Shown here in pieces: positions 1-37,117 of a DNA stretch of 37,117 nt; positions within the stretch are counted from its first letter, which is position 1, and every line of letters starts with the position of its first letter. The position numbers and the translations under genes were made by a program. The stretch comes from a bacterium (lineage in GTDB: Bacteria > Bacillota > Clostridia > Christensenellales > Aristaeellaceae). The DNA is taken from contig JAQXJZ010000051.1 of NCBI GenBank assembly GCA_029009515.1, positions 1-37,117 on the forward strand, in the 5' to 3' direction. A model generated the notes under the pieces. It did not search any database. It saw only the letters and a program-made list of their open reading frames with translations, and was not told where the DNA came from.

Positions 1-2
1 CA

Positions 3-188
3 CTGTCAGGGCTGCAAGCAGCCCTGGCAGCCGTTCCTCCGTGTAAGGAAAGTTTCCGGCAGAGCCGGAAACGCCCCGCCCGACCGGCAAAGCCGGTCGA
101 TACGAATACAGTCAGAGGGTCTGTGGACCCTCTGACAACTCCAAAAGAATGTTTTTTGACAAGCTGAACGGGCCTGCAGCAGGCCCGT
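3..188. repeat. Cluster of five GC-rich hairpins in a non-coding stretch
   Basis: Five near-perfect inverted repeats lie one after another: 3-30 (13-bp arms, one G-T pair), 52-72 (9-bp arms, loop AGA), 81-99 (8-bp arms, loop AAA), 111-136 (11-bp arms, loop TGTG) and 168-188 (ACGGGCCT arms). Only the last is followed by a T run (about 193-198), so it could end transcription entering from the left. The second and third share the arm core CCGGC/GCCGG, which suggests related units. I see no credible gene in 1-286. The cluster may be a dispersed intergenic repeat or a structured RNA; a single window cannot decide. Confidence 0.6.
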
Positions 189-286
189 AAAATTTTTTGG
201 GTTTTTGTTGAGGAAAAGGCAAATTCGGCTTGAGGAGCGGACTTGAAATTTTCCACCTTGGTCGATGCGCACGGTGGGTGATGGTT

Positions 287-1354
287 TTATTTCTGTGACC
301 ATTCGGTATAAACAGAATCGAAGCCGCTGACATCTTCGAAGGTGAAGATGTAGCGAATGATTTTTGCATCGCGCCTGGTGAGAGAGAAGCGAACGGTGCC
401 GCCGCCGAGGAGTGCATCAATCACAGGCTTGGTCTGGCTGGGGCCAACGTACAGCTCGGTGCTTCGTGCATGGAAACTGCCCACGAATTTCTCTTTCTCC
501 CCGTTGGCATCCATTACGACGGAGTCGTAATAATACGCGATTGGTTCATCGTTTTCAGTCAGATATTTGCCGTCCTTGAACAGCTGGATGGCCATTTCCT
601 CCTGATTTTCTTCATTTCGGAAAAGATAGAGCTTGGCGGTCAATGCACCGTCGTCCGTGAAGGCGTTCTTGTAAGTGCCTGTGGCAGGTACAGTGCTGGC
701 GATATAGAAGGTGCCAGTGGGCAGGTCGAATTCGTCGATGTACTCCACCACTTCCCAGATGCCATCTGCAGCAGGAGCAGGATCAATTATTTTGGCTTGC
801 TGCCAATGGTCATAGACGGCAACAAAATCGTAGACGTCATGCATGGCAAAAGTGAAATTGACTTGGCTTGCATCGCGGCGCTCCAGATAAAAGTGGATCG
901 TGCCGCCAGCGCGCAGCGCGTTAATCAGCGTGGCAGCCGAACCACCTTCGATAAGAAGTTCTTCACCCATGCCGTTGTAGACGCCGGTCAGTGTGCTTTT
1001 GCTTCCGAATCCATCTTTGATTGTGATGTCATAGTACTCTGCAATGGCATTGCTGTTGGTGACAAGACGCGTTCCTTGCTGGTACAGCGCAATGGAAAAG
1101 TACGGATTGCCGCTTACTTCATCATTCAGACAGCTGATTCGGGCATGCAGCAGTCCATCCGTCACAGCATAGTTCGAATACTTACCGGTGAGAGGTTGAT
1201 CGTAGGAGAGAAACATATCGTCCGTTGCCATATCGAATTCGTCGATGTATTCGTTCAGTGACCAGACGCCGCGACTGCCCTCCTCAGCACAGGCGTATGC
1301 ACTGCACAGACACAGAATGGTGCTCAGAAACAGCAGAATGCATTTTTTCGTCAT
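287..1354 (-). CDS. Secreted protein with two tandem homologous domains, function unknown
   Basis: The 355-residue product starts with a Sec signal peptide (two Lys, hydrophobic core 6-20, likely cleavage at ACA|EE near residue 23), so it should be exported. After the signal the chain is a tandem duplication. Residues about 29-184 and 198-352 both begin GxWxxxEYIDEFD, share a TGxY motif, a GGT strand followed by an F/Y-x-L-x-RRDA element, and end in a D/E-x-W motif. Short alternating strands suggest a beta-rich fold. I do not recognise the family. The start is set by AAGGAGAAA upstream and a promoter-like pair at 1399-1427. It appears to be a single-gene unit. Ligand binding or a cell-wall role is possible, but nothing in the sequence shows it. 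Confidence 0.75.
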   Translation of the reverse strand: MTKKCILLFLSTILCLCSAYACAEEGSRGVWSLNEYIDEFDMATDDMFLSYDQPLTGKYSNYAVTDGLLHARISCLNDEVSGNPYFSIALYQQGTRLVTNSNAIAEYYDITIKDGFGSKSTLTGVYNGMGEELLIEGGSAATLINALRAGGTIHFYLERRDASQVNFTFAMHDVYDFVAVYDHWQQAKIIDPAPAADGIWEVVEYIDEFDLPTGTFYIASTVPATGTYKNAFTDDGALTAKLYLFRNEENQEEMAIQLFKDGKYLTENDEPIAYYYDSVVMDANGEKEKFVGSFHARSTELYVGPSQTKPVIDALLGGGTVRFSLTRRDAKIIRYIFTFEDVSGFDSVYTEWSQK

Positions 1355-1398
1355 TTCAGTTTCTCCTTAATATGAAAATCGCCCATTGCGTTGATGAT

Positions 1399-1427
1399 AT
1401 GTTATCAGAAGTTTGTTTGTTTTACAA
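1399..1427 (-). promoter_or_regulatory. Candidate sigma-A promoter for the two-repeat secreted protein
   Basis: On the minus strand TTGTAA (1427-1422) is separated by 17 bp from TAACAT (1404-1399), about 45 bp upstream of the start codon at 1354. Both boxes deviate from consensus, so this is a plausible rather than a strong call. Confidence 0.4.
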
Positions 1428-1444
1428 GGTGATTGTTGCAAAAT

Positions 1445-1493
1445 AAATCAACAGCCCGCAGCATATTCGAAAATTGCTGCGGGCTGTTGATTT
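1445..1493 (-). terminator. Intrinsic terminator after the CofE-like gene
   Basis: A perfect 19-bp inverted repeat (arms 1445-1463 and 1475-1493, 11-nt loop) with AAAT/ATTT ends starts 2 bp after the stop codon of the minus-strand gene ending at 1496. The T-rich continuation on the minus strand fits a rho-independent terminator. Confidence 0.85.
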
Positions 1494-1495
1494 GC

Positions 1496-2677
1496 TTAGT
1501 TGGCGTAGTTGTTGAAGTAGTTCTGAACGAGCACGATGGGGGTGCCCTTGTCGCCGCTGCCGCTGGTCAGGTCGCTCAGAGAACCGATCAGGTCGGTGAG
1601 ACGGCGGGGAGTGGTGCCTTCAGACACCATCTGGCCCTTCAGGTCGCTTTCCTTTTCCTTGATGCGGGCCTTGATGGCGTCAGCCAACGCTTCGCCGCTC
1701 AGGTTGGCAAAGTCGTTGTCGGCCAGGAACTTGAGCTTGAGCTCATTGGGCAGGCCGATGAGGCCATCGGTATAGCCAGCGCCCACGACCGGGTCAGCCA
1801 GCTCCCAGATCTTGCCCACGGGATCTTTGAAAGCGCCGTCGCCGTAAACCATGGCTTCCACCTTCACGCCAGTACGGGCCAGAATTTCCTTCTGGATGTT
1901 TTCAGCCACTTCCTGAGCATTCTTGGGGAAGAGCTTGATGGTGGTTTCAGTGGCCTTGTTGGAGCCCAGCAGACCATAGGAAGCGTTGTAGCCGCAGCCG
2001 TTGACGGGAGCGTTGAGGATGTCGCACAGGGTGAGCACCTTTTCGCCGCCCTTGGCCAGAATGCGGCGCTTGGAACGCTCGCGGGTGTGAATATCGCAGC
2101 ACAGCACATTCTTGGTGTACTTCATGATAGCGTCAGCATGGTTGGCAAAGACGATCTCCGCCTCGGCGCCTTCCTCTTCGATGAGAGTCTTGTAGTAGTC
2201 CACATAGTCAACGCCGGTGAAGGGATGCTTCACATAGCCGAAGGCCTTGCGGTACTCTTCCAGAGACAGCACGTCGGTGTAGGGATTCACGCCGCTTTCG
2301 TCCAGCAGATCCTCGTCGAAGAGGTGGTTGCCCACTTCGTCGGAGGGATAGCTGAGCATCAGCACAACCTTCTTGCTGGCCTTGGCGATGCCGCGCAGGC
2401 AGATGGCAAAGCGGTTGCGGCTCAGAATGGGGAAGAGGACGCCAACGGTCTCGCCGCCAAACTTAGCCTTGACGTCGGCCGCGATATCATCAGTGGAAGC
2501 GTAGTTGCCGTCAGCGCGGGCTACAACAGCCTCGGTCACAGCGATTACGTCCTTCTCATGCAGCTGGAAGCCATCCTGTTCAGCGGCAGCCAGAACAGAA
2601 TCCACAACGATCTTTACGATGTCGTCACCTTCGCGGATGATGGGTGCTTTGATACCTCTGGAAATCGTTCCTGCCAT
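1496..2677 (-). CDS. CofE-like protein (coenzyme F420-0:L-glutamate ligase family)
   Basis: The 393-residue protein matches the Firmicutes branch of the F420_ligase (CofE/FbiB) family. It opens with SRGIKAPIIREGDD and DVIAVTEAVVAR, the family's nucleotide and metal site region, and later has GDGAFKDPVGKIWELADPVV and SGSGDKGTPIVL. Archaeal CofE adds glutamates to F420-0, and these longer Firmicutes members are annotated by homology only. No F420 biosynthesis gene (cofC, cofD, cofG, cofH) is visible here, and the presumed host group is not known for F420. The enzyme may therefore glutamylate or amidate another acid. Codon use is that of a well-expressed gene. It is monocistronic, with a terminator at 1445-1493 and a roughly 120-nt leader. 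Confidence 0.8.
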   Translation of the reverse strand: MAGTISRGIKAPIIREGDDIVKIVVDSVLAAAEQDGFQLHEKDVIAVTEAVVARADGNYASTDDIAADVKAKFGGETVGVLFPILSRNRFAICLRGIAKASKKVVLMLSYPSDEVGNHLFDEDLLDESGVNPYTDVLSLEEYRKAFGYVKHPFTGVDYVDYYKTLIEEEGAEAEIVFANHADAIMKYTKNVLCCDIHTRERSKRRILAKGGEKVLTLCDILNAPVNGCGYNASYGLLGSNKATETTIKLFPKNAQEVAENIQKEILARTGVKVEAMVYGDGAFKDPVGKIWELADPVVGAGYTDGLIGLPNELKLKFLADNDFANLSGEALADAIKARIKEKESDLKGQMVSEGTTPRRLTDLIGSLSDLTSGSGDKGTPIVLVQNYFNNYAN

Positions 2678-2806
2678 AGTCTAACCCTCCCGGATTCATT
2701 GAGTGTCAATCTGGAGATTGTGGTGACCATTAGACTTTCGTGCAGTACCTGTTTATCAAAAACGCACAAATCACAGGTGTGGGAAAAATCCAATCACCAG
2801 TATATT

Positions 2807-2836
2807 AAAGTAGCAAAAAAGGGGTTGGTTTGTCAA
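2807..2836 (-). promoter_or_regulatory. Possible promoter for the CofE-like gene
   Basis: On the minus strand TTGACA (2836-2831) lies 18 bp from TACTTT (2812-2807). The -35 box is perfect and the -10 box weak. It would leave a leader of about 120 nt. The rest of the 2678-2904 gap is AT-rich and shows no gene. Confidence 0.4.
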
Positions 2837-2904
2837 TGGCTTTTTTAAAATAGATGTATCTTTTGTGAATTTTTTTATGTTTTTATACTTGAAAGGTTTT
2901 TGGA

Positions 2905-2933
2905 TTGACAAACGGATGTCAATGGTGTATGCT
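2905..2933 (+). promoter_or_regulatory. Sigma-A promoter with a LacI-like operator dyad for the sugar ABC operon
   Basis: TTGACA (2905-2910), a 17-bp spacer and TATGCT (2928-2933) form a good promoter with transcription expected near 2940. The -35 box is one arm of a dyad, ATTGACA (2904-2910) and TGTCAAT (2917-2923), whose even centre falls on a CG step at 2913-2914, as in LacI-family operators. A repressor bound there would cover the -35 box. No LacI-type gene lies in this window, so the regulator would be elsewhere. Confidence 0.6.
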
Positions 2934-2939
2934 GATAAC

Positions 2940-3046
2940 AACGCAGAAAGAGAAAAACCGGCACAGGAAACTGGGCGGGTTTTTGCTATGCTGCACCGAC
3001 TTTCTGCAAAGGCAGAAAGACAATTCATCTTGAGGAGGAAACTACC
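2940..3046 (+). promoter_or_regulatory. Structured 5' leader with mutually exclusive pairings
   Basis: The predicted mRNA begins close to GCAGAAAG (2943-2950). Its complement CTTTCTGC (3000-3007) can pair back to it, closing a loop around a GAAA-capped hairpin (2953-2984, arms starting AAAAACC and ending GGTTTTT). It can instead pair with a second GCAGAAAG (3012-3019) just downstream to form a tight hairpin with loop AAAG. The two states exclude each other. The inner hairpin ends in five T and resembles an attenuator. The ribosome site GAGGAGG follows at 3032-3038. I do not recognise a known riboswitch class. Confidence 0.45.
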
Positions 3047-3985
3047 GTGAAGAAGTATCTGGCTATCGTTCTGGCGCTCGTGCTCGCTCTGGGCATGTTC
3101 TCCGTCGCGCAGGCTGAACCCGTGAAGGTCGGCGTGCTGGTTCCCGCTGTGACCCATGGCTGGGTTGGCGGCATCACCTACAATGCTCAGCAGTACTGCG
3201 AAGAGCTGGCTGCTGCCGGCACCATCGAGTATAAGCTGCTCACCAGCTCCAACGCTGAAGAAATGACCGCTCAGATCGACGAAGTGACCCTGTGGGGCGC
3301 TCAGGCGATCGTGATCGCTCCCCAGTGGACCGGCATGGAAGTGGCCGCTCAGGCTGCTATCGACGCTGGCATCACCGTCGTTGCTTTCGACATGGACATC
3401 CCCGCTGATGGCATCTACAAGGTCACTGGCGACAACGAGTCCATGGGCGTTGCTGGCGCGAAGTACATCGTTGAGAAGATCGGCACCGAAGGCATCGTCG
3501 TGGCTCTGCCCGTGCCTCCCTCCGGCTCCGTGTCCGAGCTCCGTATGAAGGGCTTCACCGAGACCATGGCCGAAATCGCTCCCAACGTTCAGATTCTTGA
3601 GTACGCCACCGCTTTCACCCGTGAAGACGGCCTGAAGGACATGGCTGACATCCTCACCGCCAACGCCAAGATCGACGCCGTGTTCTCTCTGGACGACGAG
3701 ACCTCTATCGGCGCTCTGCAGGCCATCGCTGACGCTGGCCGCACCGACATCAAGGCCATCACCGGCGGCGGCGGCTGCCAGGAGTACTTTGGCATCATCA
3801 AGGCCAACCCCGAATCCGGCGCCTGCTCCGCTCTGTACAGCCCCCTGATGATCAAGGACTGCATGGACGTTGCGATCGCTGTCGTGGGCGGCGAGACTGT
3901 TGACGCTGTCAAGGTGATCCCCTCCCAGATCGTGAGTGCTGAGAACGTGGACGAGTACATCGATCCCGCCAACACCGTCTACTAA
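3047..3985 (+). CDS. Sugar ABC transporter substrate-binding protein (RbsB-like)
   Basis: This 312-residue periplasmic-binding-protein family member has a Sec signal peptide (MKKYLAIVLALVLALGMF, cleavage near AQA|EP at residue 23) and no lipobox cysteine, so it may be released or held by other means. The mature part is a two-lobe type I fold: KVGVLVP at the first strand, AQIDEVTLWGAQAIVIAP, GITVVAFDMDI, then DAVFSLDDETSIGALQAI in the second lobe, as in ribose-type proteins. It should bind a sugar or polyol for the importer encoded next. The start codon is GTG, fixed by TGAGGAGG 8 nt upstream. It is the first gene of its unit. A strong hairpin after its stop suggests it is made in excess over the membrane subunits. 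The ligand cannot be read from sequence. Confidence 0.88.
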   Translation: MKKYLAIVLALVLALGMFSVAQAEPVKVGVLVPAVTHGWVGGITYNAQQYCEELAAAGTIEYKLLTSSNAEEMTAQIDEVTLWGAQAIVIAPQWTGMEVAAQAAIDAGITVVAFDMDIPADGIYKVTGDNESMGVAGAKYIVEKIGTEGIVVALPVPPSGSVSELRMKGFTETMAEIAPNVQILEYATAFTREDGLKDMADILTANAKIDAVFSLDDETSIGALQAIADAGRTDIKAITGGGGCQEYFGIIKANPESGACSALYSPLMIKDCMDVAIAVVGGETVDAVKVIPSQIVSAENVDEYIDPANTVY

Positions 3986-4000
3986 TCCTTACGGTTATTC

Positions 4001-4032
4001 AAAAAGGGCCGTGGCATTGCCATGGCCCTTTT
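4001..4032 (+). terminator. Intrinsic terminator, probably partial, between binding protein and ATPase
   Basis: AAAAGGGCC and GGCCCTTTT arms extended by TGGC/GCCA around an ATT loop form a long stem 15 bp after the stop codon. The next gene starts 43 bp later with no obvious promoter between, so read-through is likely needed. This would lower importer subunits relative to the binding protein. Confidence 0.75.
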
Positions 4033-4074
4033 CCCCAGTTTATCGCAAGAATTCCGAGAAACGGGTGTGAACGC

Positions 4075-5553
4075 ATGAATCTTTCCATGAAGGGCATCGT
4101 CAAATCCTTTGGAGCCAATGACGTGCTCAAATCGGTAGACTTCAACCTCAACGAGGGCGAAATCTGCGCGCTGCTTGGCGAAAACGGCGCTGGCAAATCC
4201 ACGCTGATGAACATCCTGGGCGGCGTGCTTTCTGCCGACAAGGGAACCATCGAGCTGGATGGCAAGCCGGTTTCCTTTGCTAACCCTGCTCAGTCGCTGA
4301 GCGCAGGCATTGCTTTCATTCATCAGGAGCTGAACCTGATCAATGACCTGCCGGTGTATGAAAATATGTTTATTGGCCGTGAAATCAAGAAGCGCAGCGG
4401 CTTTCTGGATCACAAAGCCATGTATCAGAAGACGAAAGAACTGTTCGACAGCATGGGTCTGGAGATTGATCCCGGCACCATGGTGTCCTCGCTGGACGCT
4501 TCTTTTAAACAGATTGTCGAAATCTCACGCGCGCTGATGATGAATGCTTCCATCATCATCATGGACGAGCCCACCACATCGCTCACCGATCCTGAGATTG
4601 AGCGCGTTTTTGATATGCTGCGAATGCTGAAGCAGCAGAAGGTAGCCGTCATTTTCATCTCGCACAAGCTTCGCGAGGTGATGGAAATCTGCGACCGTTA
4701 CACCGTTCTTCGCGACGGCGTTCTGGTGGCTGACGGCTATGTGAAGGATACCTCTATTCCTGAAATTGCCCGTCACATGGTTGGCCATGAGGTAAAGACC
4801 GGCACAAGCAGCCGTGAGGTACACCTTGGTGACGAAGTGCTTCGCCTTGAAAACCTGACCCAGGAGCCCTATTTCCGCAACGTGAGCCTGAAGGTTCACG
4901 CGGGTGAGGTGCTGGGTATCACCGGCCTGCTGGGAGATGGCCGCAGCGAACTCTTCCGTACGGTGTTTGGCGCTGAAGGAAAATATCAGGGCAAGATTTA
5001 CGTAAACGGCAAGCCGGTCACCATGACATCCACCCAGCAGGCGCTGGGGCTGGGCATTGGTTATCTGCCGCGCAACCGCAAGGAAAACGGCATTATCAAG
5101 GATATGGACATCCTTGAAAACGGCTCCATCGTCACCATGCCAAAGACCACGAAGTTTGGTCTGATCCGCGCTGGTGAACTGCTCAAGCAGTTCCGCACTC
5201 AGCGTAAGAATCTGCAGATCAAGATGGAAAACGAAACGGATTCCATCACCAGTCTGTCTGGCGGCAACCAGCAGAAGGTGGTGCTGGCCAAGTGGCTGAG
5301 TGCCAATCCGAAGCTTCTGATTCTGGATAACCCCACGCAGGGCGTGGACGTGGGCGCGAAGGAAGAAATCTACGATATTATCCTTCGCCTTGCGGACGAG
5401 GGGGTTGCCATTGTGGTGCTTTGCAGCGAGGCGCAGGAAATCATCCGCCTGTGCGATCGCGCACTGGTGATGTATCATGGCACGGTGCGCGCCGAGGTAA
5501 GCGGCGAAAGCATGAACGAGCACGAAATGATGCGCCTGGCCACCGGCGGCTAA
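4075..5553 (+). CDS. Sugar ABC transporter ATP-binding protein, double cassette (RbsA/MglA-like)
   Basis: The 492-residue protein has two fused ABC cassettes, the layout of ribose/galactose/xylose importers. Cassette 1 has Walker A GENGAGKS (residues 35-42), a degenerate signature, and Walker B MDEPTT with the catalytic Glu at 165. Cassette 2 has a degenerate Walker A (GLLGDGRSE), a full signature (LSGGNQQK) and Walker B LDNPTQGVDVGAK, where the usual catalytic Glu is Asn419. Such asymmetry, with one hydrolytic site, is common in this family, and the Asn strengthens it here. It should power import with the permease starting 30 bp downstream and the binding protein upstream. Confidence 0.92.
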   Translation: MNLSMKGIVKSFGANDVLKSVDFNLNEGEICALLGENGAGKSTLMNILGGVLSADKGTIELDGKPVSFANPAQSLSAGIAFIHQELNLINDLPVYENMFIGREIKKRSGFLDHKAMYQKTKELFDSMGLEIDPGTMVSSLDASFKQIVEISRALMMNASIIIMDEPTTSLTDPEIERVFDMLRMLKQQKVAVIFISHKLREVMEICDRYTVLRDGVLVADGYVKDTSIPEIARHMVGHEVKTGTSSREVHLGDEVLRLENLTQEPYFRNVSLKVHAGEVLGITGLLGDGRSELFRTVFGAEGKYQGKIYVNGKPVTMTSTQQALGLGIGYLPRNRKENGIIKDMDILENGSIVTMPKTTKFGLIRAGELLKQFRTQRKNLQIKMENETDSITSLSGGNQQKVVLAKWLSANPKLLILDNPTQGVDVGAKEEIYDIILRLADEGVAIVVLCSEAQEIIRLCDRALVMYHGTVRAEVSGESMNEHEMMRLATGG

Positions 5554-5583
5554 TGCGATTTTTGAGAGGAGATATACATACCC

Positions 5584-6630
5584 ATGACACAGCGTACGAA
5601 CGTACCCAATGAAACTTTCATGCAGAAAGCGATTCGTCTGTGGAAGTCCAAGCCCATCTTCTCCACCGCGTGCGTGCTGGTGCTGATGGTGATTTTGCAG
5701 ACGCTGGCGCTTGGTTTTGAATTTGAAACCTTCGGCGAGTGGTTCAGCTTCTGGGGCCGCAACTGGATCAACATTCTGCGCAACAATGCCAACGTGGGCA
5801 TCGTGGCGCTTGGCATGACCTTTGTCATCATCTCCGGCGGCATCGATCTGGCGGTCGGCTCCACGCTGGTGGCCGTCGGTGCCGTGCTGATGGTATTCGT
5901 CAATCAGTATCCCACCGGCCTGCTGACGGCTGCCGGTATCACTGGCGTGCCTGCCTTTGCCATTGGCATTCTGGCCTGCATGCTGATGGGCTGCGCGCTG
6001 GGCGGCATCTCCGGCTTCCTGGTTTCCAAGCAGAAGCTGCCTGCCTTCATCGCTACCCTTGGTATGATGAAGATCTGCCGCTCTGTTACCCAGCAGCTGA
6101 TGCAGACCCAGGGTGTGAAAGTACCCCCGGCTTTCCTGAGCATTTCCAACTTCAAGATCGGCGGTCAGGTCATCCTGCCTATCATCTACTGGCTGATCAT
6201 TGCCGTCATCCTGCACATTGTTTCCAAGAAGACGCCCTTTGGCCGCCAGGTGTTTGCCATCGGTTCCAACGAGCGCACCGCCCGCCTCTCCGGTATCAAC
6301 GTGGAGAAGGTCAAGTGGCTGGTGTACGTGCTTTCCGGTTTCCTGGTTTCGATCGCCGCGATCATCCAGGTTGCCCGTATCGGCAGCATGGACTACGCCA
6401 ATGCCGGCAGCGGCTATGAGATGGACGCTATCGCTGCGGTTGTGGTTGGCGGCACCAGCATGAGTGGTGGCCGTGGTTCCATCCTTGGCACGGTGCTTGG
6501 CATGCTGATCATCGCCGTGATGAACAATCTGCTTAACCTGATGGGCGTACCTCCCTTCCTGCGCGAAGCGTTCAAGGGCTTTATCGTTGTTGCCGCCGTC
6601 CTTCTGCAGAAGAAGGAAAGTGATTCCTGA
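5584..6630 (+). CDS. Sugar ABC transporter permease (RbsC-like)
   Basis: This 348-residue integral membrane protein belongs to the BPD_transp_2 family. About eight to ten hydrophobic segments are visible, starting near residue 24. Family motifs include GMTFVIISGGIDLAVGS near residues 78-94, FIATLGMM, GSNERTARLSGI and VVVGGTSMSGGRGSILGT near the C terminus. As in ribose and galactose systems, a homodimer would form the pore with the double-cassette ATPase. Only one permease gene is present, unlike rhizobial rhamnose systems that use two. The start lies 10 nt after a GAGGAG site. The gene is in one unit with its neighbours. Confidence 0.92.
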   Translation: MTQRTNVPNETFMQKAIRLWKSKPIFSTACVLVLMVILQTLALGFEFETFGEWFSFWGRNWINILRNNANVGIVALGMTFVIISGGIDLAVGSTLVAVGAVLMVFVNQYPTGLLTAAGITGVPAFAIGILACMLMGCALGGISGFLVSKQKLPAFIATLGMMKICRSVTQQLMQTQGVKVPPAFLSISNFKIGGQVILPIIYWLIIAVILHIVSKKTPFGRQVFAIGSNERTARLSGINVEKVKWLVYVLSGFLVSIAAIIQVARIGSMDYANAGSGYEMDAIAAVVVGGTSMSGGRGSILGTVLGMLIIAVMNNLLNLMGVPPFLREAFKGFIVVAAVLLQKKESDS

Positions 6631-6656
6631 TCCTAGATTGAAAGGAGAACACCCAT

Positions 6657-7703
6657 ATGCTTCGAATTGGCGTTATTGGATGCGGAAAAATCAGTCAGGT
6701 TCGTCACTTGCCGGAATATGCAGACCGCGAGGATTGCAAAATTACTGCGCTGTATGATCTCAATATGGAGCGTGCCAGGGAACTGGCGGAACAGTATGGC
6801 GCAGAGGCTTTTGAAAGCTGTGAAGCGCTGCTTGCCAGCGACAACGTGGATGCTGTGAGCGTCTGCTCCTCCAACACCACCCATGCCGAGATTACCATCG
6901 CTGCGCTCAAGGCCGGGAAGCACGTGCTGTGCGAAAAGCCCATGGCCACCACGCTGGAGGATTGCGAAGCCATGGTTGCTGCTGCCAAGGAGAGCGGCAA
7001 GCGCCTGATGATTGGTCAGAACCAACGCCTTGCCGGTGCTCATGTAAAGGCCAAGGAACTGATTGATGAAGGCGCTATCGGCAAGGTAATCAGCTTCCGC
7101 ACGGCGTTCCGTCATGCCGGCCCTGAGCGTTGGAGTGTTGATCCAGGCCTGTCCACCTGGTTCTTTGACAAGTCGCGTGCCGCTATGGGTTCGCTTGCCG
7201 ACCTGGGTGTGCACAAGGCGGATCTCATCCAGTATCTGACCGGTCAGACCATCGTGGAAGTGCTGGCCAGCGCTGTGGTTCTGGATAAGAAGTTTGCGGA
7301 TGGTTCTCCCATCACCGTGGAGGACAACGCCATGTGTGTGCTCACACTGAGCGACGGCGCTGTTGGAACCATGGATGTGTCCTGGACCAACTACGGCCCC
7401 GAGGATAACTCCACCGTCGTGTACGGCACAGATGGCATCCTGCGCATCTATGACGACGCTGAGCATACGCTGATTCTGCACAAGCGCAGCGGCGAAGTGT
7501 TCAACTATGACGTTGACCAGATTCAGACCAACGATAACCAGACCAAGTCCGGCATCATCGATCTGTTCGTGGAGTGGATCAAGGACGAAAACGTGGCCGG
7601 CATTTCCGGCGAAAGCGTTCTGCCTGCCATGCGCGCTGTGTTTGGCGTTCTGGAAGCTGCTGAAAAGAAGTGCGCTGTCAAGGTCAATGTTCAGGAGGCA
7701 TAA
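6657..7703 (+). CDS. Gfo/Idh/MocA family NAD(P)-dependent oxidoreductase
   Basis: The 348-residue enzyme has an N-terminal Rossmann fold (IGVIGCGKIS, residues 4-13), the EKPMA motif carrying the catalytic lysine, and a C-terminal alpha/beta domain with DLGVHKADL, the conserved Asp/His pair that binds and protonates substrate. Family members oxidise sugars or inositols at a ring or chain hydroxyl. It sits 26 bp behind the permease with AAAGGAG in front. The gene for a TIM-barrel isomerase begins 2 bp after its stop, so the three proteins probably handle one imported substrate. The exact substrate is not evident; inositol-like and aldose-like compounds are both possible. Confidence 0.88.
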   Translation: MLRIGVIGCGKISQVRHLPEYADREDCKITALYDLNMERARELAEQYGAEAFESCEALLASDNVDAVSVCSSNTTHAEITIAALKAGKHVLCEKPMATTLEDCEAMVAAAKESGKRLMIGQNQRLAGAHVKAKELIDEGAIGKVISFRTAFRHAGPERWSVDPGLSTWFFDKSRAAMGSLADLGVHKADLIQYLTGQTIVEVLASAVVLDKKFADGSPITVEDNAMCVLTLSDGAVGTMDVSWTNYGPEDNSTVVYGTDGILRIYDDAEHTLILHKRSGEVFNYDVDQIQTNDNQTKSGIIDLFVEWIKDENVAGISGESVLPAMRAVFGVLEAAEKKCAVKVNVQEA

Positions 7704-7705
7704 GC

Positions 7706-8521
7706 ATGGAGAGGATCATTGCGGTCAATTCCAACTGCTATCACGGCTTCAGCATTGAAGAAGCCATCGAAGGCATCAGCCGCGCCGGCTTTCGCTACAT
7801 TGAGCTGACGGCCACCAAGGGCTGGACGGAGCATGTTTTTCCCGATCAGAGCTTTCAGCATCTTCTGGATGTGAAGGACGCCATGGACAAAGCGGGTTTG
7901 ATTCCGTTCAGCATGAGCGGTCACTGCAACCTGATGGATACCGAGCGTATTGGTGATTTCATCAGCAATATCCGTCTGGCTGCGTTTTTTGGCTGCACCT
8001 ATATCGTCAGTTCTATCGGCGAAGCGCATCTCAAGGACAACGCTGTGGTGGATAACGAAACCGTTGCTGGCTATATCGCCGCGCTGGTTCCGCATCTGGA
8101 AAAGTATAACCTTACGCTGGTGCTTGAAACGCATGGCAAGGAGCATGGTACTGGCAAGATCCTGTCTGAAATTGTCAGGCTGGTGAACAGCGAGCGTGTC
8201 AAGGTGAATTATGATACGGCCAACGTCGTGTTCTATGGCCGCGTCAATCCGGTTGAGGATCTTGCATCCTGCATTGATGACGTTGCCTATCTGCATCTGA
8301 AGGAAAAGGCCGGTGCAGAAGACGTGTGGGATTTCCCGGCGCTGGGCAAGGGCTGGATTGATTTCCCCGGTATCTTCGCCCTGCTGAAGGAAAAGCAGAA
8401 CAACAGCCCCTTCAGCATTGAAATTGAGTTCACCGCTGCTGGCCCCAAGGATCTGGATGAGGTGAATCAGGCCGTTCAGGACAGCGCGGATTATCTGCGT
8501 GCCCACGGATTTACCCTGTAA
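7706..8521 (+). CDS. Sugar phosphate isomerase/epimerase family (xylose-isomerase-like TIM barrel)
   Basis: The 271-residue protein belongs to the AP_endonuc_2 fold family that includes IolE, IolI and D-tagatose 3-epimerases. Metal ligands are visible in order: Glu in LVLETHG, Asp in VNYDTANV, His in YLHLKE and Glu in FSIEIEF, the usual four ligands of a divalent-metal barrel. It likely isomerises, epimerises or dehydrates the product of the adjacent dehydrogenases. An ATG further upstream in frame would overlap the previous gene. I chose ATG 7706 because AGGAGG lies 8 nt before it and the core begins at once. The gap to the upstream stop is 2 bp, indicating translational coupling. Confidence 0.85.
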   Translation: MERIIAVNSNCYHGFSIEEAIEGISRAGFRYIELTATKGWTEHVFPDQSFQHLLDVKDAMDKAGLIPFSMSGHCNLMDTERIGDFISNIRLAAFFGCTYIVSSIGEAHLKDNAVVDNETVAGYIAALVPHLEKYNLTLVLETHGKEHGTGKILSEIVRLVNSERVKVNYDTANVVFYGRVNPVEDLASCIDDVAYLHLKEKAGAEDVWDFPALGKGWIDFPGIFALLKEKQNNSPFSIEIEFTAAGPKDLDEVNQAVQDSADYLRAHGFTL

Positions 8522-8532
8522 CAAACATGATT

Positions 8533-8575
8533 GCCCAGAAGAGCAGGGCGCAGGCGCGCTTTGCTCTTTTTGGGC
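8533..8575 (+). terminator. Hairpin with T tract after the isomerase gene, possible partial terminator
   Basis: Nested arms AGAGCA (8540-8545) and TGCTCT (8562-8567), with an outer GCCCA/TGGGC pair and an inner GCGC/GCGC, lie 11 bp after the stop codon, and a T run follows the inner stem. The next gene has its own ribosome site but no clear promoter, so this probably sets a step in expression. Confidence 0.5.
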
Positions 8576-8598
8576 GAAGCAACACAGGAGGCTGTACA

Positions 8599-9564
8599 AT
8601 GAACATTCTGCTTGTCGGTTTGGGTGGCATGGGTACCTGCCATTACATGAATGACCTGCACATTGAAACTGCCAATGTCACAGCGCTGGTTGGCTGCACT
8701 GACAGTGACCGCGCACGTGCTGCGGAGTGGAGGCTGCCCATCTATGCTACCATTACAGAAGCCTGCGGGGCGCATGAGATTGATCTGGTGGACGTATGTA
8801 CGCCCACGTATCTCCATAAGCCGCTCGTGCTGGAAGCTCTGAGCAATGGCAAGCATGTGATTGTGGAGAAGCCGATTGCGCTTTCCTATGCTGATGCGCT
8901 GGAAATGTATGAGGCTGCTGACAAAGCAGGCGTGCAGCTGTATGTGGCGCAGGTTTTGCAGTTTACCCGCGAGGTGGAGACGCTGCGCGAAGTGGTAGCC
9001 GATCAGCGCTATGGCAAGCCTCTGGACGCCTGCTTCGAGCGCCTGAGCGCCTGCCCGAAGTGGACGCAGGGTGGATGGCTGTTTGACAAGCAGAAGAGTG
9101 GACTTTTGCCTTTTGATCTGCACATCCACGATCTGGACGTTATCATCAGCATGTTTGGCAAGCCGGATCGGGTTTCCTACACTCGCTGCAGCGGCGAGGG
9201 AAAGGAATATGCCGAGCATTATCGCTTCCAGTACAGCTATCAGAATGGCATGAATGTGGCTTCTGAAGCTGCGTGGTTCAATGCCTGCATTCCGTTTACG
9301 GCCCGTTGGCGCGTGTACTTTGAGCGCGGCATGCTCATCTGCGATCACGATGGCCTGACGGGCTATGGTGCGGATGGAGACGTGGTGCACTTTGATGTGG
9401 AAGATCCCATCAAGGTACCTTGCGGCATCAATCTGCCTGACAGCGGATGGTTCCTGCGCGAACTGGGCCATCTCGTTTCCTGCGCTGAAAAGAATCAGCC
9501 CTCTCCGCTTGTCCCGCGGCAGCGCGTGCTGGATGTGCTGAAAGTGCTGGAAAGCATCGATTAA
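8599..9564 (+). CDS. Second Gfo/Idh/MocA family oxidoreductase
   Basis: This 321-residue protein shows the nucleotide motif VGLGGMG (residues 6-12), the VEKPIAL motif with the catalytic lysine, and FDLHIHDLDVI, the substrate-site His/Asp element of this family. It differs strongly from the other family member 0.9 kb upstream, so it is not a recent duplicate. The two could oxidise and reduce at different carbons, the scheme used for scyllo-inositol and some keto-sugars. A longer in-frame start exists at 8527, but its extra residues are encoded by the hairpin above. The start at 8599 has AGGAGG 10 nt before it and begins directly with the Rossmann strand. Confidence 0.85.
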   Translation: MNILLVGLGGMGTCHYMNDLHIETANVTALVGCTDSDRARAAEWRLPIYATITEACGAHEIDLVDVCTPTYLHKPLVLEALSNGKHVIVEKPIALSYADALEMYEAADKAGVQLYVAQVLQFTREVETLREVVADQRYGKPLDACFERLSACPKWTQGGWLFDKQKSGLLPFDLHIHDLDVIISMFGKPDRVSYTRCSGEGKEYAEHYRFQYSYQNGMNVASEAAWFNACIPFTARWRVYFERGMLICDHDGLTGYGADGDVVHFDVEDPIKVPCGINLPDSGWFLRELGHLVSCAEKNQPSPLVPRQRVLDVLKVLESID

Positions 9565-9568
9565 TCCA

Positions 9569-9597
9569 TTGTCTTTCTCTGGATAATGCCTTAGAAT
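9569..9597 (+). promoter_or_regulatory. Candidate promoter for the ParB-BMP gene
   Basis: TTGTCT (9569-9574), a 17-bp spacer and TAGAAT (9592-9597) lie in the gap after the second dehydrogenase. Each box has a small deviation from consensus. If real, the ParB-BMP, phosphoesterase and AraC genes form a unit separable from the importer operon. Confidence 0.45.
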
Positions 9598-9635
9598 GCA
9601 GTGCGTAACGAAAAATAAGCGTTCAGGAGGGTCAA

Positions 9636-11579
9636 ATGAGCAGACAGGCAGCACTTTCGCAGTATCTTTATGCGCGCAAACTGGCTCAGAAATACTATAA
9701 AGCATGCACCGTGCATGGACAGTATCCCTACACCCAGGTGCTCAATGAGGTTTTTACAGAAAACGCCGCAGCCGGACGTGTCAACGTAGGCCTGGTGGAT
9801 ATCCCCATGGAATTGATTGTAGGCAGTACAACTGCAGGCAGACGATCTGCTTTTGCCGGCAATTTTATGCCTATGCTGGATGAAGGTACCGAGTTTGCCG
9901 ACAAATGGATTCATCTGTGTGAAGCCCATCTGGACCGTGGCGGCATTTCGGATCCGATTGTCTGCTGGGAATACCTGGGCAAATTCTATGTGGTAGAGGG
10001 CAACAAGAGGGTCAGCGTACTCAAGAGCTACGGCAATCCCAGCATTCCCGGCTATGTTACACGCATCCTTCCGCCCTGGTCGGAGGATGAAACGGTACAG
10101 ATCTATTATGAGTTTCTGCCGTTTTATCAGCTGAGCGGATTGTACAACATCACCTTTACCGCGCGTGGCAGCTATGAAAAACTGCAGGCAAGGCTTGGCT
10201 TTGCGCCCGATCATGTGTGGACGGACGATGAGCGCAGCGAGTTTTTGTTTGGCTACCGCAAGTTTGTGGAAGCCTTTGAAAAGGTAAACGCAGGCCGACT
10301 GGAGATCACTGCGGGAGATGCGCTGCTTGTATGGCTGCAGATGAATCCGCCTCAGGATCTTCAGCACACGGATCTGGTGAAGAGCCTGCAGGCTGCATGG
10401 CCTGATGTGATGATTTTTGCCAACGGATCGGCTATTTCGCTCAGCACCTCGCCTCAAACTGCTGAAAAGCCTGATCTGACCAGAATGCTCGGCTTTGGAC
10501 GGGTTAACCATCTGAAACTGGCGTTTATCTATGCGTACGATCCTTTGCGCAGCAGCTGGACCGCTGCGCACGAAACCGGCAGAATGCTGCTGGAGAGCGA
10601 AATGGGCGACAGGATCACCACGCAGACCTATTACTGTGGTGATGGCGAACCTCTGGACAGCATGGAACAGGCTGTTGCCGATGGCGCTCAGATGATCTTC
10701 GCTACCACGCCGCCCATGATTGGCGCTTGCAGGCAGATTGCAGCAAAGCATCCCCATGTAAAGGTGCTCAACTGCTCGCTGTCCATGCCGTATGCGGGCG
10801 TGCGCACCTATTACAGTCGCATTTTTGAAAGCAAGTTTATCACCGGTGCGGTGGTTGGCGCCATGGCCAAAGAGGATCGCATTGGATATGTTGCCAATTA
10901 TCCCATTCTTGGCACGGTGGCAGCCATTAACGCTTTTGCGCTGGGCGCCCGTATGACGAATCCGCGTGCCAGAATTTCGCTGCGCTGGTCCTGCCTGCCG
11001 GGCAATCCTGTGCGTTCTTTGCTGGATGAAGGCATCAAGGTCATCTCCAACCGCGATTCCGACAAGAACGAACCGCATTGGGCCTGGGAATGGGGCACCT
11101 ACAGCGTGGAGGATGATGGAAGCCTTATGCCGCTGGCTTCGCCGCGCTGGAACTGGGGCAAGTTCTACGAAGGCGTTGTGCAGAGTGTGTTTGACGGAAG
11201 TTGGAATGCGCTGAGCGCCAAGAATCCGCAGGCCGTCAACTACTGGTGGGGCCTGAGCAGCGGTGTGATTGATGTATCTCTCAGTCCTGCACTGCCCGAG
11301 GGCGCCAAACAGCTTGCCAAGATTCTCAAACAGGGGATCATTGATGGAAATATCGACCCGTTCTGCTGCACCGTGAACGATCAGCAGGGGAAGATGCGTA
11401 TTGATGGCGAACATACGCTTTCTGCCGAAGAGATTATCCATATGGACTGGCTTGCAGAAAATGTGGATGGCATCATTCCTGAATTTGATGACATCCTGCC
11501 CGTATCACAGCAGATGGTGCGGCTGCTTGGCATCAGGCGCAACGAAATCAAACCACAGCCCGAGGAGGTTATTTTGTGA
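9636..11579 (+). CDS. Cytosolic fusion of a ParB-like domain and a BMP (basic membrane protein) ligand-binding domain
   Basis: The 647-residue protein has no signal peptide or membrane segment. Residues about 50-145 look like a ParB/sulfiredoxin-type fold: a strand entering VDIPMELIVG, then SDPIVCWEYLGKFYVVEGNKR (106-125), where EGNKR takes the place of the ParB box. Residues about 293-610 resemble the BMP/PnrA family, type I periplasmic-binding proteins that usually bind nucleosides outside the cell (LAFIYAYDP, GAQMIFATTP, FITGAVVGAM, RIGYVANYPI). The middle (150-290) is helical and unassigned. A cytosolic BMP domain suggests sensing rather than transport. ParB-fold proteins can be CTPases, nucleases or, in archaeal SerK, serine kinases, so the activity is open. 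The stop overlaps the next start by 4 bp. Confidence 0.75.
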   Translation: MSRQAALSQYLYARKLAQKYYKACTVHGQYPYTQVLNEVFTENAAAGRVNVGLVDIPMELIVGSTTAGRRSAFAGNFMPMLDEGTEFADKWIHLCEAHLDRGGISDPIVCWEYLGKFYVVEGNKRVSVLKSYGNPSIPGYVTRILPPWSEDETVQIYYEFLPFYQLSGLYNITFTARGSYEKLQARLGFAPDHVWTDDERSEFLFGYRKFVEAFEKVNAGRLEITAGDALLVWLQMNPPQDLQHTDLVKSLQAAWPDVMIFANGSAISLSTSPQTAEKPDLTRMLGFGRVNHLKLAFIYAYDPLRSSWTAAHETGRMLLESEMGDRITTQTYYCGDGEPLDSMEQAVADGAQMIFATTPPMIGACRQIAAKHPHVKVLNCSLSMPYAGVRTYYSRIFESKFITGAVVGAMAKEDRIGYVANYPILGTVAAINAFALGARMTNPRARISLRWSCLPGNPVRSLLDEGIKVISNRDSDKNEPHWAWEWGTYSVEDDGSLMPLASPRWNWGKFYEGVVQSVFDGSWNALSAKNPQAVNYWWGLSSGVIDVSLSPALPEGAKQLAKILKQGIIDGNIDPFCCTVNDQQGKMRIDGEHTLSAEEIIHMDWLAENVDGIIPEFDDILPVSQQMVRLLGIRRNEIKPQPEEVIL

Positions 11580-12169
11580 AAATCCTGCTGATATCTGACG
11601 AGGAATCGCCCTATCTGTGCGAACATTTCCAGCCCGGCAGGCTTGATGGGATCGACCTGATCCTTTCCTGCGGCGACCTTGCGCCCTCGTATCTGAGCTT
11701 TCTGGTTACGATGGGCCGTGCGCCCCTGCTGTATGTGCATGGGAATCACGATGGGCGCTATGCCAAAACGCCGCCGGAAGGCTGTGAGTGCATAGAGGAT
11801 ACCATCGTCAATATCGGCGGTTTGCGCATTCTGGGTCTGGGCGGATGTCAGCGTTACAGGCCCGGCCCGCACCAGTATACGGAAGCGGAGATGGAAAGGC
11901 GAATCCGCAGACTGCGCTGGCAGCTTTGGAAGCATGGAGGCGTGGACATTGTGATTTCCCACGCCCCTGTGCGCGGATATGGCGACAGAGATACGATGGT
12001 TCATCGCGGGTTTGAGGCGTTTCTGAAGCTGCTGAATACGTACAAGCCCAAGTACTGGGTTTATGGACATGTTCACATGAGTTACTCCAACAATCAGCCG
12101 CGCGTGCTGCAGCATGGCGCAACCACGCTGATCAACGCCTGTGAGCGTTATATCATTGATGTGAACTGA
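11576..12169 (+). CDS. Calcineurin-like metallophosphoesterase with an altered first motif
   Basis: The 197-residue protein has metallophosphoesterase motifs: CGDL (GD), HGNHDG (GNHD), ISHAP and YGHVH (GHxH). The first motif, normally DxH, reads DEE at residues 8-10, so one metal-ligand His is replaced by Glu. This could change metal preference or activity. Small enzymes of this class hydrolyse phosphodiesters or nucleotides. The gene starts with GTG inside the last codons of the ParB-BMP gene (GTGA overlap), with CGAGGAGG upstream. The two proteins are thus probably made together and may act on the same ligand or nucleotide. An AraC regulator gene follows 26 bp later. Confidence 0.82.
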   Translation: MKILLISDEESPYLCEHFQPGRLDGIDLILSCGDLAPSYLSFLVTMGRAPLLYVHGNHDGRYAKTPPEGCECIEDTIVNIGGLRILGLGGCQRYRPGPHQYTEAEMERRIRRLRWQLWKHGGVDIVISHAPVRGYGDRDTMVHRGFEAFLKLLNTYKPKYWVYGHVHMSYSNNQPRVLQHGATTLINACERYIIDVN

Positions 12170-12195
12170 TCTGTTGCTGTGGAAGGACGAAAGAA

Positions 12196-13167
12196 ATGAA
12201 CGCTGAGCTTCTCAAACGGCTTTCCGAACCAACGCAGGAGGAAATGCGCCTTCTGCAGGGCGAGCCGCTTGAAAAGGATACATATACCCAGGGGGCTTCT
12301 CAGGTTTTTTCCAGCCGGAAGCTTCTGCCGCCCAGCCGCATGATCGCCCTTCGCAAACATACGCGCTTTGCCGCTTTTCCGCCTCATAGTCACGATTATA
12401 TCGAAATTCTGTACATGATCAGTGGCAAGACGGTTCACGAAATGCCCGGCTATCCTACCCTGACCCTCAGGGCTGGCGAGCTTCTGATGATCAACTGCCA
12501 TGCCACACACGGCATTCAGCGCTGCGGCGAAGAGGATATCGGCGTCAATTTTATCATCCGGCCTGCCTTTTTTGATGATGCGCTGGCAATGCTTGGTTCT
12601 TCCAATGCCCTTGGCCGCTTTCTGCTGGATGCGCTGGGCAGAGGCGAGAGCAGCGTGCCATATCTGCATTTCAGGGTGGCGGAGATTCCATCCATTCAAA
12701 GTCTGATGGAAAGCGTGCTCTATCGTCTGATTGAGCAGGAAGATGTGCATCAGCGCACGCTGAAGGCGGCCATGTCTCTTCTGCTGCTGGATTTGCTGGA
12801 AAATACCGCGCATCTTTCCATGCCGCACGGCAGGGGAAACGAGCTGGTGCTTTCTGTGCTGGAGGAAATTGAGCAGCATTATGCTTCCATCCGCTTTGAT
12901 GAGCTTGCGCAGAAACATGGCGTCTCTGCCGCCTACCTCAGCAAGGTGGTTCAGAAAACCATGGGGGAAAGCTGCACGCAGATTCTGCAGCGCAAGCGGA
13001 TTGCTCAGGCGCGATGGCTGCTGCGTGATTCCGACTTGTCGATTGTGGAGGTGGCCGAGGCAGTCGGCTATGAAAACACGGGACATTTCTACCGGCTGTT
13101 CAAACAGCACACAGGCATGAGTCCCAAACAATATCGCGAGGTTAATTCAGGACGCAATCTCAGTTGA
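12196..13167 (+). CDS. AraC-family regulator with cupin sensor domain, likely rhamnose activator
   Basis: This 323-residue protein has an N-terminal cupin-like sensor (HSHDYIEILYMISGKTVHEM at about 65-84, then LRAGELLMINCHATHG) and a C-terminal pair of helix-turn-helix motifs: FDELAQKHGVSAAYLSKVVQ, then IVEVAEAVGYENTGHFYRLF with the family signature ending GMSPKQYR. RhaR and RhaS have the same layout. It lies directly upstream of rhaBADM in the same orientation, and the rhaB promoter has a good -10 but poor -35 box, as expected of an activator-dependent promoter. The link to rhamnose is inferred from position. It might instead control the upstream genes. Confidence 0.82.
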   Translation: MNAELLKRLSEPTQEEMRLLQGEPLEKDTYTQGASQVFSSRKLLPPSRMIALRKHTRFAAFPPHSHDYIEILYMISGKTVHEMPGYPTLTLRAGELLMINCHATHGIQRCGEEDIGVNFIIRPAFFDDALAMLGSSNALGRFLLDALGRGESSVPYLHFRVAEIPSIQSLMESVLYRLIEQEDVHQRTLKAAMSLLLLDLLENTAHLSMPHGRGNELVLSVLEEIEQHYASIRFDELAQKHGVSAAYLSKVVQKTMGESCTQILQRKRIAQARWLLRDSDLSIVEVAEAVGYENTGHFYRLFKQHTGMSPKQYREVNSGRNLS

Positions 13168-13186
13168 TTGCCGTCCTTTTCTTTTT
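13149..13186 (+). terminator. Intrinsic terminator overlapping the end of the AraC gene
   Basis: AGGACG pairs with CGTCCT and, past a one-base bulge, CAAT with ATTG, followed by TTTTCTTTTT. The 5' arm lies within the last codons of the AraC gene. It separates this gene from the rha operon. Confidence 0.7.
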
Positions 13187-13199
13187 GGATTTGCCAAGG

Positions 13200-13205
13200 T
13201 ATAAT
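13200..13205 (+). promoter_or_regulatory. rhaB operon -10 box (activator-type promoter)
   Basis: A perfect TATAAT stands 29 bp before rhaB with no recognisable -35 hexamer at 16-18 bp spacing. The site follows directly after the AraC-gene terminator. The missing -35 box fits dependence on an AraC-type activator bound just upstream. Confidence 0.55.
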
Positions 13206-13233
13206 GTGAATAGAAAAAGGAGGTGGCCCCCCT

Positions 13234-14631
13234 ATGAGATGCTTCCTCGCAGTGGATATCGGCGCGTCCAGCGGACGCCACATTGCAGCGTGGCTTGAGA
13301 ATGGCCGCGTTCAAACGCAGGAGGTTTACCGTTTTCCAAATGGCGCACAAATGAAAAACGGTCATCTTTGCTGGGATCTGGAAGGACTGTGCAATCATGT
13401 TACGACCGGTCTCAAAGAGGCAAAGGAAAAGGGCTTTGAACCTGTCAGCGTTGGCATTGACACCTGGGCGGTTGATTTTGTCCTGCTGGACGAGAAAGAT
13501 CAGCCCGTTGGCGATTTGGTTGCTTACCGTGACAGCCGTACGCAGGGGATGGATGCGCTGCTTGAAAAGACCCTGTCTTTTGAAAAACTGTATGCCATCA
13601 CCGGCATTGCCAAGCAGCCCTTCAATACGGTTTATCAGATGATGGCCGTGCTTCAGGAGCATCCCGAATACCGCGAGCAGGTGCAGGATTTTCTGATGGT
13701 GCCGGAGTATCTGGCATACTGGCTGACCGGAAAGAAGCTGCATGAGTGGACCAACTGCTCCACCACAGCCCTGGCTGATGCCAAAACCAAGAACTGGTCT
13801 CCTGAAGTACTGGCAGCCGCCGGTCTTCCTGAATACTGGTTCCGCACGCCTGTTGCGCAGCCCGGCGCTTCGCTTGGCAAGCTGCGCGCTTCCATCCGCG
13901 AAGAGGTTGGCTGCAATCCCGAGGTCATCGTAACGGCTACGCATGATACCGGCAGCGCATACATCGCTGTGCCTGCGCGAGACGATCATGCTGCGTTCCT
14001 TTCCAGCGGTACATGGAGCCTGCTGGGTACGGAGCTGAAGGAGTGCTGCACCGGCGTGGACAGCTGCAGAGCCGGATTTACCAATGAAGGCGGATATGCG
14101 CAAACCACCCGCTATCTCAAGAACATCATGGGAATGTGGATGCTGCAGTGCATCCGCGAAGAGATCGGCAAGCAGTATACCTTTGCCGAAATGGCCGAAA
14201 TGGCTGGCCGATCGGATTATCCGGCGTGGGTGAATGCAACGGACAACCGTTTCCTTGCACCGGAAAATATGCTGGAAGAGGTCAAAGCAGCGCTGCGTGA
14301 ACAGGGTTCGCCCGAACCCCGCGATCTTTCCGATCTTCTCCGTGCTGTGACGGTCGGCCTTGCAGTATGCTACCGAGACGCAATTTCAGAGATGAGCACC
14401 ATCACCGGCAAGGCGTTTACCTCGCTCAACATCGTGGGCGGCGGCTGTCAGAACGAGGTTCTGAACAGGATCACAGCTGAGCTGACCGGACTGCCCGTCT
14501 ATGCCGGTCCTGTTGAGGGAACGGCTATTGGCAATCTGATTGTGCAGATGATTGCGTCCGGCGATATCGCTTCCCTGCAGGAAGCGCGTGACATTGTAAA
14601 ACAGAGCTTTGATATCAAGGAGGTTTGCTGA
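13234..14631 (+). CDS. rhaB: Rhamnulokinase
   Basis: The 465-residue FGGY-family kinase phosphorylates L-rhamnulose to L-rhamnulose 1-phosphate. It begins with the phosphate-1 motif FLAVDIGASSGR, with WDLEGL and GIDTWAVDFVLLD in the first domain, ATHDTGSAY and SSGTWSLLG around the adenosine/phosphate site, and VGGGCQNEVLN near the C terminus, all as in RhaB. Length is close to the E. coli enzyme (489). The start has AAGGAGG 10 nt upstream. It is first of four co-oriented rha genes, and rhaA starts 2 bp after its stop codon. Confidence 0.95.
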   Translation: MRCFLAVDIGASSGRHIAAWLENGRVQTQEVYRFPNGAQMKNGHLCWDLEGLCNHVTTGLKEAKEKGFEPVSVGIDTWAVDFVLLDEKDQPVGDLVAYRDSRTQGMDALLEKTLSFEKLYAITGIAKQPFNTVYQMMAVLQEHPEYREQVQDFLMVPEYLAYWLTGKKLHEWTNCSTTALADAKTKNWSPEVLAAAGLPEYWFRTPVAQPGASLGKLRASIREEVGCNPEVIVTATHDTGSAYIAVPARDDHAAFLSSGTWSLLGTELKECCTGVDSCRAGFTNEGGYAQTTRYLKNIMGMWMLQCIREEIGKQYTFAEMAEMAGRSDYPAWVNATDNRFLAPENMLEEVKAALREQGSPEPRDLSDLLRAVTVGLAVCYRDAISEMSTITGKAFTSLNIVGGGCQNEVLNRITAELTGLPVYAGPVEGTAIGNLIVQMIASGDIASLQEARDIVKQSFDIKEVC

Positions 14632-14633
14632 AA

Positions 14634-15896
14634 ATGAGCTACCAGGAAGCAAAAGCAAAGTACGAGGCCCTTGGCGTTGACGTGGAAGCCGCGATGGCGA
14701 GACTGAAGGATGTTCCTGTTGCCATGCATTGCTGGCAGGGCGACGACGTGCGCGGTTTTGACCAGAAGAGCGATGGCCCGCTGACTGGGGGCATCCAGAC
14801 CACCGGCAACTATCCCGGCCGCGCCACCACTCCTGAAGAGTTGATGGCTGACATCGATGTGGTGCTGTCCCTGTGCCCCGGTACCAAGAAGATCAATCTG
14901 CATGCCAGCTACGCCATCTTTGACGAAGAAAACGGCGGTTGGGTGGATCGTGACAAGATTGAGCCCAAACATTTCAAGAAGTGGGTGGAATTCTGCAAGG
15001 AGCGCGGTCTGGGCGCTGATTTCAACCCCACGTTCTTCTCTCACCCCAAGTGTGATCCTTTGACCCTTGCTTCTCCCTGCGAGGAGACCCGCAAGTTCTG
15101 GATTGAGCACGGCAAGGCCTGCATCCGCATCAGCCAGTACCTGGCCGAAGAACTGGGCCAGCCCTGCATCATGAACATCTGGACCGGCGACGGTTTGAAG
15201 GATATCCCTGCCGATCGCATCAGCCCCCGCAAGCTGTATCGCGAATCTATTGACGAAATCCTCTCCGAGCCTTATGATTTCAATATGGTCAAGCCCTGCG
15301 TGGAATCCAAGGTGTTCGGCATCGGCGTGGAAGCCTACACCGTTGGCAGCAGCGAGTTCTCCCTGTGCTACGCCGCCATGAACATGGATAAGTGCATTCC
15401 GCTGATGGACAACGGCCACTATCATCCCACCGAGATGGTGAGCGACAAGATTCCGGCGCTGCTCAGCTTCTTCCCGGAAATCGCGCTGCACATCACCCGC
15501 CCCATGCGCTGGGACAGCGACCATGTGGTGCTGCTGGATGACGAGACCAAGGAAATCTGCAAGGAGATTGTGCGCTGCGGCGGCCTGGATGGCGCTGTGA
15601 AGATTGCCACCGACTACTTCGATGCTTCCATCAACCGCGTCTCTGCGTGGACGGTTGGCATGCGCAACGTGCAGAAGGCTCTGCTGATGGCGCTGGTTAC
15701 GCCCCACCAGATGCTGGCGGATCTGCAGAATCAGGGCAATTTCACCGAACTCATGGTTCGTCAGGAAGAGCTCAAGACCATGCCTTTCGGCGAGATCTGG
15801 GATGAGTACTGCCGCCGCTGCGGCGTTGCCGTGGAGGGCGAGTGGTTTGAAACCGTGAAGGCCTACGAACGCGATGTGCTGAGCAAGCGCGCCTGA
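14634..15896 (+). CDS. rhaA: L-rhamnose isomerase
   Basis: The 420-residue enzyme converts L-rhamnose to L-rhamnulose in a metal-dependent TIM barrel. Its length matches E. coli RhaA (419). Family stretches include VAMHCWQGDDVRGF, TGGIQTTGNYPG, KINLHASYA, GADFNPTFFSHPK, IWTGDGLKD and MDNGHYHPTE with metal-binding His/Asp residues. ATG 14634 is preferred to an in-frame TTG nine bases earlier because AAGGAGG ends 9 nt before the ATG. Nested between rhaB and rhaD, it performs the first step of the pathway. Confidence 0.96.
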   Translation: MSYQEAKAKYEALGVDVEAAMARLKDVPVAMHCWQGDDVRGFDQKSDGPLTGGIQTTGNYPGRATTPEELMADIDVVLSLCPGTKKINLHASYAIFDEENGGWVDRDKIEPKHFKKWVEFCKERGLGADFNPTFFSHPKCDPLTLASPCEETRKFWIEHGKACIRISQYLAEELGQPCIMNIWTGDGLKDIPADRISPRKLYRESIDEILSEPYDFNMVKPCVESKVFGIGVEAYTVGSSEFSLCYAAMNMDKCIPLMDNGHYHPTEMVSDKIPALLSFFPEIALHITRPMRWDSDHVVLLDDETKEICKEIVRCGGLDGAVKIATDYFDASINRVSAWTVGMRNVQKALLMALVTPHQMLADLQNQGNFTELMVRQEELKTMPFGEIWDEYCRRCGVAVEGEWFETVKAYERDVLSKRA

Positions 15897-15920
15897 ACAA
15901 AAGACAAGGAGCGAAAGAAT

Positions 15921-16748
15921 ATGTCTGGTATGCTGAATACGCCCGCGATGAAGGGCTTCATGAAAACCTGCAAGGACGGCTGGGATCAGGGCTGGCATGA
16001 GCGCAACGGCGGTAACCTGACCTACCGCCTGACCGATGCTGATCTGGAAGCGATGCGTCCTTTCTTCTACGCCGAACCCCGCGAGTGGGTTTCCATGGGC
16101 GTGACGGGCGCCAATCTGGGCGGTTCCTACTTCATCGCCACCGGCAGCGGCAAGTATTTCCGCAATGTGGAACTGAACCCCGAAGATTCTGTGTGCGTTG
16201 TTGAGATCAACGAAGCGGGCGACAGCTATCGCATCGTGTGGGGCCTGATCAATGGCGGCCGTCCCACCAGCGAGTTCCCGACTCATTTTATGAACCACAG
16301 CGTTCGTGTGTCTGCAACGGGTGGCGCCTGCCGCGTGATCTATCATGCGCATACCGCCAACGTGATTGCACTGACCTATGTGCTGCCCCTGACTGACCGC
16401 GATTTCACCCGTGCACTGTGGAAGTCTGCCACGGAATGCCCTGTGGTGTTCCCCGGCGGCGTTGGCGTGGTGCCGTGGATGGTGCCCGGCGGCGCGGACA
16501 TCGCGCTGGCCACTTGCGAGAAGATGAAGAAGTACGAGGCTTCCATCTGGGCGCAGCATGGCACTTTTGTGTCCGGCCCCGATTTTGACACCGCCTTCGG
16601 CCTGATGCACACCATCGAAAAGGCTGCGCAGATTCATGTGCTGGCCCTGTCCTGCGGCATGGGCATCCGCCAGACCATCGAAGACGATGACCTGCGCGCC
16701 ATTGCCAGGGAATTTGGCGTGGACATCCGCGAAGAGTTCCTTGACTGA
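15921..16748 (+). CDS. rhaD: Rhamnulose-1-phosphate aldolase
   Basis: This 275-residue class II aldolase cleaves L-rhamnulose 1-phosphate to dihydroxyacetone phosphate and L-lactaldehyde. The zinc ligands are in place: His142 and His144 (YHAHTAN) and His213 (AQHGTF), with catalytic Glu118 (SEFPTH), one residue offset from E. coli numbering. RNGGNLTYR and TGSGKYFRN form the phosphate site region. It is the third gene of the rha unit, 24 bp behind rhaA, with AAGGAGCGAAAG before the start. No lactaldehyde reductase or dehydrogenase gene is in the window. Confidence 0.96.
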   Translation: MSGMLNTPAMKGFMKTCKDGWDQGWHERNGGNLTYRLTDADLEAMRPFFYAEPREWVSMGVTGANLGGSYFIATGSGKYFRNVELNPEDSVCVVEINEAGDSYRIVWGLINGGRPTSEFPTHFMNHSVRVSATGGACRVIYHAHTANVIALTYVLPLTDRDFTRALWKSATECPVVFPGGVGVVPWMVPGGADIALATCEKMKKYEASIWAQHGTFVSGPDFDTAFGLMHTIEKAAQIHVLALSCGMGIRQTIEDDDLRAIAREFGVDIREEFLD

Positions 16749-16763
16749 TCGGGAGGAATGCAT

Positions 16764-17081
16764 ATGGAACGCATGGCATGGAAGGGACGCATCAAGCCCG
16801 GCTGCAAGGCGGAATACATCCGCCGCCATGATGAGATCTGGCCGGAGATGAAGGAACTGCTGAAATCCGCAGGCATCTGCAACTACACCATCTTTGCCAA
16901 CGGCGAAGAGCTGTTTGGCTACTATGAGTGTGAAAAAGGCATTGCCTTTGCGGAAAAGACGCAGGCGGACAGCCCCATCGTGGACAAGTGGAACGAATAT
17001 ATGAAGGATATTCTGGAACTGGAGATGGATCCCGAAACGGGCGCACAGCCCAAACTGGAGCCTGTTTTCCGTCTGGACTAA
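16764..17081 (+). CDS. rhaM: L-rhamnose mutarotase
   Basis: The 105-residue protein matches the RhaM/YiiL family that interconverts alpha and beta anomers of L-rhamnose. Family features are MAWKGRIKPG at the start, EYIRRHDEIWPEM with the catalytic His, NYTIFANGEELFGYYE in the middle and EPVFRLD at the end. An ATG six bases upstream (16758) lies only 1 nt from GGGAGG, whereas ATG 16764 has a 7-nt spacing, so I take the latter. It is the last rha gene and is followed by the terminator at 17092-17133. Confidence 0.93.
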   Translation: MERMAWKGRIKPGCKAEYIRRHDEIWPEMKELLKSAGICNYTIFANGEELFGYYECEKGIAFAEKTQADSPIVDKWNEYMKDILELEMDPETGAQPKLEPVFRLD

Positions 17082-17085
17082 GCAA

Positions 17086-17114
17086 TTGGCAAAGCCCCTG
17101 TGCTGTGGTACAAT
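17086..17114 (+). promoter_or_regulatory. Promoter for cutC and the asparaginase gene, nested in the rha terminator
   Basis: TTGGCA (17086-17091), exactly 17 bp, then TACAAT (17109-17114) preceded by a TGG extended -10 element. The -10 box sits in the loop and the spacer in the stem of the rha terminator. It would start transcription near 17121, about 63 nt before cutC. Confidence 0.65.
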
Positions 17115-17133
17115 AGCAGCACAGGGCTTTTTG
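17092..17133 (+). terminator. Intrinsic terminator of the rha operon
   Basis: AGCCC and TGTGCTG on the left pair with CAGCACA and GGGCT on the right around a 10-11-nt loop, followed by TTTTTG, 10 bp after the rhaM stop. It would separate the rha genes from cutC except for the nested promoter. Confidence 0.8.
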
Positions 17134-17183
17134 TACCTTGGTTGATGAGCCACCGGCGCATGCCGGTTTGTTCAGGAGGAAAA

Positions 17184-17930
17184 ATGATGGATAAGATTTT
17201 GATGGAAGTCTGCTGTGGTTCGGCTGATGATGTTATTGAGGCGTGGAAAGGCGGAGCGGATCGTGTGGAGCTGAACTCCAACCTGTTTCAGGGCGGTCTG
17301 ACGCCTACAGTGGGCTCGCTGCAGGTGGTCAAGCAGCATGTGGACATTCCCGTGCTGACCATGGTTCGTCCGCGAGGCGCCGGTTTTTGTTACACGGATA
17401 TCGAATACGAAACCATGAAGGCCGATGCAAAAGAACTGCTGAAAAACGGTTCGGATGGACTGGTGTTTGGCTTCCTTCATCCGGATGGAACGGTCGACGA
17501 GGAACGCACGAAGGCGTTTGTGGACATTGCAGGCGACAAGCCCAGCGTGTTCCATCGTGCATTGGATGTAACACCGGATTGGAAACGTGCGCTGGATTCA
17601 CTTATCCGCGTGGGCGTTACGCGCGTTCTGACCAGCGGCCAGGCGTCGGATGTGTTCTTTGCGTTGGAAACCATTGCGGAGATGATCCGCTTTGCTGGCG
17701 ATGCTATCGAAATCCTTCCCGGCGCTGGCATCACGCTGGAAAATGTGCAGCGCGTGGTGGAGATTACCGGCTGCAAACAGGTGCATGTGGCGCGCCATAA
17801 AACGGTGATGGATACGTCTACCATCAACAACCGCAGCATTTATTATGGCGGAGCGCTTTATCCGCCGGAAGACAGGTTTGACATGACAGACAGCGGCTAC
17901 ATTGCCTCTGTGCGCTCCAGGCTGGGATGA
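17184..17930 (+). CDS. cutC: CutC family protein
   Basis: The 248-residue TIM-barrel protein carries CutC signatures: MEVCCGSADDV and GADRVELNSNLFQGGLTPT at the start, TMVRPRGAGFCYTD, DGLVFGFLHPDGTVD, VFHRALDVTPD, LTSGQ and LPGAGIT. CutC was named for copper tolerance in E. coli, but a direct role in copper handling is disputed and its catalytic activity is not settled. The start is ATG 17184 with AGGAGG 5 nt upstream. A longer in-frame start at 17100 would fall in the terminator and promoter. An asparaginase-like gene follows 10 bp later, so the two are probably one transcript. Confidence 0.9.
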   Translation: MMDKILMEVCCGSADDVIEAWKGGADRVELNSNLFQGGLTPTVGSLQVVKQHVDIPVLTMVRPRGAGFCYTDIEYETMKADAKELLKNGSDGLVFGFLHPDGTVDEERTKAFVDIAGDKPSVFHRALDVTPDWKRALDSLIRVGVTRVLTSGQASDVFFALETIAEMIRFAGDAIEILPGAGITLENVQRVVEITGCKQVHVARHKTVMDTSTINNRSIYYGGALYPPEDRFDMTDSGYIASVRSRLG

Positions 17931-17940
17931 GGTGAAAGGT

Positions 17941-18849
17941 ATGCATGCCATTATTGCAACTTGGAAAATGAGCTATCCCTCTGTGTGCGATGCGCAGCAT
18001 CTTCTGCAGGAGGGTGCGGCAGCAGGAGACGCTGTGGTGGAGGCCATCACACAGATTGAGGATGATCCGACTCTGAACTCCGTTGGATACGGCGGACTGC
18101 CGGATCGCGACGGACATGTGATGCTGGATGCGGCCTACATGGATGGCCAGACGCTTCGCTGCGGCGCCATTATGAGCGCAGAAGGCATCCGTAATCCCAT
18201 CCTTGCCGCAAGAAAACTTTGCGGAAGGGAAAGCAACTGCGTGCTGGCAGGCCGCGGCGCTGAACTGTTTGCCATTGAAGAAGGATTGCCCATGCGCGAT
18301 ATGTGCACACACGCCAGCATGCAGCACTGGCGCGAAGCTATTCGCATGGAGCACCGCAAGCTGTCCGCCTATCGCGATCATGACACGGTGTGCGTATTGG
18401 CGCTGGACGAAGACGGCGGCCTGGTTGCCGGAACGTCCACCTCCGGTCTGTTTATGAAAGCGCCCGGAAGAGTGGGGGATTCGCCGCTGATTGGCTCCGG
18501 CTATTATGCCGATGCCAGATATGGCGCGGCAGCGGCTACCGGCGTGGGTGAGGAGATCATGCGCGGCTGCCTGTCCTACGAGATTGTGTCGCTGATGAAG
18601 CGCGGCGCTTCCGCCCAGCAGGCCTGTGAAGAGGCGATGAACGATTTTGTATCACGCAAGCTGGAGCTGGGGGAAGATGCGGGGTCGATGAGCGTTATTG
18701 CGCTTGCGCCAGACGGAACCTTTGGTGCAGCGACGACGCTGGATGTGTTTCCGTTCACGGTGGGTAATGAAAGCGGCGTGCATCTGTGCGCTGTCAAAAA
18801 TGGCGTGGTTACTGAAGTGACAGAAGAGGAAGTAGCCAAACTGCCCTGA
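17941..18849 (+). CDS. N4-(beta-N-acetylglucosaminyl)-L-asparaginase / isoaspartyl peptidase family
   Basis: The 302-residue Ntn hydrolase is probably made as a precursor cut before Thr149 in HDTVCVLALDEDG. The freed Thr is the nucleophile, as in glycosylasparaginases. Further support comes from WKMSYPSV at the N terminus, VGYGGLPDRDG, LVAGTSTSGLFMKAPGRVGDSPLIGSG (substrate-pocket Arg and Asp) and ATGVGEEIMR. The enzyme should cleave the GlcNAc-Asn bond of glycopeptides or isoaspartyl dipeptides in the cytosol, since no signal peptide is seen. GlcNAc-Asn use would fit the amino-sugar genes that follow. Start ATG 17941 has a weak GGTGAAAGG site and lies 10 bp behind cutC. Confidence 0.88.
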   Translation: MHAIIATWKMSYPSVCDAQHLLQEGAAAGDAVVEAITQIEDDPTLNSVGYGGLPDRDGHVMLDAAYMDGQTLRCGAIMSAEGIRNPILAARKLCGRESNCVLAGRGAELFAIEEGLPMRDMCTHASMQHWREAIRMEHRKLSAYRDHDTVCVLALDEDGGLVAGTSTSGLFMKAPGRVGDSPLIGSGYYADARYGAAAATGVGEEIMRGCLSYEIVSLMKRGASAQQACEEAMNDFVSRKLELGEDAGSMSVIALAPDGTFGAATTLDVFPFTVGNESGVHLCAVKNGVVTEVTEEEVAKLP

Positions 18850-18854
18850 ATGCA

Positions 18855-18894
18855 AAAAAAGTCTGTTTCCTGTGGCGGGAGACAGACTTTTTTA
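18855..18894. terminator. Bidirectional terminator between convergent genes
   Basis: AAAAAAGTCTGT and ACAGACTTTTTT arms with further TCC/GGA pairing form a symmetric hairpin with A and T runs on both sides. It sits between the stop codons of the asparaginase-like gene (18849) and the epimerase gene (18907, minus strand), so it can end both transcripts. Confidence 0.85.
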
Positions 18895-18906
18895 TGAATG
18901 ATCAAG

Positions 18907-20112
18907 TTACTTGGCCAGCACTTCGGTGATCATCTGATCAACCATGGACAGAGCGCGGGGGAGATGGAAGGGGCCCTTGAAGGTGCTGCCCTTGGTGGAG
19001 GGCATGGTGGGCTTGCCATCGCGGCGCAGGTAGCCGTACCATTCGCCGTTCTCAGGATCGCTGAAGACTTCCTTGCAGTACTCCAGCGTCTTGGTGAACC
19101 AGTCATAGTACTTCTCGTCGCCAGTATCGCGATAGGCCATCATGGAAGCGATAAGGATCTCGTTGTGGGGCCACCACAGCTTCATGTCGTGCTCATAGGC
19201 TTCAGGCGGCAGGCCCTTGCAGTCGATGAAATACAGCAGACCGCCGAATTCATCGTCCCAGCCAGCGTTGATGGCGTAGTCGAACACCACTTCGGCCTTC
19301 TTGTGCAGATCGCTGTCGCCCTTGTAATTGGCAAACTCCATCAGGAACCAGCTGCACTCGATATCATGACCAGGATTGACCACGCGGCCTTCGGTCACAT
19401 CGCCGCGGAATTCGCCGTTGGGGCCGACGCTTTCCAGCGTGCAGCCAAGCTCAGGCTTGTGATGATAGGAGAAGATGTCGTTGACGCACACCTCGGAGCG
19501 CTGATCATACTCGGCGGCATTGGCGGGATCGCAGCGGCGCAGGACGGAGCAGATGTTGAGGTAGATCATAGGCAGTCCCAGCGCACGTCCGCTGCGGGTT
19601 TCCGGAATGGTCTTGGGGCCCATGCCGGTGGGGTCCTCATTCAGGCCCTGATAGCGCTGCCAGTAAATATCATAAGCTTCACGGGCACGCTTCAGATAGA
19701 CTTCGTCCTTGGTGAGAGCGTAATACTCAGCGTTGGCGATGGCGTAGAATCCTTCAGAGAAAAAGTAGCGGCGCTGACGCAGCGGCTTGCCATCGGCGGT
19801 GACGGTAAAGTACATGCGGTTGCCGGCTTCGCGGTTGATGCAGTGAGCTTCCATGAAGTCCAGACAGCTCTTGGCAAAGTCCAGCCACTCCTGCTTGATG
19901 CCATACAGGTGACACAGCCAGGAATACGTCCAGGCGCAGCGGCCCTGCATCCACACGCTCTTGTCGGTGGAGTAGATCTTGCCGTAGCGGTCCAGACAGG
20001 TGTACACGCCGCCGTTTTCATGATCCCAGCCATTCTTGACCCAGAAGTCGGCACAGCGGTTGAGTTCAGAGCGGATCCATTCCTGTTGGGATTTGAGCAA
20101 TGCCTTGTCCAT
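18907..20112 (-). CDS. N-acylglucosamine 2-epimerase (AGE/RnBP family)
   Basis: The 401-residue protein is an (alpha/alpha)6-barrel epimerase that interconverts N-acetylmannosamine and N-acetylglucosamine without phosphorylation. Motifs are NGWDHENGGVYTCLDRYG (28-45), KSVWMQGRCAWTYSWL, YFFSEGFYAIANAEYY, NPGHDIECSWFLMEFA with His249 and LWWPHNEILIAS with His316, corresponding to the catalytic His pair of mammalian RnBP. It follows the GntR regulator gene by 13 bp and diverges from a NanA-type lyase operon. ManNAc released by that lyase is the likely substrate. Mannose or cellobiose 2-epimerase activity is possible in this fold, but context favours ManNAc. AGGAGG lies 8 nt before the ATG. Confidence 0.87.
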   Translation of the reverse strand: MDKALLKSQQEWIRSELNRCADFWVKNGWDHENGGVYTCLDRYGKIYSTDKSVWMQGRCAWTYSWLCHLYGIKQEWLDFAKSCLDFMEAHCINREAGNRMYFTVTADGKPLRQRRYFFSEGFYAIANAEYYALTKDEVYLKRAREAYDIYWQRYQGLNEDPTGMGPKTIPETRSGRALGLPMIYLNICSVLRRCDPANAAEYDQRSEVCVNDIFSYHHKPELGCTLESVGPNGEFRGDVTEGRVVNPGHDIECSWFLMEFANYKGDSDLHKKAEVVFDYAINAGWDDEFGGLLYFIDCKGLPPEAYEHDMKLWWPHNEILIASMMAYRDTGDEKYYDWFTKTLEYCKEVFSDPENGEWYGYLRRDGKPTMPSTKGSTFKGPFHLPRALSMVDQMITEVLAK

Positions 20113-20125
20113 GAGGTTTGCCTCC

Positions 20126-20824
20126 TTAATATTCTTCGAAAGAGTTCATGTCGGAGTATTTGCCGGAGGCAAAGTGCGCCTCCATAGCTTTTGCAAAGGC
20201 TTCATAGTCGTGCTGTTCCAGCGCAAGCACAATCGCCTCATGCTTGGCGATGGTGTTGTCCAGATGCTTCGACTTTTCTTCCGGCTGGAAGTTCTCGTCG
20301 ACGGCCCAGATAGCGTCCAGCAGAGAATCCAGCACATGGTTGTTGAGGTGCTTGAACAGCGTCATGTGGAACTCTTTGTCATCCGCATGGAAAAAGATGC
20401 GCTGCTGCCACTTGGCCTTGATGGCCTCATAGGCTTCGCGGATGGCTGCGATGTCCTCAGTGCGCAGGGCGAGATAGGCCTGACGCATGTAGCTGAGCTC
20501 GATGGCCTTGCGAATGGCCAGCATTTCGCGGATGGATTTCTTTTCGTCGCCAACGGTAAAGAAAAGCACATTCTGGAAGATGAAGTCCAGATTGAACTCC
20601 TTGATCATGGTGCCGCGGCCTGGGCAGGACTGAATCATGCCCATCAGCTCCATGCTCTTGATGGCTTCGCGAAGAACGTTGCGGCTAACGCCAAGCATCT
20701 GGCACATGTTCTGCTCCGTAGGCAGCAGATCGCCTGCTTTCAGCTCGTTGCGGATGATGTAGCTGCGGATCTCCCGGAAAGCCTGGATATACAATTTTTC
20801 TTCTTTCAAATTTTTCATAGGCAT
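20126..20824 (-). CDS. GntR-family (FadR subfamily) repressor of the sialic-acid-type locus
   Basis: The 232-residue regulator has an N-terminal winged helix (LKAGDLLPTEQNMCQMLGVSRNVLREAIKSMELMGMI, then PGRGTMI) and a C-terminal FCD ligand domain (REMLAIRKAIELSYMRQA, DKEFHMTLF, HEAIVLALEQHDYEAFAKAMEAHF), with the Asp/His residues that bind a metal in many FCD proteins. I start it at ATG 20824, 5 nt after AAGG. A longer in-frame ATG at 20908 would overlap its promoter. It sits between the two units it should control, and operator-like ATTGTA-TACAAT elements cover both promoters. The inducer may be sialic acid or ManNAc; this is inference. Confidence 0.85.
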   Translation of the reverse strand: MPMKNLKEEKLYIQAFREIRSYIIRNELKAGDLLPTEQNMCQMLGVSRNVLREAIKSMELMGMIQSCPGRGTMIKEFNLDFIFQNVLFFTVGDEKKSIREMLAIRKAIELSYMRQAYLALRTEDIAAIREAYEAIKAKWQQRIFFHADDKEFHMTLFKHLNNHVLDSLLDAIWAVDENFQPEEKSKHLDNTIAKHEAIVLALEQHDYEAFAKAMEAHFASGKYSDMNSFEEY

Positions 20825-20858
20825 TTTTTCCTTACAAATGAAATATATCGAATTGTCA

Positions 20859-20904
20859 ATTGTACTACCTATCACATTGTATACAATAACGGATGTTTTG
20901 TCAA
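20859..20904 (-). promoter_or_regulatory. Promoter of the GntR-epimerase operon with two operator-like sites
   Basis: On the minus strand TTGACA (20904-20899), a 17-bp spacer and TACAAT (20881-20876) form a near-consensus promoter. The palindrome ATTGTATACAAT (20876-20887) covers the -10 box and a second element, ATTGTACTACCT (20859-20870), falls around the expected start point. This arrangement predicts autorepression by the GntR protein. Confidence 0.7.
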
Positions 20905-20984
20905 TCATAAAGTAATAAAAGAGGAGAGTAGGGAAAAACGAACAAGTTTTTTGCGAAAACGGTTAAAAAAGTTCCAAAAAGTTA

Positions 20985-21013
20985 TTGACAAACGATATAG
21001 ATTGTAGTACATT
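20985..21013 (+). promoter_or_regulatory. Promoter of the sialic-acid-type ABC/nanA operon with overlapping operator
   Basis: TTGACA (20985-20990), exactly 17 bp, then TACATT (21008-21013). The element ATTGTAGTACATT (21001-21013) covers the -10 box and shares the ATTGTA-N-TAC core with the sites in front of the divergent regulator gene. Bound repressor would block this promoter. The leader of about 75 nt holds CAAGAG/CTCTTG arms (21029-21050). Confidence 0.72.
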
Positions 21014-21093
21014 CTATTTGAACTTGAACAAGAGAAATACAAAACTCTTGGCAAGATAGAACGTGAACCAAATAGTATAAGGAGGACTACACC

Positions 21094-22371
21094 ATGAAAA
21101 AGCTGTTCGCCCTGCTTCTGTGCCTGATGATGGTGCTGCCCATGGTCGCCGTGGCCGAGGAGAATGTCGCCATCACCCTGTGGACCTATCCCATCGGCAA
21201 CTGGACCAACGCCGAAACTGTTGACGCCATCATTGCTGAGTTCAACAAGGTTCATCCCAACATCTCCGTCTCTGTTCAGTACCTGGACTACACCAGCGGC
21301 GACGATCAGGTGACCACCGCGATCGAAGCTGGCACCACCCCCGACATCATCATGGAAGGTCCCGAGCGTCTGGTGACCAACTGGGGCGCTGCCGGCAAGA
21401 TGCTGGACATCTCCGATCTGTGGACCGAAGAAGCTCTGGCTGACATTTCCGCCACCAGTGAAGCGGTCGTGGCTGCCTGCAAGAGCCCCGACGGCAAGTT
21501 CTACGAGTATCCTCTGTGCATGACCACCCACTGCATGGTCATCGACCGCGCTGCCTTTGAAGCTGCCGGCGCGCTGCAGTACATCAATGAAGAGACCCGT
21601 ACCTGGACCACCGAAGGCTTCGTGAACGCTCTGCGCGCTCTGGCCGGCGCTGGTTACTTCCCCACTGGCATCGTGTACTGCGGCGGCCAGGGCGGCGACC
21701 AGGGCACCCGTGCTCTCGTCAATAACCTGTACTCCGGCAAGTTCACCAATGCTGAGCACACCGCCTACACCGCTGACAGCGAAGAGAACATCAAGGCGCT
21801 GCAGCTGCTGGCTGACCTGGTGAACGAAGGCGTGCTGGCTGCCGATCCTTCCATCGTTGCCGGCGACGAAATCGCTCTGTTCTGCAACGGCACCGCCAAG
21901 ATGAGCTTCTGCTGGAACGCTTCCGCGGCCGTCTCCAACAAGGCCTCTCTGGCTGAAGGCATCGATCCTCTGCCCATGGCTTTCCCCTCTGATGATGGCG
22001 TGCCGGAACTGTGCGGCGGCATCTGGGGCTTCGGTATCTTCGACAATGGCGACGAGGCTCGCGCCAACGCTGCCAAGGAATTCATCCGCTTCGTGTGTGA
22101 CGATGCTGCTCAGGGCTCCAAGAGCGTTTATGCTACTGGCTTCTTCCCCGTGCGCGCTTCCCTGGGCGATGTGTACGCCGGCACCGAGAAGGCTGAAAAC
22201 GCCGAGTTCGCCGTGTTCATGCCCTACCTGGGCGACTACTACAACGTGACTGGCGGCTGGGCCGTGCAGCGCACCGAGTGGTGGAACCTGCTCCAGCGTG
22301 TGTTCGCTGGCGGCGATGTGGCGACCGAAGTGGCCACCTACGTGACCAACGCCAACGCTTCCATCAAGTAA
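21094..22371 (+). CDS. Extracellular solute-binding protein family 1, probable sialic acid or amino-sugar importer subunit
   Basis: The 425-residue protein has a Sec signal peptide (MKKLFALLLCLMMVLPMV, cleavage near AVA|EE at residue 21) and no cysteine at the cleavage site. The mature part is a cluster-B sugar-binding fold: ITLWTYPIGNWT, VDAIIAEFNKVHPNISVSVQYLDY, TTPDIIMEGPERL, CNGTAKMSFCWNAS and a C-terminal FIRFVCDDAAQGS helix. Proteins of this type deliver oligosaccharides, glycerol phosphate or, in Firmicutes sat-type systems, sialic acid. The ligand is inferred from the nanA and epimerase genes nearby. The start has AAGGAGG 8 nt upstream. Three strong hairpins follow it, consistent with higher expression than the permeases. 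Confidence 0.85.
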   Translation: MKKLFALLLCLMMVLPMVAVAEENVAITLWTYPIGNWTNAETVDAIIAEFNKVHPNISVSVQYLDYTSGDDQVTTAIEAGTTPDIIMEGPERLVTNWGAAGKMLDISDLWTEEALADISATSEAVVAACKSPDGKFYEYPLCMTTHCMVIDRAAFEAAGALQYINEETRTWTTEGFVNALRALAGAGYFPTGIVYCGGQGGDQGTRALVNNLYSGKFTNAEHTAYTADSEENIKALQLLADLVNEGVLAADPSIVAGDEIALFCNGTAKMSFCWNASAAVSNKASLAEGIDPLPMAFPSDDGVPELCGGIWGFGIFDNGDEARANAAKEFIRFVCDDAAQGSKSVYATGFFPVRASLGDVYAGTEKAENAEFAVFMPYLGDYYNVTGGWAVQRTEWWNLLQRVFAGGDVATEVATYVTNANASIK

Positions 22372-22378
22372 TGGAAAT

Positions 22379-22506
22379 CATGCAGCATAGCTGCATGTGA
22401 TACGCATCACCCCCCGATCCTCGTGGAGAGGGGGGTGATGCTTGTAAAACAGCTTGGATTGTACGCTGGCCTCTGCCGACTGGAAAGCCGGCAGGGGTCA
22501 GCGTAC
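22379..22506 (+). promoter_or_regulatory. Three consecutive hairpins between binding protein and permease genes
   Basis: CATGCAG/CTGCATG (22379-22397), a 12-bp stem GCATCACCCCCC/GGGGGGTGATGC (22404-22441) and a long stem with GTACGCTG/CAGCGTAC ends (22461-22506) fill the gap. None has a T tail, so mRNA stabilisation of the binding-protein transcript or an expression step is likelier than complete termination. Confidence 0.65.
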
Positions 22507-22530
22507 AACAGCAGATAGGAGAGACCACGC

Positions 22531-23481
22531 ATGCAAAAAACCACCAGCCTGTCCATGAAAGCAGAACGCAGGCGTGAAAACATTGCTGGCTACATCTTTA
22601 TGGCGCCCAGCCTGCTGTTCTTTATCGGTTTTGTTATCTTCCCCATGGGCATGTGCCTGTTCAACAGTTTCTTTAACTACACCATGACGGAGTTCACCTT
22701 CATTGGTCTGGGAAACTACGTCCGCGCTTTCCAGGACAGCATTTTTGTTCAGAAGGCGCTGGTGAACACCATCATCATCGTGCTTGTCAGCGTGCCCGTT
22801 GTGTGCTTCTTCTCGCTGTGGGTGGCGTCCGTCATCTATAAGATGCGCGACTTCGGCACTTCCTTCTACCGCTGCATTTTCTACCTGCCTGTGGTTACCG
22901 GCTCCGTGGCCGTAACCGTGGTGTGGAAGTGGATTTTCAATAATTACACCGGTGTGCTGAACTACCTGATGAAAAATCTTGGCCTGTTCCTGCAGAACAT
23001 CGGCCTGGTTGAAAAGACCATGGGCACGGTTCTCAGCGGTAACTGGAACTGGCTGGGCAGTCCGCAGACGGCGCTGGGCTGCATCATCATGATTCTGCTC
23101 ACCACCTCTGTCGGTCAGCCCATCGTGCTGTATGTGTCCGCCCTGAGCAATGTGGATCATTCCCTGATTGAGGCGGCTGAAGTGGATGGCGCCACCAACC
23201 TGCAGGTGTTCTGGAAGATCAAGTGGCCGCAGATCATGTCCACCACGCTCTACATTCTTGTCATCACCACCATCAACAGCTTCCAGTGCTTCGCGCTGAT
23301 TCAGCTGCTCACTTCCGGCGGTCCTGTGAACTCCACGCAGACCATCATGTACTACATCTACTACAACGCCTTCAAGCTTCAGGAGTATGGCTATGGCAGC
23401 GCCATGGGCATTGTGCTGGCCATTATCATTGCGCTGTTCAGCGCACTCCAGTTCAAGCTTGCCAAGAGCGATAACGGTTAA
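22531..23481 (+). CDS. Sugar ABC transporter permease (MalF/UgpA type)
   Basis: The 316-residue membrane protein has about six transmembrane segments, the first at residues 21-45, and the cytoplasmic EAA loop IEAAEVDGATNLQVFWKIKWPQI near residues 213-235 that docks an ATPase. The NGALNT-like element typical of the family reads QKALVNTIIIV. It pairs with the next gene product to form the heterodimeric channel. No ATPase gene is present in this unit, so a shared MsmK/UgpC-type ATPase encoded elsewhere is needed, as is common for this importer class in Firmicutes. TAGGAGAG precedes the start. Confidence 0.92.
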   Translation: MQKTTSLSMKAERRRENIAGYIFMAPSLLFFIGFVIFPMGMCLFNSFFNYTMTEFTFIGLGNYVRAFQDSIFVQKALVNTIIIVLVSVPVVCFFSLWVASVIYKMRDFGTSFYRCIFYLPVVTGSVAVTVVWKWIFNNYTGVLNYLMKNLGLFLQNIGLVEKTMGTVLSGNWNWLGSPQTALGCIIMILLTTSVGQPIVLYVSALSNVDHSLIEAAEVDGATNLQVFWKIKWPQIMSTTLYILVITTINSFQCFALIQLLTSGGPVNSTQTIMYYIYYNAFKLQEYGYGSAMGIVLAIIIALFSALQFKLAKSDNG

Positions 23482-23496
23482 GGAGGAGAAGCGAAC

Positions 23497-24387
23497 ATGG
23501 AAAATACCATCAAAGCCACGAACCTCCCCAAGATGAAGAAGCCGCAGAAGGGCCAGGAGCACACCGTGCAGACCAGCCGCACCTATTACATCGTTGCGGT
23601 CATCGTGCTGGTGCTGATTGCCATTCTGTTCACCTTCCCGCTGTACTGGATCATCACCGGTTCTTTCAAGACGCCTCAGGCTGTCAACGCCCGCGTTCCT
23701 GTCTGGTTCCCGCTGGAAACCACCTCGCTGCACTATCAGAAGCTGTTTGAACGCCCTGCCTTCATGTGGCTGTTCAACACGGTGTTTATCTGCGCGGCTG
23801 CCATGATCCTGACCTGTATCACCGCTTCCATGGGCGGCTATGCGCTGGCCAAGAAGCGTTTTGCAGGACGCGCCGTCATCTTCTCCCTGTTTGTTTGCGC
23901 TATGGCTCTGCCCAAGCAGGTCATCCTGATTCCGCTTTTGAAGGAAATGGCTTTCCTCAACTTGCACAATACGCTCTGGGCTGTTATACTTCCTACGGTC
24001 GGCTGGCCCTTTGGCGTGTTCCTGATGAAGCAGTTTTCGGAAAACATCCCCAATGAACTGCTGGAAGCGGCGCGCATTGACGGCGCAGGCGAAGCCCGCA
24101 CCTTCCTCAACATCGTCTTCCCGATGATCAAGCCCGGTGTCGGCGCGCTGGCCATCTTCACCTTCATTACCGCCTGGAACGATTACTTCCTGCAGCTGAT
24201 CATGCTCAACGATACCAAGGTGCTGACGATCTCCCTGGGCATTGCCAAGCTGCAGAGCGAGCTGAGCACCGATTACGGCCTCATCATGGCCGGTGCTGCG
24301 CTGGGCAGCATTCCGATCATCATCATCTTCCTGCTGTTCCAGAAGTTCTTCACCCGCGGTATCACCATGGGTGCTGTGAAGGGTTAA
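23497..24387 (+). CDS. Sugar ABC transporter permease (MalG/UgpE type)
   Basis: The 296-residue partner permease has a Lys-rich cytosolic N terminus (about 30 residues), roughly six membrane spans beginning near residue 31, and the EAA loop LLEAARIDGAGEARTFLNIVFPMIKPG. The C terminus FFTRGITMGAVKG is the usual MalG-type end. It begins 15 bp after the first permease with AAGGAGGAG upstream, and nanA follows after 30 bp, so all belong to one transcript. Confidence 0.93.
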   Translation: MENTIKATNLPKMKKPQKGQEHTVQTSRTYYIVAVIVLVLIAILFTFPLYWIITGSFKTPQAVNARVPVWFPLETTSLHYQKLFERPAFMWLFNTVFICAAAMILTCITASMGGYALAKKRFAGRAVIFSLFVCAMALPKQVILIPLLKEMAFLNLHNTLWAVILPTVGWPFGVFLMKQFSENIPNELLEAARIDGAGEARTFLNIVFPMIKPGVGALAIFTFITAWNDYFLQLIMLNDTKVLTISLGIAKLQSELSTDYGLIMAGAALGSIPIIIIFLLFQKFFTRGITMGAVKG

Positions 24388-24417
24388 TCCATCCTCATTC
24401 TGAAAGGAGACTTCAAC

Positions 24418-25332
24418 ATGTCTTTGGAGAAGTACTACGGCGTTATTCCTGCGTTTTACGCCTGCTATGAAGACGACGGCAGCGTCAGCGTTGAACGCAC
24501 CAAGAAACTGGCCCGTCATCTGGTGAACAAGGGTGTGAAGGGCATGTATGTGGGCGGTTCCTCCGGTGAGTGCATCTACCTGGAAAAGGAAGAGCGCATG
24601 AAGATCCTTGAGGCCGTCATGGAAGAGGTGAAGGGCGAGTGCACCATCATTGCGCACATTGCCTGCAACAACACCAACGAAAGCTGCCAGCTGGCTGCCC
24701 ACGCGGAGAGCCTTGGCGTTGATGCTATCGCCAGCATTCCGCCCATCTATTTCCGCCTGCCGGATCATGCCATCGCCGCTTACTGGAATGCCATGTCCGC
24801 CGCCGCTCCCAATACGGACTTTGTCATCTACAACATTCCTCAGCTGGCTGGCGTTGCGCTGAGCATGAACCTGCTGAAGGAAATGAAGAAGAATCCCCGC
24901 GTGGTTGGCGTGAAGAACTCTTCCATGCCCACTCAGGACATTCAGATGTTCAAGGCTGAACTGGGTGAAAACGGCGTTGTGTTCAACGGCCCCGACGAAC
25001 AGTTCGTTGCTGGCCGTGCCATTGGCGCGCAGGGCGGCATTGGCGGCACCTACGGCGCCATGCCCGAGCTGTTCCTCAAAATGGACGAGCTCATTCGTGA
25101 AGGCAAGTATGACGAAGCTCGCACCATCCAGTATGATGTCAATGAGATCATCTACGCGCTGTGCTCCTGCAAGGGCAACATGTACGGTGTGATCAAGAAG
25201 GTGCTGGAGATCCGTGAAGGCCTTCAGCTGGGCGGCGTTCGCGCTCCTCTGGCCAACATTGTGCCGGAAGATCTGCCTCAGATCGAAAAGTGCGCCCGCA
25301 TGATCGACGAAGCGATTGCGAAGTACTGCTGA
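24418..25332 (+). CDS. nanA: N-acetylneuraminate lyase (DapA/NanA family)
   Basis: The 304-residue class I aldolase should split N-acetylneuraminate into N-acetylmannosamine and pyruvate. Key residues align with E. coli NanA with an offset of one: Tyr138 in VIYNIPQLAG and Schiff-base Lys166 in VVGVKNSS. The carboxylate-binding GGSSGE motif (46-51) has Ser where E. coli NanA has Thr. GGIGGTYGAMPELF lies downstream. A dihydrodipicolinate synthase is excluded less by sequence than by context: sugar transporter genes, an AGE epimerase and a shared GntR regulator. nanK, nagA and nagB are not in the window. AAAGGAG lies 9 nt before the start. Confidence 0.9.
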   Translation: MSLEKYYGVIPAFYACYEDDGSVSVERTKKLARHLVNKGVKGMYVGGSSGECIYLEKEERMKILEAVMEEVKGECTIIAHIACNNTNESCQLAAHAESLGVDAIASIPPIYFRLPDHAIAAYWNAMSAAAPNTDFVIYNIPQLAGVALSMNLLKEMKKNPRVVGVKNSSMPTQDIQMFKAELGENGVVFNGPDEQFVAGRAIGAQGGIGGTYGAMPELFLKMDELIREGKYDEARTIQYDVNEIIYALCSCKGNMYGVIKKVLEIREGLQLGGVRAPLANIVPEDLPQIEKCARMIDEAIAKYC

Positions 25333-25343
25333 GAAATGCACAT

Positions 25344-25377
25344 AAAAAACGAGCTCTCATTGTGAGGGCTCGTTTTT
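25344..25377. terminator. Bidirectional terminator shared by nanA and the AraC-kinase gene
   Basis: AAAAACGAGC and GCTCGTTTTT arms with TCA/TGA pairing form a symmetric hairpin 12 bp after nanA. The last codons and stop of the convergent minus-strand gene (ending at 25357) lie inside the stem, so the hairpin encodes the C terminus of one gene and ends both. Confidence 0.85.
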
Positions 25378-26652
25378 AAGTGTCAGTTTATCAAAGTGAT
25401 CCATCAACCATTTTGTCATCTCTAAGTTGGTTTGAAGAATTTCAGGATAGCATTTCTGACGGGCAAACCATGAAATAAAGGAAAATTGGTTGCTGAGAAT
25501 CAGATATGGGACAGCGTCTTTTTCCTGTTGGGTCATATGGCAGACTGAATCATATCCGCGGAACAGACTGCAATAGATTTTCAGCCACTTTTCTCTGTGT
25601 GCAAAATCTTCGGATAAAATAGCAGTTGCAGCATAGCATGGATCAAAGATGCGCACATTCTCTTCGGCCAAATCAAAGTCGATGACGCCCCATTTGTTGT
25701 CTGATAAGAGAAGGTTGCTGGGATTAAGATCTCGGTGGATTGTCTGACGAGGCAGAGAGGTGAAAAGTTTTGCGGCGCTATTACAGAAAGAATGGCATTC
25801 GGCAGAGGAGAGCTGAAGCATTTCCGACGCTTCTTCAGTGTTACTAAGAATGGATGTAAATGGATTTGCTGAAGGAACAGAAACATTTACTGTGCGAAGT
25901 GAGAGTTGAATTTGACCTATGATTGTTCCAATATGGTAGGCAAGCTGCTGTCCATCTTCTGCATAGAGCTGAGTAGTTCTCAGTTGCTGTCCATATACGC
26001 GGTGCATGACATAGCAGAATATATCGCCTTTTTGAACATAATCTTTGCCATCGGCAGTAACGATGATTCTCGAAGTCGGCAATCCCTGACTGGTGAGTGC
26101 TCGTGACAATGCAATGTGCCTTTGCATCCGTCCAGGATGGGATGTGAACTTCAGCACATAATGCGAACCAACGGCGTAGGCATTTTCTGCACGATTTCCC
26201 GTGCTTTCATAATAAATATCTGTAATCTTTTCTTCTTCAAGGTGCCAGTGCTTCAATACTTCCGCTGCTTTTCGGTGGTTCATTATCAGTGGTTCCTCCT
26301 TGAAAAGATTCCAATGGCCGGGCTTTTTGGCCCTTTGCAAGTTCAGATATTCGCTTGGAGTACAGGAGAATTCCTGACAAAATGCCTTGTAAAAGCCTGC
26401 ATATGTTTCAAAACCATATGTTAGTGCCACGTGAATACGTGGCTTCGACTGCTTCATTTCGTAAATGGCGTGGAGAAGTCTTCTACGCAGGATGAACTGT
26501 GTCACAGAAAGTCCTGTCATTTCCTGGAACAGTTTTCCGAAGTGAGATGCTGAATATCCTGCTGAGGCTGCAAGCTCTTCTACGGATAAATCTGCCTGAA
26601 GGTTTTCTTCGATCTGGTCAATGGACCTTTGAATCAGTTGGAGATGCTTCAT
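25357..26652 (-). CDS. Fusion of an AraC-type DNA-binding domain with an APH/choline-kinase-like phosphotransferase
   Basis: The 431-residue protein has a complete AraC-type double helix-turn-helix at residues 8-105 (LSVEELAASAGYSASHFGKLF, then ALTYGFETYAGFYKAF and SCTPSEYLNL). After a short linker comes an aminoglycoside-phosphotransferase-type kinase at about 130-420: ATP-binding Lys168 in YVLKFT, catalytic loop IHRDLNPSN (His306, Asp308, Asn313) and metal-binding DFD (325-327). All catalytic residues are present. The regulator might be tuned by its kinase, or the protein may phosphorylate a small molecule while controlling its genes. The region is clearly AT-richer than its neighbours, which hints at transfer. 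AGGAGG lies 7 nt before the ATG. Confidence 0.85.
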   Translation of the reverse strand: MKHLQLIQRSIDQIEENLQADLSVEELAASAGYSASHFGKLFQEMTGLSVTQFILRRRLLHAIYEMKQSKPRIHVALTYGFETYAGFYKAFCQEFSCTPSEYLNLQRAKKPGHWNLFKEEPLIMNHRKAAEVLKHWHLEEEKITDIYYESTGNRAENAYAVGSHYVLKFTSHPGRMQRHIALSRALTSQGLPTSRIIVTADGKDYVQKGDIFCYVMHRVYGQQLRTTQLYAEDGQQLAYHIGTIIGQIQLSLRTVNVSVPSANPFTSILSNTEEASEMLQLSSAECHSFCNSAAKLFTSLPRQTIHRDLNPSNLLLSDNKWGVIDFDLAEENVRIFDPCYAATAILSEDFAHREKWLKIYCSLFRGYDSVCHMTQQEKDAVPYLILSNQFSFISWFARQKCYPEILQTNLEMTKWLMDHFDKLTLKNEPSQ

Positions 26653-26681
26653 CGTGCTGCCTCCTGCTTCGGATTGACTTG

Positions 26682-26687
26682 ATCATA
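26682..26687 (-). promoter_or_regulatory. Extended -10 promoter of the AraC-kinase gene
   Basis: On the minus strand TGTGATATGAT contains a TATGAT box with a TGA extension just upstream. No clear -35 box is seen. The box is 29 bp before the start codon. Confidence 0.5.
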
Positions 26688-26727
26688 TCACAGGAAGAGG
26701 GGAAAAACATTTCTTTCTGACGATTGT

Positions 26728-26770
26728 GCAACAAAAAAAGACGCTCCGAATGAGAGCGACTTTTTGTTGC
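26728..26770 (-). terminator. Terminator after the NusG-II gene
   Basis: On the minus strand AAAAAG, one unpaired base, CGCTC, a short loop, GAGCG and CTTTTTTT form a hairpin 5 bp beyond the stop codon at 26776, flanked by an outer GCAAC/GTTGC pair. Confidence 0.8.
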
Positions 26771-26775
26771 AAATT

Positions 26776-27288
26776 TTATTCCTGCAGTCCAAGCACGGTT
26801 TTCAGAGAATCAAGCGTATGCAGTTCCAATACCACCTGGTTGGGCAGGCAGACAATCATGTTCGAAAGCACACGGCTGTGCATGTTATCAAGCGATACGG
26901 TACCCTGCAGCACGCAGTCCTGATTGTCGCAGGTGGAGCTTTCCATCCATATACTGTCGGGCGTTACGTGGATGACGTTGGTCATGTCTTCGCCCTGCTT
27001 GACGGTGTAGCTGCCTTCTTCAGTCAGCGGGATGGGCTCGTAAACGCTGCCCTGCACGGAAACCAGCAGATAAGCTCTGGCAGGTTCGATGGTTGCGGCA
27101 GGCGCTTCGGCGGCAGCGGGGGCATCAGTAGCAGCGGGCGCCTCTGTGGGCACAACAGGAGCATCAGTGCTCAGGGCGGGAGCGTTCTCGGAAATCGTGC
27201 GCTGCTGAGGGATAACCGCGGCCAGAACAGCCACAACTGCGATCAGCGCAATGATCACGCCCAATACCAACAGGTTTTTCTTATTCAT
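26776..27288 (-). CDS. Membrane-anchored NusG domain II protein
   Basis: The 170-residue protein has an N-terminal membrane anchor (residues 6-26, after NKK), an Ala/Pro/Thr-rich linker (about 36-70) and a C-terminal NusG_II domain, recognised by YLLVSVQGSVYEPIPL, the STCDNQDCVLQG cysteine element and MIVCLPNQVVLEL. Such proteins are widespread in Clostridia. The domain is homologous to the inserted domain II of some NusG proteins, but the role of the stand-alone, surface-facing form is unknown. The two to three Cys could form a disulfide or bind metal. It is a single-gene unit with its own promoter and terminator. Confidence 0.82.
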   Translation of the reverse strand: MNKKNLLVLGVIIALIAVVAVLAAVIPQQRTISENAPALSTDAPVVPTEAPAATDAPAAAEAPAATIEPARAYLLVSVQGSVYEPIPLTEEGSYTVKQGEDMTNVIHVTPDSIWMESSTCDNQDCVLQGTVSLDNMHSRVLSNMIVCLPNQVVLELHTLDSLKTVLGLQE

Positions 27289-27337
27289 GAGTCAAAATCC
27301 TTTCAGGAAAAGGTGACTGCGGAAACGCAACAGGAAC

Positions 27338-27366
27338 ATCATACCGCACAAAATGACAAACGTCAA
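27338..27366 (-). promoter_or_regulatory. Promoter of the NusG-II gene
   Basis: On the minus strand TTGACG (27366-27361), exactly 17 bp, then TATGAT (27343-27338), 50 bp before the start codon. Both boxes are close to consensus. Confidence 0.7.
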
Positions 27367-27374
27367 GCAAGGAA

Positions 27375-27399
27375 AAAGAGGCCGCAAAACGGCCTCTTT
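27375..27399 (-). terminator. Terminator of the glycerol-1-phosphate dehydrogenase gene
   Basis: AAAGAGGCCG and CGGCCTCTTT arms around a 5-nt loop. On the minus strand the stem is followed by TTTCC, 20 bp after the stop codon at 27420. Confidence 0.8.
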
Positions 27400-27419
27400 C
27401 AAATGAGTTTGAAGAAAAA

Positions 27420-28766
27420 TCAGCGCTCCAGCTTGGTATCGTACAGCAGTCCCAGATCCCACAGCAGGGAGCTGGTGAGGTACTTGTCGCGGATGTCACG
27501 GGAGGCGATGAAAGCATCCTCAGTATCCTGCCAGCTGACGTTGATATCTTCGGGCTGCATGGGCATGCCAAGCTCACTCATCAGTGCTTCGATGGATTCG
27601 TAGGATGGCAGCTCATCCTCGATGATCTGCATGATCTCATCCCAGTGCTCCAGCGTATTGGCCAGACGGGCGGCGTGACGGGCAGGATCGTTCTTGTGGA
27701 ACTGCTCGTGCTCCTGCTTGATGACCATCTCGGCAGCCTTGCCGAAGATGCGGCGGATCATGGCTTCCCACTCGCCGTTGTCAAACGCCTTCATGAAGGC
27801 TTCGGCCTTCTCGCGGTCGGGCTTGATCTTGCGGATCTGGTCGTACAGCTTGAGCGTCAGACGGGTACCGACGCCCACCTGAATGCCGTGCAGCTCATAG
27901 GGAGTGCCGCGGTCAAGGGCCATCATCTCCCACAGGTGGCTGAAGTAGTGCTCCAGACCGCTGGCGGGACGGGAGATCTTGGCATAGCTCATGGCGATGC
28001 CGGACAACACCAGACCTTCAACAGTCGCCTGAACGGCTTCGGGATCGCGATCCTTGAGACCCTTGGCATTGTCCACGATCTTCTTGAGAGAGGCGCGCAT
28101 CAGCTCGGCAATGTTTTCGCAGTAGTATTCGCCGGTGACAATGTTGGAAATGCGCCACTCACACAGCGCTACGTACTTGGCAATCATGTCGCCAAAGCCG
28201 GCCCACAGCATGCGCATGGGAGCGTTGCGGATGATGTCGATATCGCAGATGATGGCAGCGGGAGCCGCATTGTACAGCGAGACCTTGATGCGGTCCTGAA
28301 TCATGGAAGAAGAGTTGGAAGCGTAGCCGTCCATGGAAGGCGCGGTGCCAACGATCAGCTGCTTCTTGCCGATGGCATGAGCCAGCACCTTGCAGCAGTC
28401 GTTGATGACGCCGGAGCCAATGCCCAGCACGCAGTCGCAGCTGGGATCAAAAGACATGGTCAGCGCGCCAACGGCATATTCGTCGGGCTCTACATGCTCG
28501 CTGGCAAAGCAGTACATGGTGTAGGGGATGGAGGCGGCATCCAGCACAGCCTTCACCTTGTCCCAGGCAGCAGCCTTGGTGTGTTCATCGCAAACGATAA
28601 AGGGTTTCTTCACGCCCAGAGCTTCCATGGCTTCGGGAATGGTGGACACAACACCGGGGCCGATGCGCAGGAAATCCATCTTCATTTCGTGATGACGGCC
28701 GCAGGCGCATTCGTGGCCGCCCTTCTGAATCAGGGTGTTCAGGGAAGCTTCGGCAAAACGAATCAT
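27420..28766 (-). CDS. sn-glycerol-1-phosphate dehydrogenase family (EgsA/AraM)
   Basis: The 448-residue protein belongs to the AraM/EgsA branch of iron-type alcohol dehydrogenases, which reduce dihydroxyacetone phosphate to sn-glycerol 1-phosphate. Evidence includes GIGSGVINDCCK and VGTAPSMDGYASNSSSM in the nucleotide domain and predicted metal ligands Asp193 (GFGDMIAKY), His277 (HYFSHLWEM) and His293 (YELHGIQVG). An unusual N-terminal HECACGRHH stretch (18-26) is rich in possible metal ligands. It is longer than Bacillus AraM by about 50 residues. ATG 28766 follows AAGGAAAG. An in-frame extension to 28970 would run through its own promoter. The rhamnose pathway in this window yields dihydroxyacetone phosphate, a possible but unproven link. 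Confidence 0.85.
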   Translation of the reverse strand: MIRFAEASLNTLIQKGGHECACGRHHEMKMDFLRIGPGVVSTIPEAMEALGVKKPFIVCDEHTKAAAWDKVKAVLDAASIPYTMYCFASEHVEPDEYAVGALTMSFDPSCDCVLGIGSGVINDCCKVLAHAIGKKQLIVGTAPSMDGYASNSSSMIQDRIKVSLYNAAPAAIICDIDIIRNAPMRMLWAGFGDMIAKYVALCEWRISNIVTGEYYCENIAELMRASLKKIVDNAKGLKDRDPEAVQATVEGLVLSGIAMSYAKISRPASGLEHYFSHLWEMMALDRGTPYELHGIQVGVGTRLTLKLYDQIRKIKPDREKAEAFMKAFDNGEWEAMIRRIFGKAAEMVIKQEHEQFHKNDPARHAARLANTLEHWDEIMQIIEDELPSYESIEALMSELGMPMQPEDINVSWQDTEDAFIASRDIRDKYLTSSLLWDLGLLYDTKLER

Positions 28767-28799
28767 GACAATCACTTTCCTTTGCGTGAATTTTGTTAT

Positions 28800-28829
28800 A
28801 TTATAGGTTGTGACGTGTTGTTTTGTCAA
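28800..28829 (-). promoter_or_regulatory. Promoter of the glycerol-1-phosphate dehydrogenase gene
   Basis: On the minus strand a perfect TTGACA (28829-28824), 18 bp, then a perfect TATAAT (28805-28800), 34 bp before the start codon. No clear promoter is seen for the divergent mnmM gene. Confidence 0.75.
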
Positions 28830-28865
28830 CGATCTTTCAAGGAATTCGAATAAGGGGAGATTCAG

Positions 28866-29450
28866 ATGGCCAACGATTTCAGATCCGCGCGTTTCTGGGC
28901 ACGGGAGATGATTGAAGCTGCCATGTTTGATGGTGCCGTTGCTGTTGACGCAACGATGGGCAACGGGCATGACACGCAGTGGCTGTGCGAATTAGCGGGC
29001 GAAAACGGGCGCGTTTACGCCTTTGACGTTCAGCCTGAGGCAGTGGAGCGCACAGGGGAAAGACTGGCTGAAATGGGCATTCTGGGCCGTGCTGTACTGT
29101 TTTGCGCCGGTCATGAGCGAATGGCTGAGTTTGTGCATGAACAGGCGGATGCCATTGTGTTCAATCTCGGCTGGCTGCCCGGCGCTGAGCATGGCGTGAC
29201 CACGCAGACCTCAACCACGCTGATGGCTGTCAACGCCGCTTTGGAATTGCTGAAGGAAGACGGCCTTATGACGGTCTGCATCTATCCAGGTCATGAGGAA
29301 GGAACGCGGGAACTTCATGCGCTGATGGAGTGGGCGTCTGCGCTGGATGAGAAACGCTATGATGCGCTGCTCAAAACGTATCTCAACCAATCCAACGATC
29401 CGCCGCGTATGCTGGCCATTCGCAAGAAAAAGACCAGGAAGCAAAAGTAA
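28866..29450 (+). CDS. mnmM: tRNA 5-(aminomethyl)-2-thiouridine methyltransferase MnmM (YtqB family)
   Basis: The 194-residue class I methyltransferase has the same length as Bacillus YtqB. The SAM-binding strand reads VAVDATMGNGHDT (22-34), followed by VYAFDVQPEAV, and the family motif VFNLGWLPG occurs mid-protein with TTLMAVNAALELL after it. Members complete mnm5s2U at the tRNA wobble position. The start has AAGGGGAG 6 nt upstream. A GH13 glycosidase gene follows after 13 bp, so the two may be co-transcribed although their functions are unrelated. Confidence 0.88.
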   Translation: MANDFRSARFWAREMIEAAMFDGAVAVDATMGNGHDTQWLCELAGENGRVYAFDVQPEAVERTGERLAEMGILGRAVLFCAGHERMAEFVHEQADAIVFNLGWLPGAEHGVTTQTSTTLMAVNAALELLKEDGLMTVCIYPGHEEGTRELHALMEWASALDEKRYDALLKTYLNQSNDPPRMLAIRKKKTRKQK

Positions 29451-29463
29451 CGGAGGAATCCCT

Positions 29464-31086
29464 ATGGCTGCCAATTACCGCAAAGACATGGTGGTGTACC
29501 AGATTTATCCGCGTTCCTATCAGGACAGCAACGGCGATGGCGTTGGCGATCTGCGCGGCATCATCTCCCGGCTGGATTACATTGCGTCTCTCGGCATCAC
29601 GCATATCTGGCTGTCGCCTGTCTATGTCAGCCCGAACGATGACAACGGCTATGACATCGCCGATTATACGGCCATCCAGCCTCAGTTTGGCACCATGGAG
29701 GATTTTGACGAGCTGATTGCCGAAGCCAAGGAACGTGGCATTGGCATTGTGATGGATCTGGTCATCAATCATACCTCGGATGAGCACGAATGGTTTCAGC
29801 GCGCTCTGAAGGGCGAAGAGAAGTACCGCAACTATTACATCATCCAGAAAGGCCGGGATGGCAAGCTGCCCAATAACTGGGGCAACTTCTTTGCCGAATG
29901 TCCGTGGACGAAATTCGGCGATTCGGATGAATACTATCTCCATCTTTTCTCCAAGAAGCAGCCGGATCTCAACTGGCACAATCCCGAGGTGCTGGAAGAG
30001 GTGAAGAACATCATGCGCTTCTGGCTGGAGAAGGGCGTTGCGGGCTTCCGATGTGACGTGATCAACGTCATCTACAAAAACACGCTGGCGGACGGCAAAC
30101 GCCGCCCGATTCTGACCGGGCAGGAGCACTATCTGTCTACCGAAGGCTGTCATCGCATTTTGCAGGAGCTTCGCCGCGACGTGCTGGAGCCTTACGGCGC
30201 TTTTGCGGTTGGCGAAACGGTGTTTGTCGACGTCCCCAAAGCGCATGATCTGATGGATCCTGAGCGCGGAGAACTGGACATGCTGTTTGCCTTTGAGCAC
30301 ATGGAATGCGATCAGGTGATCGTGAAGTGGTTCAAGACCAGGCTGAAACCCAGAAAACTGATGCGGACGCTGACGAAATGGCAGACCGCGCTTGAATGGA
30401 ACGGCAGCTATTTTGAAAATCACGATCAGCCGCGCTTTATCTCGCGTTTTGAGGATGCGCAGAATCACCGCAGGGAAGCCTCCAAAATGATGGCAGGCCT
30501 GCTGATGACGCTTCGTGGTACGCCGTATGTATACGAGGGTCAGGAAATTGGCATGACGAATGGCGATTTCAAGGATCTGACGGAAGTACAGGATATCGAA
30601 AGCCATAATGTCTATCAACTGGCCACGAAGCTGCATCTGCCCAAGCCCATCCGCTGGAAGATGATCCAGCGCACTTCCCGCGATAATGCCCGTACGCCCA
30701 TGCAGTGGAACGGAGCCGTTAACGCAGGATTTACCTCGGGCGAACCGTGGCTGAAGGTGAACGGAAATTACAAGGAAGTCAATGTTGCGGCAGAAGAACA
30801 GGATCCCAACGGCGTCCTGGCTTTCTGGAAACAGATGATTCAGCTTCGCAAAACCAATCCCATTCTGATCAACGGCGATTTCCGCTCTGCTTTTGAAGGC
30901 AAATCCGTCTACGCATTCGAGCGCAGCTATCAGGGTCAAACCCTCATGACGCTGTGCAATATGTGCTCAAAGGAAGCCGAAATTCCTGACGCAGCAAAGC
31001 AATACGCCCACGTCCTTACGTCGAACTACTCGGAAACTTCAGCTGCAACCCTGCGTCCTTTTGAATTCCGTCTTTTGTCCAAATGA
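29464..31086 (+). CDS. GH13 alpha-glucosidase, oligo-1,6-glucosidase type
   Basis: The 540-residue cytosolic glycoside hydrolase has the four GH13 regions: DLVINHTSD, GFRCDVIN with nucleophile Asp198, VGETVF with acid/base Glu251, and FENHDQPR with Asp321. An N-terminal DSNGDGVGDLRGI loop matches the calcium-site loop seen in GH13_31 enzymes. Val after the nucleophile (CDVIN) is the residue linked to alpha-1,6 specificity, and QPDLNW is shared with oligo-1,6-glucosidases and trehalose-6-phosphate hydrolases. It likely cleaves isomaltose-like ends. ATG 29464 has GGAGG 8 nt upstream. A longer frame from 29347 would run inside mnmM. Confidence 0.9.
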   Translation: MAANYRKDMVVYQIYPRSYQDSNGDGVGDLRGIISRLDYIASLGITHIWLSPVYVSPNDDNGYDIADYTAIQPQFGTMEDFDELIAEAKERGIGIVMDLVINHTSDEHEWFQRALKGEEKYRNYYIIQKGRDGKLPNNWGNFFAECPWTKFGDSDEYYLHLFSKKQPDLNWHNPEVLEEVKNIMRFWLEKGVAGFRCDVINVIYKNTLADGKRRPILTGQEHYLSTEGCHRILQELRRDVLEPYGAFAVGETVFVDVPKAHDLMDPERGELDMLFAFEHMECDQVIVKWFKTRLKPRKLMRTLTKWQTALEWNGSYFENHDQPRFISRFEDAQNHRREASKMMAGLLMTLRGTPYVYEGQEIGMTNGDFKDLTEVQDIESHNVYQLATKLHLPKPIRWKMIQRTSRDNARTPMQWNGAVNAGFTSGEPWLKVNGNYKEVNVAAEEQDPNGVLAFWKQMIQLRKTNPILINGDFRSAFEGKSVYAFERSYQGQTLMTLCNMCSKEAEIPDAAKQYAHVLTSNYSETSAATLRPFEFRLLSK

Positions 31087-31119
31087 CTCAGTTGCTGCTG
31101 ATTTTCAGAGGAGGATGAC

Positions 31120-32211
31120 ATGGGTCTGTCATTTAACAATGTTCATGTGTGCCTGAAAGAAGAATTGAGCGAAGAGACGGGACGGCGCATTGCTGAAATC
31201 CTGTTGAGGGGGATGAAAGCAACACAGATGCCTGATGCGTCGGAGGCCGATATCTCCATTTCGATGTATCGTGAGAAAGACAGCCCCTGGCTGACGATCG
31301 TGTCTGATGTGATGGAGGAGGATCTCGACCGTCAACTCCGGATCACCAAGGAACTGTCTGGCGAGCTGGATACAAATGTGTTGGCCATTGCCTGCTTTGA
31401 CAGCGATTCTCTGTGCTTTAACATGGTGGATGCTGGGAACCATGTCGATCTGTGGGCTGCCTGCGGCCGCTTTCATGATGGAAAAACACCCAGGAGAAGC
31501 GCTCTGGCTGCATGGAAAAAGTATGTTGCCGATTTGGAGCACTTCAAGCAGCTGCTTCGGCATTCATCTGCTTTTGCTGAGGATTGTCTTTCTGATGTAG
31601 CCGCGGAGCTTTCTCTGCCTGCCGGACAGGCACAATGCTTTGACTGTGACGCTTCTCCTGATTTGCAGGTCCTTCGGTTTGACTATCGAATCGAAGGATG
31701 CAAAGAAACGCCTCCAGCCTTCAGGCTTCATTCACCGCAGGCGTATTACGACATCGGTACGCCGCAGCTGATTGGGTTTCTCAATACCGGCGCATCGTCC
31801 AAAGGCGTTACGGTGTTTCTCACCGGCCCATCCATCAAAGAACATCAGGTGAATGTGGAGAAAGTGGAGCTGCAGTACGGGTATCATCCGAATGATTTGG
31901 AGCGCTTGTGGTCCTTCCGCCCTGTTGAACTCCATGAGGTAACCTTTTCAAACGGGCTCTCCGGCTTGATGGGTGACTGCCCGGAGATTCGGATTCCTGC
32001 AGCCGTGAAAAAGGACCTGCCGCAGAAAAAGAAATTGGACATGGAATTCAGCCGATGTATTTATGTGCGCTTGTTGCTTTCCGCTTGCACACAGACTGAA
32101 ACATTGGGTCATCTCCAGGTAACGCTCATTCCTACGAAGAATGATGCGGGACAGTGCGGTGTGGTGCTGCCGCATGCTGCGGAGTTTCATGCAAGAATGA
32201 CTGCTGACTGA
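31120..32211 (+). CDS. Unknown cytosolic protein, two-part layout
   Basis: I do not recognise this 363-residue protein. No signal peptide, membrane span or repeat is visible. The N-terminal half (1-160) alternates helices and strands, with an acidic SEADISISMYREKDSPWLTIVSD segment. The C-terminal half (about 180-360) is strand-rich, with repeated FxLHSP, GFLNTG and VTVFLTGP stretches that look like a beta-sandwich. GAGGAGG precedes the start and it lies 33 bp after the glucosidase gene, so it is probably the third gene of that unit. Cys residues are frequent in the middle (CFDCD). A role with the glucosidase is only suggested by position. Confidence 0.65.
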   Translation: MGLSFNNVHVCLKEELSEETGRRIAEILLRGMKATQMPDASEADISISMYREKDSPWLTIVSDVMEEDLDRQLRITKELSGELDTNVLAIACFDSDSLCFNMVDAGNHVDLWAACGRFHDGKTPRRSALAAWKKYVADLEHFKQLLRHSSAFAEDCLSDVAAELSLPAGQAQCFDCDASPDLQVLRFDYRIEGCKETPPAFRLHSPQAYYDIGTPQLIGFLNTGASSKGVTVFLTGPSIKEHQVNVEKVELQYGYHPNDLERLWSFRPVELHEVTFSNGLSGLMGDCPEIRIPAAVKKDLPQKKKLDMEFSRCIYVRLLLSACTQTETLGHLQVTLIPTKNDAGQCGVVLPHAAEFHARMTAD

Positions 32212-32244
32212 AATGCAGGGAATGGGTTTGAAAACACATAAAAA

Positions 32245-32280
32245 ACATGGCATAGCCGGATTGCTCCAGCTATGCCATGT
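32245..32280. terminator. Bidirectional terminator between convergent units
   Basis: A perfect 12-bp inverted repeat, ACATGGCATAGC and GCTATGCCATGT, with a 12-nt loop lies between the unknown gene (stop 32211) and potD (stop 32287, minus strand). An A run precedes it and TTCTTTCTT follows. Confidence 0.82.
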
Positions 32281-32286
32281 TCTTTC

Positions 32287-33324
32287 TTACTTGGTGTTCT
32301 TGACTTCCATCCACATCGCTTCGTAGATGCTGAGGAAAGCGGGCTCGATATCGTTGAAGAATTCACACTTGGCCAGAATCTCTTCGGGGGCGTTCTGTAC
32401 GGGGTTGCTGGTGTAGGCTTCGCCCATCAGTTCAATCGCGCCGGCGTTGGGGCAGGCGTAGCGGACATATTCGCAGTTCATCACAGCGATTTCGGGACGG
32501 CACAGGAAGTTGATCAGCTTTTCAGCATTTTCCTTGTTCTTGGCGTCCTTGGGAATGACCATGCCATCCACCCACACGTTGGAGCCTTCCTGAGGCACAG
32601 CATAGGCCAAATCAGCGTTCAGGTCGATGGCGTACTGCGCGTCGCCGGACCAGACCAGCGCCAGGGCAGCTTCACCGGCAACCATCTTGTCCTTGGTTTC
32701 GTCAACCTGATAGGCTTTGACAACGCCGGACTGCTTCTGCTCAATCAGCTTCTGCTTGGCGCTCATGATGGCGGGAATATCCTGCGTGTTCATGGAATGG
32801 CCCAGGTACTTGAGGGTCACGCCCATGGAGTCACGGATGGAATCCAGCATGAAAACGTTGTTGGCATACTTCTGGTTCCACATGATGGACCAGGAATCCA
32901 CAGGCTCATCCACCATGGTGGTGTTGTACAGGATGCCCACAGTGCCCCACAGATAGGGGATGGAATACTTCTGCTCGGGATCGTAGGCAGGATTCTGCAG
33001 ATAAGGGATGGTCTGGCTGGCGTTGGGAATATTGGCATAGTTGAGCTCGGCCAGCATATCCTTCTTGATCATGCGCTCGATGATGTAATCAGAGGGGAAG
33101 CACAGGTCGAACGCGCCGGGATTGGCCTCCACCTGCACGATCATGTCTTCACAGGTGGTGAAGTTCATGTAGTTGACTTTGATGCCGGTTTCTTCCGTGA
33201 ACATTTCCAGCACGGACTCGTCAATGTAATCTTCCCAGTTGAACACGTTCACAACTTCATCAGCGAGAGCGCAGGCGGGCAACAGCATGAAAAGAACGCA
33301 AACAGCAATCAGGAACTTCTTCAT
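32287..33324 (-). CDS. potD: Spermidine/putrescine-binding protein
   Basis: The 345-residue polyamine-binding protein has a signal peptide (MKKFLIAVCVLFMLLP, then ACALA|DE). Cys18 in LPAC could also serve as a poor lipobox, so lipid anchoring is uncertain. The mature protein opens with VVNVFNWEDYIDESVLEMF, typical of PotD/PotF, and has FDLCFPSDYIIERM, YLWGTVGILYNT and AALALVWSGDAQY, with acidic and aromatic residues that line the polyamine site. It is the last gene of the potABCD unit and ends at a shared terminator. A GGAGG site precedes its ATG. Confidence 0.93.
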   Translation of the reverse strand: MKKFLIAVCVLFMLLPACALADEVVNVFNWEDYIDESVLEMFTEETGIKVNYMNFTTCEDMIVQVEANPGAFDLCFPSDYIIERMIKKDMLAELNYANIPNASQTIPYLQNPAYDPEQKYSIPYLWGTVGILYNTTMVDEPVDSWSIMWNQKYANNVFMLDSIRDSMGVTLKYLGHSMNTQDIPAIMSAKQKLIEQKQSGVVKAYQVDETKDKMVAGEAALALVWSGDAQYAIDLNADLAYAVPQEGSNVWVDGMVIPKDAKNKENAEKLINFLCRPEIAVMNCEYVRYACPNAGAIELMGEAYTSNPVQNAPEEILAKCEFFNDIEPAFLSIYEAMWMEVKNTK

Positions 33325-33347
33325 AGGGAACCATCCTCCTTGAAAAA

Positions 33348-34118
33348 TTATTCTTTGCTTTCGGCGGTGCGGCGGTTGACGATGAGCAGCAGCACCAGCA
33401 GGGAAACAAACATCAAAGCGCTGAGCGCATTGAGCGAGGGTTCAATGCCCTTGCGGGCAGCAGAATAGATGAGGGTGGACAGGTTCTGCACCAGCGGAGA
33501 TGTGGTGAAGTAGCTGATGGTGAAGTCGTCCAGCGAGAGGGTGAAGGCCAGCATGGCGCCGGTGATGATGCCCTGCTTGCACTCCGGAATGATAACGTGG
33601 GTGAGAGCGTAGGTGGGCGTAGCGCCCAGATCAAGCGCCGCCTCATAGGTGTGCTTGTTCATCTGCTTGAGCTTGGGCAGCACCGACAGGATGACATAGG
33701 GCACGTCAAATGTGATATGCGCCAGAAGCATCGTCACATATCCGCGCTCCACCTTGGTAAACAGGAACAGCAGCATCAGCGAGATACCGGTCACGATATC
33801 AGGCATGGTGTTAGGCAGGTTGGTGAGCGTCATCATCACAGCCTGCGGGCGCTTCTTCATGCTGTAGATGCCGATGGCAGCCAGCGTGCCCAGCACAGTA
33901 GCAACGATCATGGCCAGAACGGCAATGGAAAGCGTCACATACAGCGCGTTCATGATGCGCGTATCCTGGAACAGCTCCACATACCAGCGGAAGGAGAAGC
34001 CTTCCCACTTGGCGCGGCTCTTGCCGGCATTGAAGGACTGCACAATCAGCACGCCGATGGGAACATAGAGGAAGACCAGAATGATGCCGAGGTAGCATCG
34101 CTTGAGAAACTTGATCAT
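33348..34118 (-). CDS. potC: Spermidine/putrescine ABC transporter permease
   Basis: This 256-residue permease has about six membrane spans, the PotC opening (GIILVFLYVPIGVLIVQSFNAGKS), GNALYVT-like and EAA loop YEAALDLGATPTYALTHVIIPE, and SLDDFTISYFT near the C terminus, diagnostic for PotC-type subunits. It overlaps potB by 4 bp (ATGA), giving translational coupling, and potD follows 23 bp later. Confidence 0.94.
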   Translation of the reverse strand: MIKFLKRCYLGIILVFLYVPIGVLIVQSFNAGKSRAKWEGFSFRWYVELFQDTRIMNALYVTLSIAVLAMIVATVLGTLAAIGIYSMKKRPQAVMMTLTNLPNTMPDIVTGISLMLLFLFTKVERGYVTMLLAHITFDVPYVILSVLPKLKQMNKHTYEAALDLGATPTYALTHVIIPECKQGIITGAMLAFTLSLDDFTISYFTTSPLVQNLSTLIYSAARKGIEPSLNALSALMFVSLLVLLLIVNRRTAESKE

Positions 34119-35104
34119 GCGATTCCGCCTCCTTCACCATTGGGATCGGCCTTTCGCAGGATGGACAGGCTGATGAGGATGAGCACCATCATAATCAGCG
34201 AAAGAGCAGAGCCGACATTCCAGTTGCCTTCTACGAGGAACTTGGATTCAATCAGGTCGCCGAACATCATGGTGTTGCCGCCGCCCAGCATGCGCGGGAT
34301 GAAGAAGGTAGTGACGGAGGGCATGAACACCATTGTGATGCCGCTGATGACGCCGGGCACAGACAGGGGCATGATGACCTTGTACAGCGTCTGGTAGCTG
34401 TTGCAGCCCAGATCGGCCGCAGCTTCAGACAGACGGAAATCCATCTTGTTCAGCACCGTATAGATGGGGAAGACCATAAAGGGCAGGAAGTTGTACACCA
34501 TACCCAGGAGCACGGCGTTGGAGTTGTACATCAGCTGCACGCCGCTGAAACCCAGCCACTTGAGGAGGGTGTTGATCAGGCCGCTGTCCTCCAGCAGGCT
34601 CATCCAGGCAATGGTGCGCAGCAGGAAGTTCATCCACATGGGAATGATGAACAGCACAACCAGCGTGGGTCCCAGCTTCATGTTGCGGTCCGCCATGAAC
34701 AGCGCGGCCGGATAACCCAGCAGCAGGCAGATGACCGTGCACTTGAATGCCATCCACAAGCTGTATACCAGCGTATCCACGTTGACGGTTCCGCGGCTCA
34801 CATACGCAGCGCCTGCTTCGCCCATGGCTTGCATGATGACCTTGTTGGACTCGTAGTTGCTGTCCCAGAAGTTGCGGAAATTGTTCAGCGTAAATGCGCC
34901 ATTTGTATCAGTAAATGCGTAATAACCAATCAGGACGACCGGAAGAATGGTGAAGATGATCATCCATAGCGTGTAGGGCGAAGCGAACAGGCTGCGCTTC
35001 ACGCCATGATTGCGGCGAATGGACACGATGATGAGCAGGAGGAAAAATGCCAGTCCAGCCCCCATCAGTACCCATCCCCACCAAGGGAGGGACATATCGA
35101 TCAT
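34115..35104 (-). CDS. potB: Spermidine/putrescine ABC transporter permease with extra N-terminal membrane segment
   Basis: The 329-residue protein is about 45 residues longer than typical PotB. The standard part begins near [21 protein letters not shown] and includes VFMADRN-like and [18 protein letters not shown] stretches and the EAA loop [22 protein letters not shown]. The additional N terminus (residues 8-28) forms one more hydrophobic helix followed by RRNHGVKR. The start at 35104 overlaps the potA stop by 4 bp and has GGAGG at 7 nt, so the extension is likely translated. Confidence 0.9.
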
Positions 35105-36162
35105 TTCGCTGCCTCCTCGCTCATGGGCTTCATGATGTGAATGTTGTAGGGGACAATGCTCAGACCCACGCGGGAGCCCTGAGGCTGCATGATGGTGGAA
35201 TGGACTTTGAAGGTGGTTTCGCCGCAGTCAACCATCATTTCGTAGTGAACGCCCTTAAACAGCACGCTCTTGACCACGCCGCTGATCTGACCGATGTCTT
35301 CGCCAACCAGCATGATATCCTCGGGACGGATGACCACATCCACAGGCGCGTCTTCGCCGAAACCGGCGTCCACGCAGGGGAAGTCATATCCGCTGAAGTG
35401 CACAAGCTCGTCGTGCACCATGGTGCCGCGCAGAATGTTGCTCTCACCGATGAAGTCCGCAACAAAGGCGTTGGCGGGCTCGTCGTAGATGCGCTTGGGA
35501 TCGCCGATCTGCAGGATGCGGCCGTCATTCATGACCACGACCGTGTCGCTCATGGTGAGGGCTTCTTCCTGATCGTGAGTAACATAGATGCAGGTGATGC
35601 CGAGGCGCTGCTGCATGCTCTTGAGCTCCAGCTGCATTTCCGTGCGCAGCTTCAGGTCCAGAGCGCCCAGAGGCTCGTCCAGAAGCAGCACTTCAGGCTC
35701 GTTCACCAGCGCGCGGGCAATGGCGATGCGCTGCTGCTGACCGCCGGACAGCTGATCCACCTTGCGCTTGCCATAGCCGCTCAGGTTGACCAGATCCAGC
35801 ATGCGGTCCACACGGCGGCGGATTTCATCCTTGGGCACTTTGGCAATCTTGAGGCCGAAGGCGATGTTATCCTGCACATTGAGATGGGGGAACAGCGCAT
35901 ACTTCTGGAACACAGAATTCACGCGGCGCTTGTAGGGAGGCAGATCGGTGATATCCTTGCCTTCAAAATACACCTGACCGGTGGTGGGGTATTCAAAGCC
36001 GCCGATGATGCGCAGCGTGGTGGTCTTGCCGCAGCCGCTGGGGCCGAGCAGGGTGATAAACTCCTTCTTGCGCACATAGAGGTTGATATGGTTCAGAACC
36101 GTGGTTCCGTCAAAATCCTTGGAAATATCCTTCAGATCAATCAGATGCTCCTGCTCCATCAT
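35101..36162 (-). CDS. potA: Spermidine/putrescine ABC transporter ATP-binding protein
   Basis: The 353-residue ATPase has Walker [10 protein letters not shown] (about 40-48), Q-loop [10 protein letters not shown], signature LSGGQQQR, Walker [12 protein letters not shown] and switch His in THDQEEA. A C-terminal TOBE-type regulatory domain (about 280-350) begins near [11 protein letters not shown]. It is the first transport gene after the XRE regulator gene (30 bp gap) and starts a chain of overlapping genes potA-potB-potC. AAGGAG lies 9 nt before the ATG pair. Confidence 0.95.
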
Positions 36163-36192
36163 GGCAAAGCACTCCTTCTTTTCCTGTGTGAA

Positions 36193-36732
36193 TCAGAAAC
36201 TGGGGGGCGTGGATACCCACAAAACGGCAGCCGGTTTGGTGCCAGTGTTTTCAATGTAGTGTGTAACCGAGGGATGGAGGCAGAAGCTGCCGCCCTTGCG
36301 TACGATGTGCTTGCGCTTGCCAACCGCCAGGGTGATTTGTCCGCGCAGCACATAGCCGAATTCTTCACCTTCCAGCGGAGGGAGGATGTGACTCTTGCCA
36401 TTGGGCTCCAGTTCCAGCAGAATGGGTTCCATGCTGTTTTTCTGCGCGTCGGGTACAAGCCAGGTAATCTTTCGGCCTTCTTCAGGATCTTCCTTTTCAA
36501 ACATATCCTGCGGGGCAAAGACGATTTTTTCCTTGCTGCTGTCTGAGAAGAACTGCTGCAGCGTTACACCCAGACATTCCAGCATGTCTTTGAGCGTTGC
36601 AATGGAGGGCGAGGCCAGTTCGCGTTCCACCTGACTGATAAAGCCTTTGCTCAGTTCACAGCGATCAGCCAGCTCTTCCTGTGTCAAACCGCGCTGAATC
36701 CGCAGTTCACGAAGCTTTTCACCAATCTCCAA
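36193..36732 (-). CDS. XRE-family regulator with cupin domain, likely polyamine-responsive (PuuR-like)
   Basis: This 179-residue regulator has an N-terminal helix-turn-helix (LRELRIQRGLTQEELADRCELSKGFISQVE, residues 7-36) and a C-terminal cupin (HILPPLEGEEFGYVLRGQITLAVG, then GGSFCLHPSVTHYIENTG). This design is shared with PuuR and other regulators found at the head of Firmicutes potABCD operons. The start codon is TTG at 36732, since AAGGAGGG stands 7 nt upstream and the helix-turn-helix begins at once. It leads the pot operon and probably senses polyamines. The dyad at 36774-36800 is its likely operator. Confidence 0.87.
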   Translation of the reverse strand: MEIGEKLRELRIQRGLTQEELADRCELSKGFISQVERELASPSIATLKDMLECLGVTLQQFFSDSSKEKIVFAPQDMFEKEDPEEGRKITWLVPDAQKNSMEPILLELEPNGKSHILPPLEGEEFGYVLRGQITLAVGKRKHIVRKGGSFCLHPSVTHYIENTGTKPAAVLWVSTPPSF

Positions 36733-36773
36733 AAGGCTTCCCTCCTTTATGGGATCTTGTACTGATATCGAAC

Positions 36774-36800
36774 TTGAAGTTTAGAAATAGTAAACTTCAA
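36774..36800. promoter_or_regulatory. Operator-like inverted repeat of the pot operon
   Basis: Perfect 10-bp arms TTGAAGTTTA and TAAACTTCAA are separated by 7 bp and flanked by two GATATC hexamers (36765-36770 and 36805-36810). The dyad lies just downstream of the predicted transcription start, a position suited to repression, most simply by the XRE/cupin protein itself. Confidence 0.65.
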
Positions 36801-36810
36801 AGCGGATATC

Positions 36811-36839
36811 ATTAAACCATAAAGCATGCTTCATGTCAA
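36811..36839 (-). promoter_or_regulatory. Promoter of the XRE-potABCD operon
   Basis: On the minus strand TTGACA (36839-36834), exactly 17 bp, then TTTAAT (36816-36811) preceded by TGG, an extended -10 element. The expected start point is near 36804, giving a leader of about 72 nt. Confidence 0.72.
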
Positions 36840-37003
36840 TATTTTTTGCATTATTTTACTCCAAAAATTTCTGGTTTGCTTCTGAAAAAGAGAGAAAAAA
36901 GAAAGAAAATGCGAGGCGCGACCGAAACATGTTCAATCCGGTCAAATATTTCCCACGCTTTGGTTTTTGTCCCTGAAAAAGCGAAAAAAAGAGAAGGAAA
37001 CAC

Positions 37004-37032
37004 TTGCATTTTCAATGTTCTTTTGATAATAT
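37004..37032 (+). promoter_or_regulatory. Promoter for the gene starting at 37099
   Basis: TTGCAT (37004-37009), 17 bp, then TAATAT (37027-37032). The stretch 36847-37000 upstream is A-rich, holds no credible gene and shows no other signal I can support. Confidence 0.5.
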
Positions 37033-37035
37033 AAC

Positions 37036-37076
37036 TGATGGCACATCCTTGCGTTGCGCAGGGACGCAACGCCATA
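37036..37076 (+). promoter_or_regulatory. Leader hairpin before the putative rpsF start
   Basis: GCGTTGCG (37051-37058) and CGCAACGC (37065-37072) form a stem with a CAGGGA loop. An outer ATGGC/GCCAT pair leaves an asymmetric bulge on the 5' side. Its position in a ribosomal-protein leader suggests autogenous control, but I do not see the CCG bulge of the known S6:S18 leader motif, so the call stays open. Confidence 0.4.
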
Positions 37077-37098
37077 AGTCCAAGAGGAGGTGAATGGA

Positions 37099-37117
37099 AT
37101 GAATAGGTACGAACTGA
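37099..37117 (+). CDS. Start of a gene, possibly ribosomal protein S6 (truncated by window end)
   Basis: Only six residues, MNRYEL, fall inside the window. They fit the start of bacterial S6 (M-x-x-YEL/T), and the gene has a very strong ribosome site (GAGGAGGTGA, 8 nt from GGAGG to the ATG) and its own promoter with a hairpin leader, as expected for rpsF-ssb-rpsR. An ATG at 37094 is closed by a stop within three codons. Six residues are too few for certainty. Confidence 0.4.

Follow-up and report, generated by a model that had tools for sequence, protein, structure and literature searches.

What does a ligand-binding domain of the BMP type do inside the cell, joined to a ParB-like module and encoded next to a phosphoesterase? 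The question is raised by two adjacent genes in the window, by which we mean the whole 37,117-nucleotide stretch of bacterial DNA that was analyzed. An earlier note on this DNA read them as a sensor-effector system, perhaps for a nucleoside or sugar nucleotide; the ParB-like fold, the cytosolic BMP domain and the coupling to the metallophosphoesterase (MPE) held up in our analysis, and the nucleoside-type ligand did not. The fused gene starts with an ATG preceded by an AGGAGG site, and the MPE gene starts with a GTG and has an AGGAGG site of its own. Codon and gene coordinates (Table 1) confirmed the position of EGNKR and the 4 bp overlap between the stop of the first gene and the start of the second. 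The pair lies among rhamnose genes, a sugar ABC transporter and an AraC regulator; because neighborhoods vary from group to group, we gave the window's own neighbors no weight.

Table 1. Features of the two-gene unit, in positions of the window.
Feature	Residues	Positions	Strand	Description
Fused gene	647 aa	9636..11579	+	ParB/Srx-fold core, helical domain and BMP domain; without signal peptide
ParB/Srx-fold core	47-145	9774..10070	+	Predicted structure, Foldseek
EGNKR	121-125	9996..10010	+	GxxR, the Box II phosphate-binding motif of the ParB-CTPase fold
Helical domain	150-263	10083..10424	+	Helices in predicted structure
BMP/PnrA-type ligand-binding domain	291-616	10506..11483	+	Sequence and fold matches to AtzT
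Trp308	308	10557..10559	+	Position of base-stacking Tyr45 of AtzT
Partner MPE gene	197 aa	11576..12169	+	Pfam Metallophos
MPE motif I	Asp8-Glu9-Glu10	11597..11605	+	Position of the usual DxH; no His

One answer would be that the fused protein serves a BMP transporter as its normal solute-binding protein. A Collinsella homologue is publicly annotated as a 'BMP family ABC transporter substrate-binding protein', and an ABC ATPase and a PF02653 permease are encoded 3 kb upstream of the fused gene in the window. We consider this answer highly improbable, however. The open frame reaches only 9 codons 5' of the ATG (656 codons from stop to stop), leaving no room for a hidden signal peptide, and in the first 50 residues of 41 fused proteins, among them that of the window, the most hydrophobic 12-residue segment scored at most 1.30, so that no hydrophobic leader was found in any of the 41. 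The segment preceding the domain scored 2.67-3.27 in 12 stand-alone BMP proteins. The first-50-residue scan gave 0.52 for L079, a stand-alone BMP protein with a leader, which was left out of the fused counts because only its BMP domain matched; L046, in which only the BMP half matched, was left out of the counts as well. The secreted, leader-bearing BMP paralogues were separate, unfused proteins in 12 of 12 cases, with ABC-transporter genes adjoining them at all four loci checked, and the transporter in the window already has its own binding protein (Peripla_BP_4, positions 3047-3982). A transport role was rejected on the missing leader, the transporter context and this binding protein, which would correct the annotation. 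Together with the Pfam Bmp match described below, the upstream limit and the low hydrophobicity bear out the earlier claim of a BMP domain without a signal peptide.

The same note had proposed a ParB/sulfiredoxin-like module at the N-terminus, and the structure predicted for this domain was indeed ParB/Srx-like (mean pLDDT 80.9 for the prediction covering the core; strand 47-57, helix 86-100, strands 108-113 and 116-121, helix 123-131 and strand 136-145). Noc was the best Foldseek match (E 7.6e-6), and all 13 matches under E 1e-3 were to Noc/ParB, with superpositions that were loose overall (rmsd about 15-20 Å). Sulfiredoxins, SbnI and SerK came next: sulfiredoxins with a best E of about 2e-3 and rmsd of 3.4-4.0 Å (up to 7.4 Å for other chains), and SbnI with E 0.025-0.043 and rmsd of 2.1-2.3 Å over 91 columns. 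In alignments, EG[NH]KR was present in 34/34 fused proteins, and DG[NH]HR in 13/13 proteins of a second form that bears a cysteine-rich tail; the GxxR within them is the Box II P motif as defined in PMC12704722. None of the Pfam ParB families, PF02195 included, matched the N-domain of the window protein or any of 34 N-domains scanned, the closest relative to PF02195 being L127 (18.3 bits against a cut-off of 26.3), so the ParB assignment is based on the fold together with a series of linked profiles. At that level, the predicted model supports, above chance, that the N-domain belongs to the ParB/sulfiredoxin fold. Features of chromosome-partitioning ParB proteins were looked for as well: the ParA-binding motif [LFI]G[KR]G[LFI] occurred in 0/34 proteins within the first 60 residues and nowhere in the window protein, and a Pfam scan of the fused protein at E 1 returned Bmp only, with no helix-turn-helix. 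Fusions of the ParB-CTPase fold described in PMC12704722, among them an archaeal ParB-CBS protein, likewise combine a GxxR ParB fold with an extra domain, ligand-sensing in the CBS case; that survey was seeded with PF02195, the family silent on these N-domains, and the main text makes no mention of BMP, periplasmic binding, substrate-binding, phosphoesterase, metallophos or EGN. According to the same text, 17 of 28 purified ParB-fold proteins lacked NTP binding.

The presence of SbnI and SerK, both ParB/Srx-fold serine kinases, among the fold matches (E 0.025-0.06 for the two together) raises a second answer: like them, the ParB-fold domain would act as a phosphotransferase on a small molecule or a protein, the MPE would take the phosphate off again, and the BMP or cysteine-rich part would set the direction of the cycle. 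A kinase beside its phosphatase would explain the pairing, and the NCBIfam SerK model NF053625 matched L119, a tailed relative (27.2 bits, E 1.9e-6), and the tail-less L135 (18.5 bits, E 8.5e-4). These scores are far under the model's cut-off of 380 bits, though, the window protein gave no match at E 1, and no kinase activity is known for the N-domain, which has the core fold in common with SerK and SbnI. We regard this answer as unlikely.

Behind the core, the helical part of the tailed relatives matched a piece of DUF4032 (PF13224) in 4/4 scanned, above the cut-off in 2. A scan for PF13224 over 21 genomes, the window's own and those of 20 relatives, found no match; the same model matched in 3 of 14 control genomes. 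The two forms of the N-domain align profile to profile over 196 columns (E 4.2e-17). We found no paper on DUF4032 in the literature searched.

Pfam Bmp (PF02608) matched residues 306-451 of the window protein (E 2e-9, 37.3 bits against a cut-off of 24.1). By sequence and fold, the solved structures closest to the BMP half are two purine-binding periplasmic proteins, AtzT (6pi5; E 1.8e-32 by sequence and 2.1e-22 by fold) and the Brucella BMP lipoprotein 3s99 (E 1.3e-29 by sequence). The guanine contacts of AtzT, as given in PMC6834077, are Tyr45, Ser97, Glu165, Trp194, Asn218 and Asn220. Like AtzT, the fused proteins have an aromatic residue at the stacking position, Tyr45 being replaced by Trp308 in 34/34, and the Ser97 position holds Ser or Thr in 29/34; unlike AtzT and 3s99, their BMP domain is cytosolic, and none of the 34 retains Glu165, Trp194, Asn218 or Asn220. 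In the 12 stand-alone BMP proteins, Tyr45, Ser97, Glu165 and Trp194 were kept in all 12, and Asn218 and Asn220 in none. These pocket residues lend no support to the nucleoside-type ligand of the earlier note, and on them a guanine sensor copied from AtzT was rejected in that form; judged from the sequences, a different aromatic ligand is possible. Further fold matches of the BMP half were PurR-type LacI repressors and the comK activator 2hqb, which we take to be Med, where a periplasmic-binding fold serves a regulatory role; in contrast to these, the window protein has a ParB-fold domain and a phosphoesterase partner and, by Pfam, no helix-turn-helix.

The partner protein matched Pfam Metallophos (E 1.4e-11, 45.6 bits against a cut-off of 21.5). 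Calcineurin-like phosphoesterases usually carry the metal-ligand set DxH, GD, GNHD, H and GHxH. The window MPE keeps Asp34, Asn57, His129, His165 and His167, and the motif-I His was present in 0/66 members of the MPE family, the other metal ligands being kept in all rows of that alignment (one row partial). Two points had escaped the earlier note: the MPE is one specific, atypical subfamily, and the core extends beyond the BMP fusion. Given the missing motif-I His, phosphoesterase activity of the partner is a prediction from sequence. The best solved relatives of the MPE profile were the RNA lariat debranching enzyme (E 2.9e-5) and MPPED2 (E 8e-5), which have the motifs GD, GNHD, H and GHxH in common with it; they differ from the MPE subfamily, which lacks the motif-I His and has a dedicated ParB-fold partner. 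A third answer would build on this kinship: the MPE would cleave a 2',3'-cyclic, 2'-5' or similar phosphodiester, with the ParB-fold protein as its metabolite-sensing specificity subunit. We find such RNA or nucleotide processing rather improbable, as the similarity is weak and mostly confined to the C-terminal half of the MPE, and no RNA-related gene recurred next to the pair across groups in the neighborhoods of the clusters examined.

How regularly the two genes occur together was followed across genomes. The fused protein recurred in 53 open frames, counting that of the window. Gene calling, by a home-made codon model, missed genes (e.g., the fused genes of L039, L043 and L075), and adjacency was therefore recounted with six-frame profiles: a same-strand MPE frame adjoined 49 of the 53 fused frames, either upstream or downstream of them. 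The earlier note had asked whether homologues always neighbor the phosphoesterase; most do, though not every one. At L073 the MPE lies about 1.3 kb upstream of the fused frame; L055 and L064 have no adjoining MPE and one elsewhere in each genome; and the fused frame of L071 stops at a contig end, the rest of the gene lying on another contig and followed by an MPE. At the gene level, the 4-bp overlap was found in 23 of 43 pairs, and the MPE gene came first in 7 (the 43 include L067, whose start was misplaced in gene calling, as was that of L071). Among 398 genomes, 24 had both N-domain and MPE, 1 the MPE only, 3 the N-domain only and 370 neither (Fisher p = 3.7e-34, kinship ignored). Genomes with the N-domain and without this MPE were G126, G387 and G446 by one profile, to which another added G442; in G100 the MPE was present and the N-domain was not detected, and in G115, G401, G423 and G491, which have both, the MPE does not adjoin the short form. 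In a 65-row tree, the 49 BMP-partnered MPEs formed one side of a single branch (support 98/91), and N-domain and MPE distances correlated over 30 loci (Spearman 0.79). Further neighbors of the pair were common only to close relatives. The ParB-fold protein and the MPE are a real unit, inherited and found together. Searching 100 genomes of relatives gave 61 matches, the fused gene accounting for only part of them (31 full or split); the fused gene also occurs in other Clostridia and Collinsella, and many gut bacteria carry the two-gene unit. No description of the pair was found in the literature searched, and the unit seems to be undescribed so far.

In other families of the phylum, the N-domain bears the cysteine-rich tail in place of the BMP domain, with the MPE directly upstream in 13/13 such loci. 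Two ferredoxin motifs were present in 8 of the 13 tails; the other five retain only four cysteines, and the one four-cysteine tail scanned, that of L119, gave no Fer4 family match, so that 'Fe-S sensor' is not a general description. L135 carries a tail-less N-domain together with the MPE. As the MPE is kept alongside both the BMP and the tail forms, the core is the ParB-fold protein plus the MPE, and the C-terminal part is exchangeable. Such swapping of a small-molecule domain for a cysteine-rich tail suggests a signaling switch with exchangeable sensors. That the pair works as sensor and effector is still what we infer, as the earlier note did, with support that has grown because relatives keep the ParB-fold/MPE pair while swapping the BMP part.

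We tentatively favor, at somewhat less than an even chance, a self-contained cytosolic sensor-effector pair, in which the BMP domain or another sensor and the ParB-fold nucleotide switch gate the MPE. The ParB-fold domain would bind a nucleotide; the BMP domain would close on a small cytosolic ligand, probably not guanine, that stacks on Trp308; the helical domain would relay these states; and the fused protein would dock on the MPE and switch its phosphodiesterase or phosphatase activity. Among relatives of the ferredoxin type, Fe-S clusters would throw the same switch, in response to redox state or iron. Co-inheritance would also fit an enzyme pair without a switch. A broader proposal, to which we give slightly less credence and which is likewise tentative, is that of an undescribed cytosolic signaling system of Bacillota, also present in Collinsella. 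Its conserved core would consist of a nucleotide switch of the ParB/Srx fold and a dedicated phosphoesterase whose metal site departs from the standard. The sensor plugged into this core would be either an Fe-S tail resembling ferredoxin or a BMP domain that was acquired a single time from a secreted protein of the purine-binding type and then adapted to a different ligand of the cytosol. Between them, the two proteins may produce and remove, or detect and degrade, a single nucleotide or phosphorylated signal. If true, a sensor-swapping system would be added to the ParB-fold repertoire, and roles of this fold outside chromosome segregation would become testable in a system with a single fixed effector and interchangeable inputs.

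An anti-phage defence or toxin-antitoxin-like pair was also weighed. The PADLOC model PDC-S10 matched residues 1-189 of 197 of the window MPE (E 4.4e-16; model cut-off not given) and the MPE of a tailed relative (E 3.5e-15); PDC-S10 is not named in the literature searched. The PADLOC match of the fused protein, however, was weak (7.5e-4), with none for two relatives, no mobile or defence neighbor recurred in the clusters examined, the Collinsella pair adjoins rplA, rplK, nusG and tuf, and the co-inheritance is unlike that of a fast-moving defence locus. A scan of viral contigs found 11 MPEs, at 22-30% identity. We consider a defence role very unlikely. A phage collection gave seven matching records, all unannotated fecal scaffolds (query coverage 98% in one and 43-50% in six), and a plasmid collection gave 342, only two with coverage of at least 80% (Collinsella and Subdoligranulum), the Collinsella record, with rplA, rplK, nusG and tuf, looking chromosomal. 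A phage or plasmid origin was rejected on the matches in these three collections. In PHROGs, the fused protein had no match at E 1e-3, and generic families matched the MPE as well as the ParB part of relatives. The 56-kb Subdoligranulum record, labelled a plasmid and unannotated, holds the pair, so mobile carriage is possible.

The earlier note had described an EGNKR motif in a ParB-like module, the lack of a signal peptide and a 4-bp overlap with a phosphoesterase, and all three were borne out in the window: EGNKR occupies residues 121-125 of the fused protein, the end of its gene overlaps the start of the metallophosphoesterase (MPE) gene by 4 bp, and the open frame extends just 9 codons upstream of the ATG, leaving no space for a signal peptide. 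By computation from sequence, the fused protein is predicted to be cytosolic. Pfam recovered only Bmp in the fused protein (residues 306-451, E 2e-9) and Metallophos families in the MPE (best E 1.4e-11). The pair is embedded in a + strand run of sugar genes (window 3047-17927) encoding a sugar-binding protein, ABC ATPase, permease, two Gfo/Idh oxidoreductases, TIM-barrel protein, AraC regulator, FGGY kinase, RhaA, aldolase, RhaM and CutC.

The two genes of the pair in the window
Feature	Position	Strand	Details
Fused gene	9636-11579	+	647 aa, AGGAGG site
MPE gene	11576-12169	+	197 aa, AGGAGG site

None of the 34 N-domains scanned matched a Pfam ParB family, and the best solved structure for a profile of these 34 was Arabidopsis sulfiredoxin at a non-significant E of 0.14, in an alignment placing EGNKR on GCHR. 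The ParB likeness proposed earlier was upheld by structure prediction and fold search: AlphaFold2 with 15 sequences gave a best model of mean pLDDT 80.9 (59.0-71.6 for the remaining four of five), and Foldseek with the N-domain model ranked Noc and ParB at the top (E 7.6e-6; 13 chains below 1e-3), followed by sulfiredoxins from 1.7e-3, SbnI at 0.025 and SerK at 0.038. Superpositions were loose across the whole length for ParB (rmsd about 15-20 Å), 3.4-4.0 Å for the best sulfiredoxin chains (remainder up to 7.4 Å) and 2.1-2.3 Å over 91 columns for SbnI. The Arg of the GxxR motif, required for NTP binding in ParB-fold proteins according to the text of a 2025 survey (PMC12704722), is part of a GxxR present in 34/34 fused proteins. 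Residues 150-263 of the window protein are mostly helices. Relatives bridge the N-domain to ParB by sequence, mostly below curated cut-offs: one (L126) matched a PHROG ParB-like family (E 5.6e-8), another (L127) matched TIGR00180 (E 3e-4) and PF02195 (E 0.0024), and a profile of bridging relatives reached ParB 6sdk (E 0.0054) and sulfiredoxin (0.019). As its text describes, the survey starts from PF02195, a seed that misses the fused family; the words BMP, substrate-binding, periplasmic binding and phosphoesterase are absent from its main text. Among the papers listed by literature searches, which covered mainly open-access main texts, none described the pair as judged by title and start of abstract.

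The solved sequences nearest to the BMP half were AtzT (6pi5, E 1.8e-32) and 3s99 (E 1.3e-29), and fold search with a full-length model (pLDDT 79.2) returned AtzT (E 2.1e-22) and PnrA (from 1.5e-13). We compared the guanine contacts of AtzT, as described in the text of PMC6834077 and including Phe98 via its backbone NH. All 34 fused proteins have Trp at the Tyr45 position and none retains Glu165, Trp194, Asn218 or Asn220, while the Phe98 and Ser97 positions hold Pro in 28 and Ser/Thr in 29, respectively. Unfused secreted paralogues (n = 12, one from the window's genome) all carry a hydrophobic leader and Tyr45, Ser97, Glu165 and Trp194, with His and Asp replacing the two Asn and with Thr139 and Asn169 in 0/12; ABC ATPase or permease genes adjoin in the 4 loci checked. 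By these computed alignments, the pocket of the cytosolic BMP has changed.

The MPE is, by computation, an atypical subfamily. The third residue of MPE motif I is normally His; here it is Glu in 49/66 family members and His in none (one of the 66 escaped the pattern and was read by eye as Glu). Asp8, GD34, GN57HD, His129 and GH165xH167 are retained in all rows of the family alignment, one of which ends before the last motif. The best solved relatives by profile were RNA lariat debranching enzyme (2.9e-5) and MPPED2 (8e-5). PADLOC PDC-S10 also matches the MPE (E 4.4e-16), so a defence role for the pair stays among the rival readings.

A six-frame profile search of the collected loci, window included, yielded 53 frames with N-domain and BMP, near-identity being rare (at least 90% in just two pairs). 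A same-strand MPE adjoins 49/53. The exceptions are L073 (MPE ~1.3 kb upstream), L055 and L064 (none adjacent but an MPE elsewhere in each genome, in the latter adjoining a second fused gene) and L071, which ends at a contig end and has the rest of its gene, on contig G052:C293, adjoining an MPE. Likewise, the rest of L078, a truncated gene outside the 53, adjoins an MPE on G033:C161. Among 43 pairs measured at gene level, 23 show the 4-bp overlap and 7 have the MPE first. Besides the pair, the 595 genes called in 48 loci grouped into 401 clusters, with none of these neighbours shared by every locus; the commonest cluster, which includes the window's ABC ATPase, occurred at 10 loci, and the sugar-gene context was not found as a rule in this survey. 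Six loci of the window's genus have one gene, a peptidase by eye, directly upstream. Five genomes of this genus (L048-L051 and L053) encode near the pair a 642-644-aa protein (cluster 5) whose N-terminal part resembles a LacI-type binding domain by eye. At L072 (8078-14917, - strand) the fused gene lies within a much longer, 2280-codon open frame.

Across 398 genomes of the phylum, the N-domain profile matched 24 besides the window's. Thirteen loci (L119-L131) encode a protein of about 320 aa, with a ParB core (D-G-N/H-H-R), a helical domain and a cysteine-rich tail instead of BMP; fused and tailed N-domain profiles aligned over 196 columns (E 4.2e-17), and an MPE lies directly upstream in 13/13. 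Two CxxCxxxC motifs occur in 7 of the 12 tailed proteins aligned and, by eye, in L124 (8/13), where a stretch within the C-terminal part is masked in the stored genome; the remaining five (L119-L123) retain just four ferredoxin-type cysteines, suggestive of a tail that is shifting function beside an MPE that persists. Among four tailed proteins scanned with Pfam, the three with two motifs matched Fer4 families above cut-off, L119 (four cysteines) matched none, and DUF4032 matched all four partially, above cut-off in two. Two groups among the tailed loci each retain neighbours of their own. One N-domain protein without a tail (L135) has an MPE. Five shorter ParB-only proteins from other families of the phylum (L132, L134, L138, L143 and L144; 127-183-codon frames, barely more than the ParB/Srx core) and one weak match lack an MPE in the surrounding 5 kb or so; it lies elsewhere in four of the six genomes, and in 4/5 of the former. 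Another short form, in genome G374, lies ~0.2 kb from an MPE by coordinates.

The computations establish the fold, the pairing and the C-terminal exchange. Since the ParB-fold/MPE core is constant while the tail varies, the C-terminal tail is most simply the input and the MPE the output; the ParB-fold domain would bind nucleotide, the fused protein would dock on the MPE, and the MPE would be gated by its docked partner. The leading rival to this reading is SerK-like chemistry.

At thresholds of E 1e-15 (MPE) and 1e-8 (N-domain), 25 of 398 genomes, the window's included, had the MPE, 27 the N-domain, 24 both and 370 neither (Fisher p 3.7e-34, descriptive, as it ignores kinship and the profiles were built from paired genes); the two counts were taken as the same 398 genomes because handles and counts agree, non-matching genomes being only partly listed. 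N-domain, BMP and MPE distances correlate across 30 loci (Spearman 0.79-0.85, Mantel p 0.001). A single branch (98/91) of a 65-row MPE tree sets all 49 MPEs with a BMP-fusion partner on one side, a pattern that, depending on root placement, fits a single capture of BMP. Collinsella aerofaciens (Actinomycetota) also has the pair, again with a 4-bp overlap. The 0.9-Mb record of this species (L145, NZ_OY725717.1) is named plasmid 6 and is probably chromosomal, because it carries rplA, rplK, nusG, secE and tuf.
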